DNA of 64,000 nucleotides, taken from positions 1 to 64,000 of the forward strand of contig NZ_CANNCF010000007.1 of the NCBI RefSeq assembly GCF_947503045.1, written 5' to 3'. This document shows, one piece after another, positions 1-64,000 of the stretch. Under the pieces are notes generated by a model that searched no databases, was not told where the DNA came from, and saw nothing but the letters and a program-made list of their open reading frames with translations. The position numbers and the translations under genes are program-made. Position 1 is the stretch's first letter. Each line of letters opens with the position of its first letter. The DNA is from an uncultured Tateyamaria sp. (GTDB taxonomy: Bacteria > Pseudomonadota > Alphaproteobacteria > Rhodobacterales > Rhodobacteraceae).

Positions 1-2
1 AA

Positions 3-59
3 ACCACGTTCGGCGTCAAGCTCACAAGCGTCGCCGATCACATCAACAGCTGGTCGTAG
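3..59 (+). CDS. 3' end of an unidentified gene entering from the left edge
   Basis: An open frame enters from the window edge and stops at TAG 57-59, giving an 18-residue tail ending in HINSWS. The other forward frames do not give a better end here. The fragment is too short to assign a family. The 117 bases that follow, up to the next start codon, hold no convincing gene. It could be chance. Confidence 0.25.
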   Translation, partial: TTFGVKLTSVADHINSWS

Positions 60-176
60 CCTCCGACCTCGCCATCATCCGCACGCGCTCAAGCCAGCAG
101 CGCGTGCGAAAACCAACTCCGAACATCAAGCCAACAAAAACAACACCAACCAATCCAAGAATCGAAAGGAAACACT

Positions 177-653
177 ATGAAAGAACTGGTAACACTGATC
201 AGCGCGACATCACTGGCTCTCCTAGCAAACGTTGCCGAAGCGGATACACCTGTCGAAATAATGGCAGAATTCTACGAAACCGCCGACGAGCGCCCGTTTG
301 ATCCCACCAAGTTCGCGCCGTTCTTTGCCGATACGTTCAAGGATCATGACCCCCAGCCGACGGGCGGACTGAAGAGCGGCGAAGACGTGGCAACTTTCTT
401 TTCTGGACTTGCTGCCGGATCAACAGATTCCAAGCACGTCATCGACTACATCGTTCCTGTTGGAGACGACAAGGCACTGGTTCGTTGGCAATTTGTCGGG
501 ACTCATGATGGAAACATGTTTGGATTTCCTGCAACCGGAAACGCCATCGATATCTCTGGTATGGAGCTTTGGGAATTCAAGGACGGGAAAATCTCGGGCC
601 TGTGGCACGTCGAAGAACTTGCCACCATGTTCCAGCAATTGAAGGCGCAATAA
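177..653 (+). CDS. Exported NTF2-like / SnoaL-like protein
   Basis: This 158-residue protein has a short charged N terminus and a hydrophobic stretch ending near AEA-D (residues about 1-23), which looks like a Sec signal peptide, so the product is probably periplasmic. The rest fits the NTF2/SnoaL cone fold: an N-terminal helix with EFYETADERP, then a central segment with FADTFKDHDPQP, and a C-terminal strand pattern with GMELWEFKDGKISGLWHVEE. Members of this fold bind small hydrophobic ligands or act as isomerases or cyclases; the substrate cannot be told from sequence. The ATG is preceded by AAAGGA at a good distance. It lies upstream of an AhpD-like gene and a thiolase in the same direction, suggesting a small catabolic or stress gene set, but the 215-base gap argues for a separate promoter. 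Confidence 0.75.
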   Translation: MKELVTLISATSLALLANVAEADTPVEIMAEFYETADERPFDPTKFAPFFADTFKDHDPQPTGGLKSGEDVATFFSGLAAGSTDSKHVIDYIVPVGDDKALVRWQFVGTHDGNMFGFPATGNAIDISGMELWEFKDGKISGLWHVEELATMFQQLKAQ

Positions 654-868
654 GCACTGTTTGCATGAGCGACCAAAGCTCGCGGTGAAGCCGGCCGGCT
701 CCCCTCAGGAAGCGCACCGTCTCCCGCAAACGACTTACTCGGCAGAAATTATACTCAATTCGCGGAATAATGAGTTTCAAGTTGCCGGTATTAGTTCTTG
801 CCGCAAGATCTCTATCTCTCTCTAGAACCCGCGCATTAAGCGCAATCACGCTAAAAAAGGAAAACACG

Positions 869-1420
869 ATGTCAAGAATTCCAACCCCCGCCACTATCGC
901 TGACGCCCCTGAAGGCAGCCAGGGCCTGCTGAAAGGCGTTGAAAAAATGCTCGGATCGGCTCCGAACGGATTCCGTCTAATCTCTAACAGCCCAGCTGCG
1001 CTTGAGGGGTATCTCGGCCTGAATGGTGCTTTGGGCAAAGGCTCGCTTTCTGCAGCAACGCGCGAACGGATCGCGTTGGCCATCGCGAACCACAATGGGT
1101 GTGACTACTGTAACAGCGCGCACACCTATCTCGGCAAGAACCTCGTCAAAATGGACGACGCAGAGCTTGCCGCAAACCGTGAAGGAAAGTCGACAGACCC
1201 GAAAGCCGATGCGGCTGTGCGGTTTGCGCTGAAGGTCGCCCAAAACCGTGGGCAGGTAGATGCCCAGGATATCGCCGCGGTCAAGCTTGCCGGCTATTCA
1301 GATGGCGAGCTGGTCGAAATCGTCAGCCACGTCGCGGTCAACGTATTGACCAACTACATGTTCGAGGTCTTCGACGTTGAAGTCGATTTCCCTCACGTGA
1401 AAGCTGCCCGCGCGGCTTAG
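869..1420 (+). CDS. Carboxymuconolactone decarboxylase / AhpD-like protein
   Basis: The 183-residue product carries the AhpD core with a CxxC redox pair and following His (C78, C81, H85 in CDYCNSAHTYLG), preceded by the RERIALAIA helix typical of the family. AhpD-type members are thiol hydroperoxide reductases or alkylhydroperoxidase-like enzymes; gamma-carboxymuconolactone decarboxylases proper lack the CxxC, so a redox role is more likely. The ATG at 869 is chosen because AAAAGG lies just upstream and the conserved part begins there; an upstream in-frame start at 770 would add 33 low-complexity residues. No signal peptide is visible, so it should be cytoplasmic. It is followed at 121 bases by a thiolase gene on the same strand. 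Confidence 0.85.
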   Translation: MSRIPTPATIADAPEGSQGLLKGVEKMLGSAPNGFRLISNSPAALEGYLGLNGALGKGSLSAATRERIALAIANHNGCDYCNSAHTYLGKNLVKMDDAELAANREGKSTDPKADAAVRFALKVAQNRGQVDAQDIAAVKLAGYSDGELVEIVSHVAVNVLTNYMFEVFDVEVDFPHVKAARAA

Positions 1421-1541
1421 GGTCAAACATCCAGCCTGCGGCATACCAAAGTGGCAGCGCGGCGATGGAATGGACTCATCGCGTTGCCACGACTGGCGTC
1501 GAACCAGTGCATGGCTTTGGGAATACCGAAAAGGAAATGAC

Positions 1542-2798
1542 ATGAAGCGCTATATCGTCCCGGGCGTTCGGACGCCCTTTGTAAAAGCTGGAGCTGAGTT
1601 CGTCTCTCTGAACTCGATTGAGCTCTCGATCCCGGTCATGCAAGCCATGGCCAACCGATCCCTCCCCGACTTCGTCGCCTGGGGTCAGGTAATCCCAAGC
1701 GCTAATGTCTCAAACATTGCACGCGAAGCTTGGCTTGAAGCGAAACTAGATCCGACTGTACCCGGGGTTTCCTCCGTTCTAGCCTGCTCAACCTCAATGA
1801 TGGCCGTTATCCAGGCCAGTGGCATGTTAGGTTTTGGTGGATCGCATCTGGCTCTTGTGGGCGGCGCGGAATCGATGAGCCACGTTCCGATTGCCCTTAA
1901 GCCCGAAGTGGCGCAGCAAGTTGCAGGCCTTGCCATGAAGGACCCGCAAGCAGCACTAGTTATGGTCAATGATCTGAATGCCGGGCATTTCAATCTCCCC
2001 ATCAAAGGCTGGGCCAATCGCTTGTCAGGGCGATCCATGGGGGAGCATACCGAAGATACAGCAAAATTCTTCGACATCGCTCGGGTCGATCAGGACAAAA
2101 TTGCTTTCGAAAGTCATCAAAACGCAATCGCTGCGCAGAACGCCGGTTTCTTTGATGATCTGATTATCCCGCTTGGTGACATCAGCCAAGACACGATCCC
2201 GCGCGCCGACAGCACTTTGGAAAAACTCAACAGCCTATCGCCGGTCTTTGATCGCTCTGAGTCAGGAACGCTGACAGCTGGGAATTCATCTCCGCTGACA
2301 GACGGTGCCGCCGCGATTTGGGTTGCAGACGAAACCGGCCTGGAGCGGTTGGGTATCGAGCAACAGAACGCGATTGAGATCGTGGACTGGCGCCTTGGGG
2401 CGATGGACTATCAAGAAGAAGGTATTCTCATGGCTCCGGCGCGCGCTATTCCACAACTTCTTAGCGCCCACGGTTTGACCCTTGATGACATTGCGGTCTG
2501 GGAAATTCATGAAGCCTTCGCGGCACAGGTGCTTGCAAACATACAAGGCATCACCGACTCGAGTTACCTGCGCGACAAGGCCGGCGTGACATCTGATTTA
2601 GGAGCCTTCCCAATTGACAGGTTGAACCAGACTGGCGGGTCTCTCGCAATCGGCCACCCGTTTGGCGCAACCGGTGCACGTGTACTCAGCCAAGCGGCTA
2701 AACAGTTGCTCGAACGAACATCAGGTTCTTACGCGGTCGTATCGGTCTGCGCCGATGGCGGCCAAGGCTCCGTCATGCTTTTGCGCAAGCCAGAGTAG
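1542..2798 (+). CDS. Thiolase (acetyl-CoA C-acyltransferase family)
   Basis: This 418-residue protein is a complete thiolase. The nucleophilic cysteine is C82 (VLACSTSMMA). The C-terminal catalytic motifs are H323 in HEAFA, H372 in GHP and C403 in CADGGQG, so all four catalytic positions are present. The AESMSH segment near residue 110 is also typical. It should cleave a 3-ketoacyl-CoA with CoA, or run the reverse condensation. The best fit is the FadI / acyltransferase branch, because the nucleophile motif reads CSTS rather than the CSSG of biosynthetic acetoacetyl-CoA thiolases. The ATG at 1542 follows AAGGAAATGAC. No partner hydratase/dehydrogenase (FadB/FadJ) is nearby, so it probably serves a short accessory pathway or complements chromosomal beta-oxidation. 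Confidence 0.9.
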   Translation: MKRYIVPGVRTPFVKAGAEFVSLNSIELSIPVMQAMANRSLPDFVAWGQVIPSANVSNIAREAWLEAKLDPTVPGVSSVLACSTSMMAVIQASGMLGFGGSHLALVGGAESMSHVPIALKPEVAQQVAGLAMKDPQAALVMVNDLNAGHFNLPIKGWANRLSGRSMGEHTEDTAKFFDIARVDQDKIAFESHQNAIAAQNAGFFDDLIIPLGDISQDTIPRADSTLEKLNSLSPVFDRSESGTLTAGNSSPLTDGAAAIWVADETGLERLGIEQQNAIEIVDWRLGAMDYQEEGILMAPARAIPQLLSAHGLTLDDIAVWEIHEAFAAQVLANIQGITDSSYLRDKAGVTSDLGAFPIDRLNQTGGSLAIGHPFGATGARVLSQAAKQLLERTSGSYAVVSVCADGGQGSVMLLRKPE

Positions 2799-2857
2799 AG
2801 TTTTCGTTTGTGCGTTTAAACCTATCGGAACGCACATCACATCAAGGAGAAGTCACT

Positions 2858-3052
2858 ATGAATGATACCAAACTAGAGCTGCAGCCAAGCGCAGCACGCA
2901 TCCAAGAGTTGGAGCGTACTGTTAGAGCACAAAGAGATCAGATCGCGCACCTCAAAGACGAGATCAAAGTCTTGGAAGAAGGACAGTGGGTAAGTGATGC
3001 CTGCGGGGATGATCTCTGGGACTCTGTCTTCGAGACACAAGGCCCTATTTGA
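2858..3052 (+). CDS. Small coiled-coil protein
   Basis: This 64-residue gene starts at an ATG preceded by a good AAGGAG site and follows the thiolase stop by 59 bases. Residues about 10-42 form a heptad-like, highly charged helix (AARIQELERTVRAQRDQIA), resembling a short SlyX-like coiled coil; the C-terminal part is acidic and aromatic (DDLWDSVFETQ). I do not recognise a named family with certainty. The strong ribosome site and clean heptads make it likely to be real. It could be a small dimerisation or adaptor protein. Confidence 0.55.
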   Translation: MNDTKLELQPSAARIQELERTVRAQRDQIAHLKDEIKVLEEGQWVSDACGDDLWDSVFETQGPI

Positions 3053-3519
3053 TCCTATCGTTTCGCGGAGGCACCAGCCGCAACTTAGTCGGCTTTCTAT
3101 TCGATTGCTTGTGCAGTTTTTTCAGAAAAGTTCGGTATTTTGGCCGACTTGTATATGCCAACGTCTTCGCACATTGGATCTAAGGTAGGCCGACCTTGCG
3201 GGGTGCCGCCTCCGACCCAAACTGATGTAGTAGGGTTTATTTCTTTCGTCAGGTAGAACGTCTTCTGAAGACACGGCTATCGAAGTAGATCTGCACGACC
3301 TCTTCAATAGATGCCCTTCAAGAAAGCTACAATTTTGGCAACTGACGCAACGGGTACCGGAACCCAAAGCTCATTGCACGAACGAGTTAGATCATACTGA
3401 TAGATATATATATATTTCCTACTAGCATAGATCTGTAATTGTTTGACTCAATCCTGAAATACCAACTCTCCGACCAAGCTTATTCTCAATTTAGAAATAG
3501 AGACATAAAGGAGAGTCCC
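3053..3519. other. Intergenic stretch with no convincing gene
   Basis: These 467 bases lie between the coiled-coil gene and the MsrB-type gene. Short open frames occur on both strands but none has a ribosome site plus recognisable protein. The right third is AT-rich, with an alternating TA run at about 3402-3415, and probably holds the promoter of the MsrB-type gene. The rest may be decayed sequence. Confidence 0.5.
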
Positions 3520-4059
3520 ATGACCAAGACGAATCCGATCCGTTTGAATCGCCGCGGCTTTTTGGCAGCAACTGGCAGTGCTGCTGTAGCATTGGCACCT
3601 GCTGCATCCGCCCGCGTCCCTGCTCGTGCCAGCACTTCAGACTTCTCATATGATATCAACTACACCGACGCAGAATGGCAGTCTCGGTTGACCGAGGACG
3701 AATTCGCAATTCTGCGCGAAGGATTCACCGAGAAGCCACGCACAAGCCCATTGTGGCAAGAAACGCGTACGGGCACATACCATTGCAAGGGCTGTGGTCT
3801 GTACACTTATGATGCTCGCTGGAAGGTTCCACTAGATAAAGGGTGGGTTTTCTTTGAACACTCTCAGCAGAACACGGTCCTGACAGATATTGATGGCCCT
3901 ACGCCAGAATACGGTCAATCGGCCGATGCGACACTTGCTGTGGCAGAGGTCCATTGCAGCCGCTGCGGATCCCATCTTGGCCATTGGCTGATCGTTGAGA
4001 AACAAATGGTTCACTGCATCAACGGTACCGCGCTGAATTTCCACCCAGAGATAAGCTGA
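3520..4059 (+). CDS. msrB: Tat-exported MsrB-type methionine-R-sulfoxide reductase
   Basis: The 179-residue product starts with a twin-arginine signal (RLNRRGFLAATG, residues 8-19) followed by a hydrophobic stretch and an Ala-rich cleavage region near residue 31. The mature part is an MsrB domain. The two structural zinc pairs are C89/C92 (CKGC) and C146/C149 (CSRC), and the catalytic cysteine is C166 in HCINGTALNF, matching the family's CINxxxLxF motif. It should reduce methionine-R-sulfoxide in periplasmic proteins. The usual GWPSF segment reads GWVFF. No resolving cysteine or thioredoxin partner is obvious nearby. The ATG at 3520 follows AAGGAGAG; an upstream in-frame start would bury the Tat signal. 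Export by Tat fits a protein that folds around zinc before transport. Confidence 0.88.
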   Translation: MTKTNPIRLNRRGFLAATGSAAVALAPAASARVPARASTSDFSYDINYTDAEWQSRLTEDEFAILREGFTEKPRTSPLWQETRTGTYHCKGCGLYTYDARWKVPLDKGWVFFEHSQQNTVLTDIDGPTPEYGQSADATLAVAEVHCSRCGSHLGHWLIVEKQMVHCINGTALNFHPEIS

Positions 4060-4237
4060 TAATGCATTTTTTTATCTCATCTGAAGACCTTTTCTAGCGA
4101 CTTCAGACTGAACTTAACGACTGTAACATCGGCCTCGATGTTCGGCGGTCTTGATCGCTCGAACGGGCCGGTCCGCTCTTAGACGCTGGGGTCTGCATAC
4201 CCTATCTCAACGGGAAAATTCAAAAGGAGTATTTGCT

Positions 4238-5296
4238 GTGACAAAACCATTGGTCAAGACCGTGCTGATTTCCATGGCCCTTGGATTGGCAGGTGCAGCA
4301 TCAGCTCAGGAGACACCTGCTGCAGTCTATGTGCGCACCGAGAATGTGTCTGCGACCGATGAAGCCGTCACCCGCCGGTTCTTCGGCCAGATTGCGGCAA
4401 AGGAGACGGTAGACATTTCCTTCAAGGTGGGCGGCTACCTGACCTTCATAGACGCGACAGAAGGCACGCGGGTCGAGGCAGGAACGTTGCTGGCAGGGTT
4501 GGACCTCAAACCGTTCCAACGGGCGGTAGAACGCGCAGAGCTGTCTTTGGCACAGGCGGAACGTGACGTGGATCGTGCCAGGGCGCTGGTGACCCGCAAT
4601 GTAGGAACGCAGCTTGATGCAGATAACACAGTGACAGCACGCGACCTCGCAGAAGTAGAGCTGCGCGAGGCGCGTGCTGCTCTGGCGGACGCGCAGATAC
4701 ATGCGCCCTACGATGCTTTGGTGGCTGATCGCATCGGCGCCAATTTCACCACCATCACACCGGGTCAGGCAATCCTGCGGTTGCATAACATGTCAGAGAT
4801 CCGCGTCGAATTTGATCTTCCCGAACGCTTGCTCACTCAAATCGGGGGACTTGACGACGTAACATTTAAGGGCCAATTGGGCGGCAGTGACACTCCCATT
4901 CCACTAGAATTTCGCGAACTCCGCGCCGAAACCGACACGGTTGGCCAAAGCTACCGAATTTCTCTTGCAGCGGCAGAGACCAGAGGCTCATTCTTGCTCC
5001 CCGGGCGGACCACTGTTGTCGAGGCCAGCATTTCAGGCAGGAGCGATGGGATCACAGTTCCTGCAACTGCGATTGCAACGCTGCCGGATGGCTCAACTGC
5101 GGTTGTCACTATTGAACCGAACAGCGACGGGCTGCGCGCGCGTTTTGTTCCCGTCGAGGTCCAATCCTCCAACGGGGTTGAATTCATCATCAACGGCATC
5201 TCATCCGATACGGAAATCGTTTCTGTCGGCGCACATCTCTTGTCCGATGGTCAAGCCGTGAAACGGTTTATCAGCCTGACTGTTGAAGGGTCCTGA
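4238..5296 (+). CDS. RND efflux pump periplasmic adaptor (HlyD/AcrA family)
   Basis: This 352-residue protein begins at GTG 4238, placed by the strong AAAGGAGT just upstream and by the signal peptide that follows directly (residues 1-23, ending ASAQE). It shows the membrane-fusion-protein order. The first barrel and lipoyl half (FFGQIAAKETVDISFKVGG) comes first, then a coiled-coil hairpin with ERAELSLAQAERDVDRAR, then the second lipoyl half (ADAQIHAPYDALVADR), and last the beta-barrel and membrane-proximal domains (ITVPATAI). It links the inner-membrane RND pump encoded 3 bases downstream to an outer-membrane channel, which is not encoded here. The two genes form one operon. The substrate cannot be deduced; organic solvents, aromatic acids or biocides are plausible in this detoxification setting. 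Confidence 0.92.
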   Translation: MTKPLVKTVLISMALGLAGAASAQETPAAVYVRTENVSATDEAVTRRFFGQIAAKETVDISFKVGGYLTFIDATEGTRVEAGTLLAGLDLKPFQRAVERAELSLAQAERDVDRARALVTRNVGTQLDADNTVTARDLAEVELREARAALADAQIHAPYDALVADRIGANFTTITPGQAILRLHNMSEIRVEFDLPERLLTQIGGLDDVTFKGQLGGSDTPIPLEFRELRAETDTVGQSYRISLAAAETRGSFLLPGRTTVVEASISGRSDGITVPATAIATLPDGSTAVVTIEPNSDGLRARFVPVEVQSSNGVEFIINGISSDTEIVSVGAHLLSDGQAVKRFISLTVEGS

Positions 5297-5299
5297 GCC

Positions 5300-8200
5300 A
5301 TGAAATTTGCCCGCTTCGCCATCGAAAGACCGCTCTATACTTGGTTGCTGATCCTGTTCTGCCTTGTCGGCGGCAGTATTGGGTATTTGAGCGTCGGCAA
5401 GCTTGAGGACCCGGTCTTCACACTAAAATCCGCCTTGGTGATAACTCCTTATCCCGGTGCCACGGCGGCCGAGGTAGCGATCGAGGTCTCTGAGGTGCTG
5501 GAGGCTGAGATCCAGCAAATGAGCGAAGTGGATTTCATAACCTCAAGTAACACTCCCGGGTTGTCGGTGATCGAGGTCAATATCCAAGACACCTACGACG
5601 GCACGGAACTGCCTCAGGTTTGGGATGACATGCGTGACCGGATCGTAGATGCGCAAGGCGCGCTGCCTGCCGGTGCTTTGCCACCGACGGTGAATGACAG
5701 TTTCGGGGACGTGTTTGGACTACTCTATGCTATCAGCGCACCTGGCTATGACGATGACACGATTTGGGACATTTCGACCTTCCTGCGGCGCGAACTGTTG
5801 ACCGTTGAGGGTGTAGCCAATGCCGAGGTGCTTGGCCTGCCCGAAGAGGCAATTTTCGTCGAACCGTCCAGCGAAACCATGTCATCCATCGGTGTCCCGC
5901 CGGACGTCGTGATTGGCGCTGTGTCATCCGTGGACCAGGTGGTGCCCACAGGAACCGCTAGCAACAGCCGACAAGATGTGCGCGTCGCAGCGCCGGAACC
6001 CGATAACAGCGTCAGCGAGATCAGCGCGCTTACCTTCGGATTTCAGGGCGAAGTGTTAAACCTAACGGATGTAGCAGAGGTCACACGGGGCCGAGTCGAC
6101 GCCCCAAGCCAGATCATCCGCCATAACGGGGCCGAAGCCTTCACCATCGGGGTTGCCGGTCTGACATCCCAAAACATCGTCACGGTTGGCGCTCGGGTCG
6201 AAAATCGGCTGGCACAGATCACCCCGCTTTTACCGGTCGGTGTCACGATAGACCCGATCTATGAGCAGCACCTCGTTGTAGACAAAGCAAACCAGGATTT
6301 TCTGATCAACCTTGCGCTGTCTGTTGGCGTGGTGATCGGCGTCTTGGCGCTGTTCATGGGCTGGCGCGCGGCCGTGGTCGTCGGCGGCTCGCTGCTGTTG
6401 ACCGTAAGCTTTACTTTCTTCTTCATGAATATATTCGACATCAAGGTCGAGCGGATCAGCCTCGGTGCGTTGATCATCGCGATGGGGATGCTGGTCGATA
6501 ACGCCATCGTGGTAGCTGAGGGGATGCAGGTGCAGATGCGTCGCGGGCGCAAGGCCGTAGACGCGGCTGATGACGTGGCCCGGCGCACGCAGATTCCACT
6601 GCTGGGGGCCACAGTGATCGGGGTAATGGCCTTTGCCGGGATCGGGCTCAGCCCCGACAGTTCGGGAGAGTTCCTATTTACACTTTTCGCGGTAATCAGC
6701 ATCTCTCTGATGCTGTCCTGGCTGCTGGCTGTCACCGTGACGCCGTTGCTGGCCAGCTACCTTTTTCGCACCCATCCGCAAACTGGAGCCGATGAAAACG
6801 ACCCCTACGACACCCGGTTCTTTCGGGCTTACGGCACCGTGGTGCGTGGCGTGCTGCGGGTACGCTGGCTTGTCATCATCGCATTGGTCGGGGCGACGGC
6901 GGCGGGCGTTGCCTCAATGGGATTGGTCAAACAGCAATTCTTTCCGCCTGCCACGACGCCGCTGGTCTATCTGAATTACAAGGCAGCGCAGGGCACCTCT
7001 ATTGCGGCCACAAGCAAGGATTTGGCCACGGTTGAAACCTGGCTGCTGGATCATCCGGCGGTCGAGGCGGTCACAACCACGGTTGGCCGTAGCATGACCC
7101 GGTATCTGCTCACCTACACGCCCGAGGACCCGAACCCGTCTTACGGGCAGTTGATCATCCGGGTGGCTGACCACACGCAAATCCCTGAGCTTCGTCGTGC
7201 ATTGACCGAGTTCACCGCACGCCAGCTTCCCTGGGCAGAAACGCGTGTACAACAGATTATCTATGGCCCGCCAACGGGTGCGGATGTGGAACTGCGCCTA
7301 TCTGGCCCGGACCCTGTCGTTTTGCGGCGCTTAGCGGCACAGGCGCAAACCATCTTTGAGACTGAAACCAAACTACTGGTGACCGAACGGACCGACTGGC
7401 GCGAGCTGGAGTTGACCACCCAGCCCATCTTTGCCAGCGGGCGCGCGCAGGCCTTGGGTATATCGCGCGCGAATGTGTCCCAGTCGATCTCAATGGCCAC
7501 GGATGGGGTGCCATTGGGGACTTTCCGGGAAAACGATCGTCAGATCCCGATCATCCTGCGGACCCCGAAATCGGAACAGGCGCAGGACAATTCATTGCTG
7601 GATCAGCTGGTCTACGCCCCCAGCACAAGCAGCTACACCCAGATAGGACAGGTCATCGACGGGTTTGAGGTGGTGCCGCGCAACACCCTGATCCAGCGAC
7701 GTGACCGGTCGCCGACCATCAGCGTGCAAGGCTTTGCAAAACCTGATGTACTGCCGCCTCAGGCCTTTGCCGAAGTGCGCGCTGCAATCGAAGCTTTGCT
7801 GCTGCCGGCAGGCTACAAGATGGAATGGGGCGGCGAGTTCGAAAGCGCCAGCACCGCTCAAGCCAGCCTGGGGCGGCAAATGCCTCTGGCCTTTGGCACA
7901 ATGCTGCTGATTACCATCTTGCTATTCGGCAAGCTGCGCCAGACGGCGGTGATCTGGACGGTCGTACCCATGGCAGTAACCGGTGTGGGCTTTGGGCTGC
8001 TCTTTGCGGATCTGCCTTTCAGCTTTACCGCGCTTTTGGGCCTGCTGAGCCTGTCGGGCATGTTGATCAAGAACGCCATCGTTCTGGTCGAAGAGATCGA
8101 CGCGCAGGTCAGCGAGGAAGGCTTGCCGCAATCGCAGGCCATCGTGACAGCCTCTGTCAGCCGTTTGCGACCTGTCATTTTGGCAGCGGCTACCACGATT

Positions 8201-8452
8201 CTGGGCATGGTGCCTCTTCTCATGGACCCGTTCTTTGCGTCTATGGCAGTGACCATCATGGGCGGTTTGGGATTTGCTTCAGTGCTGACGTTGATCGGAA
8301 TTCCCGCTCTCTACCATACTTATATGCGTAAGGAACGAAGATCAGAAAGGCGGAGCGGCGCGCGCATCTCACAAGCCATGCCCCGCAAGGGCAAGGCACC
8401 TATGTCCAATGACGCAATCCTCCCGAAAAGGCTTCAAGTTGCAGCGGAGTAG
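5300..8452 (+). CDS. RND efflux permease (AcrB/MexF-type HAE family)
   Basis: This is a full-length RND pump subunit of 1050 residues. It starts with the typical cytoplasmic helix and first membrane segment (FARFAIERPLYTWLLILFC). Two large periplasmic loops and two blocks of membrane helices follow. The proton-relay helix TM4 is recognisable as GMLVDNAIVVAEG; it has Asp-Asn where AcrB has Asp-Asp, a variation common in this subgroup. The second half has the matching SGMLIKNAIVLVEEID helix. It exports hydrophobic compounds using the proton gradient together with the adaptor encoded just upstream (stop and start 3 bases apart). No TolC gene lies in the window, so a chromosomal outer-membrane channel must be used. 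Confidence 0.95.
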   Translation: MKFARFAIERPLYTWLLILFCLVGGSIGYLSVGKLEDPVFTLKSALVITPYPGATAAEVAIEVSEVLEAEIQQMSEVDFITSSNTPGLSVIEVNIQDTYDGTELPQVWDDMRDRIVDAQGALPAGALPPTVNDSFGDVFGLLYAISAPGYDDDTIWDISTFLRRELLTVEGVANAEVLGLPEEAIFVEPSSETMSSIGVPPDVVIGAVSSVDQVVPTGTASNSRQDVRVAAPEPDNSVSEISALTFGFQGEVLNLTDVAEVTRGRVDAPSQIIRHNGAEAFTIGVAGLTSQNIVTVGARVENRLAQITPLLPVGVTIDPIYEQHLVVDKANQDFLINLALSVGVVIGVLALFMGWRAAVVVGGSLLLTVSFTFFFMNIFDIKVERISLGALIIAMGMLVDNAIVVAEGMQVQMRRGRKAVDAADDVARRTQIPLLGATVIGVMAFAGIGLSPDSSGEFLFTLFAVISISLMLSWLLAVTVTPLLASYLFRTHPQTGADENDPYDTRFFRAYGTVVRGVLRVRWLVIIALVGATAAGVASMGLVKQQFFPPATTPLVYLNYKAAQGTSIAATSKDLATVETWLLDHPAVEAVTTTVGRSMTRYLLTYTPEDPNPSYGQLIIRVADHTQIPELRRALTEFTARQLPWAETRVQQIIYGPPTGADVELRLSGPDPVVLRRLAAQAQTIFETETKLLVTERTDWRELELTTQPIFASGRAQALGISRANVSQSISMATDGVPLGTFRENDRQIPIILRTPKSEQAQDNSLLDQLVYAPSTSSYTQIGQVIDGFEVVPRNTLIQRRDRSPTISVQGFAKPDVLPPQAFAEVRAAIEALLLPAGYKMEWGGEFESASTAQASLGRQMPLAFGTMLLITILLFGKLRQTAVIWTVVPMAVTGVGFGLLFADLPFSFTALLGLLSLSGMLIKNAIVLVEEIDAQVSEEGLPQSQAIVTASVSRLRPVILAAATTILGMVPLLMDPFFASMAVTIMGGLGFASVLTLIGIPALYHTYMRKERRSERRSGARISQAMPRKGKAPMSNDAILPKRLQVAAE

Positions 8453-8690
8453 GAAATAAGGGCAAGGTTCATTGCACGTAGCTGAACGAATACTAGTAAC
8501 AATCTGCGCGAGAGCGGATTGCCAATGGCGAAACGTGCCTTCCATTCTGGGTAACCATCAATTGTACCTCTTGGATGCACTTTGAGTCTAAACCGAGGCG
8601 TTTCTGAGGTCATTGACCTTAGTACTAGACACTCGGTTGGCGCTCTCGTCTAATATCAACAAAAAGCAGTTTAGGTTTGGGAGTGTCAGA

Positions 8691-9098
8691 ATGAATGGCG
8701 AGACAAATATCGGCACTTTGATTGCGTCGATGTCTGCAACTCTCGTTGAAGGATTGTACGTATTTGCGACCGTTCCACACGATCAACAATCGTTAGACAT
8801 TGTCCCGCGCATGGCCTTCAGAGAGGCAGAAGGAATGACATATATCCTTTTAAAACCTGAGGCAGACTCACTCGACCTAGAATACGATTTCCCTTGCCGA
8901 ATGATTACTTTGAACATTCATTCTTCGCTTGAAGCGGTGGGTTTCATGGCCCGCATTGCAACTGAGCTTGCCAAGCATGATATGGGCGTTAACCCTGTTT
9001 CTGGCTACTTCCATGACCATTTGTTTGTCCCCGATGGCCGCCAGGGTGACGCAATAAAGGTTCTAGATGAGTTGTCGAAAGTCTCATCCTCTGACTAG
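8691..9098 (+). CDS. ACT-domain protein (DUF2241-like)
   Basis: The 135-residue product reads as a two-part ACT fold protein. The first part contains EGLYVFATVPHDQ, the second SSLEAVGFMARIATELAKHDMGVNPVSGYFHDHLFVP, which is the classic beta-alpha-beta ACT ligand-binding signature. Proteins of this type usually bind amino acids and act as sensors; the small stand-alone versions have no known reaction. The ATG at 8691 is used; an in-frame start at 8613 would add an unconserved extension. It is a single gene, convergent with the flavin reductase fusion to its right. A related ACT-like protein is encoded at 29149-29613. Confidence 0.7.
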   Translation: MNGETNIGTLIASMSATLVEGLYVFATVPHDQQSLDIVPRMAFREAEGMTYILLKPEADSLDLEYDFPCRMITLNIHSSLEAVGFMARIATELAKHDMGVNPVSGYFHDHLFVPDGRQGDAIKVLDELSKVSSSD

Positions 9099-9247
9099 AC
9101 GGCAGGTTTGTCCGGCACAACGGGGCTAGGAGGATCAATTCCTGTTGCTGTTGTTGCGAATTGCAAAAGAGGAGGATCCAGAATTACAACGCAGGTCATT
9201 GCATCATCCTACAGATGTAGAAGCCACCAAGATCCTCAACCAACTCA

Positions 9248-11221
9248 TCAGAAGATAAAGGACTCGCGATGTCTGCGCGTATCTTCGACCTTTAGCTCTG
9301 TAAGTGCGGCGTTGCTCCAATTCATCAAGGAATCGGGTCCGCACATAAATACTTCGCGATCCTCCACGTCTGCAACGCCTTGTAGGTCGCCGATCTGCAA
9401 GCGCCTTTGCTCAAGTGTCAGCCCCCCGTCGGAGAAGTTCTGGCGCAGATCATCTAAAGCGGATTGAGAGTTTGCGGCATGTTCCGTGACGCTCTGGAAC
9501 ACAAGAACGCGAAGGGTCAGACCTGCGGGGCTGGAGTCGCTCTGCGATACAAAATGCCTCACGACATTGATGTCGTCATCGCGTCCGGAAAACATAAGAA
9601 CGATGTCACTCGATAGGTGGCCCGGGTGCGCATCTGCAACCTGTTTGATCCCATCCCACATTGCCATGAACGGGGTGACGCCAACACCGCCCGCGATCCA
9701 CAGCATCTTTGAAGGGATACTTGGAAACCCCTCGTCAGGGTCCGGTGAGAAGCACGTGAAGCCGGCACCGGTGCCTTTGAAGTCAATCGGTATCTTTTGC
9801 GCGATCAGCTTGTCTGCATTGTCGTGCATGACATTGGACATCAAACCGCCGGGCTTGCGTTTGACGGTAACGCTGACCCGGTTGCTTGCGCGGAACGAAC
9901 GACCTTCGGCGTCAAAATCGGGTGCGCTCGAGATCGTCCACGTGCGCACATAGTCTTCATTGACCAACTGAGGGTTTGCCTCGTTCATATGGCTGTATCC
10001 GGTGTCCAAAATCTTCGAGAAATCGAATACGCCGAACCCGCCGGGCAAAGGCGCATCGACTGCAGACGACAGTTCGAAGTTGAACGTCTTGATACTGTCG
10101 GAAAGGTCTTGCGTTGACGCAAGCGTGGCTGTGATCGTGGCCATACCGTCATGGGCGGCGATGGCGTGTCCCATTTGATCCAGTTCCTGCCGCAAATGCT
10201 TTACCGGCGGGTTGTAAGGCGAGAACTGCTCCTCGGACGTCAGCCTGAGGTTGAGACCATTTTTGACCAGGACCGCACCGGTTACCTTGATACGCGTCAA
10301 CAGGTTGGTTCGCGGCATGAGGGCTTCGGCGTCCGTATCAAGCAAATTTTCCGCCTCGCCGGTCACATAAAGAACGTGGCCATTGACGAAGTCGGGGAAG
10401 ACAAGCCCGACTTGTGGATCGGTCTCGATATTGCCCAAGGTTTGATAGAAGCGATTGCCGGAGTGGTCCGGCAGAACCAGATATGTCGCGACATCGTCGC
10501 CATCTTCCTCTTCATAGATACGCGTAAATCCGGGGGCACCGCCGCGATGGTTAACACCCATATCAGTCTGAATGCCCGAGGCACTGTCTTCGGCGCTGTG
10601 TTTCGTTGCCAGAAAGACAGTGCTTGCACGATCAACCACGGCTTTGGCGTGAGCAGGCAAGGCAGATGTGCTCACGTCAAAGCTGTCATAAGACAGCTCA
10701 GCTGTGCGCTGAGCGTGAACCAATGTGCGCACGGTTATGTATTTCGGGCAATTCCCAAGGTGCTGGTTGGAGTGGAGCCGAAGCTGCACCTTTCCTGTAT
10801 CTTCGACAGAGGCCGCGCCGATTGACCCCGCTAGCTTGTTGCGCCGACGGTTGCTGAAATCGACCCCGACGCCTGCAAACAGCCGTCCTTCATCCGTAGA
10901 GGATGGCTCCTGCCGCAACGCACGCGCAAATGGGTCATAGGGCGACGTCTCTGCAACGACATCCGTTGTGTTGTTACCTAACACCTTGATGCCGATGGAC
11001 GGGTCATCATCCGACGTCGTGACCAAAAGGCTGATCCACGGGCGCCCCCGATTATCGAGCGTGGCCAATGGCAAGTAAGACAAGCCAGCAAAGAAGTCTG
11101 CATGCTGTTGCGGCATGTCGGGGTCAATGAATTGCGGCAGTCCGTCGATGATTTCTCGCGGTGAGTTAAGACGCTCTTGCAGCCGCAACTCACCCTTATG
11201 CGATTTATGTATCTGCGCCAT
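9248..11221 (-). CDS. Fusion of a PNPOx-like FMN-binding domain and an FAD/NAD(P)H oxidoreductase
   Basis: The 657-residue protein has two modules. Residues about 40-330 resemble a pyridoxamine-phosphate-oxidase-like split barrel (FFAGLSYLPLATLDNRGRPW near the start, VGLVFPDFVNGHVLYVTG later). Residues about 360-657 are a ferredoxin-reductase module: the FAD motif is RTWTISSAP, the NAD-binding loop AGGVGVTPFMAM, and the terminal FMCGPDSLM. Relatives commonly end in a plant-type 2Fe-2S domain; here the protein stops soon after the CGP motif, so it has no own iron-sulfur output and must pass electrons to a flavin or a separate partner. AAAGGAAC precedes the ATG. It heads a leftward gene series next to a hydrolase and a GST, so a role in xenobiotic or oxidative-stress metabolism is plausible. 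Confidence 0.85.
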   Translation of the reverse strand: MAQIHKSHKGELRLQERLNSPREIIDGLPQFIDPDMPQQHADFFAGLSYLPLATLDNRGRPWISLLVTTSDDDPSIGIKVLGNNTTDVVAETSPYDPFARALRQEPSSTDEGRLFAGVGVDFSNRRRNKLAGSIGAASVEDTGKVQLRLHSNQHLGNCPKYITVRTLVHAQRTAELSYDSFDVSTSALPAHAKAVVDRASTVFLATKHSAEDSASGIQTDMGVNHRGGAPGFTRIYEEEDGDDVATYLVLPDHSGNRFYQTLGNIETDPQVGLVFPDFVNGHVLYVTGEAENLLDTDAEALMPRTNLLTRIKVTGAVLVKNGLNLRLTSEEQFSPYNPPVKHLRQELDQMGHAIAAHDGMATITATLASTQDLSDSIKTFNFELSSAVDAPLPGGFGVFDFSKILDTGYSHMNEANPQLVNEDYVRTWTISSAPDFDAEGRSFRASNRVSVTVKRKPGGLMSNVMHDNADKLIAQKIPIDFKGTGAGFTCFSPDPDEGFPSIPSKMLWIAGGVGVTPFMAMWDGIKQVADAHPGHLSSDIVLMFSGRDDDINVVRHFVSQSDSSPAGLTLRVLVFQSVTEHAANSQSALDDLRQNFSDGGLTLEQRRLQIGDLQGVADVEDREVFMCGPDSLMNWSNAALTELKVEDTRRHRESFIF

Positions 11222-11375
11222 TGTAAGTTCCTTTTGCTTGTCTCGTAACAGGCTGCATTCATGCCGTTCTTGGCTGCCAAAAGATGCTGCCGTTTAAGGT
11301 TGCCAGGGTGCGAGCAACTTCTTGTATGTTGCACGCGCCTAGCAAGTCTTCGGGATGTTTCGTTTCGCTGATCAG

Positions 11376-12371
11376 TTACTCGATGCCGCGGGCCCTCAGG
11401 AACTCAATGGTTTTTTCGGCAATGAATTCGCCATCTTCCTCGAGAGGAAAGTGACCGGTGTCGAGCATATGAATCTCGATGTCCTCCACATCGCGAGCGT
11501 AGGCTTCTGCGCCAGGAGGAAGAAAGAATGCGTCATTTTTTCCCCACGTGACGAGAACTGGGGGTTGGTGTTCTCGCAGATATTCCTGCCAGGCGGGATA
11601 AGCTGCGATGTTGCTGGGATAGTTGGCTAACAAATCCAACTGGATAGTGGACAGCCCCGGCCTTTGAACACGCTCGAAATCCATCAACCAGTTGTCCGGA
11701 AGAATACCGTCTGGGTTGCGTGTTCCATGCGTGTATTGCCATTTCAGCGCTTCAACGGTGAATAGTTCGGTGACAAATTGCGCATCAAGCTCTGGGGTCC
11801 TGTTTTCTGACAGTGCCTTCAATGGTTCGCTTGATGCGGGGCTCACGCCTTCAATGTAAGCATTTCCGTTTTGAACGAGCAAAGCCGTCACGCGCTCAGG
11901 TTGCTCAACGGCAATTCGGAACCCAATCGGTGCGCCATAGTCGTGAATGACCAAAGCATATTCATCGATACCCCGCTGTTCGATAAACGACCCCATGTAC
12001 TGGGCGACGTTATCAAAGGTGTAAGTGAATTCCTCCGGTGATGGCGCGTCGCTGGACCCGAAGCCCGGGTAGTCTGGAGCGATGACGTAGTAATCGTCAC
12101 TCAGGTCACGGATCAGGTCGCGATATTGATGTGAGGAGCTAGGGAAACCGTGCAGCATGACTATGCTTGGCTTCGATGGATCGCCAGCCTCGCGATAGAA
12201 GATCTTGACGCCATCGACAGTTTCATAGCCATAGCTTGTCGGCGCAGCTTCCAGGTGCCCCGGTGCGATGGCGATGGACAGCGCAATCGCCGCCCCGACC
12301 AAAACGGTGCTAAGCTTTTGATGCCCAGTTTCTACCAACGGAGCGAGTGTCAGTGTCTCGATGCGTTTCAT
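11376..12371 (-). CDS. Exported alpha/beta hydrolase with Asp nucleophile (dehalogenase/epoxide-hydrolase-like), copy 1
   Basis: The 331-residue product carries an N-terminal hydrophobic export signal (residues about 20-43, ending LEAAP) and a complete alpha/beta-hydrolase fold. The oxyanion motif is HGFP (74-77), the nucleophile elbow VIHDYGAPIG places Asp at 144, and the catalytic His is in DTGHF near the C terminus. An Asp nucleophile points to haloalkane dehalogenase or epoxide hydrolase chemistry rather than ester hydrolysis. It is closely similar along its whole length to the product of 15531-16469, sharing long identical runs such as YETVDG, FYREAGDP and HGFPSSSHQYR. GGAGAT precedes the ATG. 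It lies between the flavin reductase fusion and a GST gene on the same strand. Confidence 0.85.
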   Translation of the reverse strand: MKRIETLTLAPLVETGHQKLSTVLVGAAIALSIAIAPGHLEAAPTSYGYETVDGVKIFYREAGDPSKPSIVMLHGFPSSSHQYRDLIRDLSDDYYVIAPDYPGFGSSDAPSPEEFTYTFDNVAQYMGSFIEQRGIDEYALVIHDYGAPIGFRIAVEQPERVTALLVQNGNAYIEGVSPASSEPLKALSENRTPELDAQFVTELFTVEALKWQYTHGTRNPDGILPDNWLMDFERVQRPGLSTIQLDLLANYPSNIAAYPAWQEYLREHQPPVLVTWGKNDAFFLPPGAEAYARDVEDIEIHMLDTGHFPLEEDGEFIAEKTIEFLRARGIE

Positions 12372-12470
12372 TTCTATCTCCTTCTAGTGTTTGTGTATTT
12401 AGTCTTTCGGGGCATCATTTTGGGCGCAGAGCGTAAGGACCCAGCATGGGGCGTTACCCAGACGGTCGGA

Positions 12471-13094
12471 TCATGCCAATTCTGGGATTGGCGAAGTTGC
12501 CATACCGACAAATTTTGGTTCTGCTTCAATGCGACCAAGCCAAGCTCGAATATTTGGGTAAGGCGCAAGATCAACGCCGCCTTCCGGCGCATGTGCAATA
12601 TAGCTGTAGCCAGCGACGTCAGCGATTGTGATTGTGTCTGTTGCCAGCCATTGGCGATCGGCTAGATGCACTTCCATCATCTTGAACAAGTCATGCGCTT
12701 TGCCGACCGCACCTTCGTGGTCCAGCGGCGCACCGAAGACCTTGACCAAACGGGCCGCGCACGGCCCAGAAAAAATGTTGTCCGCCGCGACCGTCAGCCA
12801 TCGCTGCACATCTGCAGCCGCCTTGGGGTCTTCGGGCATCCAAGTAGAGCCCTTCGCGTAAGTCTGGACGAGATACACAAGGATCGCATTCGAGTCCGCG
12901 AGCGTATAGCCGCGGTCATCAATGGCAGGCACCAGACCAAAAGGGCTGATCTTGAGATAGTCGGGCGCTTTATGCGCACCGTTTGCCATATCCAGATCGA
13001 TGGTTTCGTAAGGCAAGTCCAGCAGGGCCAGCATCAGTTCGACACGGTGGCAGTGACCGGATTTTGGGTTACGGTAGAGTTTGATCGGTGTCAT
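12471..13094 (-). CDS. Glutathione S-transferase
   Basis: The 207-residue protein has the thioredoxin-like N-terminal GST domain (KLYRNPKSGHCHRVELMLAL, with the cis-Pro segment GLVPAIDD and the glutathione-contact LADSNAILVYL) and an all-helical C-terminal domain with the TIADVAGYSYI motif (N-capping box). Length and motifs are normal for the family. The N-terminal SGH could supply a catalytic Ser in place of Tyr. GSTs conjugate glutathione to electrophiles or act in dehalogenation; clustering with Asp-nucleophile hydrolases and a reductive dehalogenase makes a detoxification role plausible but the substrate is unknown. It is 24 bases downstream of the DUF1348 gene on the same strand, probably one transcript. 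Confidence 0.88.
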   Translation of the reverse strand: MTPIKLYRNPKSGHCHRVELMLALLDLPYETIDLDMANGAHKAPDYLKISPFGLVPAIDDRGYTLADSNAILVYLVQTYAKGSTWMPEDPKAAADVQRWLTVAADNIFSGPCAARLVKVFGAPLDHEGAVGKAHDLFKMMEVHLADRQWLATDTITIADVAGYSYIAHAPEGGVDLAPYPNIRAWLGRIEAEPKFVGMATSPIPELA

Positions 13095-13118
13095 TGGAAA
13101 TTTCCGTTTTGTGAGGAG

Positions 13119-13595
13119 TTAAAGGCCAAGGTCGCTCAGACCAGCGTGATCATCGGGCCGCCGACCCAAAGGCCAGTGAAATTTGCGTTCATCTTCCGAG
13201 ATCGGTTTTTCGTTGATGGAGGCATGGCGATTAGCCATGAAGCCGTTCTCATCGAACTCCCAATTCTCGTTACCATAGGCCCGGAACCAGTTGCCGCTAT
13301 CATCGTGATATTCATAGGCGTAGCGCACCGCGATGCGATTGTCGGTATAGGCCCACAGCTCCTTGATCAGCCGATAGTCCAGTTCCTTGTTCCATTTGCG
13401 GGTCAGGAATTCTGCGATCTCGGCACGACCCTGCGGGAACTCCGCCCGGTTGCGCCACTTGCTGTCGGGCGTATAGGCCAACGCGACCTTTGCCGGATCC
13501 CGGCCATTCCAGCCGTCCTCTGCAAGCCGAACTTTTTCAATAGCCGTCGCCTTGCTAAACGGCGGCAAAGGGTGGCGGGGCGGTTCAGTTGACAT
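13119..13595 (-). CDS. DUF1348 / NTF2-like protein
   Basis: This 158-residue soluble protein matches the DUF1348 branch of the NTF2 superfamily: [20 protein letters not shown] at the start, then the segments [41 protein letters not shown] and a C-terminal [11 protein letters not shown]. No catalytic role has been shown for the family as far as I know. GAGGA precedes the ATG. It is the first gene of a leftward set (DUF1348, GST) divergent from a LysR regulator, the classical layout of a LysR-controlled operon, so its expression is probably controlled by that regulator. Confidence 0.85.
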
Positions 13596-13688
13596 TTTCG
13601 GGTCCTCTTTAGCTCAACATATTTGCGCTTTGGGTATTGATAACTTGGGCCAGCAGCTGAATTAATAATCCAAGTGTGAAAGACATTA

Positions 13689-13698
13689 TTTCATGAAA
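13689..13698. promoter_or_regulatory. Perfect 10-bp palindrome in the LysR/DUF1348 divergent promoter region
   Basis: TTTCATGAAA is a perfect palindrome 25 bases upstream of the LysR start codon, within the 128-base divergent intergenic region. The same region has a TTTGGGTATT motif at 13629-13638. Either may be part of the regulator's binding site. This is inference from position only. Confidence 0.3.
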
Positions 13699-13723
13699 CG
13701 AACATTGTGAGGCGGATTCCGCT

Positions 13724-14620
13724 GTGGATCGACTGCAAAGCTTGGAAGTATTCATCGCTGTTGCTGAGGCAGAGAGCTTCGCTGGTGGTGCGCGCAAAAG
13801 CGGTCTAAGCGCGCCCTCGGCCACGCGCGGCGTCAATGCACTTGAAGCGCGCCTGGGTGCACGACTCTTTACCCGGACAACCCGTAAAGTCCGGTTGACG
13901 GAAGTTGGCCAGACCTATCTTGAGGATGCACGCCATATCCTCGCTCAGATGCAGGCGGCTGATGATGCGGCCAAAGGGGCAGCTACAAATCCCGTTGGGC
14001 AGCTACGGATCACCTGTTCAAACGAGTTTGGACGAATTTACGTGGCACCAATCCTAACTGAGTTTCTCGATACGCACCCTGGTGTCACCGCCGACGTGTT
14101 GATGGTCGATCGGATCGTGAACATGGTTGAAGAAGGCTTTGATCTTGCGGTCCGGATTGGAGAGCTGCCGTCTTCCGGTCTGGCCGCCGTCCGCGTTGGA
14201 CAGGTGCGCCGGATCGTGTTTGGCACACCAGGCTACTTTGAAGCAAACGGCAGACCGAAAACGCCTGCGGACTTGCAAGCACATCAGATCGTGTCTGCGG
14301 CGCCTGTCAGCCCAACCACTGAATGGCGCTTTGGCCATGACATGCAGGAGACTGTAAGGATCAAACCACGCTTGACCGTCAGCAGTGTTGCTACGGCTAT
14401 TTCTGTTGCCAAGCGCAGTTGGGGGCTCTGTCGGGTTCTGTCATATCAGGTTGGACCTGACCTCCAGAACGGCACACTGGAAACGGTCCTTGAAGAGTTT
14501 GAACCCGCTCCGTTGCCCATCCATCTTGTGCATGTCGAGGGACGCCGGGCCCCGGCCAAAATCAGAGCATTCATTGATCTCGCGAAGGATCGTCTGAAAG
14601 CAACGTCAGTGCTGAACTGA
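13724..14620 (+). CDS. LysR-family transcriptional regulator
   Basis: The 298-residue product starts at GTG 13724 immediately before the winged-helix domain (DRLQSLEVFIAVAEAESFAGG, then GLSAPSATRGVNALEARLGARLF). A linker and the periplasmic-binding-like effector domain follow (residues about 90-298, with LRITCSNEFGRIYVAPILTEFL). No ATG is available at this point and the HTH begins right after the GTG, so this start is well supported. It is divergent from the DUF1348-GST genes and is the likely regulator of them and possibly of the hydrolase and MOSC genes. The effector is unknown; aromatic or halogenated compounds would fit the surroundings. Confidence 0.92.
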   Translation: MDRLQSLEVFIAVAEAESFAGGARKSGLSAPSATRGVNALEARLGARLFTRTTRKVRLTEVGQTYLEDARHILAQMQAADDAAKGAATNPVGQLRITCSNEFGRIYVAPILTEFLDTHPGVTADVLMVDRIVNMVEEGFDLAVRIGELPSSGLAAVRVGQVRRIVFGTPGYFEANGRPKTPADLQAHQIVSAAPVSPTTEWRFGHDMQETVRIKPRLTVSSVATAISVAKRSWGLCRVLSYQVGPDLQNGTLETVLEEFEPAPLPIHLVHVEGRRAPAKIRAFIDLAKDRLKATSVLN

Positions 14621-14637
14621 GCGCAGTCACAAAACTG

Positions 14638-15426
14638 CTACGGGAGCTTCAGCCCCCCGGCCTGCTCCACGTTGAGAGTGCCGCCCGAGACAACTTCGAC
14701 ATAGACACCCATATCCGTGTGGCCCAACTCTTTGCGAAGCAGATAGGGGATTTTCAAATCGCGCTCGGCCGTTTCCGGGTTCACCTCGGTCGCAGCACAA
14801 CGTTTGGTGCGGGACAATATCCTGAACGATACCTCTCCGAAATCCAGAACATTACCGACTGCATCAAGCTCCGCGTAAGGTGGCAATCCGTCGATAACAA
14901 CATTGGCCCGGAACCGATCAGGATGAATCTTCGCATCAATCCGTTTTTCCATGTCCCGAACAGAATTTAGGTTCAACACGGAGATCGCATTCATCATCTG
15001 CGGAGAGACAACAGACACGTCAGTAAAACGATGCGGCGCGGACGACACAAATGTGGGAGGATGCGGATCCGAAAGCTCCAATGCTTCATGGAGATGCCGG
15101 GCCGCTTTTGTGGATGCTTCCGGATCGCGCATATCGAAGGTCTGGGTGTTGTCGCCTTGCCGGATCTCCAACTCCTGGGTTTCGTCATGGAACGTTGTGC
15201 GCAATCCTGCGAGACCCGCAACCTTCAGCAGCACGACAAAGCGATCCTTGGGCAAGGGCTTGGGGTCTTTAGGATCAAAGCCTGAATTGAACCGCGCAAA
15301 CCCAAACAGCCGGTCTCCCGGGATTCCTTCACCCGCAACAAGGTTTACGAAAGTGAGCGGATCTGCGGACAGGCCTTTGACCGGAAATCGGTTCAACTCT
15401 TTGATGGTTATGGATGCCTCGGTCAT
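14638..15426 (-). CDS. MOSC-domain protein (YcbX-like)
   Basis: The 262-residue protein has an N-terminal MOSC beta-barrel (IKELNRFPVKGLSADPLTFV, then GEGIPGDRLFGFARF) and the C-terminal MOSC domain with its invariant cysteine in TKRCAATEVNPETAERD. MOSC proteins carry molybdenum-cofactor sulfur or act as molybdenum enzymes reducing N-hydroxylated compounds; YcbX-type members usually have an added 2Fe-2S domain, absent here. AGGAGTGG precedes the ATG. It lies leftward, downstream of the second hydrolase but separated from it by a strong hairpin, so it probably has its own promoter. It is convergent with the LysR gene, 17 bases apart. Confidence 0.85.
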   Translation of the reverse strand: MTEASITIKELNRFPVKGLSADPLTFVNLVAGEGIPGDRLFGFARFNSGFDPKDPKPLPKDRFVVLLKVAGLAGLRTTFHDETQELEIRQGDNTQTFDMRDPEASTKAARHLHEALELSDPHPPTFVSSAPHRFTDVSVVSPQMMNAISVLNLNSVRDMEKRIDAKIHPDRFRANVVIDGLPPYAELDAVGNVLDFGEVSFRILSRTKRCAATEVNPETAERDLKIPYLLRKELGHTDMGVYVEVVSGGTLNVEQAGGLKLP

Positions 15427-15468
15427 CGTCCACTCCTACGCATTTCGTTATTGATTTCTATCAGTTCA

Positions 15469-15505
15469 CCGCGTTGGCACCAAATGGTGCCAACGCGGTT
15501 GTTTG
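15469..15505 (-). terminator. Intrinsic terminator-like hairpin after the second hydrolase gene
   Basis: Positions 15469-15482 (CCGCGTTGGCACCA) and 15485-15498 are perfect reverse complements, a 14-bp stem with an AA loop. It lies 33 bases past the stop of the leftward hydrolase gene. The T-rich tail (TTGTTTG) is on the plus-strand side; on the minus strand no T run follows, so it may act in both directions or be a stabilising 3' hairpin. Confidence 0.7.
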
Positions 15506-15530
15506 CTTCAAAGACAGTGTCGGGAAGGTG

Positions 15531-16469
15531 TCAGCGTGCCAACCGCTTTGACAGGAAGTTGCGCATTCGCAGTGCGATGACATCGCCGTCTTCTTCCAGC
15601 GCGAAATGACCGGTCTCGAGGATGTTATAGTCCACATCCTTCAGATCACGCAGATATCCTTCAGCGCCTGGAACCGGGAAGTACGCATCATTCTTGGCCC
15701 AAACAATCAGTGCTGGAGGTTGGTGCTCGCGCATATAGGCCTGCCATTCGGGATACTTGGCCACATTGTTGCGATAGTCGTAGATCAGTCCGAGCTGCAC
15801 GTCGTGCATGCCGGGGCGGCTCATTGCCTGGTGATCCAGCAACCAGTTGTCTGGCAAAATACCATCGGGATTACGCGTACCGTGTGTGTACTGCCAGCGT
15901 AGGCCTTCGACTGAAAAGATGTTGGGTATCAGCGTTGCTTCGTATTCTGCATCGCGCCCGTTTTCCCAAAGAAGGGTTACTGGTGCCCAGGTCTCCGGAT
16001 TGACGCCTTCCTCGTAAGCATTACCGTTTTGGATGATCAGCGTTTCAATCTTTTCGGGGTTGGCTGTCGCGATCCGAAAGCCAACGGGCGCGCCATAGTC
16101 CTGCAGATACATTGAGAAATTGTCGACGCCCTTTTGCTCAAGGAATGTGTCTACCGTCTCCGCAATGTTGTCGAACGTATAGCTGTAGTTTTCCGGCGAC
16201 GGGAAGTCGCTGGACCCGAACCCGGGATAGTCAGGCGCTATCAAGTAGTAGTCATCAGACAAATCAGCCAGCAGCTTGCGATACTGGTGTGACGAGCTTG
16301 GAAATCCGTGCAGCAGGACAATGGCCGGATCAGCAGGATCCCCCGCCTCGCGGTAAAAGATTTCGACGCCGTCGACTGTCTCATAGCCGACACGGACGTC
16401 ATCCGCCGACGCTTGTGTGACGTTCAAACTTGCGATCGCGATAACGGCACTGGTCAGTAGGTGTTTCAT
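15531..16469 (-). CDS. Exported alpha/beta hydrolase with Asp nucleophile, copy 2
   Basis: The 312-residue product starts at the ATG at 16469, chosen because AGGAGACTACC precedes it and a clean signal peptide follows (MKHLLTSAVIAIASLNVTQASA). An in-frame start 29 codons upstream would spoil the signal. The fold is the same as in the product of 11376-12371: HGFPSSSHQYR, nucleophile Asp in LQDYGAPVG, catalytic His in ETGHFALEEDG. Both have an Asp nucleophile, pointing to dehalogenase or epoxide-hydrolase chemistry in the periplasm. The two genes are clear paralogues separated by the GST/DUF1348/LysR/MOSC genes. A 14-bp hairpin follows the stop. Confidence 0.87.
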   Translation of the reverse strand: MKHLLTSAVIAIASLNVTQASADDVRVGYETVDGVEIFYREAGDPADPAIVLLHGFPSSSHQYRKLLADLSDDYYLIAPDYPGFGSSDFPSPENYSYTFDNIAETVDTFLEQKGVDNFSMYLQDYGAPVGFRIATANPEKIETLIIQNGNAYEEGVNPETWAPVTLLWENGRDAEYEATLIPNIFSVEGLRWQYTHGTRNPDGILPDNWLLDHQAMSRPGMHDVQLGLIYDYRNNVAKYPEWQAYMREHQPPALIVWAKNDAYFPVPGAEGYLRDLKDVDYNILETGHFALEEDGDVIALRMRNFLSKRLAR

Positions 16470-17099
16470 GGTAGTCTCCTGTGATTTTGTCGTGGTCCGC
16501 TGCGACATCGAGATCGTGTTTGAGCGCAGACCAGGAAAGGTGGTGCTTCGTGCCAAATGGACGTAGTTAACCCTATTGCTTGAAACAATTTGGGTATTTC
16601 AAAATTCATTGATTTATTACATGATAGTAATAGGACCGTGCCGACTTCGAATTTGGGTATGAGTGTTTACCTCGCCGGTGGGGCTGAGAGGGCGCAACCG
16701 AGGTTAAGTAACAGAGATTATCCAGAAAATTCGGACATGCAGAGTATGTCTCCGGTGCGAGGCAAGCCTGGATAACCGATTGACAGCCGAATTCGTGCAT
16801 CCGCCTATGCGTTCGCAGTTAGTTCCGGCCGAACCGCAGAAGCCCAACATGCATCCGTTCCTGCTAAAAGCTGAGTACCCAGCCATTTAGATACGAAGGA
16901 TCCATGACCGACCTTGTCTTACCCAAAAACACACGATGGTTCTCGACGCTTTTGCCAAAGGGTTTGAAACAGCCTCTCGCATGCGGCTGAACCTGCTGAG
17001 TTTTCTGAAAACGGCACCAAAACGCGGGGCGGCCGCCCGATATGGAAATCAAAGAAATCCGCCACTTGTCATTCCGGTCTGGACATCAGAAGCGACCAT
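16470..17099. other. 630-base stretch without a convincing gene
   Basis: The part next to the hydrolase (16470-16665) is AT-rich and should hold its leftward promoter; TTTGGGTAT occurs at 16589-16597 and again at 16652-16660, the same motif as near the DUF1348 promoter. The remainder, to the stop of the reductive dehalogenase gene, has only short open frames on either strand that match nothing I know, for example one from 16936. I regard it as spacer or decayed sequence. Confidence 0.5.
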
Positions 17100-20000
17100 T
17101 CAGATGTCCAGCTCGACCACACCTTCTGGTTCTGCTGCCCGGCTTTGGCAGAGAATCATTAAGTCTGCCCGCTGCGCCTTGGAGAGCACGAAATCGCGGT
17201 GTTCAACGTCGCCAGACAAAACACCACATTTGCAGACCCCGCACAGTCCGTCGCTGCACTTTAGGTCGATAGGAAATCCATGTTCAATCAGAACATCTGC
17301 AGCGGATTTTTCAGCAGGAACGGCGACCTCTTTCCCGGACCTGGCCAATTTCAACGTGAACGGATGGTTCACATAGTCTGGCTGTTCGGGGACTGAGAAG
17401 TATTCGAGGTGCCGCGCGTCCTCGGGAAAGCCAGCGTGCTCGGCCGCAGCCATGACCGCATCCATGTACCGGGTCGCCCCACAAGTATACACGTGCCAAC
17501 CTGGGCGGTAGCCCGACAGGATTTTATTCAGATCGGCGCGTAACCCTTCATCCGTGATATGCAGGTGAACCCGGTCGGCCCAGGCAAACCCTTCGATGTC
17601 CGACAAAAGCCCCATGCGGTCACGGGAGCGGCCAGAATAATGCAGTTCGAACGCAGCGCCTTCGGCGTATAGTTCATGGGCCATCGCGATCATTGGTGTA
17701 ATCCCGATGCCCCCGCCCATGAGGATTGACCTCTTGGCGCTGTGATCCAGTGGGAAATGGTTGATGGGATGCGAGATGAAGACTCGACGACCTTCATTGA
17801 AAATTCGGTGCATCAGCTTGGAGCCTCCACGTCCCTCCTCCTCTTGCAGCACAGCAATCTGATAGGTCGAACGATCGCTCGGATCACCGGACATCGAGTA
17901 CTGGCGCAGGAAATCCGGAGCAATAACGATATCGAGATGTGCGCCAGCTTGCCATTCAGGCAATGGCGCTCCGGAAACCGATTGGAATTCGTATTTCATC
18001 ACGCCGCTCGCTGTTTCCTTGGCCAGCGTCACAACGACCGGGATCACAGGAACGGCGCCCTCAGAAGGCCGCTTGTGTAGCACACTTTGATCACCTTGCG
18101 CCAAACGCGACTTGTGCTCCTCAGCGGACACCATAGCCTTATAAGCCTCAATCCCCTTTTCGCGGTCCATATGAAAAGGATAGGGATGCGGATGAGGAAC
18201 CAGGGGTGCCGGATAGACCGCCATGGTTTGATCCTCGAATTTCAGATCAAGGTCTTTTAGCAAGGCGCGCTTGTTGACCGGGGATGCCGTGGCCCGGTAC
18301 CCGCCATCCTCTTGTATCTCGATGTCCCACCACCATTTCTTGACCGGATTCAACGACCCGTTGCCGGCCATATCATCGAGTTTTGCAAGGGCGGGCGCCA
18401 GCGCCGGGACATGCATCGCCGCCCAACGAAATGGCATTTCCTTGAATATCCCTTCAAGATTCCAGGGGCAGGTTTTCATGCAGCGACCACACATAGACCC
18501 GCCCATATTGGTCAGCCGATAGGTGGTACATTTCTGGCTGTCCGATTTCCAGATTTCATAGCCGTTGAACATGGTCTTCGGCCCAGCAGTGATCGCCCCG
18601 GACGGACATTCGCGCGCACATTTATTGCAGCTTTCGCAAAATGTCTGAAGACCAAAGTCTATCGGTTTGTCGTGGGCGAGCGGCAGATCGGTTGTCACGG
18701 TCCCGGATTTGAGCCGGGGCCCAAGATATGGGTTCAGTATCACTTCGCCAATGCGGCTAACCTCGCCCAGACCCGACAGCAAGAGCAGGGGAGGTTGCAA
18801 GACCTCTCCATCCATCACCGTATGGGCCTTGGCACTGAAGCCCAAATTGCGGATCTGCTTGGCGATCACCCCACCCAATAGAGAGAAACGCAAATAGGCA
18901 CGCATGGACTGCGACACCGCGATCCAGTCATCGCCGGACGAGCCCTCCATCGTCTCATAGCCCTGATCGATGACCATATTGATGGCCTGCTCGTGGGGCG
19001 GATCAATGACATCGCCGCGGGCATCATGGCTGTACCAGGTCCAGTCCGGACAGCGCGAAATCCCGACCGCGTCGATGCCCAGCCAATAGCTTGTCGCCTT
19101 GATCAATTCCGAGGCCTCTTGTCGTTCGAGCTGCACCTTCTCGGGCGTGGGCGCGCCGTCCTGCAACAAGACAAACGCACCAAGGGCACGTCGCTGCGCC
19201 ATCGACGGGGCCGCCTTACGGATATGGTGGCCGCCTGTGGTGGCCTCTTGCACTTTCTTTCCCATGTCGCCGAATTGCGCACGCGCGAACATATCGGCGC
19301 GTTTGGGTACGCGTGGAATATTCGGTTCATCAATGTAAGTGGTCGGAGTCTCCACCCGTTTCAGTTTCTCGAACGGATGCGCGCCATCGACAAACCGGCG
19401 CTTGGCATAAGGAACGGCGTTCGCGGCATTCTTCGACGATCCGGCACCCAACCTCCACCGGACGCCAAAGGCGGATTTGGGTTGTTTGGCCAGCGGTTTC
19501 AGCGGTTGATCCGGGGCTAGGGCGAACGTGGTCGTCACAGCCGCAAGACCAAAGCAGCTGCCGATGTAGGGGTGGCGCAACGCGCCGTCCTCAAGGGTTG
19601 CAAGCCCCGCCGCTACGGCGAGCCTATTCAGATCGACATCCGAACTCGACACTGTATGCCCACGCGCCTGATACCCGAGAAGGCGCAGGTAATTTGACAG
19701 TACGATCGCGGTTTCGGCCGCAATCATACCCGCACGATGGGCCGACGCCCCACGAATCCAATCACATCCCACTTCGTCTGGCGCGATGTCACGCGGGTTT
19801 TCGTAAAGGATGACCAGACAATGGGTGTGATACTGAATGCCGGTCGGCGGGGCTTCCATCGACTCTTTGAGGTCAGCCATGATTTGGTCAATGCCTGCAG
19901 CCAAGGTCTTAGTCTGACGCGTCTTGAGGTCATTCGCCAGCCGCTGCACGTCCGGATTGACGTGCGGTTGATCCAGTACCGCCTCGGGCGGCAATTCGCA

Positions 20001-20303
20001 CACACCCATTAGTGCGGCATCGGCGAAGTACCCAAAAGACTTCAGATGATTTGCCCGTTCCTGTCGGTCAGTTGGCACCTCGGCAACGGCTTTGTTGATC
20101 AACCCGTCTCGGATCGCATCCAGCATGGCCTGATGTTCGCGCATAGCATTCAGGATTGAACGCGGATCGGTGTCGTCGCGAAAGACCAGTTGCTGCGCTT
20201 GCGGTATACCTGCCAGATCAGGCATAGCGCCCCGAGCCAAAAGCTCGCATGGGTACGGCCCCATGTGGAACGGGCGATCCTTGGACGAGAAATATCGGGT
20301 CAT
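17100..20303 (-). CDS. Self-sufficient reductive dehalogenase (RdhA fused to FMN/NAD/2Fe-2S reductase, BhbA-like)
   Basis: This 1067-residue protein has two halves. Residues 1 to about 690 form an RdhA-type corrinoid enzyme: conserved GEVSRIGEVILNPYLGPR and TTDLPLAHDKPIDFG segments lead into two 4Fe-4S motifs, C556/C559/C562/C566 (CESCNKCARECP) and C592/C605/C608/C612 (CGRCMKTCPW). Residues about 740-1067 are a phthalate-dioxygenase-reductase-like module: flavin motif RQYSM, nucleotide loop MGGGIGITPM, and a plant-type 2Fe-2S centre with C1016, C1021, C1024 and C1052. Electrons from NAD(P)H can thus reach the cobalamin within one polypeptide. There is no Tat signal and no rdhB anchor, so it is the cytoplasmic, catabolic type. 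ATG 20303 is preferred to an upstream in-frame TTG (20321) that overlaps the TRAP gene. It should remove halogen from an aromatic acid imported by the TRAP system. Confidence 0.9.
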   Translation of the reverse strand: MTRYFSSKDRPFHMGPYPCELLARGAMPDLAGIPQAQQLVFRDDTDPRSILNAMREHQAMLDAIRDGLINKAVAEVPTDRQERANHLKSFGYFADAALMGVCELPPEAVLDQPHVNPDVQRLANDLKTRQTKTLAAGIDQIMADLKESMEAPPTGIQYHTHCLVILYENPRDIAPDEVGCDWIRGASAHRAGMIAAETAIVLSNYLRLLGYQARGHTVSSSDVDLNRLAVAAGLATLEDGALRHPYIGSCFGLAAVTTTFALAPDQPLKPLAKQPKSAFGVRWRLGAGSSKNAANAVPYAKRRFVDGAHPFEKLKRVETPTTYIDEPNIPRVPKRADMFARAQFGDMGKKVQEATTGGHHIRKAAPSMAQRRALGAFVLLQDGAPTPEKVQLERQEASELIKATSYWLGIDAVGISRCPDWTWYSHDARGDVIDPPHEQAINMVIDQGYETMEGSSGDDWIAVSQSMRAYLRFSLLGGVIAKQIRNLGFSAKAHTVMDGEVLQPPLLLLSGLGEVSRIGEVILNPYLGPRLKSGTVTTDLPLAHDKPIDFGLQTFCESCNKCARECPSGAITAGPKTMFNGYEIWKSDSQKCTTYRLTNMGGSMCGRCMKTCPWNLEGIFKEMPFRWAAMHVPALAPALAKLDDMAGNGSLNPVKKWWWDIEIQEDGGYRATASPVNKRALLKDLDLKFEDQTMAVYPAPLVPHPHPYPFHMDREKGIEAYKAMVSAEEHKSRLAQGDQSVLHKRPSEGAVPVIPVVVTLAKETASGVMKYEFQSVSGAPLPEWQAGAHLDIVIAPDFLRQYSMSGDPSDRSTYQIAVLQEEEGRGGSKLMHRIFNEGRRVFISHPINHFPLDHSAKRSILMGGGIGITPMIAMAHELYAEGAAFELHYSGRSRDRMGLLSDIEGFAWADRVHLHITDEGLRADLNKILSGYRPGWHVYTCGATRYMDAVMAAAEHAGFPEDARHLEYFSVPEQPDYVNHPFTLKLARSGKEVAVPAEKSAADVLIEHGFPIDLKCSDGLCGVCKCGVLSGDVEHRDFVLSKAQRADLMILCQSRAAEPEGVVELDI

Positions 20304-20313
20304 GCCGCCTGCC

Positions 20314-21618
20314 TCAATCAAACATCGCGTTCGGGATCAAAAGCGCGATCTGCGGAAATGCCACCAACACCACAATGCACAGGGCCATCGCGCCCCAGAA
20401 CGGCATAACACCGCGAAAGATGGTGCCAAGCGGCACATCATCTGCGACCGATCTCACAACAAAACAGTTCACACCCACTGGCGGGCTTATCAAACCCATT
20501 TCAAGAACCAGCACCATGATCACGCCGAACCAGATCGGGTCAAAGCCAAGGCCTGTGATGACGGGAAAGACAATCGGAAGCGTGATCACCATCAGGGACA
20601 GACCCTCGATCACCATGCCCAGCAGTGCATAAAGAATTAGAATGGCGGCCAGCACGACATACGGGTTATCGCTCAGCCCGATCGTATTTTCTGCCACAAC
20701 GGCAGGTAGGCCAGACAGTGCGACGAAAGGCGCGAACACCATCGCGCCGATCAAGATCAAGAAGCATAATCCAGTCGTCTGCAACGTCTCTGACAGCACG
20801 TCAACGAATGCCATCCAGTTCAGGCGTCGCCGTACAAGCGCCACTATCAGCGTCAGAGCGGCACCAACACCCGCGGCCTCGACAGGTGTGAAAAAGCCTA
20901 GGTATATCCCACCGATCGTAGCCAGGATGATCCCGGTGATTGGAAGCGCCCGCAATAAGACCTCTTGCGATGTGGGCAAGTCTTCTTCGGTGTTTAACAC
21001 GCCGCCCGCGCTCGGTGTGCGCCAGACTACAAACGCGATGGTCGCCAGAAACAACCCAGTCAGCAAAAGCCCAGGCAGGATGCCCGCCATGAACAGACGC
21101 CCAATGCTCTCTTCTGTCAGTACCGCATAAAGCACAAAGCCAGTTGACGGCGGCAGCAGTATGCCCAGCGTTCCTCCGGCTGCGATTGTCCCCGTAGCCA
21201 GCCCGGGCTCATAGCTCCGGCGTTTCATCTCGGGATAAGACACACGGCCCATGGTCGAGGCAGACGCAATCGAAGAGCCGGAAAGCGCGGCAAATCCGGC
21301 ACAACCCACGATGGTTGCACTGGCCAGACCGCCCCGCAGATGCCCAACCAGCTTGTAGGCCGCGTCGTAAAGATCGCGGCTGAGGTTCGCCTTTGTCGCG
21401 AGGTTGCCCATAAAGATAAACAGCGGCAGGACCGACAGACTATAGGTGGTCGTGATCGCAAAAGCCTGCCCGGTCATGCTATGCAACGCGCCTGTGAGGG
21501 AGGTCAGCTGCGCGGTCCCCACGACGCCAACAATCAACATTGCAATGCCGACAGGCACCCGCAGAAAGATCAAAGAAAGAAGAGAGGCGAACCCCAAGAT
21601 ACCCGCAATCTGGTCCAC
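20314..21618 (-). CDS. dctM: TRAP transporter large permease (DctM-type)
   Basis: The 434-residue product is a TRAP large membrane subunit with about a dozen hydrophobic segments. The family pattern is clear: LRVPVGIAMLIVGVVG near the start, FIFMGNLATKANLSRDLYDA, the GCAGFAALSGSSIASASTMGR discontinuous helix, the GTLGILLPPSTGFVLYAVLTEESIG block and a C-terminal PPVGVNCFVV. It moves a carboxylate with sodium, using the small subunit and binding protein encoded upstream. Its start overlaps the DctQ stop at base 21618, and its stop lies 10 bases before the ATG of the dehalogenase, so transporter and enzyme form one operon in the order dctP-dctQ-dctM-dehalogenase. Confidence 0.95.
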   Translation of the reverse strand: MDQIAGILGFASLLSLIFLRVPVGIAMLIVGVVGTAQLTSLTGALHSMTGQAFAITTTYSLSVLPLFIFMGNLATKANLSRDLYDAAYKLVGHLRGGLASATIVGCAGFAALSGSSIASASTMGRVSYPEMKRRSYEPGLATGTIAAGGTLGILLPPSTGFVLYAVLTEESIGRLFMAGILPGLLLTGLFLATIAFVVWRTPSAGGVLNTEEDLPTSQEVLLRALPITGIILATIGGIYLGFFTPVEAAGVGAALTLIVALVRRRLNWMAFVDVLSETLQTTGLCFLILIGAMVFAPFVALSGLPAVVAENTIGLSDNPYVVLAAILILYALLGMVIEGLSLMVITLPIVFPVITGLGFDPIWFGVIMVLVLEMGLISPPVGVNCFVVRSVADDVPLGTIFRGVMPFWGAMALCIVVLVAFPQIALLIPNAMFD

Positions 21619-22091
21619 TAGGACACCTCTGTGACGTCTTTGCGAAATGCGCCAAAGGCGTGGATCGCAACCGCCACGGCGGCAACAAAATGTGCAACCG
21701 CCAGAAACAGGTACAGTGGCGCGTAAGGGATCAACAGCAAGGCCGAGGTTTCCGCAAAATCACGCGCATTCGCGCTGGCTCCCACCAGAGACCAGCCCAG
21801 GATTGCCAACATAAGGATAGACAATGCGATCCCTGCCCATGTCACGGCCAAACGGAGGCGTCTGGGAAACCGGTCGACCAGCCCCTCGATTGCAATGGAC
21901 CGCCCACCCAGAATGGCCAGAGGCAAGGCCGCACCGACGCACACCAACAGAAAGACTTCGCTGAGTTCCTTGAGCCCCAGCACCGGCGCACCTAAGGCGC
22001 GGCTCACAACGTCCGCAACGGAAAGGATCATCATTACCACAACGGATGTGCCTCCGAAGGCAATCCCCGCGAGAGAAATCAAAGCTCTCAT
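21618..22091 (-). CDS. dctQ: TRAP transporter small permease (DctQ-type)
   Basis: This 157-residue protein has four hydrophobic segments and the usual DctQ motifs: VADVVSRALGAPVLGLKELSEVFLL in the second quarter, LPLAILGGRSIAIEGLVDRFPRR in the middle. The small subunit caps and holds the large one in the inner membrane. The ATG is preceded by GAGGCG and lies 23 bases from the DctP stop. Its stop overlaps the DctM start, indicating coupled translation. Confidence 0.92.
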   Translation of the reverse strand: MRALISLAGIAFGGTSVVVMMILSVADVVSRALGAPVLGLKELSEVFLLVCVGAALPLAILGGRSIAIEGLVDRFPRRLRLAVTWAGIALSILMLAILGWSLVGASANARDFAETSALLLIPYAPLYLFLAVAHFVAAVAVAIHAFGAFRKDVTEVS

Positions 22092-22114
22092 ACGCCGCGC
22101 CTCAAGCCCGGTCC

Positions 22115-23035
22115 TCAGTTCGAGGCTGCGAAAGGTGACAGGGATTGAAACGCTGCAATTTCATCGTCAGTTAGCGTAACAAGCTCCACGCCACCCTCAG
22201 CCGCGATCTTCAGGCCGGCCTCACCAGCTGCTAAGAATGCTTCTGCTGCTTTTGAACTCAGCACCTCACCGGACGCGTCCATTAGGGATTGCTGTTCTGC
22301 TTCCGTCAAAGCGGCATAGGCTTCGTTATTGATCGCGATAAGAAAACTCGAAACCGATCCAGGAATGTTCACGGTTGCATAATCCGTCACCTCTTGAAGA
22401 TTGTAGGCTCTGAACGCGGCCGGATCGATATAGATGCCGTCAACCGTGCCAGTGCTGAGCGCCTGATAGGCTTCTGTCGGGGGCATGTTGACCGGGACGC
22501 CGCCCCAGGCCGTGATCATAGCAGCCGTCTTGGAGTTAGCGATGCGGATCTTCATGCCCGCGAGATCAGCCGGATAGCGCACTGGTTTGCCCTTGGTAAT
22601 TAGAATGGTTGGGTTATTGGACCACACGGCAAGTGGCACCGCCTGTTTCACTTCGTCCTTGATGGCATCAATGTTCGCCCACATCGCTGCGGTCGCAGAA
22701 GCCCCGTCCGGATAAAGACCGGGCGTCTCATAGCTGGTCAGGACAGGAAACAGCTGCTCAGTGAAGGCAGGTAAGACAAAGCCGATCTCGGCTACGCCAG
22801 TCGCCACGCGTTTGTACTGCTGTTGCGGACCCTTGCCTAATTCACCCGACGGAAAAATCTTGATCGTGCTGGAGCCACCGGTCGCTGCATTGAACGCCTC
22901 AGCCATCGGCGTCATGACGACGCGATCCATCGGGTGCGTCGGCGGCACAAAGCTGGCCAGTTTCAGTTCATCAGCAAAGGCCTGCGTGCCCATGAAGGTG
23001 GCCAAAACGGCCCCCAAAAGTTTGGTCAATTTCAT
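22115..23035 (-). CDS. dctP: TRAP transporter substrate-binding protein (DctP-type)
   Basis: The 306-residue product begins with a clear Sec signal peptide (residues 1-22, ending QAFAD) and continues as a DctP solute-binding protein: FVPPTHPMDRVVMTPMAEAFN, the FPSGELGKGPQQQYKRVATG segment, and the ligand-binding core LAGMKIRIANSKTAAMITAWGGVPVNMPPTEAYQAL. The Arg of KIRIANS normally pairs with the substrate carboxylate, so an organic acid is the likely ligand; linkage to the dehalogenase suggests a halogenated aromatic acid. GGGAGGAAACT precedes the ATG. It is the first gene of the leftward operon, divergent from the MarR gene with operator-like repeats between them. Confidence 0.95.
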   Translation of the reverse strand: MKLTKLLGAVLATFMGTQAFADELKLASFVPPTHPMDRVVMTPMAEAFNAATGGSSTIKIFPSGELGKGPQQQYKRVATGVAEIGFVLPAFTEQLFPVLTSYETPGLYPDGASATAAMWANIDAIKDEVKQAVPLAVWSNNPTILITKGKPVRYPADLAGMKIRIANSKTAAMITAWGGVPVNMPPTEAYQALSTGTVDGIYIDPAAFRAYNLQEVTDYATVNIPGSVSSFLIAINNEAYAALTEAEQQSLMDASGEVLSSKAAEAFLAAGEAGLKIAAEGGVELVTLTDDEIAAFQSLSPFAASN

Positions 23036-23087
23036 AGTTTCCTCCCTAGCAACGTCGAATTACTTCGCTTTAGGCAAACACATTTAT

Positions 23088-23165
23088 GTGCAATTTGCAC
23101 GTACTTTTCTCAAACAACCTTGTTTTCTTTGGGTGATTGCACCAATTTAAAAGTGTACTTTGCAC
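23088..23165. promoter_or_regulatory. Pair of 13-bp MarR-type operators between dctP and marR
   Basis: GTGCAATTTGCAC (23088-23100) is a perfect odd palindrome (six-base arms around one base). GTGTACTTTGCAC (23153-23165) matches it at 11 of 13 positions. They lie near the promoters of the leftward transport-dehalogenase operon and the rightward marR gene, 15 bases before the marR start for the second copy. Binding of the MarR product to both sites, released by the substrate, is the natural reading. Confidence 0.6.
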
Positions 23166-23180
23166 GGAGTTTGACGATCA

Positions 23181-23654
23181 ATGAGCGAGCTTGCCACACA
23201 GATTACACGACACAGCTTCAAGGCAGGCATTGGCTTTCGATTGAGTCGCGCGTCGATGATAGTTCAAACTGCCGTGGAGAAGGCACTGGCGTCCCATGGC
23301 CTGACGCGCCTGTCCTGGATCATCCTCGCCTCAATCCACTTTGACCAGAAAAACACGGTAACGGAGGTGTCAAAACACTCCGGGATCGAACGAACAACCG
23401 TATCGCGTATGACGTCCCAGCTCGAAAGAGACGGGGTTTTGGAACGCGCAGAACACAGGTCCGACCGTCGATCCAGCCGACTAACGGTTACCACTAAGGG
23501 TCTGGAACTGTGTAACAAGGTACCGAATGTCATACAGAAGGCTTGCGAGCCATATTTTCTCGATTTGTCGCCGAACCAAATCGTGCTTCTTAGCGAATTG
23601 CTTGACTTAATCCAGTCTGATGAACGCTCAGTGTGGCTTGGGTCCCGATCGTGA
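23181..23654 (+). CDS. MarR-family transcriptional regulator
   Basis: The 157-residue protein is a MarR-type winged-helix regulator: an N-terminal dimerisation helix (TRHSFKAGIGFRLSRASMIVQ), the DNA-binding part with VTEVSKHSGIERTTVSRMTSQLERDGVLERAEHRSDRRSSRLTVTTKG (residues about 55-105), and C-terminal helices for dimerisation. The wing DRRSSRLT is typical. It is divergent from the TRAP-dehalogenase operon with two matching 13-bp palindromes between, so it very likely represses that operon and itself until a halogenated or phenolic ligand binds. Confidence 0.92.
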   Translation: MSELATQITRHSFKAGIGFRLSRASMIVQTAVEKALASHGLTRLSWIILASIHFDQKNTVTEVSKHSGIERTTVSRMTSQLERDGVLERAEHRSDRRSSRLTVTTKGLELCNKVPNVIQKACEPYFLDLSPNQIVLLSELLDLIQSDERSVWLGSRS

Positions 23655-23836
23655 GGTCATGGCGGTACATTCACTATCGCAGTAAGCCCAACGGAAAATG
23701 GTCAAGAGCTTGTGCGGTTAGCCGAACCGACTGAACACCTACATCTCGCCGACCCCATCGTACGCCGCGGAACCACATATGCGCGGCCATTCTCGTCCCA
23801 AAGCCTAAAACGGCATTGATCTGCTATGGCCGGGCC

Positions 23837-24391
23837 TCATCGAGGCCACAGCTCGAAGCGCAGCGCCTCAGGCGTGCTTTGGCCACTGGCAATGAACCAG
23901 CGGCGGTCCGGGTCCAGGTCGGTGGCGAAGGACATCCGCGACAGCAGGTCGCCGACCCCAGTGCCTAGGCTATCGCGGATCCGTTCCGCCACCTGGCTGG
24001 TGGAGGCGGCCCCGCCGGGGATTGGCTCAATCCCGTCGACCGAGGCGAGCTTCATGTTCAGCGCCCCGTCCTCAAAGCGCCACCAGCCCATCGGCACCGA
24101 CCCGAAGAACCGAATGTCGGGCGGCGGATAGCCCCCTGTAACCGGGTCGAAGAACCGCGCCCGTCCCTCGATGCCCAAGCCCACGACATGGCGGAACCGC
24201 AGTTCCTCGAAGCGGGTCTTCTCCGGGAAATCGACCTCTCGGCTCTGCGCCAGCGTCGTTGCCAGAGCAACATCCAGTTCCGCCCGCGTGACCTCGACGA
24301 AGGGTCCTGGCGCATTCGATTGGTCCATACAGCTCAGCGTCACCAACAAACCGATCAGAGCAAGGACCGCTCCGATGATCTTGCTTCGCAT
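23837..24391 (-). CDS. Hypothetical membrane-anchored or lipoprotein-like protein
   Basis: The 184-residue product begins with a short positively charged end and a hydrophobic stretch ending in LLVTLSC near residue 21. This resembles a lipoprotein signal, although the lipobox is not ideal. The mature part (AELDVALATTLAQSREVDFPEKTRFEELRF, then GYPPPDIRFFGSVPMGWWRFEDG) belongs to no family I can name. It stands alone, convergent with the MarR gene, in sequence richer in GC than its surroundings, which suggests separate acquisition. The ATG is used as start; the long unbroken frame and signal support a real gene. Confidence 0.6.
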   Translation of the reverse strand: MRSKIIGAVLALIGLLVTLSCMDQSNAPGPFVEVTRAELDVALATTLAQSREVDFPEKTRFEELRFRHVVGLGIEGRARFFDPVTGGYPPPDIRFFGSVPMGWWRFEDGALNMKLASVDGIEPIPGGAASTSQVAERIRDSLGTGVGDLLSRMSFATDLDPDRRWFIASGQSTPEALRFELWPR

Positions 24392-24538
24392 TTTTCTGTC
24401 TCCCTTTGCCAGGCTGGGCGCGCTGTCCCATTCCCGGATTCCAAGATACGCATTTGCCGTTTAACTGCCAAGTCGACGTCCAAGGCGAGGCGTGACCCAA
24501 GGGGTCAAACTACCCCGGCCCTGAACATGACCATGACA

Positions 24539-24556
24539 GGGAGAGGGAGAGGGAGA
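24539..24556. repeat. Three tandem GGGAGA units
   Basis: GGGAGA is repeated three times without change at 24539-24544, 24545-24550 and 24551-24556, in non-coding sequence. It is a short purine repeat of no evident function. Confidence 0.7.
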
Positions 24557-24750
24557 GCAGGCTCAACTCCGCTTCGCCAGCCGGGAATGTCAATCTCCCC
24601 CGATCAGTCATTTATCCGCGTATTGGTGGCGATAGCCGGACATTGATCTGACCTCGTTGGGCACCTTCAGACCGATGTGTCATTCCGATCTAAATTGATC
24701 TCTCGCTCGTAGGCTAAAGCATGCGCGACACTGAGCAAGCGGCTACGAAC

Positions 24751-24791
24751 GGCAGTAATGATGATACGGAGGTCTCATTATCGTTACCGCC
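24751..24791. repeat. Imperfect palindrome with CATTATCG half-site (possible recombination site, orphan copy)
   Basis: GGCAGTAATGATGAT (24751-24765) and ATTATCGTTACCGCC (24777-24791) are inverted repeats matching at 12 of 15 positions around an 11-base centre. The right arm shares the 15-mer CATTATCGTTACCGC with the palindrome at 29757-29794 in front of a tyrosine recombinase gene. Together the two copies bracket the 5-kb transaminase / aldehyde dehydrogenase segment. Confidence 0.5.
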
Positions 24792-24957
24792 CTGCCCGCT
24801 TGGCAGCTTCGGATCTTGGAGTACCGATAACCAAAAATTGTCTTTCCCGCCCGTGATGGCGGCCATTGGTGAATAGCACTGCGAAAGTCTTTAGAGAAAT
24901 CATCTTACCAATTTTTTCAATGCGGTGAATGTCTGCATTTGGTGTTGCGTTGATTTG

Positions 24958-25899
24958 TCATTGCGTACTTTCGGCCTGAACAACTTTATGCAACTGCGCC
25001 ATGCCGCTCGAAAAGTAGGTTTTGCACCGATCAACAAAGACCTGAGAGAGCATTTGGAGCGGCCCTTCGAGATGCCCGATAACCAATTCCAGTGTTGGCT
25101 CCAAAGGATCTGAAATAGGCACGCAAACTACACGGGCACCACTATAGGTTTCATTGGTTGCGGGCTTCATATTTAAAATAGAACACCCAAGCCCCTTGGC
25201 GACCGCCGAGCGGACCATCTCAACACTACTGGCACCCATTACCAGATTGGGTCTTACGTCGAATTTCCGAAGCATATTGTCGTAATAGTCTTGGGTCGTC
25301 GGAAGATTTAGTAGGATGAAATCCTCGCCTTCTAGCTCAGCGAACCGGACCGAGGAACGTGTCGCAAAGCAATGCTGTTCGGGAACAATCAGATAGGGTG
25401 GAATTTGCATTAACGTGCTGTGGGCGATGTCCGAGTGAACCGCGTAATTCAAAAAAATGGCGACGTCGAACCTGCCGCTCAATAGCCCCTCTTGCGACTG
25501 TTCATTGTTACAAGCGATCAAGTCGAAATAAACATCTTCGCCCTGATCGATGACTTGTGCCAATATTTCGGGCAGAAAGGCCGGGCTGACAGGCGCAAAG
25601 TATCCAATTTTCAGCGTCCCGGTCAGTTTTGTGCCTATCTCTTTTCCGCGCGACAGGAAATGTTCAAAATCGTCCAGCAGATGCTTGGCGTTGGCAAATA
25701 TTTTGCGGCCAGCCGCCGTAAGAGCCACGCCTTTGGACCGTTGACGCAGCAAAAGCTTCATCCCGAACTCCTGCTCCATCGCATCAATCGCTGCCGAGAT
25801 CGCCGAGTTTGAGATTGACAGGCTGACGGATGCTTTGCTGATGCTACCAAGTTCGCATGCGGCGACGAAATATCTGATGGTGCGGATAGAAGGTTTCAT
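24958..25899 (-). CDS. LysR-family transcriptional regulator
   Basis: The 313-residue product starts at the ATG at 25899, directly before the helix-turn-helix (SIRTIRYFVAACELGSISKA, then SNSAISAAIDAMEQEFGMKLL); an ATG five codons upstream (25914) is possible. The effector domain follows (LKIGYFAPVSPAFLPEILAQ onward). It is divergent from the transaminase and aldehyde dehydrogenase genes and probably controls them; repeats in the shared intergenic region are candidate binding sites. The inducer is probably the amine or amino acid degraded by that pathway. Confidence 0.9.
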   Translation of the reverse strand: MKPSIRTIRYFVAACELGSISKASVSLSISNSAISAAIDAMEQEFGMKLLLRQRSKGVALTAAGRKIFANAKHLLDDFEHFLSRGKEIGTKLTGTLKIGYFAPVSPAFLPEILAQVIDQGEDVYFDLIACNNEQSQEGLLSGRFDVAIFLNYAVHSDIAHSTLMQIPPYLIVPEQHCFATRSSVRFAELEGEDFILLNLPTTQDYYDNMLRKFDVRPNLVMGASSVEMVRSAVAKGLGCSILNMKPATNETYSGARVVCVPISDPLEPTLELVIGHLEGPLQMLSQVFVDRCKTYFSSGMAQLHKVVQAESTQ

Positions 25900-25902
25900 T
25901 GG

Positions 25903-25945
25903 TTTTCCCAACATTGATTGGTGGCTTTATGTATTTTTCCAACAT
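25903..25945. promoter_or_regulatory. Direct repeat in the LysR / transaminase intergenic region
   Basis: TTTTCCCAACAT (25903-25914) and TTTTTCCAACAT (25934-25945) match at 11 of 12 positions with starts 31 bases apart, about three helical turns. CCAA-N6-TTGG at 25908-25921 gives a partial inverted repeat. This spacing suits a LysR tetramer on one face of the DNA. It is a candidate operator only. Confidence 0.4.
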
Positions 25946-26015
25946 AGGAGTAGATGCTACACAGGTGCAACGGCCGCCTAATGGGCACCAGGATAATGCA
26001 TGGAAGGGGATCATT

Positions 26016-27383
26016 GTGGACACGCTTGGCTTGAACACACTTTCGGGGCTTGATGCACGACATCACATTCACGGGAACACCAACCCGCGGGCGGTTGTGG
26101 AAAATGGCGCAATGGTCATGACTGGCGGGAGCGGCATTCGTGTCACCGACGAAGACGGCAAGCAATATATCGAAGGACTGGCCGGGCTGTGGTGTGCTTC
26201 GCTCGGCTTTAACGAAGAACGTCTGGTGGTCGCCGCAGAAAAGCAAATGCGCGAATTGCCCTATTACCATGGATTCTTTGGCCGCGCGCCGGTGCCCACG
26301 ATCAAGCTGGCGGCCAAACTGGCAGAGATCACACCAGAGGGAATTGAGAAATTCTTTTTCGCCTGCTCGGGATCAGAGGCGATTGATACAGCGATAAAGA
26401 TGGTCTGGTATTTCAATAATTCCAAGGGGCGCCCCGCCAAGAAAAAGATCATCTCCCGGCAAAATTCCTATCACGGTGTCACGGTTGCAGGCGCGTCGCT
26501 GACCCGGATTCCAATCAATCAAGACGGCTTTGACCTGCCGATTGAGCGGTTCTTGCAGATCGGCGGATCGCATTTCTATCGCTACGGCGAAGTGGGCGAA
26601 ACCGAAGAAGCGTTCGTTGCGCGCCGCGCCACCGAGTTAGAGCAATTGATCCAAGACGAAGGCCCGGACACCATCGCCGCCTTCTTTGCCGAACCTGTGC
26701 AAGGTGCCGGTGGGGTATTGCCCCCGGCCAAGGGATATTTCGACGCAATCCAACCGATCCTAAAGAAATATGACATCCTCTTTGTGGTGGATGAGGTGAT
26801 CTGTGGCTTTGGGCGGACCGGAAATCTGTTCGGCTCCGAAACCTACAATCTCAGACCCGACATCATGACCATGGCTAAGGGATTATCGGCCAGCTACCAG
26901 CCCATTTCTGCAGTGGGTATTACCCAAGACGTCTTTGAAGGCATTCAAGAACTTGGGGATCAAAAGGGTGCATTCGGACATGGGTTTACCTATGGCGGCC
27001 ATCCCGTTGCGGCCGCTGTCGCGCTTGAAGCGCAAAACATCTATCAGGAACGCGATATTGTTGGGCATGTGCGGGCCATTGCGCCCGTGTTTCAAGCCAG
27101 ACTGAATGCGCTTAGCGAACACCACCTGGTGGGTGAAACGCGTGGCGTCGGGCTTTTGGGCGCAGTTGAAATGGTCGCGGACAAAGCCACCAAGGAACGG
27201 TTCGACCCGTCCCTTGGTTTGGGTGTGAAAGTGTTCGATGAAGCAAAAAAGAACGGGCTGTTGTTCCGCAATGCGGACGACCAGCTATTGTTCTGCCCTC
27301 CGTTGATCGTAACCGAAAACGACGTGAATGAAATTTTCGATATTCTGCAACACGCGCTCGATCGCGTTTCAGCGAATTTGTAG
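26016..27383 (+). CDS. Class III pyridoxal-phosphate aminotransferase (omega-transaminase)
   Basis: The 455-residue product is a complete class III transaminase: substrate segment GLAGLWCASLGF, phosphate loop ACSGSEAIDTAIKM, SYHGVTVAGASLTR, the FVVDEVICGFGRTGN Asp motif and the MAKGLSASYQPISAV segment with the PLP-binding lysine (AKGL). GTG 26016 is chosen because AAGGGGA lies five bases upstream and the length matches the family. An ATG at 25929 would extend into the likely LysR operator region. It should move an amino group from an omega-amino acid or amine (for example beta-alanine, GABA or putrescine) to pyruvate. The product semialdehyde would be oxidised by the dehydrogenase encoded 12 bases downstream. 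Confidence 0.92.
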   Translation: MDTLGLNTLSGLDARHHIHGNTNPRAVVENGAMVMTGGSGIRVTDEDGKQYIEGLAGLWCASLGFNEERLVVAAEKQMRELPYYHGFFGRAPVPTIKLAAKLAEITPEGIEKFFFACSGSEAIDTAIKMVWYFNNSKGRPAKKKIISRQNSYHGVTVAGASLTRIPINQDGFDLPIERFLQIGGSHFYRYGEVGETEEAFVARRATELEQLIQDEGPDTIAAFFAEPVQGAGGVLPPAKGYFDAIQPILKKYDILFVVDEVICGFGRTGNLFGSETYNLRPDIMTMAKGLSASYQPISAVGITQDVFEGIQELGDQKGAFGHGFTYGGHPVAAAVALEAQNIYQERDIVGHVRAIAPVFQARLNALSEHHLVGETRGVGLLGAVEMVADKATKERFDPSLGLGVKVFDEAKKNGLLFRNADDQLLFCPPLIVTENDVNEIFDILQHALDRVSANL

Positions 27384-27395
27384 GGACCGAATATC

Positions 27396-28826
27396 ATGAC
27401 GGACAACGTACAGCTGTTCATTGATGGCGCTTGGGTCCACGCCTCTGATGGAACCACCGTTGATCTGGTCAACCCAGCCAACAATCAGGTAATTGGCCAA
27501 GTTGCCGTTGCGACAGATGCTGATATTGACTGGGCCCTGCACGCTGCCAAATCAGGATTTGGAATCTGGCGTAAAACCTCTGCATGGGACCGCGCCGAAA
27601 TCTTGTGCAAGGCCGCGCGGCTGATCGACGACCGCAAAGAAGACATCGCGCTGAAACTAACCGCTGAGCAAGGCAAACCCATCGCCGAGGCGCGCGGAGA
27701 GTTGAGCCGTTGTGCCGAGACATTTGAATGGTGCGCCGCAGAAGCAATCCGGTCCTATGGTCGGATGTATCCGCAGCGGAGGCCATCAGGCCGTCAGATG
27801 ACGATCAAGGAACCGGTCGGCCCGGTCGCGGCCTTTACACCGTGGAATTTCCCGGTTGTATTAAGCTGTCGCAAGCTCGCCGCCGCCTTGGGCGCTGGGT
27901 GTTCGATCATTCTTAATCCCCCCAATGAGGCACCAAGCGCTGTGTCTGACATCATTCGCGCCTTGCACGATGCCGGTGTTCCCAACGGCGCCATCGGGCA
28001 GCTGACGGGCAATCCCGCCCATTTGTCTGAACGTCAGGTGAACGCGCCTGAAATTGCCAAAGTGTCCCTGACCGGGTCAGTTCGGGTTGGTAAATTGCTG
28101 GGCCAGTTGGCCGGAGCCCAGTTGAAGCCCGTGACAATGGAACTGGGTGGCCACGCCCCCGTCGTTGTTTTTAGCGATGCCGATATTGAACGCGCCGCAG
28201 CTCTGACGGCCGATTTCAAATACCGCAACGCGGGTCAGGTCTGCCTTGGTGTCAGCCGCATTTTTGTACAGGAATCCGCCTTTGACGCCTTCTATGCGGC
28301 CTTTGCAAAACATGTCGAAGCATTGAAGGTCGGCGATGGCATGGCCCCATCCACAACCATGGGGCCGATGACCAATGAAAGCCGGGTCAAAGCGATGGAA
28401 CAGATAGTCGATGATGCGGTCAAGCACGGCGCGACGGTCACCCATGGCGGCAAACGGTACGAAGGCGGGTGCTTTTTCGAACCCACGCTGATCCGTGATG
28501 TTCCTGACAACGCCCTTTTGATGACGGAAGAGCCCTTTGGCCCGGTCACGCCGATTGTGTCATTCACAACCTATGCCGAGGTGTTAGCGCGCGCCAACGC
28601 GCTCCCCTATGGGTTGGCCGCCTATGCATTTACCAATTCCCTCAAAATTGCCACGGATATCGCTAATGATTTTGAGGCCGGGTGGGTTGGGATCAATGAA
28701 TTCTCTCCCGCTTTGGCCGAGGCACCGTTTTGTGGCTTCAAAGACAGCGGTCTTGGCGCAGAAGGCGGCCCCGAAGGATTTGACGCTTACCTTAAGATCA
28801 AGTTTATCAGCCAGCTCGCGGTCTGA
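27396..28826 (+). CDS. NAD(P)-dependent (succinate-)semialdehyde dehydrogenase
   Basis: The 476-residue protein is a typical aldehyde dehydrogenase: substrate entry FTPWNFPVVLSCRKLAAAL, nucleotide loop VSLTGSVRVGKLL, catalytic Glu in MELGGHAPVVVF, catalytic Cys in NAGQVCLGVSRIFV, and MTEEPFGPVTPI near the C terminus. The closest family is succinate-semialdehyde / aldehyde dehydrogenase of the GabD type, oxidising the semialdehyde made by the upstream transaminase. The gene follows the transaminase by 12 bases and must share its transcript. The pair therefore converts an omega-amino acid to a dicarboxylic acid for the TCA cycle. Confidence 0.93.
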   Translation: MTDNVQLFIDGAWVHASDGTTVDLVNPANNQVIGQVAVATDADIDWALHAAKSGFGIWRKTSAWDRAEILCKAARLIDDRKEDIALKLTAEQGKPIAEARGELSRCAETFEWCAAEAIRSYGRMYPQRRPSGRQMTIKEPVGPVAAFTPWNFPVVLSCRKLAAALGAGCSIILNPPNEAPSAVSDIIRALHDAGVPNGAIGQLTGNPAHLSERQVNAPEIAKVSLTGSVRVGKLLGQLAGAQLKPVTMELGGHAPVVVFSDADIERAAALTADFKYRNAGQVCLGVSRIFVQESAFDAFYAAFAKHVEALKVGDGMAPSTTMGPMTNESRVKAMEQIVDDAVKHGATVTHGGKRYEGGCFFEPTLIRDVPDNALLMTEEPFGPVTPIVSFTTYAEVLARANALPYGLAAYAFTNSLKIATDIANDFEAGWVGINEFSPALAEAPFCGFKDSGLGAEGGPEGFDAYLKIKFISQLAV

Positions 28827-29148
28827 ATCACGTGCTGTTCCTTTAACAAAGGTCGTGTGCGGAATGCGTTAAACGTTCCCATTTCAATATCTACTCGACC
28901 CTCCAAAAAATTCAGAACACTAAGATAGCGAAGCTCTTAGCCACATATCTGTGGTGATGAACTGGTGTTCTACCCTCGAACTACATGTATCCTGAACGAC
29001 CAGTTTCCTGTTATCTCAAAATACTTTACGAGTCGCGCACTGGCCGCCTATCGCCCGGAAACAACTATTCGAGAGCGTGCGTTTTGGCCAATCTGCAAAC
29101 ATTCCTTACTTTCTGTGTGGCGACGATACCGTTTGCTTGGAGGCGAAA
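28827..29148. other. 322-base intergenic stretch
   Basis: No gene is visible between the aldehyde dehydrogenase and the ACT-like gene. The sequence is AT-richer than the flanks. I see no clear terminator hairpin or promoter with good spacing. Confidence 0.4.
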
Positions 29149-29613
29149 TTGAGGGTTTTCAAAAATGACGCAATCAAAGACCTTTGGAAAAAGTCACGGC
29201 TGATCGTTTGGCCAGATCTTTATTGCATGGTGAGTTTTGATCCTAAGGATAGAGCGAGTGCGTTGAATCTGGTCGCGAAAGCCGCTCCGTTCGACCACTA
29301 TTTCTCAATCATTTGCGATCAACACGAAGTCGCCGTGATCTTGCCTGATACTATTTGGAATGATTGGGACGCATCAGTCATTTGTCGCAACAGTCACGGA
29401 CCGTTTGCTTGCCTGACGTTCGATATTCCACTCGACGTTGAAGTCGCGGGCTATCTTCAACCCGCTGTGAACTGCCTCGCGGATGCCGGGATATCCATCG
29501 TTCCGCAATGTGCATTGATCTACGATCATGTTCTGGTCAACGAGAGGGATCTTGATGCAGCAATTTGTGCTTTGACCGAGCTGAGGCAAAAGGCCTTATC
29601 TGATGAAATTTAA
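29149..29613 (+). CDS. ACT-like domain protein
   Basis: The proposed 154-residue product starts at TTG 29149, chosen because GGAGG lies five bases upstream and no ATG is available in frame before the conserved part; a GTG at 29077 is the alternative. It has two ACT-like halves, with LIVWPDLYCMVSFDP and then LTFDIPLDVEVAGYLQPAVNCLADAGISIVPQCALIYDHVLV, the last part strongly resembling the CASTOR-type ACT fold. The layout resembles the product of 8691-9098 (both end in a Y/F-x-DH-x-LV strand followed by a helix). It probably senses an amino acid, perhaps the substrate of the adjacent transaminase. No enzymatic motif is seen. Confidence 0.6.
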   Translation: MRVFKNDAIKDLWKKSRLIVWPDLYCMVSFDPKDRASALNLVAKAAPFDHYFSIICDQHEVAVILPDTIWNDWDASVICRNSHGPFACLTFDIPLDVEVAGYLQPAVNCLADAGISIVPQCALIYDHVLVNERDLDAAICALTELRQKALSDEI

Positions 29614-29756
29614 CCTGCGAAAGTAGTTCCTCAGGGGGGTCACGATATCGCATAAGAAAATCGTAACGAGTTTGCAAACGGCCGTTGGAGCTGATGCAGC
29701 AAAGGGTCACTTCGTCCGCGAAGGGCGAGTTTATGAGGTCAGATCTAAATGTCAGC

Positions 29757-29794
29757 CCGGAGGGTAATGGGTCCCATTATCGTTACCGCTCCGG
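29757..29794. repeat. Imperfect palindrome before the tyrosine recombinase (possible attachment/resolution site)
   Basis: CCGGAGGGTAATG (from 29757) is opposed by CATTATCGTTACCGCTCCGG (29775-29794), an inverted repeat with one unpaired base in the left arm. It ends 65 bases before the recombinase start codon. The right arm shares 15 bases with the orphan palindrome at 24751-24791 and the 8-mer CATTATCG with the palindrome at 50741-50769. Confidence 0.55.
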
Positions 29795-29859
29795 CGGGTA
29801 ATTTCGGCGGAGCGAACTGCCTGTGCTGAACTGGCTGAACTCAAACATAGGAGTTCAGC

Positions 29860-30798
29860 ATGTCTCGCTTCGATCACACCGCCTTCGTCAACTCGCGCCG
29901 CGATGAGCGCAGCCTTGGCCACCATACGCTCCGTGCGTATGCCCAAGATCTTCGCACCTTCGCGCGCTTCACCAAGGCCCAGCAACTCAGCGACCCGCTG
30001 TCGAAAGACGACATCCTCGCCTATCATCGGCATTTACGCGACGAGCTGTGCGCCAAGCCTGCGACTATCGAACGCCGGCTCGTGACCCTCAAATCGTACT
30101 ATGCTTGGCGCGAGGATCGAAACAGCGCCCTGCCCTCCCCATTCGCAGATATCCGGATCACCGTGAAGATCCCGCGGCGTCTCCCGCGCCCAATTGATCG
30201 CGACACGCTCAAATTGGTTCTTCGAGCCAACGGCGGCGCAATCGATGCGCGGTCGAGCCCGGGCGCGGACCACGCTGTACCGGACGCGCAGAATGCCGTT
30301 ACGATCCTGCTCATCAAGCTGTTGATCGTCACAGGTCTGCGCATCAGTGAACTCACGAATCTGAAGGTCCGCAATGTGTCGTCGGACGGAAGCCAGATAC
30401 TCGTGCAAGGCAAAGGCAGCAAAGAACGGATCGTCTTCGTGCCGAACCGGGAGCTGCAAGAGGACTTTCGACGCTTCTGTCAGATGCGTTCCAAAGACGG
30501 CTCGATTGCCTCGCCACTGTTCCTTAACATGGCCGGGCGTCGGCTCCGCGCGGCCACCTTCCGCAAGCGGCTCCGGGCACTGTCAAAACGCCTTAGCATT
30601 GAACCGCATCTGACCCCGCACCGTTTCCGGCACTCGGCCGCGACGCTTCTCATCGAAGCGGGCATCGACATCCGTATGGTCCAGGCGCTCCTTGGGCATG
30701 CGAACCTCAAGACGACCGAGATCTACGTGCGGGTCTCGAACCATGCGCTTAAACGGGCGCTTGAGCGCGTCGATATTCTGGAAGTCCTCAGAAATTAG
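29860..30798 (+). CDS. Tyrosine recombinase (XerC/D-like integrase)
   Basis: The 312-residue protein has the N-terminal SAM-like core-binding domain (residues about 15-100, HHTLRAYAQDLRTFARF) and a complete catalytic domain: Arg in VTGLRISELTNLKV, the beta-strand Lys in VQGKGSKERIVFV, His-x-x-Arg in TPHRFRHSAATLL, His in ALLGHANLKTTE, and the nucleophilic Tyr in TEIYVRVS. It should cut and rejoin DNA at short inverted-repeat sites; the palindrome 65 bases upstream of the start is the obvious candidate. The ATG follows AGGAG. It marks the left end of the island of defence-type genes. Confidence 0.92.
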   Translation: MSRFDHTAFVNSRRDERSLGHHTLRAYAQDLRTFARFTKAQQLSDPLSKDDILAYHRHLRDELCAKPATIERRLVTLKSYYAWREDRNSALPSPFADIRITVKIPRRLPRPIDRDTLKLVLRANGGAIDARSSPGADHAVPDAQNAVTILLIKLLIVTGLRISELTNLKVRNVSSDGSQILVQGKGSKERIVFVPNRELQEDFRRFCQMRSKDGSIASPLFLNMAGRRLRAATFRKRLRALSKRLSIEPHLTPHRFRHSAATLLIEAGIDIRMVQALLGHANLKTTEIYVRVSNHALKRALERVDILEVLRN

Positions 30799-30876
30799 AG
30801 CGGTTTCCGGCCATGCGCTGCGAGCGCGAGGTTCTATTTGCAACGTCACAAAAACGGACATCTATTTGAGAAGTCA

Positions 30877-31653
30877 CTAATGCCACGGTGCCAAAATGCT
30901 CGTTCCTTTGCTCTCCTGAAGATATTCTTGGTAGCGCTCGGTTTCTGATCCGCCCATGTTGATTGCGAACTCTTCCCCGAAGAGCGCGAGGACGAAAATC
31001 AGCTCGCAGTCCCTCGTGTAGAGAAAATCAAACTCATGCAATATCTGATAGGGCGCTTTATCTGATCCAAAGCTCTGATGTTGGGGATAGAGACGCCTGC
31101 GATTAAAACGCCAGCTTTCCCTTTGGTCGCCGATGCGCACATATCGTCGCAACGGCTCCATTGCCTCCTGTGACAGCATCTCTTTCCGCCAGCCCTCTGT
31201 GCCGCTCAGTCGTTTTGCTAAGGCTTCAATTGCGACCTTTCCAAGAAAGCGGGACATAAGTCGGTCGTCGAAATGGGTAGGGTTTGGCAACCAGAGTGAG
31301 CCCCCTTTGTTGGTCAGCAGAAATCGTTCAAACTCTCCGTCGCGCGACCTGTCATGCGGTTGCACTGTGATTGATTGCCCGTCCAGCCAAACGTCTGCGG
31401 GCATCCTCAACTGCGGGATCACACCAAATTGAGGGGGGACACGCTTGCGCTTGTTTTCCACCTGCATCGTCGCTCGCGCATGCCGGAAGTACTCGGTCTC
31501 AAGCAGAGGACCTTCGATCTTGCGTGCAAAGTAGTTGTTGCACCTGTCACAAACGACGCCTGGCGGCAAAAAATGCTCAGTGTTGCCTAGAGACTCTGGA
31601 AGGATATGTTCGCGCGAGAGCGATTGCGCCGCGTCTTCACGGCAAAAGATACA
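30877..31653 (-). CDS. HNH endonuclease-like protein, start codon not found
   Basis: The reading frame contains a full HNH-type nuclease N terminus: a CIFC pair starting at 31653, SREHILPESLGN and CDRCNNYFARKIEG. About 190 further residues follow, with WRFNRRRLYPQHQSF and a C-terminal EEFAINMGGSE. These Cys pairs and the EHILPE His/Glu-rich motif form the metal-binding core. No ATG, GTG, CTG or TTG occurs in frame upstream of the CIFC pair before a stop at 31765; the first TTG (31569) would remove the CIFC pair and HILPE. AAGGAG lies at a normal distance before a TTC codon at 31660-31662, so the start codon may be mutated or a rare one may be used. The feature is drawn from the CIFC pair. It is convergent with the recombinase gene. 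Confidence 0.6.
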   Translation of the reverse strand, partial: CIFCREDAAQSLSREHILPESLGNTEHFLPPGVVCDRCNNYFARKIEGPLLETEYFRHARATMQVENKRKRVPPQFGVIPQLRMPADVWLDGQSITVQPHDRSRDGEFERFLLTNKGGSLWLPNPTHFDDRLMSRFLGKVAIEALAKRLSGTEGWRKEMLSQEAMEPLRRYVRIGDQRESWRFNRRRLYPQHQSFGSDKAPYQILHEFDFLYTRDCELIFVLALFGEEFAINMGGSETERYQEYLQESKGTSILAPWH

Positions 31654-31720
31654 TGGCTTGAACGGAGATCTCCTTAGCTGACAAAATTGGCTGTATGGAG
31701 ACGATATAGCACCATATGTT

Positions 31721-31732
31721 GTGGTATGCCAC
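31721..31732. promoter_or_regulatory. Palindrome between HNH gene and HTH-ASCH gene
   Basis: GTGGTATGCCAC has 4-bp arms (GTGG/CCAC) around TATG and lies 64 bases before the HTH-ASCH start codon. It is a candidate autoregulatory operator for the XRE-type regulator encoded just downstream; support is position only. Confidence 0.3.
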
Positions 31733-31796
31733 CAAATATTCCTTGCGTGGAATGTTGTGGACGCCTACAAGACTTCCCAAAAGCAGGAGGTAAGAT

Positions 31797-32588
31797 ATGG
31801 GCAAACTCACAGGACAGATAGTCGAAGCCAAGGCGGTGCCAAGCGCACATGGTGCGGCATCCGTTGGCCCTGAGCTGCGCAGGCTGCGCCTGCTAGCTGG
31901 TTTGACCCAAGATCAGATCGCAGAGCGCATGGCCGTTCAACAGGCGGCAATCTCAAAGATTGAAAAGGGGGGCGAGATTTATCTCAGCACCGTGCAACGC
32001 TATGTCGAAGCTCTTGGGGCCTCTCTGCGCCTGAACGCCCATTTTCCCGTGGATGCGCCATTCTCAGCGCGTCTCGATGGTGCATTCGACATCGAACAGG
32101 GACATGATGATCAACTTGTGCTGCCTTTGCTCGGAGATGAACCTTTCAAACCGCAGCGCGACGTGGTTCTTTCGATCAAACCCATTTACTCAGAGAAAAT
32201 CTTGGCCGGCCACAAGACTGTCGAACTCAGGCGCCGTTTCCCGGTCGCTGCGCCGAATGGCGCTTTGGCCTATATCTATTCAAGTTCACCTGTGAAGGCG
32301 ATGGTCGGCACGGCGTCCATCCGGGATGTTTTGAAACTTCCAGTGGAACAGATCTGGACAGAGTTTGAGAGCACCGCGTTTATCGAGCGGCCCCATTTTG
32401 AAAAGTATTTTGATGGGCTTGATCACGGGTTTGCTCTGGTCTTTGACGAAGTGAAAGCGTTCTCCCGGCCCCTACCGCTCAGCGAACTTCGCGAAAAGTT
32501 CGGTTTTGAGCCTCCACAATCCTTCCTTTACGCCAAGCACGATCTGAGAAAGGCCCTTCAAGATGAGCCAGCAATCGTATCTCATTGA
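31797..32588 (+). CDS. XRE-type HTH regulator fused to an ASCH/PUA-like domain
   Basis: The 263-residue protein has a Cro/C1 helix-turn-helix (residues 27-80: ELRRLRLLAGLTQDQIAERM, then AAISKIEKGGEIYLSTVQRYVEALG). An ASCH-like domain of the PUA superfamily occupies about residues 118-235, with VVLSIKPIYSEKILAGHKTVELRRRFP, typical of the family's lysine/arginine-bearing first strand-helix. ASCH domains bind RNA or modified nucleotides. GCAGGAGG precedes the ATG. Its last 26 bases overlap the next gene, which encodes a PIN-GNAT fusion, so the two are translationally coupled. By analogy with toxin-antitoxin pairs it may be the antitoxin/repressor, but the role is inferred. Confidence 0.8.
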   Translation: MGKLTGQIVEAKAVPSAHGAASVGPELRRLRLLAGLTQDQIAERMAVQQAAISKIEKGGEIYLSTVQRYVEALGASLRLNAHFPVDAPFSARLDGAFDIEQGHDDQLVLPLLGDEPFKPQRDVVLSIKPIYSEKILAGHKTVELRRRFPVAAPNGALAYIYSSSPVKAMVGTASIRDVLKLPVEQIWTEFESTAFIERPHFEKYFDGLDHGFALVFDEVKAFSRPLPLSELREKFGFEPPQSFLYAKHDLRKALQDEPAIVSH

Positions 32589-34101
32589 TACGAACATCCT
32601 GATCGGGCTCGAGGATAACCATACAGTTGAAGCGGCGTATTCACGGTTTCACGCACTCGCCTTCACCCACAAGGTCGACATCTTCGTGCATGAGGCTGCC
32701 AAGGATGACTTGGCGCGTGACAAACAGGCTGCGCGACGACAAATCTCGCTCAGCAAGATTGCAAAGTACCGCCTTCTGAAAAAACAGCGCGGATTGGCAC
32801 GGTCTGATCTTGATGCAGCTTTTGGTCCGCTCAAAAAGCCCAATGATGTTGTAGATGCGACCCTTCTCCATGCCCTTGAAAAGGGTGCCGCAGATTTTCT
32901 TGTCACCCAAGACAAGGGGCTTCATCAGCGCGCTCAGAACCGTTCACCCGATTTGGCGCGGCGCGTACTTTTCGTCAGCGACGCGACTGAACTGCTCATC
33001 CAGACATATGAGCCTAAAGAAGTGCCAATCCGCCATGTCGGCGAGGTCGAGGCGCATGAGATTGACAGTCAGGACAGGTTCTTCGACAGTCTTAAGAACG
33101 ATTATCCCGAATTTGACGACTGGTGGCGAGAGAAATGCGTAAAGCAGCACCGTTCGTGTTGGGTCGTCTATGACAACGAGCAGTTGGCCGGGCTGATCGT
33201 TCGAAAGGACGAGCCCGGGAGCGATACCGACGCTGTCACGAAAGCTGATAAGATTCTCAAGATCTGCACCTTTAAGGTGGCACCTGATAGTCGCGGGGTT
33301 AAGTTGGGGGAGCTGCTTCTGAAGCAGGTCCTCTGGTATGCGCAGAGCAACCGATACGAACTTGCCTACCTCACGACTTATGAAGATCAGGAAGCGCTGA
33401 TGGAGCTTCTGGAATACTACGGATTTCGGAATGCTGGTGCGAATGCCAATGGCGAGTTCATCTATGAACGCGATTTTTCTGCGGTGGCGCTTACTCGGCG
33501 TGATGACAAGACAGACTTTGAGCAAGCGCGTGAGCACTATCCGCGTTTTGTGCTCGATGATGATACGCTCGGGTTCGGTATCCCGATCCAGGAGGGCTAT
33601 CACGACACGCTCTATCCTGACCTTTATCGGCCGATCCAAGCGGATCTTTTCGGTGGAGCATCGCGCGCTGAAACGATCACCCGACCGGGCAATACGATCC
33701 GCAAAGTCTATCTTTGTCGCGCCCAGTCGAAACTGGGACCGGCAGGATCGCTGCTTTTCTTCTACAAGAGCACGTCCAAGAATCCCCCGTCACAGGCGAT
33801 CACGGCACTCGGCATCTTGGAGAGCGTCACACTGGCAAGGTCTACAAAAGACCTCATGCAGCTGACAGGTGGGCGATCCGTCTACAGTGAGGAACAACTC
33901 AAGGAGTGGGGTGCGACGCCGGTGCGACCAGTCAAGGTGATAAATTATCTGCTGGTCTCCTATATCGAACCAGCGGTTTCGATTGACGAGCTCAAAACAA
34001 TGGGCGTCATAAAAGGCCATCCTCAGCAGTCAATCTACAAGCTCTCTCATGCGTTGATCGAAGGTCTTGTCGAGCGGGCTGATTTGGAATTTGAAGTATG
34101 A
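32563..34101 (+). CDS. PIN nuclease - GNAT acetyltransferase - PUA-like fusion
   Basis: The 512-residue product joins three parts. Residues 1 to about 145 form a PIN domain with the acidic set D9 (YLIDTNILIG), E44, D98 (NDVVDATLL) and D117 (LVTQDKGL). Residues about 170-300 form a GNAT domain, with an acetyl-CoA loop in PDSRGVKLGELLLK and a C-terminal LLEYYGFRNAG. Residues about 365-450 resemble an ASCH/EVE-type PUA domain (GSLLFFYKSTSKNPPSQAITALGIL). PIN domains cut RNA; GNAT domains acetylate amines, in TA systems sometimes aminoacyl-tRNA; PUA domains read RNA. A single effector that recognises, modifies and cuts tRNA is an attractive inference. It overlaps the regulator upstream by 26 bases and the kinase gene downstream by 4 (ATGA). 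Confidence 0.8.
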   Translation: MSQQSYLIDTNILIGLEDNHTVEAAYSRFHALAFTHKVDIFVHEAAKDDLARDKQAARRQISLSKIAKYRLLKKQRGLARSDLDAAFGPLKKPNDVVDATLLHALEKGAADFLVTQDKGLHQRAQNRSPDLARRVLFVSDATELLIQTYEPKEVPIRHVGEVEAHEIDSQDRFFDSLKNDYPEFDDWWREKCVKQHRSCWVVYDNEQLAGLIVRKDEPGSDTDAVTKADKILKICTFKVAPDSRGVKLGELLLKQVLWYAQSNRYELAYLTTYEDQEALMELLEYYGFRNAGANANGEFIYERDFSAVALTRRDDKTDFEQAREHYPRFVLDDDTLGFGIPIQEGYHDTLYPDLYRPIQADLFGGASRAETITRPGNTIRKVYLCRAQSKLGPAGSLLFFYKSTSKNPPSQAITALGILESVTLARSTKDLMQLTGGRSVYSEEQLKEWGATPVRPVKVINYLLVSYIEPAVSIDELKTMGVIKGHPQQSIYKLSHALIEGLVERADLEFEV

Positions 34102-34640
34102 GGCAGCGCGTCGTCGCATTCACGGGTATTTCTGGCGTCGGGAAGACGACGTTTCTGGTCAAGTTTGCTAACCTTGTGGCCTTTCAGCATGTCACCGGCG
34201 GCAGCCTCATTGCAACCGCCCGCGAGGCCGCTCCGGATGGCCGCGATGCCATGCGCCACGCTAATCTTGATGAGAACCAGCGCCTTCTAATCCGAGGGTT
34301 TGCGCTGGTACGTGATCCGACCGCGGAACTGATTATTATGGATGGGCATGTGGTTATTGATCATGGAGAAGGTCTGACGAATATATCGAGCGACGTGTTC
34401 AAAGCGCTAGAAGTGAAGGTCATGGTGCATCTGGAGGCTGATCCAGCACGCGTTGCTAGGAACCGATCGCTGGACACCTCCCGTTCACGCCCTGGCCACA
34501 AACCGGATATGCTTGCACAGCATCAAAACATGTCACGGGCGCATGCCCAGTCTATCGCCAAGACCCTTCACATTGGTTTCCATGTCGTGACACATGATGA
34601 TGTCGCCCATCTAGTAAAGGTGTTGGAGGGCGAGGGCTGA
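34098..34640 (+). CDS. P-loop kinase / adenylate-kinase-like ATP-binding protein
   Basis: The 180-residue protein starts with a Walker A loop (VVAFTGISGVGKTTFLVKF, GxxGxGKT at residues 9-16). ELIIMDGHVVIDHGEG follows as the Walker B-like segment, then a lid-like, Arg/His-rich region (DPARVARNRSLDTSRSRPGHKPD). This layout fits small-molecule or nucleotide kinases of the AAA_33/ADK type. The ATG overlaps the stop of the PIN-GNAT gene (ATGA), so all three genes form one transcript with coupled translation. It could phosphorylate a nucleotide or RNA end made by the PIN nuclease; this is inference. Confidence 0.75.
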   Translation: MRQRVVAFTGISGVGKTTFLVKFANLVAFQHVTGGSLIATAREAAPDGRDAMRHANLDENQRLLIRGFALVRDPTAELIIMDGHVVIDHGEGLTNISSDVFKALEVKVMVHLEADPARVARNRSLDTSRSRPGHKPDMLAQHQNMSRAHAQSIAKTLHIGFHVVTHDDVAHLVKVLEGEG

Positions 34641-34770
34641 AATACTACGCGTCGCAGATCGTGATCGTTGGGCGTTTCCAAAACTGAAATTTATAGCAGA
34701 GCGCCAATTTACTGGACGCCACGCAACTCCCGATCACCGGAGTGAAAGTAAATTTGGGCGGAGGGTCTGA

Positions 34771-35934
34771 CTATTCGAATGATTTCACTTCCCAGTCATC
34801 AGGCGCGAGATCACCAAGACCCTTGGGAGAGAATTTTCCCATCATGGGTTCCAGTTCGAGCATCACACATCGTAACACGTTTTCAACTGCGTCACAGAAA
34901 TCTAGAGAGGTCGCGTACATGTTAGGCTGCATGATGTAGGTGTTCTTAATCTTGGTGCTACGGTTGAGAAAACTTGGGTGGGTGTCATATGCTTTGTTGA
35001 CAAAGATTCTGTCCTTTGCCTTTCGAAAAACCTCCAATGAGGACAAGAGCAAGACCCCGCCAGCTCCGGTCTCAAGATATGGGTTTGGGACGGATTGACC
35101 TTTAACCCATGCATACCTGTGATCGGCTTCTACGATTTTGCAAATCTTAAGAGCAAAAGCATCCGCCTCAAATTCCTCTCCATGCGCGTCAGTCTCAGAG
35201 ACTACTGTTCGTCCATGATCCAATGCATGATGCGCGTATTCATGAGCGAGACCAAATATTTCCATAGCGAATGCGACCTGCTCCATAAGCAATATTTCGT
35301 CTTTGGAAGATGGCTTAAAAGGGGCCAATGCGTGCGTGCCTGTCAGCGCGAAGGAGATGAATATGCGCCACCAATAGAATATCAGATCGGGGCGTTTGCG
35401 AAGCTCTTTCCTCAAAAATTCTTCGTTGAAGTCGCTGCCGACGGACATGGGTGCCAGAAACATTGTTCGGATATAGGCTCGGGAAACGAGCCCGCAGTAT
35501 CGCGTAAAGAAAGACCCCATCGTGATGATCGATTGATCAGTCATCACGACATTTATCTTTGATAGGAGCGGCCCCGACTTTGGTTCAACAGCAAAGTGAA
35601 CTTTGTCCCTGTTGCTCACATTTAGCTGAGCGGCAGCACTTTCAATTGGTTGAGACAACCGATGCAGTGCTGCTTCTGTAAACCGCGCGACGCCTGGGCT
35701 GGTGATTGGAGCTTCATTGCTCTGTGCCTTAGCGATTTCGTCTTTGAGATCGATTTCATCATCGCTCCAGCCGGCGTCAGAGAAAGCTTGCCGAGTGCTG
35801 GCCGCATCTCGGCCTGGATGCACATAGTCGGGGTCATCAAATGTGGACCATTCGTGTTCTTTCGCCCGGTCAAGCATCTGAGACCAAAGCTCTACTGCTT
35901 CCTTTTTGGAATGGTTCGATTTATCCATTGGCAA
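34771..35934 (-). CDS. HEXXH zinc-metallopeptidase-like protein
   Basis: The 387-residue product has a gluzincin-type motif, H231-E-Y-A-H235 (GLAHEYAHHALDHG), followed 20 residues later by EEFEADAFA, where E256 is the probable third zinc ligand. The acidic, soluble N terminus (EHEWSTFDDPDYVHPGRDA) and the hydrophobic patch before the motif (YWWRIFISFALTGTHALAPF) are unlike M48 membrane proteases. I cannot name the family with confidence. It lies leftward beside a proteasome-like hydrolase gene in the same direction (148-base gap). A role as an effector or regulator protease in defence is possible but unproven. Confidence 0.65.
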   Translation of the reverse strand: MPMDKSNHSKKEAVELWSQMLDRAKEHEWSTFDDPDYVHPGRDAASTRQAFSDAGWSDDEIDLKDEIAKAQSNEAPITSPGVARFTEAALHRLSQPIESAAAQLNVSNRDKVHFAVEPKSGPLLSKINVVMTDQSIITMGSFFTRYCGLVSRAYIRTMFLAPMSVGSDFNEEFLRKELRKRPDLIFYWWRIFISFALTGTHALAPFKPSSKDEILLMEQVAFAMEIFGLAHEYAHHALDHGRTVVSETDAHGEEFEADAFALKICKIVEADHRYAWVKGQSVPNPYLETGAGGVLLLSSLEVFRKAKDRIFVNKAYDTHPSFLNRSTKIKNTYIMQPNMYATSLDFCDAVENVLRCVMLELEPMMGKFSPKGLGDLAPDDWEVKSFE

Positions 35935-36082
35935 GCTTCAAAACTTCCACGGTTAGTGTTCGCCCGTATCAAACTTTTCGTACCAGATTTTGCAACCGCT
36001 CACCGCTACTTTCACTGTGTAGGCTATCGCTTGAATCTACCACACCGCACGTTTTGCAGTGAGGATTCTCCGCCAATCAAAA

Positions 36083-36892
36083 TTATTTCATAGGCCGCGC
36101 GATCTTCTGAGCGTTTGACCGGCGCTCACCAGTCACTGGGTCGATGAATTGATACAACTCATCATGCCAATCTTTAATTCGTGTTTCCGTCAGTTGTGAC
36201 TTGTTGAGCTCGCAGCCCAATAAGAACCTCTTCCCACTATAGGAAACTCCGACAGGAATTGCGGGCCCATTGTTCCCAAGTCTGACCAGTTGTGGTGGTC
36301 CTCCTGTGTATGGGTCACTGGCGGCAGCCAAATGGTCCATGAATGCCCAATACACGGCACGGCTTTTGTCGCCCTGTGGCTTTGACCGAACAGTTGTGAA
36401 GACAGTTCTGAAATCACCTGCCCCTGATCCAAAAACACTGATGAGTCCTGACCTTGATGCACCTATTGGCACCACACTTATTGTTCCAGAGATCGCTCCC
36501 GGACTAAAAAATATACTCCACATACAGAGTGGTTTTGCTATTGAGCGGTCGTCACGCGTAGCAAACAGAATCTCGACCGAACTGGTTTTGGGATACGTGC
36601 CAATAGTAGCGTCAAGATGAGACTTGTAGTTCGTCAGGCGCTGGTTTGGATCGGCACTGCGCGGGCCCAAAGACGAACTGTCGATCGCTTCGACAAGTTG
36701 TCCCAGCGCGGTCTGGGGAGGTAGAGCCTCACCTACGAAACCGAACACATCGGCGTGAACGTTTGAGAAGAAGAGTTTCCGACCGCGATCCCAAGTGTTT
36801 CCTACCCCATCCCTAAACCTACTGTCGGCACATAGGTTCAGGGTCGCGCGCCCACCACCGTCTACCGACTTCCAACAAACAATCGTGGTCAT
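36083..36892 (-). CDS. Proteasome beta-subunit-like Ntn hydrolase
   Basis: The 269-residue protein begins MTTIVCW, with Thr directly after the initiator Met, like mature proteasome beta chains. ADSR (D23) and GRKLFF (K39) follow at spacings close to the Thr1/Asp17/Lys33 triad of the 20S proteasome and HslV. A GFVGEALPP segment, equivalent to the conserved Gly-rich strand after the Lys, comes next. It is longer than HslV (about 175 residues) and has an unrelated C terminus ending DWHDELYQFIDPVTGER. It should therefore be an N-terminal-threonine hydrolase active after methionine removal, with an unknown substrate. No HslU-type unfoldase is present. It is divergent from the DUF3800 gene. Confidence 0.6.
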   Translation of the reverse strand: MTTIVCWKSVDGGGRATLNLCADSRFRDGVGNTWDRGRKLFFSNVHADVFGFVGEALPPQTALGQLVEAIDSSSLGPRSADPNQRLTNYKSHLDATIGTYPKTSSVEILFATRDDRSIAKPLCMWSIFFSPGAISGTISVVPIGASRSGLISVFGSGAGDFRTVFTTVRSKPQGDKSRAVYWAFMDHLAAASDPYTGGPPQLVRLGNNGPAIPVGVSYSGKRFLLGCELNKSQLTETRIKDWHDELYQFIDPVTGERRSNAQKIARPMK

Positions 36893-37003
36893 TCACATAA
36901 CTCCTTGTAATTTACACCATGGTCTAGCGTGGAACTTTAGTAGTCAGTAGCCTTTCTCTTCGCTCCGATGCATGTTCGGGATAAGAGAATTCAGGGGGCA
37001 AAT

Positions 37004-38134
37004 ATGACTGACTTAGATCAGGTTGGAACATTAATTTCGTTTGATGAATCGGGCTTCACTGGTCCCGATCTACTAAACGAATCTCAACCCTACTTCGTCT
37101 ATGCCTCTCACGACTTGTCGGCAGAAGAAGCGGCGGACTTCCTCGACAAACTTAAAGCCGACTTCAGTTTTCAAGGTAACGAACTGAAGGCCACACGTCT
37201 CAAGAAGCGTGGTGACTGGGAATATTTAGCAAATCGGATTTGCGAGATTTCAGACCAAAGATCGAGGGTGGTCACATTCGATAAGCGTGCCGCACTGGCA
37301 GGCAAGTTCTTTGAGTACTTCTTCGAGCCGGTCCTCGCAAAAAATAGCCTCGCATTCTACCGTATCGATTTTCACCGCTACATGATGAATACGATAACCT
37401 CGCTAATGTGGAAAAGTGGTGCTGACTACTCCGGACTGAGCGCCCAGATGCAAGCATTTATGCGCTCTTTTGATCCGGCTGACGCACCAGATATTTTCGT
37501 GGTCGGCGGTCAACATCCAATCGAGATGCAGCGCATCCAGAGCTTCTGTTTGGGTTACGCCAATCAAATCGAGGCGGAGACCAAACATCTGCGACCGGAG
37601 AATGATGAAACAGGAAAGTGGGCCCTAGATCTAACTTCGTCATCTCTGTTCAGCCTGCTGTTTCAATGGTGGGGGCATCGGCACCCAAGACTGCGGGTCT
37701 TATGCGACGACTCTAAACCTCTTGCTCCGATGGCCGAGTTTTTTGATGCTTGGGTCGGTCAGGAACAGTCCGTTCCAGTAACAAACGGCCGAACCGCCTC
37801 CCACCTACGGGGGAACCTAATTGTACCGCTTGAGTTCGGATCGTCGGAACAACACCCATCAATCCAGTTGGCAGACCTGCTCGCCGGTATGACCGCTGAC
37901 TTCTGCATCCGTAGGGGAGACGCACCTCTCGGTATCGAGAAGTGGGTCCGGCGAAATCGCATGTGGTCTAATTCTGTCGAGTTCGATCCGGAATTGGTGC
38001 GAAAGGGTAACCCAACAGTGAGAGTAGGACGAGAGCTACTAAAAGAATTGGCTAGTAGAGCGCAGAAAGGGGAGGATCCTTTGGCTCAGATTGGATCCTT
38101 TATTGAAAGGACGCAAAGGCAGTTCGGCGCTTAA
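37004..38134 (+). CDS. DUF3800-family protein
   Basis: The 376-residue protein matches DUF3800: an acidic start strand FDESGFTGPDLL, a middle segment with RVLCDDSKPL, and the C-terminal HPSIQLADLLAGMTAD motif. DUF3800 proteins have an RNase H-like arrangement of acidic residues and often sit in defence islands, where a nuclease role is suspected. The ATG at 37004 is used because AGGGGG lies just upstream; an in-frame ATG at 36968 adds 12 unconserved residues. It is divergent from the Ntn hydrolase gene across 111 bases, so the two may share control. Confidence 0.75.
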   Translation: MTDLDQVGTLISFDESGFTGPDLLNESQPYFVYASHDLSAEEAADFLDKLKADFSFQGNELKATRLKKRGDWEYLANRICEISDQRSRVVTFDKRAALAGKFFEYFFEPVLAKNSLAFYRIDFHRYMMNTITSLMWKSGADYSGLSAQMQAFMRSFDPADAPDIFVVGGQHPIEMQRIQSFCLGYANQIEAETKHLRPENDETGKWALDLTSSSLFSLLFQWWGHRHPRLRVLCDDSKPLAPMAEFFDAWVGQEQSVPVTNGRTASHLRGNLIVPLEFGSSEQHPSIQLADLLAGMTADFCIRRGDAPLGIEKWVRRNRMWSNSVEFDPELVRKGNPTVRVGRELLKELASRAQKGEDPLAQIGSFIERTQRQFGA

Positions 38135-38498
38135 AGTTCCCAAGGGAAGTACGACCGGCATCGGCTACTGTCCAGAATGCCTAAGAGCCAAAAAATCACA
38201 ACAATTGCGACCACGCAACGAGACGCATATGTGTGTCGCACCTTCAGCGAATGTCTATTTCGACGGGCCGCGCCGCAGCATGCTGACTATCGGTTCAATG
38301 GCCGGTATGGTCCGGTCAAAAAAAATCGTTGGCGGCCCTAAACCGACATCCAACGTTCATTTCGGATGCTGCATGAGCAGCCCCCATAGCGGACCTTCAT
38401 TATCGTAGTATTCGTCGACAGCATTGAGGGCCTGCCTTCTTAGACAAACTAGTAGCAACGTGTCATGTTGATGAAGCAACTGTTTAGGTGAAGACAAA
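38135..38498. other. 364-base stretch without a gene
   Basis: Only short frames without ribosome sites are present. The sequence has the appearance of degraded coding or mobile-element DNA, but I recognise no element. The last 60 bases should contain the promoter of the next gene. Confidence 0.4.
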
Positions 38499-39047
38499 AT
38501 GGGATACGTCCTAAATCAATTGAGCAACCTACCGGTTGATGACAACATCAATTTTTACATATTTGTGGTGAACGGTCAGTATCGCGACCCACTATACGAT
38601 GTAATACAGAGTAATTTCGTACAAATTGCGCGGGAGATCGGCGACAACGCTGTCGTGGCCATGGGCACGGACAGTAAGGCCTTCACAACTTCCGTTGCGC
38701 GAAAATACCTTGGAGATGGCAATAGCGATGGCAGTTTCACTAAGATCTTGCCTGCGCTTCTCATTACAAATGATCATCCTGACGATCTAAAGGTGGACAG
38801 TCTCAGGTTGATAGTTCCCCTGAAACATGCCGAGAGTCATTTTGGTAATTGGCATCAATTTTTTGAGTCACTTGCTCAGTTCGTTCGAGGCGAGAACGAT
38901 GATTTTGCGAGAAGGTTCCAAGATACAGGCGACTTGCTTGATGCTTCGAACAAAGTCGTGATGCTGCAGCCAAATTTCTTCGGCCTAGGTTTGAACATCA
39001 ACGAACTCCTTGACCGTTGGCGAGCCAGGAAAAGCGACACCGCCTGA
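38499..39047 (+). CDS. Uncharacterised protein in the defence-type island
   Basis: The 182-residue protein starts at an ATG preceded by GGTGAAG. It has alternating strands and helices (NINFYIFVVNGQYRDPLYDVI, then VVAMGTDSKAFTTSVARKYL, LPALLITNDHPDDL, LRLIVPLKHAESHFGNWHQFF), which suggests an alpha/beta fold, perhaps thioredoxin-like without the CxxC. I cannot place it in a family. It has no signal peptide or membrane segment. It stands alone between the DUF3800 gene and the sigma-like gene. Confidence 0.6.
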   Translation: MGYVLNQLSNLPVDDNINFYIFVVNGQYRDPLYDVIQSNFVQIAREIGDNAVVAMGTDSKAFTTSVARKYLGDGNSDGSFTKILPALLITNDHPDDLKVDSLRLIVPLKHAESHFGNWHQFFESLAQFVRGENDDFARRFQDTGDLLDASNKVVMLQPNFFGLGLNINELLDRWRARKSDTA

Positions 39048-39321
39048 CATTATGCCTCGCGGCGCAAAACTTCCATCCGAACAGGGGGACCGCGCTGCGG
39101 TGCAGCTTCCCCAAATCGGACGTCTTGCAGTAAGCAATCGGCGCTTGCCAAGAATGAGATAATTGCACGGCCGAAAGCTCATTACTGTTAGATAAGCGGC
39201 AAGAAAGCGAAAAAAAATCACCATCGGCTTTCCGCTTTTGCAGACTGCGCTCGATTAAAGGGAAGAAGGGGCCATAGGACAGGGCCGCAAGGCAGCTTAG
39301 AATAACTTTGGAGGGGGCAGA

Positions 39322-40116
39322 ATGACCCAAAGTGCAAAAACTGAGGATGATCCTCCTGATAAGGGCTATAAGCGGCCTGCCAGAGTTGAGGCGCAGATTG
39401 CGGCTGTCAAAAACCTCGCCCCGGTTCAGCTCATTGAACGCGCCAACATGCGATCACCAGCAAGCTCAGAGCACCTATTACCGGAGACGCTTGTTTATCT
39501 GACGCGCCGGGCACTGAAGACCGGAGAACAAAAAGTCGCGCGGGTGCTTCTTGCAGAACTGACCGAGCGCTGTTTTCGCGTTCTTCGAAACAGGATCAAT
39601 GCCGATGCCTATGCTGACCGCGACACAATCTGTGAAGACATCATAGGTGAATTTGTGGTGCTTTTCGCGAAGGATTGTGCCGGGCAAAAGACGCCGCTGG
39701 ACTTCTACGAATGTCGGTTCAATCGTGCGTTCCGAGGGTTGCGCATTGATCATCTTCGAACCGAGGACGTCCGTAAGGACCACATCGTTGAAATGCCGAC
39801 AACAAGGGGCGCCGGCAACGAAGACTTTAAAGATGATGTCGCTGAAATCGTGGTCGAAGCGCTTCGCGCGCCTCCCTATCAAGAAACAGCTTACATCTTC
39901 TCTCGCATCAAGGATGCGGTGAAGGCGCTACCAACTGACCTACGCGACGCCTTCGTTCTAGTCCGGATACTTGGCTACAAAACCCACTCAAAAAACCCTG
40001 ATGAAGTCACTGCCGCCGTAAGATGCAAATGTAGCGATCGAATGATACGCTATCGGTTAAGGCAAGCTGATGCTGCATTGGCTCCACTACTGGAGGACCT
40101 CCATGACAAATCCTAA
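39322..40116 (+). CDS. Sigma-70-like RNA polymerase factor
   Basis: The 264-residue product has a region resembling sigma region 2 (residues about 75-150: AELTERCFRVLRNRINADAYADRDTICEDIIGEFVVLFA, then FNRAFRGLRIDHLR). A C-terminal region-4-like part has KALPTDLRDAFVLVRILGYKTHSKNPDEVTAAVRCKCSDRMIRYRLRQADAAL, where the last segment should be the recognition helix. The match is weaker than for a housekeeping ECF factor. GGAGGGGG lies before the ATG. Its 3' end overlaps the next gene by 14 bases, and that gene leads into the ImmA-helicase gene, so the three are one operon. It may drive transcription of this island under stress, or be a DNA-binding regulator only. Confidence 0.65.
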   Translation: MTQSAKTEDDPPDKGYKRPARVEAQIAAVKNLAPVQLIERANMRSPASSEHLLPETLVYLTRRALKTGEQKVARVLLAELTERCFRVLRNRINADAYADRDTICEDIIGEFVVLFAKDCAGQKTPLDFYECRFNRAFRGLRIDHLRTEDVRKDHIVEMPTTRGAGNEDFKDDVAEIVVEALRAPPYQETAYIFSRIKDAVKALPTDLRDAFVLVRILGYKTHSKNPDEVTAAVRCKCSDRMIRYRLRQADAALAPLLEDLHDKS

Positions 40117-40765
40117 TCAAGCCAAAGTAAGGATCCCTGAAGCTGCACTGTATGCACTAGCGACCGAGAGAGAGTACCCAGACGCCGGCCTTTTGGAGCA
40201 AGTGATCCGTCAGTATCCGGGGTATGCTGAAGCTCTTACCACGCTTGCTATTGAGCTTGCGGTTGATGCCCTCACTCCAGTCGCTGACATCGTCCAAGAA
40301 GATGATCAAGAAGCAATAGCGCCCGCTGTTTCACGAGCGATGAGCCGATTTGAGAACGCGTTGTTCCAAGAAGAAGTTCAGTCGACAGGAGGAGCGCCTT
40401 TCGAAACGAAATCAGCAATTGCGGTTGCTACCCCTGTGAACCCATTTTCTGGTTTAGAGCGCCCAGATGTACGTGAGTACGCGAAGCGGATCGGGGCAAA
40501 TACCCTATTTGTTGCGAAGCTTCGGGATCGCGAGATAGACGAAACGACGTACACCGCTGGATTTATAAAGCACGCAGCAGATAAACTTCCTGTCGACCCT
40601 AGCGTTATGGCCGCTCATTTAGCTGCAGGATCAATAGCCTCTGCTCCAGCTCTCTTCCATAAGGCCGAAGAGAAGCCTGTAGCCGGACAAAAGCAAAGCT
40701 TTGAGGAAGCGGTTAGGTCGTCCGGACTGTCTCGCGATCAACAGAAGCATCTGTTGGGGTTGTAA
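40103..40765 (+). CDS. Uncharacterised helical protein, middle gene of the sigma-helicase operon
   Basis: The 220-residue product starts at ATG 40103, with GGAGG six bases upstream, inside the end of the sigma-like gene (14-base overlap). It is predicted mostly helical (ALYALATEREYPDAGLLEQVI, AEALTTLAIELAVDAL) with an acidic linker in the middle and a C-terminal helix ending QQKHLLGL. The segment RPDVREYAKRIGANTLFVAKLRDREI could contact protein or DNA. It resembles no family I can name. It may be a substrate of the ImmA-like protease domain encoded next (anti-sigma or repressor role), but that is inference from position only. Confidence 0.65.
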   Translation: MTNPNQAKVRIPEAALYALATEREYPDAGLLEQVIRQYPGYAEALTTLAIELAVDALTPVADIVQEDDQEAIAPAVSRAMSRFENALFQEEVQSTGGAPFETKSAIAVATPVNPFSGLERPDVREYAKRIGANTLFVAKLRDREIDETTYTAGFIKHAADKLPVDPSVMAAHLAAGSIASAPALFHKAEEKPVAGQKQSFEEAVRSSGLSRDQQKHLLGL

Positions 40766-40768
40766 GTT

Positions 40769-43700
40769 ATGGACGTGTTTGAGGCAGTTCGACAGAACGC
40801 CGCCGAACTTCATCTCAAACTTACGCAACAAGGCGTCGAGGCACTTGACCCAAATGCTCTGATCGATGCTGCGATCGCCGACCTTGATCTTGAGTTGTTT
40901 TTGTTGGAACCCGGTGATCCGGCCTTGAAGGGCTCCAAAGCGCTATATGACGATCAAGCTGGACACATACTCTGTGAACAAACTGACCAGCCTATCGATC
41001 GAGTGCTCTTGGTCGGCCACGAGATCGGGCACGCTCGTTTGCACGCAGGGAGTTCTAGCTGCGATACCGCCGACATCGACCCGACGCGTTCAACCGAAAG
41101 CGCGCCCGTTGGTCTCGATAGAGTGGAGGACTACGGCGCAAAAGAAAGACGAGAACTGCACGCGAATGTCTTTGCGCGCGAATTTCTGCTCCCTCGTGCG
41201 TTTGCGAGAGAATTATTCCTAGGCAAGAAATGGAATGCACGCGATGTTGCGGGGACAACAGGACTGCCTCTCAATTTGGTGCGTCAGCAGCTATTCGATG
41301 CTCTCCTACTCCCAGAAATATCTGCTGAGTTGTTGAAGCCGACGGCTGCCCCGTTCATCGCCAAACCGGATGAGAAACAAGAAACAGCTGCCCGTCATGA
41401 GGGCTCGGCATTCCAACTTCAAGCAGGCCCGGGCACAGGGAAGACCCGAACCCTCATTAAGCGCATCAATTGGTTGCTCGAAACAGGAGCAGATCCCGCA
41501 TCGATTCTTGTACTCACTTTTTCAAATCGCGCTGCCGGAGAACTTTCGGAACGCTTGATCAAGGACAAGCCGGAAGAGGCAACAAAAATTTGGATCGGAA
41601 CGTTTCACGCGTTCGGCCTTGATCTGATCCGAAGGCACTACGACCTTCTGGGAATCTCAAGCGATCCAACACTCTTTGACAGAAGCGATGCAATTTCTGT
41701 TTTAGAAGAAATACTGCCAACGCTTCCGCTTGTTCACTATCGAGATCTTTGGGATCCCGCTCGTGTCCTACGCGACATCGTGACCGCTATCTCCCGTGCG
41801 AAGGATGAGATGGCGGGGCCTGAAGCCTATCGCAGTATGGCCGTTGAAATGCGAGCCGCCTGTGATCCTGATGATGAAGATCAGATCAAGCTAGCGGAAA
41901 AAAGCCTCGAGATTGCCGATGTTTATGATCTCTATGAAACCGCCCTGCGTCAGCACGGGGGCGTCGACTTTGGTGACTTGATTAAACGCCCGGCGGAACT
42001 TCTCGAAGTCAATGAGGCAGCGCGCGCAACTGCTCAACTTCGACACCGCCATATTCTTGTCGATGAATATCAAGACGTTAATAGAGCGAGTGCAAAGCTC
42101 TTAAAGGCAGTAGCGGGGAATGGGGCGCGGCTTTGGGTCGTAGGTGATGCTCGCCAATCGATTTACCGATTTCGTGGAGCGTCATCGCGAAACATGGCGG
42201 CCTTTGCCGAGGATTATCCGGGAGCAACGATTGATAGGCTTGAGAAGAATTATCGTTCTGCGCATGAAGTTGTCCGAACCTTTTCCGCCATAGCCCCGCA
42301 TATGGGAGCGTCCAAAGGCATGCTACCCCTGGATCTGATAGCGGAAAAGGGTGCCTCAGGTGTTCCGCCAGAGGTGCGCGCATTCCCAACGCTTTCCTCG
42401 GAGGCATCTGGCGTGGCGGAAAGTGTATTAGAACTCCGAGAGCAAGGGGTCGCGTTTCGCGATCAAGCGGTTTTGTGTCGATCTAACGGTCGCCTCGATG
42501 AAGTAACAAAATACCTCGAAGCAGAGGGCATTCCTGTTCTTCATTTAGGCAGTTTGTTTGAACGCGACGATATTCGTGACCTTCTTAGTTTGCTGAAACT
42601 TCTTGTTGATCCGTATGCCGATGCCCTGGTTCGGGCTGCAACGATGTCGCCGTATGAGATGTCGCTGCAGGATGCGTACGTGATCATGTCGTATCTTCGA
42701 GATCAATCGGATGGCGAACCTGCTGTTCTAGCGTCGGCAAAAGACGCTCCTGGTATCTCAAAAGATGGCCGTGAAGCCTTAGGGCGGATTTGCTCGGACC
42801 TAGAAGATCATAACGCTAACTCATCCCCGTGGAATGTCCTCGCCGACTTACTTCTGGACAAGACGGACTTCGCACGAGAACTAGGATCGGCTGACACGAT
42901 ATCCGGCAAGCTGCGTGCGGTGGCGATCTGGCAGTTTCTGAACTTTGTTCGTGACCAAAGGGGCGCAGGAGTTGGTTCACCAATACACCGACTGCTCGAC
43001 CGAATTCGTCAAATGGTCTTGCTCGCAGAGGAGCGCGATTTGCGGCAAGTCCCCGAGGCTGCTTTGCAGCTCGATGCAGTTCGAATGATGACGGTCCACG
43101 CGAGCAAGGGGCTCGAGTTTGAGGCCATTCATCTTCCAGGGCTCACAACATCGAGTTTTCCTTCCAACTATCGCGGTGTGCGTTGCCCACCGCCGGAAGG
43201 CATGATCGAAGGCGATGCTGGCATTGGAATTAAACCCGCCGCAAGGAAAGCCCACGAAGATGAAGAGGAGTGCTTATTCTTCGTCGCTCTTTCCCGAGCA
43301 AAGAAGGATCTTCGGATCTATCGCTCAAAAACTCAGCGCAATGGCAAGACCAACCGCAGTCCATCAAGGTATCTTGACTGGCTTCCTGCCGGGCAAGTCA
43401 AACAGAGCGAACCCGCTGCCGGATCAGTACAAGAAGCGTCCATCAATCAGTATGCGCTGATCGAAGTTTTGAACAATCCAGATTTTGTTGTGAGCCAAGC
43501 TCAGCTGCAGGCATACGAAAAGTGCCCTAGGCGTTACTTCTATACTCATTTGCTTGGGTTGGGAGGCGCAAAGAAATCCACAGCTTTTTCAAAGACACAC
43601 GATTGCATCTACAGACTGATCGACTGGGTCGCAGAGCAGAGACTGTCGCAAAATCCATCGATCGAAGCGACAGAGAGAGCCTTTGATGCGATTTGGAAAG

Positions 43701-44206
43701 AACGCGGACCGATCGACCATGCATATGCTGATAGCTACCGAGCGCTTGCTTCAAAGCTGATCGGCTCCATTGTTCGCACAGGCGAAACAATGCAGTTCAC
43801 ATCCGTGGACCCGATCACCGTCAATATCCAAGGAGCGCGGTTTCGTCTCTATCCCGATGATGTTGCCGTTCTCGCAGATGGCTCCACAGCGATCCGGCGC
43901 GTGCGGACAGGTTATAAGAGAAGCGACGAGTACAGAAGGCTGGAGTATGCTCTATATATGATGGCTGCTGAGCAGGAATTTGGCGGATCTGGCGTGGTTG
44001 AAGCTGTTCATCTGACCGATGACACATCTGAGCGTGTAAACATCAAGTCTCAAGCCTTGAGCAACAACAGAGAGAAAGCTCGGCTTCTCTTAACTGGTGT
44101 CGCCGAAGGTCAGTTTCCTCCCGATCCTGACCCCGCCGTATGCCCACGCTGCCCACACTTCTTTTCGTGTGCAGGCGCGCCCAGCGGATCGCTCAAACTC
44201 ACATAA
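40769..44206 (+). CDS. ImmA/IrrE peptidase - UvrD-type helicase - RecB-like C-terminal fusion
   Basis: The 1145-residue protein has three parts. Residues about 60-190 are an ImmA/IrrE-like zinc peptidase with HEIGH at 84-88 and a distal acidic motif (RRELHANVFAREFLLP). Residues about 205-860 are a UvrD/Rep superfamily 1 helicase: Walker A GPGTGKT at 220-226, FSNRAA, Walker B LVDEYQDV near 430, RQSIYRFRG, MTVHASKGLEFE and VALSRAKKDL. Residues about 910-1145 look like a RecB/AddB nuclease domain with an iron-sulfur set (CPRRYFY and CPRCPHFFSC). Where an active enzyme has DYKTG, this one reads RRVRTG, so nuclease activity is probably lost. It begins 3 bases after the unknown gene and ends 104 bases before the ubiquitin-like gene. 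It may link phage or DNA-damage sensing to proteolysis. Confidence 0.88.
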   Translation: MDVFEAVRQNAAELHLKLTQQGVEALDPNALIDAAIADLDLELFLLEPGDPALKGSKALYDDQAGHILCEQTDQPIDRVLLVGHEIGHARLHAGSSSCDTADIDPTRSTESAPVGLDRVEDYGAKERRELHANVFAREFLLPRAFARELFLGKKWNARDVAGTTGLPLNLVRQQLFDALLLPEISAELLKPTAAPFIAKPDEKQETAARHEGSAFQLQAGPGTGKTRTLIKRINWLLETGADPASILVLTFSNRAAGELSERLIKDKPEEATKIWIGTFHAFGLDLIRRHYDLLGISSDPTLFDRSDAISVLEEILPTLPLVHYRDLWDPARVLRDIVTAISRAKDEMAGPEAYRSMAVEMRAACDPDDEDQIKLAEKSLEIADVYDLYETALRQHGGVDFGDLIKRPAELLEVNEAARATAQLRHRHILVDEYQDVNRASAKLLKAVAGNGARLWVVGDARQSIYRFRGASSRNMAAFAEDYPGATIDRLEKNYRSAHEVVRTFSAIAPHMGASKGMLPLDLIAEKGASGVPPEVRAFPTLSSEASGVAESVLELREQGVAFRDQAVLCRSNGRLDEVTKYLEAEGIPVLHLGSLFERDDIRDLLSLLKLLVDPYADALVRAATMSPYEMSLQDAYVIMSYLRDQSDGEPAVLASAKDAPGISKDGREALGRICSDLEDHNANSSPWNVLADLLLDKTDFARELGSADTISGKLRAVAIWQFLNFVRDQRGAGVGSPIHRLLDRIRQMVLLAEERDLRQVPEAALQLDAVRMMTVHASKGLEFEAIHLPGLTTSSFPSNYRGVRCPPPEGMIEGDAGIGIKPAARKAHEDEEECLFFVALSRAKKDLRIYRSKTQRNGKTNRSPSRYLDWLPAGQVKQSEPAAGSVQEASINQYALIEVLNNPDFVVSQAQLQAYEKCPRRYFYTHLLGLGGAKKSTAFSKTHDCIYRLIDWVAEQRLSQNPSIEATERAFDAIWKERGPIDHAYADSYRALASKLIGSIVRTGETMQFTSVDPITVNIQGARFRLYPDDVAVLADGSTAIRRVRTGYKRSDEYRRLEYALYMMAAEQEFGGSGVVEAVHLTDDTSERVNIKSQALSNNREKARLLLTGVAEGQFPPDPDPAVCPRCPHFFSCAGAPSGSLKLT

Positions 44207-44239
44207 TCTGTAAGACCGATTTCCGTTTTTTCGCTCCGG

Positions 44240-44302
44240 CTCCGATTACACAATTAGAACGGACGGAAGGCATCGGGCCTCACACGCCGTTCCTAATCGG
44301 AG
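44240..44302 (+). promoter_or_regulatory. Long inverted repeat covering the bilA ribosome-binding site
   Basis: CTCCGATTA (44240-44248) is the exact reverse complement of TAATCGGAG (44294-44302). Inside it, AACGG (44258-44262) pairs with CCGTT (44287-44291), and AGGC with GCCT closes a small loop. The right arm contains the GGAG that precedes the bilA ATG at 44311. Folded as RNA, it would hide the ribosome site; as DNA it may be an operator. Confidence 0.6.
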
Positions 44303-44310
44303 TGTGAACC

Positions 44311-44802
44311 ATGCGGATCATCGACATCTTTTACCAAGGCCAAGGCCTGAATGACATCGAACACTTGCAGCTTCGCGACGACAAGACGTTTGCGGACCTG
44401 AAGGCGGAGCTCATCGCTGCCGGCCACGCCGACAACGATACGGTGCTTTATATCGAAAATGAAAACGAGCCCGCTGAAACTTGCGGTCGGCTGGATGACT
44501 TCGATTGCCGTCGGGGCTTGCGCGTTCATCTTGCTCGGTGCCGCCGCGTCGAGGTTGAAGTTACTTTCAATGGCTGCACCGTGGAACGTAAATTCTCGCC
44601 GGCGCGGACGCTGGCTCGGGTGAAGCGTTGGGCGGCTGAGCGTGGTTTCAACATGACGCCCGACGAAGCCGGGGAGCACGCTCTCCAGATTGACGGCACT
44701 CATGAGCGCCCACCTCTCAACACACACATCGGTGCGTTGCTGACTCGTGGCGCTTGCAAGCTTGACTTTGACCTTGTCCCGGATGAGCGCATCAATGGCT
44801 GA
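44311..44802 (+). CDS. bilA: Tandem ubiquitin-like protein (BilA-like)
   Basis: The 163-residue product consists of two beta-grasp-like repeats: residues 1 to about 75 ([21 protein letters not shown], later [11 protein letters not shown]) and residues about 78-160 ([30 protein letters not shown], ending [14 protein letters not shown]). The second half has the ubiquitin pattern of two strands, a helix starting TLARVKRWA, then strands, and the chain ends in a single glycine, suitable for adenylation and conjugation. It is the first gene of a four-gene operon with E2, JAB and E1 genes in the order described for the Bil (bacterial ISG15-like) antiphage system. Its last 8 bases overlap the E2 start. 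An inverted repeat covers its ribosome site. Confidence 0.85.
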
Positions 44803-45286
44803 GGCTGAGATATTGCTCCCTCCCGACGAACGCGCGCTTCGTGATGATATCGCGAAGCCCGCATTCCGGCTGGGCGTGCTCGACGGCAAATGGCTTCTCG
44901 CAGACGTCAAATGGCCCTACCTGTACGTCTACGTCGTTGCCGCGGACAGCTTTGAGTGGCTGCTTCGGCTCGATTGTGCGGGTTACCCTCAAAGTCCCCC
45001 GACAGGAGGGCCATGGGACCTTGAACGCGATGCTGTGCTTCCGTTTGACCAGTGGCCAAAAGGCAAGGGAGGCCGGTTGAGCGCTGTGTTCCGCCCAGAA
45101 TGGAAGGGCGGGACGGCGCTTTATTTACCCTGCGATCGCCTGAGCGTCGTTGGACACGACAACTGGCGGTCTGAAACACCCTCGAAAATTTGGCGGCCAA
45201 GCGACGGCGTCACGCAATATCTGGAGTTGGTTCATGAGCTTCTACACTCGCAAGACTATAAGCCGCGCACTAGCGCCGCAGCATAA
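44795..45286 (+). CDS. bilB: E2-like ubiquitin-conjugating protein (BilB-like)
   Basis: The 163-residue product is predicted to have the UBC fold: strands [43 protein letters not shown], where YPQSPP is the conserved proline-bearing loop of E2 enzymes. [18 protein letters not shown] follows, with C113 as the likely catalytic cysteine, then helices ending [15 protein letters not shown]. It should receive the ubiquitin-like protein from the E1 and pass it to a target. ATG 44795 overlaps the end of the Ubl gene by 8 bases (coupled translation); ATG 44783 in the same frame is possible. It overlaps the JAB gene at its 3' end. Confidence 0.82.
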
Positions 45287-45758
45287 GATTAGTTGCACGC
45301 CGTGGCTGTGGTGGAAACTGGTTCGACATTTGCGGAAGCGCGGTGCAAATGGAAGCCGCGAAAGTGGGGCATTTCTTCTCGGACACTCGGATGGAAGCTC
45401 GCGCCGGATTGTCGACTTCGTGCTTTACGACGACCTAGACCCGAAGTGCTTAAGCACGGGCATAGTGAGGTTTGACGGTCGGTACTTCAGTGATTTGTGG
45501 GCTCATTGTAAGTCCACCGGACTTGCAGTCGTCGCGGACATTCATGTGCATCCCGGTGGATATCGGCAAAGCACATCTGACAAGAACCATCCAATGATAA
45601 CCGCAAAAGATCATATCGCGATGATCTTGCCGAAATTCGCGAAAGGCCGACAGTCGCGCTCGAACATGGGAATCTTCATTTATCAAGGGGCGAAGACTTG
45701 GACAGATATCCCGTCGGACGAGTGCAGACGGTTTTTCTACATAGGTATATGGGGATGA
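45234..45758 (+). CDS. bilC: JAB/JAMM deubiquitinase-like metallopeptidase (BilC-like)
   Basis: The 174-residue protein has the complete JAMM zinc site: E43 in [10 protein letters not shown]104 and H106 in DIHVHPGG, and S113 with D116 in QSTSDKNHP, equivalent to the H-x-H-P...S-x2-D motif. It should process the precursor or remove the ubiquitin-like protein from targets. The start at ATG 45234 overlaps the E2 gene by 53 bases; an in-frame start at 45150 would overlap by 137 and is less likely. The E1 gene begins 4 bases after its stop, so the four genes are tightly linked. Confidence 0.85.
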
Positions 45759-45762
45759 TGCA

Positions 45763-47136
45763 ATGACTGATGGATTTCTTCCTGATACGCTCCATCGCTT
45801 AGTGAAACATGCGGTTGATAGCGGCCAAGCAAGTTCTTTCTCTGAAGCACAGAAGAAGCTGCAAAGCTACGCAGCGCATGTTGCTTTCGACGCATCGTTC
45901 GCAGACGACATTGGATATCAAGCGGCCTTCCTTTCTCTGTGCTCGCTCTGCAAGAGAGTGTTTCTCGGCGGGGTTACAGTAAGCGGACATCTTGAAACAC
46001 CATTGAAGACCATGTTTGGTCGAGGGCGTTCGATTGGAGATGTTGCGACCGACTTGGGAGCGGAAGTTGGGCCACCAAGCGATACCGCTTCTCTCTTCGT
46101 CGTTGGTCCAAGGAGGCCAGCCACAAGAGGATTTTCAACCCGGTTGATTGTAAAAGGCTGGCGCGGGGGCGTCGTGCCAGTTGATGACGACACGCAAGGA
46201 TCATCCACTCGTCCAGGCAGCCCTCTCGCTGGTGTCCTAGCTGCATCTTTGGCGGTCAGTAACGCGTATGCCTACGCTTCTGGTGAGCGCCCTTCGGCGC
46301 ACCGCGAGTACACCGGTTTGTCGCTTTGGTCACTTGATCCAAGGGGCGATTGGTTAGAAGACGATCAAACCGAGCCAGATCTGGCCTACCTGCCTTCAGA
46401 CCTTTGGATTGTCGGCCTCGGTCATCTTGGACAAGCTTTTCTGTGGTCGCTCGGGATGCTGCCCTATACAAACGCGAGCGATGTCTGCGTGGGCTTGCAG
46501 GACACTGATCAGGTCACGCCGTCTACGTTCAGCACCTCGGTGCTGACTCCTCCAGACACGGAAGGTATTCACAAAACGCGGCTCGTGGCGTCTTGGGCAG
46601 AGGACATTGGGTTCCGTACGCTAGTTTGTGAACGTCTGTTTGACGGTAGTTTCAAACGGCAACCACAAGAACCGGCGGTTGCCCTCTGCGGAGTGGACAA
46701 TAGGGAAGCCAGACGTGCCCTCGACACATCTGGATTCGACCTTGTGATCGAAGCAGGCCTTGGTCGGGGCCATCAAGACTTCAGGCGCATCCGTCTGCAT
46801 GTGTTTCCGCAAAAGCGGGCGGCAGCAGAGATTTGGGCCAAAAAACCAATGGAGCAAAATTCAGATAAGTTGCCAGCTTACCGTATGCTAGTCGAAAAAG
46901 GAGTCTTGGATCATTGCGGCATGACAATGCTTGCCGACAAAGCCGTTGGCGGCCCATTTGTGGGGGCTTTCGCAGCCAGCCTAGCGATTAGTGAGCTTAT
47001 CCGCCGGTTACATAGTGGCAAAGCCGTGCACCAGATCGATGCAGACGTAATTGCATTGGATTGCTTGACGACCGCTTTGCCCAACCAAGGCGAAAGAACC
47101 ACAATGCCCGCATTCGCACTCGCCGGGGATTTGTAG
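45763..47136 (+). CDS. bilD: E1-like ThiF-fold activating enzyme (BilD-like)
   Basis: The 457-residue product has an N-terminal region of about 200 residues without known motifs, then a ThiF/E1 Rossmann domain: GLGHLG at 218-223, D247/D249 in the strand LQDTDQV, and D312 in CGVDNREARRAL. C385 in LDHCGMTMLADKAVGGPFVGAF is a possible catalytic cysteine for the thioester step. It should adenylate the C-terminal glycine of the ubiquitin-like protein and hand it to the E2. The usual N-L-x-R segment after the acidic strand reads STFST, a change I cannot judge without a family alignment. It is the last gene of the operon. Confidence 0.85.
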   Translation: MTDGFLPDTLHRLVKHAVDSGQASSFSEAQKKLQSYAAHVAFDASFADDIGYQAAFLSLCSLCKRVFLGGVTVSGHLETPLKTMFGRGRSIGDVATDLGAEVGPPSDTASLFVVGPRRPATRGFSTRLIVKGWRGGVVPVDDDTQGSSTRPGSPLAGVLAASLAVSNAYAYASGERPSAHREYTGLSLWSLDPRGDWLEDDQTEPDLAYLPSDLWIVGLGHLGQAFLWSLGMLPYTNASDVCVGLQDTDQVTPSTFSTSVLTPPDTEGIHKTRLVASWAEDIGFRTLVCERLFDGSFKRQPQEPAVALCGVDNREARRALDTSGFDLVIEAGLGRGHQDFRRIRLHVFPQKRAAAEIWAKKPMEQNSDKLPAYRMLVEKGVLDHCGMTMLADKAVGGPFVGAFAASLAISELIRRLHSGKAVHQIDADVIALDCLTTALPNQGERTTMPAFALAGDL

Positions 47137-47370
47137 ACTGCGTTGCAGGTAAATCGCTTTTCAATACACAAAGCACCCAGCCATCTCGTGCCCAATTTGA
47201 GTCCGGCTTAGTTTATCTCGCGTGGGACAGGTCAATAGACATGAACAAGACGCATTGCGAGGACTGATCGAAATAAGGGTGTGCATGTCCACTTTGAGAT
47301 AACAGCGGGTGAACGTGCTCAGTCGCAGCGAGGGTCTGGTTTCCGCCCTCCCGACCAAAATCTCTCCATC

Positions 47371-47399
47371 TTGACGTTCAGAAAAACATACCCTATTTT
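47371..47399 (+). promoter_or_regulatory. Sigma-70-type promoter of the AbiE-like toxin-antitoxin operon
   Basis: TTGACG (47371-47376), a 17-base spacer and TATTTT (47394-47399) form a near-consensus promoter. Transcription should start near 47406, giving a leader of about 12 bases with GGAG before the ATG at 47418, so the leader is very short. Confidence 0.7.
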
Positions 47400-47417
47400 A
47401 TGACATGGAGTTAAGCC

Positions 47418-48014
47418 ATGATCACGTCGAAAATCAAGCAACGCATTGTTGGGAAGGGCCGAGGCGCCATCTTTGCGCCGTCGGACTTCCTCGATGTCGG
47501 ATCGCGCGCAAGCGTCGATCAGGCATTGTCACGCCTGGCGGATCAGGGTGTGATCCGGCGTCTGACGCGTGGGCTTTACGACTATCCAAAGCAAAGCCCC
47601 CGTTTCGGTGTCTTGGCCCCGTCTGCTGATGACATCGCGCGCGCCGTTGCTCGGAAGGACAACCAGGTTCTGCAGCCCTCCCCTGCCATGGCGGCGAACC
47701 AGTTGGGTCTATCCACCCAAGTGCCGTCCAATCCGACCTACATGACCGACGGGCCGACACGAACCAAGAAGATCGGACGGCAGGTGATCCAGTTCCGAAA
47801 CGCCTCCCCGAAGACCTTGGTTGGTGCCGGGTCTAAGACGGGCACTGTGTTTCAGGCGCTCCGCTATGTCGGCAAGGATCGCGTCGACGATCAGGTGATC
47901 GGCAAGATCGCCCGCACGCTGGGTGCCAAGGACCGGGCGCAGCTTGCAAAGCAAAGCCGACACGTTCCGGCCTGGATGCACCCCGTCGTGCAGCAGATCG
48001 TAGCACACGCCTGA
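47418..48014 (+). CDS. DUF6088 / AbiEi-like antitoxin
   Basis: The 198-residue protein starts with a winged-helix part (KIKQRIVGKGRGAIFAPSDFLDVGSRASVDQALSRLADQGVIRRLTRGLYDYP, residues 1-57), characteristic of the DUF6088 / AbiEi antitoxins of type IV systems. A longer C-terminal region follows (PAMAANQLGLS, later TLGAKDRAQLAKQSRHVPAWM). AbiEi proteins repress their own promoter and neutralise the partner nucleotidyltransferase. The toxin gene starts 2 bases after its stop. The promoter just upstream has a very short leader, suiting autorepression near the start site. Confidence 0.85.
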   Translation: MITSKIKQRIVGKGRGAIFAPSDFLDVGSRASVDQALSRLADQGVIRRLTRGLYDYPKQSPRFGVLAPSADDIARAVARKDNQVLQPSPAMAANQLGLSTQVPSNPTYMTDGPTRTKKIGRQVIQFRNASPKTLVGAGSKTGTVFQALRYVGKDRVDDQVIGKIARTLGAKDRAQLAKQSRHVPAWMHPVVQQIVAHA

Positions 48015-48016
48015 GC

Positions 48017-49027
48017 ATGGACGCTTTTGCGAACGACACGCCTGAACACCGAGACGAAGCGTTCCGCCAAGGCGCAGCGGAACTCGGGTTTGCCAAGGCG
48101 ATTGTCGAAAAGGACTTCTGGGTCTGCTGGTCGCTCCAGCACCTGTTTGCCCTGCCCTCCTTTGGCGATCACCTGATCTTTAAAGGAGGTACATCGCTCT
48201 CGAAAGCCTATGACGTCATCCAGCGGTTCTCTGAGGACGTCGATCTGTCGCTTGATCGCGCCCAACTCGGGTTCGAGGGAGACAGTGACCCTGAGAGCCC
48301 CGACCTCTCGGGCGGCAAACGCAAATCGCTGCTACAGGATCTTCAGGAGGCCGCCGAGGCCACAGTGGCAGGCCCCCTGCTCGATGAAATCAACACCGCC
48401 TTCGCAGCGCGCCTGGATCAGCCGTTCTCGCTCCAGATCGACGACGGCGACCCTCAGACCATCTTATTTGCCTACCCGTCTCTCGATGACAAAGACCAAG
48501 GTTACGTCAAGCCCGTTGTGCGTTTTGAGTTCGGCGCGCGTGGCGCACAGCTTCCGGCCGAACAACGAACCCTCTCAACCTATGTCCAACAAGCCTTTCC
48601 CGATCTGTCCGGCCTTAACCCTGTTGATGTGCGCACCCTCGGGATCGAACGGACCTTCTGGGAGAAGGCGACGATCCTACACATGCTGTTCCATCAGGAC
48701 AGAAGCAAACCGCTCGCTGACCGCATGTCCCGGCACTACTATGACATGGCGCAACTGACCCAGCACAACGCCAAGGCGCGGGCTTTGGCCAATCTCGACC
48801 TCTTGAGCGAGGTTAGCCATCATAAGTCGGTGTTCTTCAAAGCGGCCTGGGCGAGATACGAAGACGCAAAACCGGGATCGCTTCGCCTAGCCCCAGGCAA
48901 AGACCTCGAGGCCGCACTCCGTCGGGACTATGCCGGAATGCATGAGATGATCATGGGTGACGCGCCAAGCTTTGATGACGTGATGAGCGCGATCGCGGCG
49001 CTGGAAGCGGAAATCAACTCAGCCTGA
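48017..49027 (+). CDS. AbiEii/AbiGii-family nucleotidyltransferase toxin
   Basis: The 336-residue product has the core of the AbiEii family: FKGGTSLSKAYDVI (KGGTSxxK), then RFSEDVDLSLDR, the DxD motif of the nucleotidyltransferase fold. A large C-terminal part with LGIERTFWEKATILHML and SRHYYDMAQLT matches the family (about 300 residues). Members such as MenT toxins transfer nucleotides to tRNA 3' ends and block growth until relieved by AbiEi. It begins 2 bases after the antitoxin gene, so the pair forms one operon. It may act in abortive infection or plasmid maintenance. Confidence 0.9.
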   Translation: MDAFANDTPEHRDEAFRQGAAELGFAKAIVEKDFWVCWSLQHLFALPSFGDHLIFKGGTSLSKAYDVIQRFSEDVDLSLDRAQLGFEGDSDPESPDLSGGKRKSLLQDLQEAAEATVAGPLLDEINTAFAARLDQPFSLQIDDGDPQTILFAYPSLDDKDQGYVKPVVRFEFGARGAQLPAEQRTLSTYVQQAFPDLSGLNPVDVRTLGIERTFWEKATILHMLFHQDRSKPLADRMSRHYYDMAQLTQHNAKARALANLDLLSEVSHHKSVFFKAAWARYEDAKPGSLRLAPGKDLEAALRRDYAGMHEMIMGDAPSFDDVMSAIAALEAEINSA

Positions 49028-49110
49028 CCTCGCAGAGCTTGGTTATTGGAGATCATAAAACTGGTGATTGAGAGCCATTAGAGCTTCGACTGCCAGGCCA
49101 GCAAATGGTG

Positions 49111-49141
49111 ATGAGTTATTGGATGCAGCTCTATAACTCAT
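49111..49141. repeat. Perfect 9-bp inverted repeat between the toxin gene and scpB-like gene
   Basis: ATGAGTTAT (49111-49119) and ATAACTCAT (49133-49141) are exact reverse complements with a 13-base loop. It lies in the convergent gap between the toxin gene and the ScpB-like gene. No T run follows on either side, so a simple terminator is uncertain; a binding site is also possible. Confidence 0.5.
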
Positions 49142-49189
49142 AAATGGCCCAAATTTGAGCGATAGATCGCGATTTTCGCCGCTGGCATG

Positions 49190-49783
49190 TCATTCTGCAG
49201 CCAGTCCCGCATCCGTCAGCTGTTCACGGTCCGGCAGGTCTTGGAGCGACTCCAGCTCGAACGCCACGAGAAACTTCTCCGTCGTTACATAGGTGTAGGG
49301 TGCTCCGCGCCGCGGCGACCGTGGTCCGGTCCCGATCAATCCGCGGGCATGTAGCCGCCCGATCAGGTCGCGGCTGATCTCCTTGCCGAAGATGTCCTTG
49401 AGCCCGTCCCGGGTGATCGGCTGGTGGTAGGCGATGGCGGCCAACACGGCAACGTCGTATTCGCGTAGATCGAGATCCTGATCGCCGACATCCGCCGCGG
49501 TCTGGATCGCCGCCGCATAGGCCGGCCGCGTCCGCAGCATCCATCCGCCGGCCACTTTAGCGACTTCGAAGGACCGCCCCTCGAGATCAGCCGCGAGATC
49601 GTCGATCAGCAGATCGACCGAGGCCCCCTGCCCCACTACGCGCGCCAGGTCCTCGCGCGGCACGGGTGACGCTGAGGCAAACAGCACGGCTTCGATCCGG
49701 CGCATCCATTCGCGCCACCGCAGGTCAGCAGGCAAGTCTTCCAGCTCACAGTCTAGCGCCTCTTCTGTGTGATCCTTGGCCAT
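49190..49783 (-). CDS. scpB: ScpB-like protein (plasmid/integrase-associated)
   Basis: The 197-residue product matches ScpB of the SMC complex: RRIEAVLFASASPVPREDLARVVG at the start, a middle part VAGGWMLRTRPAYA, and the two winged-helix segments LAAIAYHQPITRDGLKDIFGKEISRDLIGRLHARGLI. ScpB normally works with ScpA and SMC in chromosome segregation. Here neither partner is present, and the gene lies 2 bases after a DUF1403 gene next to an integrase, an arrangement I recall from plasmids of Rhizobiales and Rhodobacterales. It may assist the integrase or plasmid segregation rather than the chromosome. Confidence 0.85.
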   Translation of the reverse strand: MAKDHTEEALDCELEDLPADLRWREWMRRIEAVLFASASPVPREDLARVVGQGASVDLLIDDLAADLEGRSFEVAKVAGGWMLRTRPAYAAAIQTAADVGDQDLDLREYDVAVLAAIAYHQPITRDGLKDIFGKEISRDLIGRLHARGLIGTGPRSPRRGAPYTYVTTEKFLVAFELESLQDLPDREQLTDAGLAAE

Positions 49784-49785
49784 CC

Positions 49786-50664
49786 TCAGACCCCGTAGAG
49801 CCGAAAGGTATCGCGCCCCGTCAATTCGCGCACGGCGCCGAGCTCAACCAGACGGTCGCAAAACCGACGTGCAGCGCGATCCGACCGAAGCGATGTCAAT
49901 GATGTGGGCGCGACAGCATCCTGTGTCAGTAACTGCGAAACCGCCTCCTCCGCGCCCCTCGCTCTCAGCTTTGGCGCTACCGCTCGCAAGCGACTTGCGC
50001 GTCGCGTCAGATCAGTGGCCTGTCGTGTCGCTTCCGCAACCGCCGCGATAATCGCTTGATGGCAGGTCAACCGAAGCCCCTCATCTGACTTTCGCAGATC
50101 GCCGCGCTTGAAACTGAGCCCCAAAAGCGGCGTCACATGTGACCATCCAAGCACCTGTGCCAAAGCCGCATCAGCCAAAACAAACGCTGTCGCGGGGTCG
50201 CGAGGTCGCTCCTTGATCACGGATTGCAGCACGGCTGCGGCACGAGGGATCGGCGCTCCCTGCCCCGCGTCGAGCCAGGTCGCAATCTGCTCCGGCTGAA
50301 GATCAGACAAGGCACGGTGAAGTGCATTGACTGACACAGGTCGTTCGATGGCCCGTCGCCAGGACAGGTAAACCTCGCCAGCAGGGCCCGGACTATCGTT
50401 AGGCTGCAGAAACGCCACCGCATCGCGTAGCTCTGAAGCCCGTTCGGGGCGTCCCTGATGCGTCATGCTGGCGTCCGCGGCGCGCAGCGCCAGCCGCGCC
50501 CGCAGCAAGGTCTGGGGCACGTTCTGATCATTCAACACAAGATGCAGATGGTTCAGCGCAGCACCTGACAAAAACGCCACATCTTCAGGGGTTTCGGCAC
50601 GCCCGGACGTGACCCACGGCGGCATTCTGGGTAACGTATCGAAGTTGTCAGCGGCATAGGTCAT
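49786..50664 (-). CDS. DUF1403-family protein
   Basis: The 292-residue protein matches DUF1403: PPWVTSGRAETPEDVAFLSGAALNHLHLVL at the start, RARLALRAADASMTHQGRPE, and the helical C-terminal half (FVLADAALAQVLGWSHVTPLLGLSFKRGDL, then LTRRASRLRAVAPKLRARGAE). The function is unknown. It is soluble and mostly helical. It is followed at 2 bases by the ScpB-like gene and is divergent from the integrase gene 114 bases away, a conserved trio that suggests a common role in recombination or segregation. Confidence 0.82.
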   Translation of the reverse strand: MTYAADNFDTLPRMPPWVTSGRAETPEDVAFLSGAALNHLHLVLNDQNVPQTLLRARLALRAADASMTHQGRPERASELRDAVAFLQPNDSPGPAGEVYLSWRRAIERPVSVNALHRALSDLQPEQIATWLDAGQGAPIPRAAAVLQSVIKERPRDPATAFVLADAALAQVLGWSHVTPLLGLSFKRGDLRKSDEGLRLTCHQAIIAAVAEATRQATDLTRRASRLRAVAPKLRARGAEEAVSQLLTQDAVAPTSLTSLRSDRAARRFCDRLVELGAVRELTGRDTFRLYGV

Positions 50665-50740
50665 GCCACAACACTAACCTGCCACGGCGCTTTCGTCCAC
50701 AATATGATGTGCAAACCGCCCCACCTTGCGGCTCTCTTTC

Positions 50741-50769
50741 ATGTCCAATAAGTTTGCATTATCGGACAT
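50741..50769. repeat. Inverted repeat at the integrase promoter (possible Xer-like site)
   Basis: ATGTCC (50741-50746) and GGACAT (50764-50769) are perfect arms, extended by AATAA against TTATC, with a 17-base centre. The site ends 9 bases before the integrase ATG and contains CATTATCG (50757-50764), also present in the palindromes at 24776 and 29775. It could be the integrase's own target or an operator. Confidence 0.5.
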
Positions 50770-50778
50770 AGAAAGGGT

Positions 50779-52038
50779 ATGCTCAGAAACATGCAAGATT
50801 CCGACAATAAAGGGTACAAAACGCCCACGCCAGACGGACGCGAGGCTGAGATTTCGTCCGCAGCGTCCCCAAGCCCGTCGAACAATCGTCAGCACGACGA
50901 GAGGCCACGTAGTGGCGCGCCCGCTGACGGCGCATCTGCCGCAGGTATGCCCGACATCGATTTGGATGATCTTTTATCAGAGCCTGCCGGCAAGGACGAC
51001 AATGGTGAACAGAGCATCGCCCTGCCCGCCCATGTCGCCGGTTCTGGAACGCTCGACCGCCTCGTCGACCAAGCTCGGGATTACGCAGCTGCAGCCACGG
51101 CCGAGAATACCAACAAAGCCTACAAGACGGACTGGAAACACTTTGCCAGCTGGTGCCGGCGAAAGGGTGTGGATGCGCTGGTCCCCTCCCCCGCTGTGAT
51201 CGGTCTCTATATCACCGACTGCGCCAAACCCCAGGATGGGTCCCCTGCCCTCTCCGTCAGCACGATCGAGCGGCGTCTGTCCGGCCTCGCCGCAAACTAC
51301 CGGCATCGCGGCCTCACCCTCGACATGAAGGATCGCCACATCGCCTCGGTCTGGGCCGGGATCAAGAATACGCACGGCAAACCACCGACACAGAAGGAAG
51401 CGGTGCTGGCCGAGGATGTGCTCGAGATGGTGGCGCTGCTCAGCTTTGGACTGCGCGATATGCGTGACCGCGCGATCCTGCTGATCGGGTATGCGGGTGG
51501 GTTGCGCCGCACTGAAATCACCGGTCTGGATATCGGTAAAGAAGAGACCGACGACGGTCGCGGTTATCTGGAAATGCTAGACGGCGGCGTTGTGCTACAC
51601 ATCAGGGGCAAGACCGGCTGGCGCGAGGTTGAGATCGGTCGCGGATCCTCAGATCAGACCTGCCCTGTTCACGCGCTCGAACAATGGCTTCATTTTGCCA
51701 AGATCGACTTCGGGCCGGTTTTTCGGCGGGTGTATCGGGACAATTCCGGCGTCGGGATCGAGCGACTCTCTGACAAACATGTTGTGCGGCTTATCAAGCG
51801 TCTCGTCCTGGACTCCGGGGTTGGCCTTGACCGACCAACACTCTCAAAATTATCCGATGAAGAGCGTGTGAAGCACTTTTCCGGCCATTCCCTGCGCGCC
51901 GGTCTCGCCTCCGGGGCTGAAGTCGACGAGCGCTACGTCCAAAAACAGCTTGGGCATGCCTCGGCCGAGATGACACGGCGCTATCAACGCCGACGGGATC
52001 GGTTCCGCGTGAACCTGACCAAAGCTGCCGGATTGTAA
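50779..52038 (+). CDS. Tyrosine site-specific recombinase (integrase)
   Basis: The 419-residue protein has a long polar N terminus (residues 1 to about 85), a SAM-like core-binding domain (NTNKAYKTDWKHFASWCRRKG) and a catalytic domain: Arg in GYAGGLRRTEITGLDIG, His-x-x-Arg in GHSLRAGLASGAE, His in KQLGHASAEMTRRYQRR, where Y (about residue 402) is the nucleophile. Length and N-terminal extension set it apart from the recombinase at 29860. It is divergent from DUF1403-ScpB and has an inverted repeat directly before its start. It marks the right end of the defence-type island and may have mediated its insertion. Confidence 0.92.
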   Translation: MLRNMQDSDNKGYKTPTPDGREAEISSAASPSPSNNRQHDERPRSGAPADGASAAGMPDIDLDDLLSEPAGKDDNGEQSIALPAHVAGSGTLDRLVDQARDYAAAATAENTNKAYKTDWKHFASWCRRKGVDALVPSPAVIGLYITDCAKPQDGSPALSVSTIERRLSGLAANYRHRGLTLDMKDRHIASVWAGIKNTHGKPPTQKEAVLAEDVLEMVALLSFGLRDMRDRAILLIGYAGGLRRTEITGLDIGKEETDDGRGYLEMLDGGVVLHIRGKTGWREVEIGRGSSDQTCPVHALEQWLHFAKIDFGPVFRRVYRDNSGVGIERLSDKHVVRLIKRLVLDSGVGLDRPTLSKLSDEERVKHFSGHSLRAGLASGAEVDERYVQKQLGHASAEMTRRYQRRRDRFRVNLTKAAGL

Positions 52039-52070
52039 CGCTCGTGCTTGTCAATCAGTGAGATTGAATG

Positions 52071-52355
52071 TCAGGTCGCTGCCGAAAAGCGAGCAACATC
52101 ATTTTGCAGTGAATTCTTCACCTCGTCACCGATATCGTCCCAATGCAGATCCCGTAGCGCACCTTCGAGTGAATACAGGTAGTAGCAAAGCGGTGTCCGC
52201 GCTTCGGGATGACGTTGTTTCATCTCGCAATATGCTGTGGCTGCGCCAACGCGCTCCAAATCATCTTTGGTCTGAATACCGATTTCATGAAGCCGTCGAG
52301 CAACGGTGGCACCGATATTCTTAAGCTCCCTGACGGCCGGGCTCACGCGTTTCAT
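52071..52355 (-). CDS. TfoX/Sxy C-terminal-domain protein
   Basis: The 94-residue product corresponds to the C-terminal domain of TfoX/Sxy: ELKNIGATVARRLHEIGIQTKDDLERVGAATAYCEMK, a helix-hairpin-helix-like fold, then LCYYLYSLEGALRDLHWDDI. Full TfoX proteins have an N-terminal domain and promote competence gene expression; many alphaproteobacterial proteins keep only this part and their role is unknown. Convergent with the integrase gene. The small size is normal for stand-alone copies. Confidence 0.8.
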   Translation of the reverse strand: MKRVSPAVRELKNIGATVARRLHEIGIQTKDDLERVGAATAYCEMKQRHPEARTPLCYYLYSLEGALRDLHWDDIGDEVKNSLQNDVARFSAAT

Positions 52356-52437
52356 GTCAACGCTCCTTTCTTTGTCGGCCCCAACTCTAGCACAGACCTA
52401 CTGACAGCCTATGTCAGCAATGAGATCAGAACCTGCA

Positions 52438-52932
52438 TCAGACGAATTCTACGTTGAGCTCCGAAATCTCCTCTGCGCCTGGTGGTTCCCACATTTGGGA
52501 GGCCATCGTAAATACGTCCTCCGAAACCTCCATCGAAAACGTCTCGCCCTTTTCCTCATTTCGTTTCTGAACCCGCGCCCAGCGGTCCACTTGGGGTAGG
52601 TCGAGCACATATATCTGATAGGTATGGCTCGTGCTCTCTACCTGTTGGCAAAAGAGCCGACGGTCGGCCGTTCTAAGAAGGCCGAGTTCAACAATAGCCT
52701 GATTTCCACTGTCCAGCAGCCCGAGAGCGACCTTCCATATCTGGACCAGGCACCGTTGCTTGCGTTCTGCGTACCATGTCCAAATGTCTGTTTCAGGTCT
52801 GTCAGGCCGGTACAAGTTTATCATCCAATCGTCCAGGATGAACGGCGGCGTCTTGAATTCTTTGCCTAGCTGCCCGGCAAATGTCGTCTTACCGGCTCCC
52901 ACCGGCCCCTCGATAATATGAATACAGCCCAT
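52438..52932 (-). CDS. P-loop ATPase/kinase-like protein coupled to repC
   Basis: The 164-residue protein starts with a Walker A loop (HIIEGPVGAGKTTFAGQLG, GxxGxGKT at residues 9-16) followed by an AAA/zeta-like arrangement: FILDDWMINLYRPDRPE, QAIVELGLLRTADR, YQIYVLDLPQVDRWARVQKRN. It looks like a small kinase (gluconate kinase or zeta-toxin type). The ATG directly follows the repC stop codon with no gap, so its translation is probably coupled to RepC and it is dosed with plasmid replication. A role in plasmid stability is possible but no antitoxin is seen. Confidence 0.72.
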   Translation of the reverse strand: MGCIHIIEGPVGAGKTTFAGQLGKEFKTPPFILDDWMINLYRPDRPETDIWTWYAERKQRCLVQIWKVALGLLDSGNQAIVELGLLRTADRRLFCQQVESTSHTYQIYVLDLPQVDRWARVQKRNEEKGETFSMEVSEDVFTMASQMWEPPGAEEISELNVEFV

Positions 52933-54246
52933 TTACGCTCTCACTTCGCTCAATCGCCCATAAAAACTGCGGTCCAAATGCAATTCCCCTGCCCTAGCCT
53001 TCTCGACCATTCCTCGGAGATAGCCACCAGGCGATTTGACCTCTCCGGTTGTGTGCTTGTCGAAGATCAGAGCGATCGCGGCGGCCGCAACGGCGGGTCC
53101 AAGCGCCTTCTGCGAAAGATTCCAGGCATCTTCGGATATCCCCGCCATTCCCCTGATCTGCCCGGCGGCACGGTGCAACTCGTTCCAGTTTCGGATATAT
53201 CCGCCCCCAAGATCCCGCGCTATCTCGGCAAAATGCGGACAGGTTGCCATCAGAATCGGGATATCGACCTCTGAAGTGCGTTTGTTGGTATGGGTACTCC
53301 ACTGGATATCAAGATCCACTTCTTCCGGCCTTTCAACCCGCTCAGGTTTTGGCTTTTCTGGCTCAACGCCCGCCGCGTGCTTTTTTTCAAAGCGGTTACT
53401 ATATACAGGATCAGGTTGGTTTGTAGTTAGTATATGGGTGCCATCAGAGACACCTGTGGGTGTCATATTTACATTGATTGGAACATCATTTCTTGCAGAA
53501 GACGCCTCCGGATTTGGTGATTTGAAGTCAGATTCCTCTGGCCAATCGAAAGCAGCTTCAAAAGCTTCCTCCACACGATCCTTGAAGGCTTTGAACCAGT
53601 CCACGATGTCCAGGAGTTTATTGGCCGTGGTGGTGCGCTTAGGCAGCCCCTGAAGCAGCACGGCGAATTCTTCCTCCAAATCCTTCCACGGACCTCTGAG
53701 GCCGCTCTCCAGAGCTTTGTCGATCTTCGCGCGGATAACACGCCGTGTAATCGTCACAACGTTCCTCAGAGAGGCACAGAACGCGCGTTCCTGCTTCAGC
53801 TGGGCGTAAAGTGCCTCAAACTCTTCTGCACGCGCTGCGAGCGGCGCTAGATCGAAGCCATAGGCCTCCACAATCACACCATCCTCGTCCCTGTGGCCGT
53901 AGCGCTTGCCGTTTGGGCTGTCCTTGATCCAGATAAGGCCCAGTTCCGCCAGCCGACGCACGTGACGTCTCAGCGTGGACAGTGAGAATCCTGTCTGTTC
54001 CATCAGGAAGTTGTTCGAGGCCCAGACGATCGGCCGCCTACCTTGCTCCCAGTCCTGGGGCTGCGTGAAGGCGGCAAAAGTATCGAGCAGCAGGAGATCT
54101 TGTGCCTGCAGGCCGATTGCAGCTGCCACACGCTTTGCGGCACTGGTTGCCTGTGATTTGGGTATAGAAAGCTGTTCACCGGCTTGTGCGTGCTTTTCAG
54201 CGACCACAAGGCCCGGCGTTGGCTTGCGCCATCCGTTATGTTTCAT
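52933..54246 (-). CDS. repC: RepC replication initiator of a repABC plasmid
   Basis: The 437-residue product matches RepC: the N-terminal domain with LLLLDTFAAFTQPQDWEQGRRPIVWASNNFL and the winged-helix SLSTLRRHVRRLAELGLIWI, YGHRDEDGVIVEAYGFDLAPLAAR, a variable low-complexity middle and the C-terminal GGYIRNWNELHRAAGQIRG and SPGGYLRGMVEKARAGEL. RepC starts replication at an origin within its own gene. The ribosome site (GGAGG) lies 13 bases before the ATG, partly within a small GTGT/ACAC hairpin, as expected for control by the countertranscribed RNA in the 242-base repB-repC gap. It is transcribed with repA and repB. Confidence 0.95.
   Translation of the reverse strand: MKHNGWRKPTPGLVVAEKHAQAGEQLSIPKSQATSAAKRVAAAIGLQAQDLLLLDTFAAFTQPQDWEQGRRPIVWASNNFLMEQTGFSLSTLRRHVRRLAELGLIWIKDSPNGKRYGHRDEDGVIVEAYGFDLAPLAARAEEFEALYAQLKQERAFCASLRNVVTITRRVIRAKIDKALESGLRGPWKDLEEEFAVLLQGLPKRTTTANKLLDIVDWFKAFKDRVEEAFEAAFDWPEESDFKSPNPEASSARNDVPINVNMTPTGVSDGTHILTTNQPDPVYSNRFEKKHAAGVEPEKPKPERVERPEEVDLDIQWSTHTNKRTSEVDIPILMATCPHFAEIARDLGGGYIRNWNELHRAAGQIRGMAGISEDAWNLSQKALGPAVAAAAIALIFDKHTTGEVKSPGGYLRGMVEKARAGELHLDRSFYGRLSEVRA
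53390..53540. other. AT-rich segment inside repC, candidate replication origin
   Basis: The middle of repC is clearly richer in A and T than its flanks (for example ACTATATAC near 53398 and CATATTTACATTGATTGG near 53465). In repABC plasmids studied elsewhere the origin lies in such a segment of repC. No iterons were found by eye. Confidence 0.4.
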
Positions 54247-54316
54247 GAGTGTTTTTACACCTCCATCAGTTGAATGAAGGCAAAAGGGTCCCGTTCACCA
54301 AATCGGTGTTGTGTCG

Positions 54317-54345
54317 TTGACATCGATTCGCGGAGAAGCTATTTA
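54317..54345 (+). promoter_or_regulatory. Promoter of the repC countertranscribed RNA
   Basis: TTGACA (54317-54322), a 17-base spacer and TATTTA (54340-54345) lie on the strand opposite to repC, between repB and repC. This is the position and direction of the antisense promoter in repABC operons. The -35 hexamer is consensus. Confidence 0.8.
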
Positions 54346-54351
54346 GTCACT

Positions 54352-54404
54352 GCTAGATGAATTAAGTTGAGCTCTCTGACCGCGAGGTTTGGGGGCTTTT
54401 CTTT
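54352..54404 (+). ncRNA. Countertranscribed RNA (incompatibility RNA) of the repABC operon
   Basis: A promoter with consensus -35 and a strong terminator frame an RNA of about 53 bases in the repB-repC gap, antisense to the repABC messenger. Known repABC plasmids make a ctRNA of similar size here, which pairs with the leader of repC, forms a hairpin and lowers RepC synthesis, fixing copy number and incompatibility. The start is set seven bases after the -10 box and could shift by a base or two. Confidence 0.75.
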
Positions 54405-54406
54405 TG
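54372..54406 (+). terminator. Intrinsic terminator of the ctRNA
   Basis: GCTCTCTGACC (54372-54382) and GGTTTGGGGGC (54387-54397) form an 11-position stem with one mismatch and G-U pairs around a GCGA tetraloop, followed by TTTTCTTTT. It is the best intrinsic terminator in the window. Confidence 0.85.
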
Positions 54407-54488
54407 CCGTTAGATCACGTGATGTTCCCTTTCTGCTCTTGCCTCAATGAGGGTCGTGCGCCCTTCCCTGTCGTAGCAGGTGAGCGTT

Positions 54489-55526
54489 TCATTTCTTCGA
54501 CCCATGTTCTTGTAGGTAAGCGGCGATGACATCGCCCAAGCCTTCCAGGCTTTGCTTATCCAAATTCATTCCGGCAGCGCTGACGGATAGCTTTCCGCCT
54601 TGCGATGACATCGAGAGTTTTCTCGATCCAACTGATCGCGTCACAATCAATTTCTTGGGCTTTGCGGGCGCCTTAGTCTTGAGCGCTTTGTCTTCTGATA
54701 GGCTCGAAACAGCTTTTTGAAGATCAGGAAAGCTGAGGTCATAAGCATTCTTGAATTTATTCAAGATTTGCTCGCGATCTCTAAAAACTGCTCTACCGCG
54801 CGAAACAATGCTCTCATGCACGCCTATCCGCTTTGCAAACGAAACAGCGGTTACGCTGCCAGAGCGGCTACTCAACTTTAGATTTTCAAACATCTCTCCA
54901 ATTGACAGGAGACGTTCGAACGGGCCGAGGTTTTCCCGCTCCTCGTTCTCTCGAAATCGCATGAAGAGAAGTTCGAACTCTTCGTCTTCGGACCCGCGCT
55001 TCTCTGGCGATGCCAGCACTGCACGCAGAGGTCTCCCAAGCTGCTCTGCAATTGCATGTCGCCGACGACCTGTAATCAAATTAAACTGAACGCCATCAAC
55101 ATTCTCTGGGTCGAGCGGATCGGGCTTCCAGTTCGGATCACTCGGCCAGACTTGTATCGGAGTATCTTGTCCGTTGGCCTCAATACTGTTCTTTAGGGAC
55201 TGAAATTGCTCTTGGGACTGCCAGTCCGTACGTCGATCAGATCCCAGCCGATCAGTGACAAATGCATGGTTCAAGGACAGCTCATGGTGACCACTGAGGA
55301 TATCGTCCATCATTTTTTGACGAGCTCTACTCAACGCCGCTTTGTTTTGCTCAACGGCACCAGCCTTCCAGGCGCTCCCAGCACCACCGATGCGAGGCTT
55401 TGCAGCTGGAGACGGCTCTGGCGTCGGGTTCTCGGCTACTGACGGTGTTTCTATATCAGCTCTTTCGGAAGACCCGCTGTCGTCCGTCTTGGTTGTATCC
55501 TGCAACAAGGAACGCTTAAGTTTCAT
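54489..55526 (-). CDS. repB: RepB centromere-binding partition protein (ParB family)
   Basis: The 345-residue product is a ParB/RepB protein: the ParB-like nuclease-fold segment with LKNSIEANGQDTPIQVWPSD, NLITGRRRHAIAEQLGRPLRAVL and LLFMRFRENEERENLGPFERLLSIG, then the helix-turn-helix VTAVSFAKRIGVHESIVSRGRAVF and a C-terminal dimer part. It binds parS sites and works with RepA. A CTTGAATTTATTCAAG palindrome, a likely parS, lies within its own gene. The start codon overlaps the repA stop by 4 bases (ATGA). Confidence 0.94.
   Translation of the reverse strand: MKLKRSLLQDTTKTDDSGSSERADIETPSVAENPTPEPSPAAKPRIGGAGSAWKAGAVEQNKAALSRARQKMMDDILSGHHELSLNHAFVTDRLGSDRRTDWQSQEQFQSLKNSIEANGQDTPIQVWPSDPNWKPDPLDPENVDGVQFNLITGRRRHAIAEQLGRPLRAVLASPEKRGSEDEEFELLFMRFRENEERENLGPFERLLSIGEMFENLKLSSRSGSVTAVSFAKRIGVHESIVSRGRAVFRDREQILNKFKNAYDLSFPDLQKAVSSLSEDKALKTKAPAKPKKLIVTRSVGSRKLSMSSQGGKLSVSAAGMNLDKQSLEGLGDVIAAYLQEHGSKK
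54750..54765. repeat. Candidate parS palindrome inside repB
   Basis: CTTGAATTTATTCAAG has 7-bp perfect arms around TT. With flanks, 19 of 20 bases equal the palindrome at 57023-57038. Two copies close to repA and repB, and nowhere else noticed in the window, suggest the partition centromere. Confidence 0.65.
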
Positions 55527-56881
55527 GCCGTTTCCTCCGCATCTTCTTCATAGAATTCGTTGATCCAAGTTTCTGAATAGCCACGCTCACGGCCCGGCCA
55601 GATCCTAGAAACAATTGCATCGTTGACAGCGTCAGCATTTGTGAGGAACCGTTCGATGCCCTTCTTCTTGCCCCGCGTGTCGGGCTCGTACTCATAAACC
55701 GATTGATAAACGTCTGACGCGTTGGCAATCGCATCTGACCGCAGATAGAACACTGGCAAAACTTCGGTTGGACAGTGCTCCAGCAGATTGGCTACTTGCT
55801 TGAGATCTTGATCATTTGTTCGCTGTACGATTGTAGGCAACAGCATGTTAGCCCCAGTGCCAATCTCAATGCGATCGTGGTCGAGGATATGATTTATCAT
55901 TCCGCGAAGGCCGGTAACGAACGTAGACAAGGTCGCAATATCGAAACCTTTCATCGTCTGTGGAATGACCAAGTTGGTTGAAGCAACAACGTTATTGAGT
56001 TGGAATAGAGTGAGAGCCGGCTGGTAATCGATGATTATGCAATCAAGCGTCTCGCCGAGCGCATCGTCGAACTTCTTTAGATCAACGGTGCCATTCTCCA
56101 CCAGCTCATTAGGAGCTGTCTTAGGTTCATGGTGATCGCGCCAGCGCTCAATGCTGTCCCGAAGATATCTGTAAAAGGCTTTTTCGGGGGGATTGTCACG
56201 GATTAATCGGGTGATCTGCAGCTCGCCCTCAGAGGTTTCACCATGTGCAGGCAATAGCCGCAGACCAGGCCATGAAGTCTTCAGGAAGAAGCTGTCTAAG
56301 GTTTCTGCAGAGTGCTCGGTATATGGCTTGCCATCTTCGGTCATATACAATCCGGCGAAGTCAACGAGTGTTGCAGTGTCCTCAGTAGGGAGTTGAGGCA
56401 GCCCTTCGCCGCCAACGAAGTAAAGAGTGATTGTGCTTTGAGGGTCGGCGTCCATAACACCAACCCGCATCCCAAAATGTAAACTCAAGTATTGAGCAAA
56501 ATGGGCCGCTGTCAGCGATTTGGCCGTGCCGCCTTTCTGGCTTGCGAACGAAATTACCGGAAGTGAATCGCCAGGTTTGCGCCAAGCAAGATAATCGTAT
56601 GGCCGTTTTGCCGATGCAGCCAAGAGGGCCCGTATGTGCATCAAATCGACAAGCGTGAAGACCCGCTCTCTGCCAACATATTCGCCGGCAGGAAAGTTAT
56701 GATTCTCTCTGGCAAATTTTGTCAGATACTGAATGCTAACATTGAGAAACCGTGCGCACTGACGCATTGACCAAGATCGCTCGATACGATTTCGGATGGT
56801 AAGGTCCTTGTTGACCGAGACCATTGTCTTGTCGAGACCGCGTGAGAGGTCGTTCAAAAATTGTTCTAATGTACCGCTCAT
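55523..56881 (-). CDS. repA: RepA partition ATPase (ParA family)
   Basis: The 452-residue product has an N-terminal DNA-binding part (WSMRQCARFLNVSIQYLTKFARENHNFP, residues about 36-65) and a ParA ATPase domain with the deviant Walker A ISFASQKGGTAKSLTAAHF, the DADPQST motif and the Walker B-like CIIIDYQPAL. It partitions the plasmid with RepB and represses the repABC promoter. It is first in the leftward repA-repB-repC operon. The promoter must lie in the 140 bases upstream, next to the parS-like palindrome at the end of the icmT gene. Confidence 0.95.
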   Translation of the reverse strand: MSGTLEQFLNDLSRGLDKTMVSVNKDLTIRNRIERSWSMRQCARFLNVSIQYLTKFARENHNFPAGEYVGRERVFTLVDLMHIRALLAASAKRPYDYLAWRKPGDSLPVISFASQKGGTAKSLTAAHFAQYLSLHFGMRVGVMDADPQSTITLYFVGGEGLPQLPTEDTATLVDFAGLYMTEDGKPYTEHSAETLDSFFLKTSWPGLRLLPAHGETSEGELQITRLIRDNPPEKAFYRYLRDSIERWRDHHEPKTAPNELVENGTVDLKKFDDALGETLDCIIIDYQPALTLFQLNNVVASTNLVIPQTMKGFDIATLSTFVTGLRGMINHILDHDRIEIGTGANMLLPTIVQRTNDQDLKQVANLLEHCPTEVLPVFYLRSDAIANASDVYQSVYEYEPDTRGKKKGIERFLTNADAVNDAIVSRIWPGRERGYSETWINEFYEEDAEETA

Positions 56882-57022
56882 GATACTTACCGCTGCTCCC
56901 GATTCTCTTATGGAATCGATTCTGCACCCGTAGTAGCATGGTTAGGCATATCTTGTACAGATAACGCGCTTCTATGCTAAATAGACGCTTCTTATGGGCC
57001 TTACTAGAGCGAACTTTGAATT

Positions 57023-57038
57023 CTTGAATATATTCAAG
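57023..57038. repeat. Candidate parS palindrome upstream of repA
   Basis: CTTGAATATATTCAAG is a perfect 16-bp palindrome, flanked further out by GAGCGA (57008-57013) and TCGCTC (57040-57045), also reverse complements. It straddles the icmT stop codon, 142 bases before the repA start. A near-identical copy lies in repB. Confidence 0.7.
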
Positions 57039-57378
57039 ATCGCTCTGTCTGTGAATTGGGGAGACTTGTATGAAGAGCATCCGCTCCATACTCGACCATC
57101 GGCCGAAGCCGCGTATACGAGACAGCTGGACGGAATGCCCCGACCAGCTTTGATCGCGCCAGGCGCATGAGGTTCTCAAGCGAATAGTTGAAGTAGCTCG
57201 CCACCGTGAACCCTGCGATCGCGAAGACAAGCACGGCGAAGGTCCACCATCGGATGTGGAAGATGAACAGGATGATGAAGAAGATCAGCCGTGCGTCGAA
57301 GAACATGAGATGCGGTCGCGCCATGGCGTAGCGCCAATGTACCGTCGAGCGATAGATATTGTAACGGTCATCCGCCAT
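57034..57378 (-). CDS. icmT: IcmT/TraK-like transfer protein
   Basis: The 114-residue protein has the IcmT core: YRSTVHWRYAMARPHLMFFDARLIFFIILFIFHIRWWTFAVLV, where FFDAR and HIRWWTF are the family signatures, with two membrane segments. IcmT/TraK is a small inner-membrane protein of Dot/Icm-type secretion and I-type conjugation systems. It is longer than Legionella IcmT by a C-terminal tail. It is the last gene of the leftward transfer operon, 16 bases after dotG. The parS-like palindrome covers its stop. Confidence 0.85.
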   Translation of the reverse strand: MADDRYNIYRSTVHWRYAMARPHLMFFDARLIFFIILFIFHIRWWTFAVLVFAIAGFTVASYFNYSLENLMRLARSKLVGAFRPAVSYTRLRPMVEYGADALHTSLPNSQTERS

Positions 57379-57394
57379 GATCGACCTTTCGCTC

Positions 57395-58690
57395 TCAGCG
57401 CGTGGGCGTTTCTACATTATTGGTGAACAGGACGCCGATGATCTGACGCGAGCGCAGCGAGATCAGTGGGCCTTTCGGAGCGCTTTGTACAAACTCTCCA
57501 GCCAGATCGTTCCCGACCTCTGCAAGGCCTTTGTAAAGCCCTTGTTCGATGGTGGCTGCCGGGCGCGTGACGCCTGTGACGCCGCCAAGATCAATCAGCG
57601 AGGTTCCCGGATCGGAGAGCGCTTCACCAACGCCAGAGACAAAAGCTGCCGCAACGCGTGGTGCATAGCGCGCAAAGAGTCGTCGATCCAAATCCGTCCG
57701 TACTGCAAGCGACTTTTGCCGTGCATCCACTGCGTAGGCCGATACCGGCACCTGTGTTCCATCGGGCAAAACGGCCGAGTTGAACTGCACGACCAGATGG
57801 GTGTTGTTCTGGTTTGCTTCAAAGCCACCCAGTAAGCGGGCACCCTTGAGAGGACCCCTGCGGATTTCCGCGACGACAGGGCCGGGGGTGTCGCTGTCAT
57901 TGGTGATGATGGTTGAGGCCAGAACGACATCACCGGCGCGTATGAGCGGCTGAGAGAGGGCAGGGGAGCTGCGTTGGGCTGCATTGCCATTGGCTGCTGT
58001 GCCTTCAATGGTGGGCTCGTCCTTGGGCAACAGATCTTCTTCGACAACAACTGTGCCTGCCGAGGGTTGGACCTGCCAGGAACTCAGCAATCCTTGCTGC
58101 TGCGTGGCCATCAGCTGCGCAAGTTGATTGATCCGTGCATAGTCAGGTGGTGCGGGCTGGTTCGGGGTCGGCTGGGCCTGCTGCCTCACAGGCTGCTGGC
58201 GATCGATCACGACGGTCCGCGGTTGCTGCGTTTCGACGGGCACATTGGCCGGAGGGAGTGGCCTATTGGGATTGGGCGCGATGGCCGGTGGTTTCTCATC
58301 GATCTGGCGCAGCGGTTCATCCGGTGTCGCGATGAAGGATGTGTCATTGTCTTGCGCCTCACGCGCACCATCCTGGTTCTGCTGCCGCAGGTTGTCCTGA
58401 TAGCGCTCTGACGTGCGCAACTGATCGCCCGCAGGCGTATCATCGACGTTTGGCGTGCCCGCGACCCTGCTCGGACCAATCAGCTCGGGGTTTTTCCAAA
58501 CCTCATATCCAACCGCACCCCCAACAACGAGAACGGTGAGGACGGCGATGTTCCTGAAGGAGAGGAATCCACCTTTACGCTCGCGGTTGATATGACTGGT
58601 GCGTTCTCGATTTGCGGAGTCCGTCGGATCGACCGCTGGGCCGACATCGGCGGCATCACTGTTCTTGTTTGGTTCTTTTGACTCACTCAT
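57395..58690 (-). CDS. dotG: DotG/IcmE/VirB10-like core complex protein
   Basis: The 431-residue product has a cytoplasmic N terminus, one membrane helix (NIAVLTVLVVGGAVGYEVW, residues about 48-66), a Pro/Gln-rich periplasmic linker and a C-terminal VirB10/TrbI-like barrel: AGDVVLASTIITNDSDTPGP, VVAEIRRGPLKGARLLGGF, LVVQFNSAVLPDGTQVPVSAYAVD. This spans both membranes in the core complex. It lacks the long repeats of Legionella DotG, as expected for conjugative relatives (TraO). Its start overlaps the dotH stop by 4 bases. Confidence 0.9.
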   Translation of the reverse strand: MSESKEPNKNSDAADVGPAVDPTDSANRERTSHINRERKGGFLSFRNIAVLTVLVVGGAVGYEVWKNPELIGPSRVAGTPNVDDTPAGDQLRTSERYQDNLRQQNQDGAREAQDNDTSFIATPDEPLRQIDEKPPAIAPNPNRPLPPANVPVETQQPRTVVIDRQQPVRQQAQPTPNQPAPPDYARINQLAQLMATQQQGLLSSWQVQPSAGTVVVEEDLLPKDEPTIEGTAANGNAAQRSSPALSQPLIRAGDVVLASTIITNDSDTPGPVVAEIRRGPLKGARLLGGFEANQNNTHLVVQFNSAVLPDGTQVPVSAYAVDARQKSLAVRTDLDRRLFARYAPRVAAAFVSGVGEALSDPGTSLIDLGGVTGVTRPAATIEQGLYKGLAEVGNDLAGEFVQSAPKGPLISLRSRQIIGVLFTNNVETPTR

Positions 58691-59913
58691 TGAGAAATCC
58701 TCACTTTAGAGACACGGCCGTTCGATGAGATGAGAGCAACCGAGGTCGGTCTGATCCGATAGGCTTTGACCTGTCCAGGACCGGTCAGGATCCGTGAGGC
58801 GGGCGGCGAGATGATTGCATCAGACGATTGCAGATAGATCGCGCCGTCATAGCTCCAGGCCCTGACAGCCGGATTATCAGTCGATAAGCGCACAGCGTTG
58901 CCAGGAATGTCGGCCCCTGTGGCAAAGGCCATCATCACATCGTTCGAGGCGCGCGTGACAGGTTCGCTCTGCCGGGTTTGCAACGGCTTTGTGGCCGCGT
59001 TGGGCCCGAGCCCGTGGACCGTAAAGTCACGGCGGTAATGCGTGTTGAGGGAATTTGTCCGAACCTCGAACACCAAGGGCCGGCTTTCACCCACGAGAGA
59101 CACAACGATGTTGGAGAACCCGTGGGGCACAAGCGGCGTGACCGCAAGTTGGTTCGAGCCTTCCTGCATCGCATAGACCTGGAAGCTTTTGGGCTTGCCA
59201 ATCACGTAGGACGCCACAGGCCAGGCCGCCCCGGTACGATCATAGAAGGCCATGACACTAACGGTATCCGGTCCGGTCAGCAGAACCTCGGGCTCCTGCG
59301 CCGATTCCAGTGTCAGGCGCTTGGCATCTGTGATCGCGTTCGGAAACTGGCCCGAGGGCGGCGTCGCGGCGGCTTTCTGACTTTCATCGACGCGGCGGCG
59401 GTAGTCCCGGATCATTTCAGGTGTCATCGGGAACTGGCTTTGGATCGCTGCGCCATAGGCTGTGATCTCTTCGGGCGTCAGTGGACGGTCGAGATCATCA
59501 AGGCTTTGAAGCAGCTCTTGCGCGCCGACAATCGGGAAGTCTCCGGTTGGCGTCTGCGGCTGCTGGGGCTGGTCCGGCTGCAGGCGCTGATTGATCTCGT
59601 TTTGTGTGAGCGGTTCGGTTCCTGTCGGCAGGTTCTGCTGCGCAGATGCTTGGTTCCCACCGTTCTCAATAGTGACAACGGTTGTGCCGTCGCCTTGACC
59701 GGGCAAGGTCGCAGCTGGCCTGGTCGTAGGTTGGGGCAGGGGGGTCTGAACCTCGTTGCCGGGCGGGACAGTCTCGTCGCCGCTGGCATCAAGCTGAACT
59801 TGTTGCGCCTGAGCTTGGTGGGTCAGGTTCGGCGCGAGAACCACGCCAAGTAAGAGAGCGCTCAAACTACGCGATAGGCGAAGCCGTTTTGAGGATTGAT
59901 ATGTGGTTTGCAT
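58687..59913 (-). CDS. dotH: DotH/IcmK/TraN-like core complex protein
   Basis: The 408-residue product has an N-terminal export signal (LSRSLSALLLGVVLAPNLTHQAQA), a low-complexity Pro/Gln/Thr segment, then EITAYGAAIQSQFPMTPEMIRDYRRRVDESQKAAA, a known DotH/IcmK signature. The C-terminal beta-rich domain contains VSVMAFYDRTGAAWPVASYVIGKP and ends with GQVKAYRIRPTSVALISSNGRV. DotH forms the outer-membrane-associated ring with DotC and DotD. Its ends overlap dotG (4 bases) and dotI (1 base), showing strict operon order dotI-dotH-dotG. Confidence 0.9.
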   Translation of the reverse strand: MQTTYQSSKRLRLSRSLSALLLGVVLAPNLTHQAQAQQVQLDASGDETVPPGNEVQTPLPQPTTRPAATLPGQGDGTTVVTIENGGNQASAQQNLPTGTEPLTQNEINQRLQPDQPQQPQTPTGDFPIVGAQELLQSLDDLDRPLTPEEITAYGAAIQSQFPMTPEMIRDYRRRVDESQKAAATPPSGQFPNAITDAKRLTLESAQEPEVLLTGPDTVSVMAFYDRTGAAWPVASYVIGKPKSFQVYAMQEGSNQLAVTPLVPHGFSNIVVSLVGESRPLVFEVRTNSLNTHYRRDFTVHGLGPNAATKPLQTRQSEPVTRASNDVMMAFATGADIPGNAVRLSTDNPAVRAWSYDGAIYLQSSDAIISPPASRILTGPGQVKAYRIRPTSVALISSNGRVSKVRISQ

Positions 59914-60560
59914 CAGGCACCTCCGGGAGCCGCGATGAAGCGGGAGATGGCCATCGCATAGGGGGATTCATAGGTTTGCAGCCGCTCAATATTGACGGTG
60001 ATCATGAAGTTCTGACCTGTCACCTCGGAGGCTGATTGATAGGTGACGCGCAACGGGATCTGCACGATCCACTCATAGACGCCGCGATCATTGATGCCCT
60101 CGCGGACAATGACCGCATTGTTGGCGACAGCCGTCGTGTTCAGGCGACGGCTTTGCACGAGATCGAGCATCTGGCTCTTCTGGACGGCTTCTACAAACTG
60201 ATTCCAGCCCGTGGGCTTGGTAAAATACTGCAGGGCGTTGTTAAAATCGGCGCGGTAATTGGCAAAATCGTAGGTGAGGGACGACGTCACCGCCTTGACC
60301 GCGAAATTGCTGACCTCGGCGGCAGACTGATGCGGCTTATCAAGCGGGACGAGCGGCAGGAGCTGACCGTCCGTCGTGGTCGCAAAGTAGCGCGGTTCAG
60401 GACGGTTCACGGCCAGATAAGCGGTCGAAGCTGCCAGCACAGTTGTTGACAGGCCAAGACCGAGCGCGATCTTGGCCATGACCTTGTAGGATATCTCGAA
60501 TGTGCGCGCCGAGCGCAGAATGGATTCGGCTGCGCTCAGGTTCTCATTGTCAGGCAGCAT
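59913..60560 (-). CDS. dotI: DotI/IcmL/TraM-like inner-membrane protein
   Basis: The 215-residue product has a membrane helix near residues 29-50 (MAKIALGLGLSTTVLAASTAYLA) and a periplasmic DotI/IcmL domain: YFATTTDGQLLPLVPLDKPH, VTSSLTYDFANYRADFNNALQYFT and WIVQIPLRVTYQSASEVTGQNFMITVNIERL. DotI is the counterpart of VirB8. It lies 12 bases after the DsbC-like gene and overlaps dotH by one base. Confidence 0.92.
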   Translation of the reverse strand: MLPDNENLSAAESILRSARTFEISYKVMAKIALGLGLSTTVLAASTAYLAVNRPEPRYFATTTDGQLLPLVPLDKPHQSAAEVSNFAVKAVTSSLTYDFANYRADFNNALQYFTKPTGWNQFVEAVQKSQMLDLVQSRRLNTTAVANNAVIVREGINDRGVYEWIVQIPLRVTYQSASEVTGQNFMITVNIERLQTYESPYAMAISRFIAAPGGA

Positions 60561-60572
60561 CGGCGCATCTCG

Positions 60573-61802
60573 TCACTGATTGCTGGCAGTGGCAGAAGCA
60601 TCTGCCTTGGCGACGGTCAGGATGTCGGAGGGCAATTCGGAGAAAGCGAACTTTGCGCCCTGGTCTGTCTGATAGAGAAAGAACGGCACGCCCGGCATCT
60701 TGTTGGCCCGCATCCAGTTGATGTTATCGACGATGCCCTGGATGACGGCCTTGTCGGCCTGATTGGTATCCATCTGGGTTACTGCCACTGTCCCGCGTGT
60801 TTTAGACGTCATATGGGCCATGAAGGTTTGCGGGATGTTCTCGGAATGCAGGATCGACAGGGATGTGTTGAAGCCTTGCACGCCGGTGATGGGGGCAGGG
60901 ATAATCCGAAGATCGATTGCGCCGCTCGCAATCTCATTGTGCATCGAATCGATGGTCCATTGGCAATGGGGGCATTCCGGATCGGCCAGCATGTAGACGA
61001 CAGGCGCGCCGGGCTTCGGTGTGGCAGCGGAGAACCAGATGCGTTCCTCGCCGGCCTGTTTGAAGATCGTATCCATCCCAGCCTGGACGTCGGCCGAAGG
61101 CTGTTCGACAGCGGTGATCGGCGCGCTGGCAACAGTTCCGGTGGTTGTCGACTGCGCGGCAGGGGCTGCAGGTATCGCTGCGGGGGTGCTGGCTTGTGGC
61201 TGCAAAATAGTGCGGAGCTGGCTGAGCGCAGGCGACTGGGCGCTTGAAACACGCGACGCGCTTTGCGCGGCCTCGGGTATCAGCGTCATACGCGGTGAAG
61301 AATTTGGTTCGTTCTGCACAGGTGCGATGCGCGCGGAGGGTTGGTTTGTCACCGCCTGCGGCGATGATGGGATCAATCGTTGAGAGGGTCCTGCAATCGG
61401 TTTGGCATTCGGATCGGGGACCGTTGCAAGCAAGGCAGCGGTGATGTCCTCGCCTTGTGGCCCGATGATGCGACCGACAATGGTCAGCCCATCCTGTGTT
61501 GTAAGCGCCGTTGCCGGATTGCCCTCTTGATCCTTAATCGCCCAGGCTTGCATCTCGCCGATCTTCATCAGCGGGCGCACGTCGGGATCTGTCTTGGAGA
61601 TCAAAGTCTCGATAAAGGGAGATGTGCCCGTGCAACCGGCAAATCCTTCCTTCCAACTATACTCCTGCGCGTTGCCGACCGAGGCAGAGCCCATCAGTAA
61701 GATTAGCGCCAGAGCGGTCCGCGTTTGGCTTCCCACCTTGGTCCTCGCTGCTAGCTGCAAGCAGCTGAACGTATGATTTGTTCTCTCTTCTACATGGGGC
61801 AT
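60573..61802 (-). CDS. DsbC/DsbG-like thiol-disulfide protein of the transfer system
   Basis: The 409-residue product starts at the ATG at 61802, preceded by AAGGA, with a signal peptide following (ALALILLMGSASVGNAQEYS). An in-frame start 93 codons upstream would cross into the divergent gene. The central region is Pro/Ala/Gln-rich. The C-terminal third is a thioredoxin fold with VVYMLADPECPHCQWTIDSM (C277 and C280), as in DsbC/TrbB-type proteins of I-type plasmids, then VPFFLYQTDQG containing the cis-Pro. It probably forms or shuffles disulfides in the transfer apparatus. It is first in the leftward transfer operon, divergent from the rightward transfer genes. Confidence 0.85.
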   Translation of the reverse strand: MPHVEERTNHTFSCLQLAARTKVGSQTRTALALILLMGSASVGNAQEYSWKEGFAGCTGTSPFIETLISKTDPDVRPLMKIGEMQAWAIKDQEGNPATALTTQDGLTIVGRIIGPQGEDITAALLATVPDPNAKPIAGPSQRLIPSSPQAVTNQPSARIAPVQNEPNSSPRMTLIPEAAQSASRVSSAQSPALSQLRTILQPQASTPAAIPAAPAAQSTTTGTVASAPITAVEQPSADVQAGMDTIFKQAGEERIWFSAATPKPGAPVVYMLADPECPHCQWTIDSMHNEIASGAIDLRIIPAPITGVQGFNTSLSILHSENIPQTFMAHMTSKTRGTVAVTQMDTNQADKAVIQGIVDNINWMRANKMPGVPFFLYQTDQGAKFAFSELPSDILTVAKADASATASNQ

Positions 61803-61993
61803 GGGGGAAATCCTTTTGCTCGGGGTGTGTTTCTCAAAGGTCTTTACTAGGTGGTTTATATCGTTATATATAACGATATGTTTTTGATAGCCATAGCCTA
61901 GTTCCGAGAACCCACAACCCATCTGCGAGATACCGTCAGACCAACCGTTCTTCCGGAAACCATGTGAGGCCACACACAGCAGGAGGGAGTGCC

Positions 61994-62632
61994 ATGTTTG
62001 GGTCGGAGAGCGCACGAGATGTGACACCGATGTCCCACGCGGACGCTTTTGCCGACCGCTTCCAGTCGGCCCGCAGAACACAGGACGGCAGCACGATTTT
62101 TCTGGAAACCCGTCGTCCGGTTGCGGACTTCATCAATGGTCTGTGCAAAATCCTGTTTGCTGTCGCCGTCCTCGGCCTTGTCGCCATCGGCGGGGTGATC
62201 ACCTTCAACGCCCTCGATCTTAAGGCTGAAGCTGGTCCCGTGGTCTCGGGGTCAGCCGTCGAAGATCGGCAGGCGCGTGAATTGGACGAACTGCGATCCG
62301 AAGTCGCGTTGCTGACAGAACAAAGCATGGCGATGCGCGCCGAGCTTGTGCTTCTGACGGGACGTGATGGTGTTCTGCCTAAGCTGGTCTCTCGCCTGCA
62401 GGAACAGCGCAAGGTGAATGGCGCACATTCAAACGCGATCCGGCAACTCTATTCGACCACAGGGCTGATTGGCGCATCGCTGCCATTGGCAGATGAAGGC
62501 ACTGCTTCCGAAAGTGTTGGCTCCCGTCCCGTTCAAGTCACGCCTGTCGCCGCATCCCAAGAAGAGGACACGCCCAAGCGTGTGGTGCTCATCCCAGAAG
62601 GCGATGCCGAGGCCGACAAGGATGGTGAATGA
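61994..62632 (+). CDS. Transfer-region membrane protein with coiled coil
   Basis: The 212-residue protein starts at ATG 61994, placed by AGGAGGGAG just upstream. It has a cytoplasmic N terminus, one membrane helix (ILFAVAVLGLVAIGGVITF, residues about 47-66) and a periplasmic coiled coil (DRQARELDELRSEVALLTEQ), then a polar tail. Topology and position recall DotF/IcmG of Dot/Icm systems, but the sequence alone does not settle it. It leads the rightward transfer operon; the next gene starts 15 bases after its stop. Confidence 0.65.
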   Translation: MFGSESARDVTPMSHADAFADRFQSARRTQDGSTIFLETRRPVADFINGLCKILFAVAVLGLVAIGGVITFNALDLKAEAGPVVSGSAVEDRQARELDELRSEVALLTEQSMAMRAELVLLTGRDGVLPKLVSRLQEQRKVNGAHSNAIRQLYSTTGLIGASLPLADEGTASESVGSRPVQVTPVAASQEEDTPKRVVLIPEGDAEADKDGE

Positions 62633-62647
62633 TGGAGACGCTATCTG

Positions 62648-63196
62648 ATGGACGAGCTGACCGCCTTCTTCGCACGGGTGACGAACATCTTGCCTCCGGC
62701 GCAAGCCTTCATAGCAGCGCTCTGTTTTGTACTGGGCATCATCCTTGTCGTAATCGGCAGCCGCTTGATGTTGATCACCGCCGAAGAACGGGCGCACGCC
62801 CATCATCGTCGGCACGGCTACTGGCAAGGCATGACCTATATTGTCTTCGGCCTGCTGATCATCTCGCTGGATCTGACGCTCTCCGCCTGGATCGCATCCC
62901 TCTATGGTGCGGACAACACGACCGCCAGCGCCGCCAGCGAGATCATGGCCTATGCCCCGGAAATGCTGTCGCCCGTGGCGGGTGCGCCCGGCGAAGCCAT
63001 TTTGATCGCCCTTGTGCGCATGGCGCAATTCATCGGACTGCTGGCCGTCGTGCGCGGTCTCTTTCTCTGCGTCAAATCAGCGGACATGCCCGCTCAGGGG
63101 CTGATGGGCAAAGGCTTCATCCACATGATCGCTGGGATCATGGCCGTCGATCTGCCCCGCACCGTCGGTCTCTTCGAAAATCTCTTCTTTGGCTAA
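62648..63196 (+). CDS. IcmC/DotE-like multipass membrane protein
   Basis: The 182-residue protein has four membrane segments: AFIAALCFVLGIILVVIGS, GMTYIVFGLLIISLDLTLS, LIALVRMAQFIGLLAVVRGLF and a weaker GKGFIHMIAGIMAVDLPRTVG. The last, with its Gly/His-Ile-x-Gly pattern, is like IcmC/DotE (TraQ in I-type plasmids). Role in these systems is structural and poorly known. It lies between the coiled-coil gene and the IcmD-like gene; its stop is 16 bases before the next ATG. Confidence 0.7.
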   Translation: MDELTAFFARVTNILPPAQAFIAALCFVLGIILVVIGSRLMLITAEERAHAHHRRHGYWQGMTYIVFGLLIISLDLTLSAWIASLYGADNTTASAASEIMAYAPEMLSPVAGAPGEAILIALVRMAQFIGLLAVVRGLFLCVKSADMPAQGLMGKGFIHMIAGIMAVDLPRTVGLFENLFFG

Positions 63197-63212
63197 AATA
63201 AGGAACCCCATT

Positions 63213-63626
63213 ATGATCAGAAGAAAGCCCCCCACCCAGACCCGCCGTTCGTGGCGACCTGTCATCGTCCGCTCTGCGCTCTCGCTCGGTTTTGGAACGC
63301 TTTGGGCTACCCAGGCCTTTGCGCAGACCTTTGGCGACATCTTCACCGAGATGCGCTCAAGCCAGCTTGGACCCGCGGCTGACATTCTCGGCACGATCTC
63401 TTTCGTGCTCGGCGTCGTCTTCGCGATCATGGCCGTGATGGCGATGATCAAACGCTCGCGCAACACCAATGACAATTCGGTCGAGTCAGGTCGCATCCTG
63501 ATGCTCTCGATTGCCGCGGCCTGCATGGTCGCCATCCCGACCTTCCTGAATGTCGGCGTCGCGTCGATCTTCGGCACCGGTGCCAACCAATCCTCCGTGG
63601 ACGGCCAGCTCCGCTCGCTGAACTAG
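63213..63626 (+). CDS. IcmD/DotP-like small membrane protein
   Basis: The 137-residue protein starts at ATG 63213 with AAGGAAC upstream; an in-frame TTG at 63189 overlaps the previous gene and is less likely. It has a signal-like N terminus (residues about 15-38, LWATQAFAQ), then FGDIFTEMRSSQLGPAADILGTISFVLGVVFAIMAVMAMIKRS and a second membrane segment (LSIAAACMVAIPTFLNVGVASIFG). Size and layout agree with IcmD/DotP (TraR). The IcmB/DotO ATPase gene follows 18 bases after the stop. Confidence 0.7.
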   Translation: MIRRKPPTQTRRSWRPVIVRSALSLGFGTLWATQAFAQTFGDIFTEMRSSQLGPAADILGTISFVLGVVFAIMAVMAMIKRSRNTNDNSVESGRILMLSIAAACMVAIPTFLNVGVASIFGTGANQSSVDGQLRSLN

Positions 63627-63644
63627 AAGGGGGCGTATGGATCG

Positions 63645-64000
63645 ATGGTCGCATTCTGGCACCAGGCCGCTGCCCATCTGGGCCGAGGATCGCTGAAAGC
63701 GTCTCTGGACGGCTATTGCCGTCTGGAGACCGCCCATGGCGACACCGCGCTTGTCGCCGATGACGGCTCGATGGTGTCACTCTTCCGGCTCGACGGGTTC
63801 CGCTCGCTGCCGGGAGAAGAAGACGTGACCGAGGCCTGCGACCGGCTGCGGGTCGGTCTCTCGCCCTTCTTCTCCAAACCGGGACTGGCGTTGCAGTTCT
63901 GGTTTGGGCACTCGCCGGAACTTGGCACCCGCGAGGTCGAGACCATTATCGATGACAGTGCGCGTGTTGCGCGCGATAATGCGCTCGACCTGCATGATTT
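63645..64000 (+). CDS. dotO: IcmB/DotO/TraU-like ATPase, N-terminal part (cut by window end)
   Basis: The frame is open from ATG 63645 to the window end (118 codons). The start MVAFWHQAAAHLGRGSLKASLDGYCRLETAHGDTALVADDGSMVSLFRLDG and the later PFFSKPGLALQFWFGHSPEL match the N terminus of IcmB/DotO/TraU, the VirB4-like ATPase of Dot/Icm and I-type transfer systems. Walker motifs would lie beyond the window. An ATG at 63637 is in another frame and closes after 18 codons. The gene follows the IcmD-like gene by 18 bases and completes the IcmC-IcmD-IcmB order. Confidence 0.8.
   Translation, partial: MVAFWHQAAAHLGRGSLKASLDGYCRLETAHGDTALVADDGSMVSLFRLDGFRSLPGEEDVTEACDRLRVGLSPFFSKPGLALQFWFGHSPELGTREVETIIDDSARVARDNALDLHD

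Follow-up and report, generated by a model that had tools for sequence, protein, structure and literature searches.

The locus analyzed here raises the question of what a vitamin B12-dependent dehalogenase with a built-in reductase does on a plasmid of a bacterium that is probably marine, that is, on which compounds it acts and how these would reach it. The window, meaning the whole stretch of DNA that was analyzed, covers the leading 64 kb of contig C7, which has 115,284 bases, and the gene in question, rdhA, lies on its minus strand at positions 17100 to 20303. The reading we favor, to which we assign a probability of roughly 0.8, is that rdhA encodes a cytoplasmic, NAD(P)H-driven and B12-dependent dehalogenase, in which an RdhA part is followed by a phthalate-dioxygenase-reductase-like (PDOR) module, and that it closes an operon for import and dehalogenation with a divergent MarR-family regulator. 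The enzyme would probably strip bromine or iodine from phenol-type acids with the ordinary reducing power of the cell.

The open reading frame has two possible starts on the minus strand, TTG (17100 to 20321) and ATG (17100 to 20303). The TTG start would make rdhA overlap the stop codon of dctM, and because the ATG sits 10 nt past that stop, the product of 1067 residues is the likelier protein. An intact frame together with 43 aligned relatives that show 50 to 80% identity indicates that the frame has not arisen by chance. In its front part, the NCBIfam RDH model TIGR02486 scores 192.3 bits against a cut-off of 160.35, and comparison with the PDB gave a match to NpRdhA (4ras) at an E value of 2e-153, with residues 3 to 107 and 158 to 734 aligned; in this sequence alignment, the N-terminal half coincides with the part of NpRdhA that forms a vestigial second corrinoid-binding domain. 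Residues 762 to 1064 match phthalate dioxygenase reductase (2pia; E value 2.5e-54). Scanning with Pfam yielded Fer4_7, Fer4_16 and Fer2 (residues 987 to 1056), each over its cut-off, and no dehalogenase domain reaching an E value of 0.001, a point against our reading, so that the RdhA membership is based on the NCBIfam and PDB matches. The first-pass annotation, which had described a single chain of 1067 residues of the BhbA type with two 4Fe-4S motifs and a C-terminal flavin/NAD/2Fe-2S reductase and had tied its reading to an RdhA-family match over residues 1 to 690, was borne out in each of these respects, the RdhA-family match being strong.

The cofactor-binding and catalytic residues are all present. 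In an alignment of 44 proteins (the window protein, a second copy from the same genome, 37 of the 80 genome-contig loci introduced below, two loci of related genomes, L095 and L096, and three plasmid-encoded proteins, namely BhbA and those of Nitratireductor OM-1 and Jannaschia M317), the eight cysteines of the 4Fe-4S motifs (C556/C559/C562/C566 and C592/C605/C608/C612) and the four of the 2Fe-2S motif (C1016/C1021/C1024/C1052) are kept in 44 of 44, and F339, S466, M467, Y470, K532 and R596 are likewise unchanged throughout. These six residues, which include the catalytic tyrosine (Y470) with its Lys/Arg companions (K532 and R596), correspond to F291, S422, M423, Y426, K488 and R552 of NpRdhA, as counted by hand on the 4ras alignment, and are the active-site residues named for NpRdhA in PMC10463259. 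No twin-arginine (Tat) motif was recognized by eye at the N-terminus, and rdhA is flanked by dctM on one side and by a gene for an alpha/beta hydrolase on the other, with no RdhB anchor gene adjoining it. A respiratory RdhA was rejected for lack of the motif and of the adjoining membrane-anchor gene.

Judged from its sequence, the window protein belongs with BhbA and JtRdhA to the established class of self-sufficient, catabolic RdhA-PDOR fusions. That it might be a categorically new fusion was rejected in view of 410 relatives in one scan and the published enzymes; the enzyme type is already known, and the window protein is ordinary for its kind. JtRdhA, from the marine bacterium Jhaorihella thermophila, is a characterized self-sufficient enzyme and is described as a single chain with two 4Fe-4S motifs, no Tat signal, a fused PDOR and the same six active-site residues as the window protein (PMC10463259). 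It uses NADPH, FMN, a 2Fe-2S cluster, two 4Fe-4S clusters and cobalamin and acts on brominated and iodinated phenols, while the chlorinated ones tested only inhibit it; with NADPH, 3-bromo-4-hydroxyphenylacetate and 3,5-dibromo-4-hydroxybenzoate are converted at 99% and 100% of the best rate, respectively, and the enzyme enables Escherichia coli W to grow on the former (PMC10463259). BhbA, which belongs to a bromoxynil pathway (PMC10463259) and is borne on plasmid pBHB of Comamonas sp. 7D-2, aligns with the window protein at 50.4% identity over 100% of the length. Like rdhA in the window, its gene is accompanied upstream by a transporter gene, which in pBHB encodes a binding protein and lies immediately before it, but this gene is annotated as belonging to a tripartite tricarboxylate transporter rather than a TRAP transporter, and protocatechuate 4,5-dioxygenase genes adjoin, unlike in the window. 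NpRdhA of Nitratireductor pacificus (4ras and 6zxu) matches the RdhA half of the window protein but has no fused reductase (PMC10463259). Ros_A3X954, a debrominase of a marine Roseobacter sp. that is likewise described without a Tat signal, has its 4Fe-4S motifs at residues 283 to 294 and 337 to 345, compared with 556 to 612 in the window protein, and its dehalogenase part would therefore be much shorter (PMC13101508). By analogy with JtRdhA, the window enzyme would release halide from an aromatic acid.

How such an acid might enter the cell is suggested by the genes preceding rdhA on the same strand, which encode a TRAP transporter: dctP for the substrate-binding protein (22115 to 23035; PF03480, 134 bits; NF037995 over cut-off), dctQ for the small permease (21618 to 22091; PF04290, 63.5 bits, over cut-off) and dctM for the large permease (20314 to 21618; PF06808, 313 bits; TIGR00786 over cut-off). 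The order is dctP-dctQ-dctM-rdhA, with rdhA last. Divergent from dctP, on the plus strand, lies a gene for a MarR-family regulator (23181 to 23654; PF12802 and PF01047 over cut-off), and the gap of 145 bp between the two contains an operator-like palindrome, GTGCAA-T-TTGCAC (23088 to 23100), and two further half sites, which occur at a frequency of 0.42 per kb across the compared sequence. In 1.86 Mb of compared loci, some of them overlapping, the exact palindrome was found in two places, namely in the window and at L012:177. The latter lies 110 bp ahead of an rdhA that the tree places as sister to the window copy (support of 99), and there what looks like the start of a divergent MarR gene is severed by the contig end. 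Allowing one mismatch added four places, among them L022:7174, which falls in a MarR-dctP gap. The exact palindrome is missing from 10 of the 11 MarR upstream regions examined, including that of the close TRAP-linked relative L042, which counts against our reading, and it is a probable operator of the sub-group of the window copy, not of the whole family. An attempt to read the transported ligand off the structures matching DctP failed: the depositor names of the best-ranked matches state no ligand, again to the disadvantage of our reading, and a literature search by PDB code gave unrelated papers.

In the mechanism that we propose, DctPQM would most likely import a halogenated 4-hydroxyaryl acid, and the C-terminal module would accept a hydride from NAD(P)H at its FMN. 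The FMN would release the electrons one at a time, and these would travel via the 2Fe-2S cluster and both 4Fe-4S clusters to the corrinoid. The corrinoid would take off an ortho bromine or iodine, the proton being supplied by Tyr470 and Lys532/Arg596. The dehalogenated acid might then enter ordinary ring-cleavage routes (hpa, hmg or pob) encoded elsewhere in the genome. PobA and CobN are each over their cut-offs in the host genome, which makes a 4-hydroxybenzoate route and B12 synthesis plausible in this host.

Part of these routes adjoins a second rdhA of the same genome, which is located at C3:72848-76045 and whose product shares 78% identity with the window protein over residues 3 to 1067. 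It is preceded on the same strand by hpaE, hpaD, an HpaG-like gene and hpaH, of which HpaE, HpaD and HpaH are over their cut-offs and the HpaG-like gene scores 158 bits against a cut-off of 276. Beyond it, on the opposite strand, are two genes whose products, maleylacetoacetate isomerase and homogentisate dioxygenase, exceed their cut-offs, and between this pair and rdhA lie genes for a metallo-hydrolase-like protein and an FAD monooxygenase, the latter of which, at a guess, may catalyze a ring hydroxylation. For HpaB (4-hydroxyphenylacetate 3-hydroxylase), neither of two models matches in the host genome, a result that is weak as far as TIGR02310 is concerned because none of 14 control genomes gave a match to this model over the cut-off.

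Relatives are numerous: in one genome collection, 487 places matched the search pattern, and 410 of them code for a relative. The best 80 of the 410 were kept for neighborhood work, and the counts therefore lean to close relatives; judged from the record titles, about 60 of the 80 are from Rhodobacterales, and the others mainly from Rhizobiales and Granulosicoccaceae. Many of the contigs are short, with at least 1.5 kb upstream of rdhA available in 71 of the 80 and at least 7 kb on both sides in 47. A dctM gene accompanies rdhA in six of the 80, on the same strand 24 to 108 bp upstream in four and within an opposite-strand TRAP set upstream in two; that dctM at 45% identity or more was not found in 74, some of them on short contigs, speaks against our reading. 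The TRAP contexts are unclustered on the tree (78 of 500 shuffles; six changes), so that the linkage seems to have been gained or lost several times, and the hmg contexts are clustered (as low in 1 of 500 shuffles). With the identity and coverage cut-offs chosen, hpaD was found in three and hmgA in seven of the 80. When neighbors within 8 kb of rdhA were clustered over 95 loci, a pobA-like group appeared in six of them, directly behind rdhA in three, including L084, where it lies 9 nt past the rdhA stop; the L084 member, on testing, is over the PobA cut-off. Molybdenum-hydroxylase-type genes are present in five to seven of the 95 loci and carboxyltransferase and LamB/YcsF genes in eight, and many loci carry none of the dctM, hpaD, hmgA, pobA-like, molybdenum-hydroxylase or carboxyltransferase neighbors. 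The hpa and hmg genes beside the second copy and pobA beside some relatives suggest that the natural substrates are halogenated 4-hydroxyphenylacetates or hydroxybenzoates.

Another possibility is that the plasmid enzyme serves detoxification, dehalogenating toxic marine bromophenols and feeding no carbon pathway. Carriage on a plasmid would suit such a role, as would the finding, itself a point against our reading, that no ring-cleavage gene was recognized among the scanned neighbors of the window copy; bromophenols and TBBPA are further substrates of JtRdhA, although 2,6-dibromophenol is turned over at just 6.8% of the best rate (PMC10463259). Detoxification nevertheless seems unlikely because the dctPQM importer in the same operon favors the uptake of a nutrient-like acid and because the second copy and some relatives adjoin hpa, hmg or pobA genes.

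The presence of two copies at 78% identity in one genome also invites the idea of a duplicate of the C3 copy on the plasmid, either redundant or in decay, and rdhA of a Yoonia plasmid is in fact broken, falling into two tblastn pieces with one stop in the translated stretch. We hold this to be improbable, since the frame in the window is unbroken, since all of the functional residues named above are present and since dN between the copies (0.16) is far below dS (1.9, near saturation), which suggests purifying selection. Moreover, in a FastTree analysis of 94 RdhA proteins (from 95 loci, less the broken L101), L012 and, with a support of 98, Ruegeria sp. HKCCA6707 (L042) form a group with the window copy, outside which the C3 copy falls. 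As the two copies do not group in the tree, we discarded the idea that they stem from a recent duplication in this genome, and from this grouping, together with a distribution in which one of 19 other genomes of the genus has a match at an E value of 1e-100, we conclude that the two copies were probably acquired separately. Least credible of all is a reductase of a non-organohalide substrate, after the manner of QueG on epoxyqueuosine: QueG is in the same class of corrinoid enzymes (PMC10463259) and its model TIGR00276 gives a weak, partial match, but that match stands at 28 bits against a cut-off of 200, compared with 192 against 160 for the RDH model, and the active-site residues of NpRdhA are kept, so that an epoxyqueuosine reductase was rejected.

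The favored reading of an import-and-dehalogenate operon can tentatively be extended. The RdhA-PDOR fusions of marine Rhodobacterales might act as interchangeable front ends for the breakdown of halogenated tyrosine, one copy residing in an hpa/hmg cluster and another, separately acquired, being linked to TRAP and MarR genes on a conjugative plasmid; within one cell, the two would differ in their substrates or inducers. We regard this extension as possible rather than probable. Marine animals and algae naturally produce brominated and iodinated tyrosines. The tyrosine breakdown products meant here are bromo- or iodo-4-hydroxyphenylacetate and related acids. What the present study adds is the transporter operon of rdhA, the MarR regulator and its palindrome, the replicon genes, the second copy and a likely metabolic place. 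The gene linkages described here were not found in the literature, which, judged from titles and abstract openings with thin subscription coverage, is weak evidence of absence. The main value lies in the substrate question: the Discussion of PMC10463259 poses as a question whether the fusion enzymes are restricted to brominated substrates, and the gene neighborhoods point to testable natural substrates and an importer. If our reading is true, aerobic marine bacteria would recycle natural organobromines and organoiodines by means of a plasmid-mobile B12 enzyme, which would bear on the marine halogen cycle and on the clean-up of brominated phenols.

Such mobility is suggested by the genes farther along the window, all on the minus strand. 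They include repC of a RepABC replicon (52933 to 54246; NF040974, 319 bits against a cut-off of 150; PF03428), a gene for a repA/ParA-like partition ATPase (55523 to 56881; PF13614 over cut-off; TIGR03453, 123 bits, short of the 348 required) and, between them, a probable repB (54489 to 55526), which has no Pfam or NCBIfam match and was assigned from its position and from a match to plasmid DNA that is annotated with RepC and a ParB-domain gene. Conjugation-type secretion genes follow at 57395 to 59913, of the DotH/IcmK type (PF12293 over cut-off) and TrbI-like (PF03743, 30.7 bits, just short of the 35 required), and a gene for a MobA/MobL relaxase-helicase lies near the opposite end of C7 (L008:6688-10476). 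ARAGORN found no tRNA in the window, and no exact terminal overlap of 15 to 500 bases was found on C7, the contig not being closed. The plasmid location proposed in the first-pass annotation is confirmed by the RepC equivalog over its cut-off and by the secretion- and relaxase-type genes on the same contig; these genes also lend support to its description of the enzyme as portable, and the plasmid is taken, from its gene content, to be conjugative. DNA of the RepC region shows 77% identity to a plasmid of Roseobacter denitrificans, and a DotG/IcmE-type stretch shows 75% to a plasmid of Octadecabacter arcticus. Among 66 matching plasmid records, at least 80% of the protein is covered in eight, including those of Comamonas pBHB, Yoonia SS1-5, Jannaschia M317 and Ruegeria TM1040; in the remaining records listed, the match is to the reductase part. 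The Yoonia plasmid pSS15unnamed1 carries a MarR gene, then dctP-Q-M and then the rdhA match.

The window plasmid and a plasmid of Jannaschia sp. M317 (locus L102) both carry, 3′ of rdhA, a block of LysR, NTF2-like and GST genes, which lies downstream of rdhA at 12471-14620 in the window and at 15212-17362 in L102. Gene order and orientation in the two blocks are identical, and the encoded proteins share 64% (LysR), 90% (NTF2-like) and 85% (GST) identity. Despite this common block, the rdhA genes of the window and of L102 are not sisters in the tree of 94 RdhA proteins. When the block was searched for at thresholds of 45% identity and half coverage, it was found complete in one of the 94 other loci, while the NTF2-like gene occurred without the rest of the block in two further loci. 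A plasmid of Yoonia sp. SS1-5 (L101) carries MarR, dctP-dctQ-dctM and rdhA in an order matching that of the window, but its rdhA (12001-15199) is broken, being recovered as two tblastn pieces and absent from the gene table.

Other genes accompany the rdhA relatives elsewhere. In L057, L060 and L084, which are MAGs titled Rhizobiaceae or Hyphomicrobiales, a 4-hydroxybenzoate 3-monooxygenase-like gene begins directly 3′ of rdhA on the same strand; among these three, the PobA model was applied to the L084 gene only. Molybdenum-hydroxylase genes of the xanthine dehydrogenase type lie closely 3′ of rdhA in L052, L065, L066, L072, L079 and L085, every one titled Ruegeria, and represent a putative substrate route of another kind. 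In eight loci (L041, L044, L056, L067, L073, L074, L082 and L086), genes for a carboxyltransferase (CT_A_B) and a LamB/YcsF protein precede rdhA by 0.2-1.7 kb and share its strand.

The window itself encodes two alpha/beta hydrolases (11376-12371 and 15531-16556), both with a signal-like N-terminus as judged by eye, and the second weakly resembles haloalkane dehalogenases, chiefly over its first half. About 14 kb from rdhA, a carboxymuconolactone-decarboxylase-family gene adjoins a thiolase gene (770-2798), a pair possibly involved in aromatic catabolism. The plasmid also bears two tyrosine-recombinase genes of the phage integrase family (29860-30798 and 50779-52038) and a DUF6088/AbiEii gene pair (47418-49027), which is a type IV toxin-antitoxin-like module.
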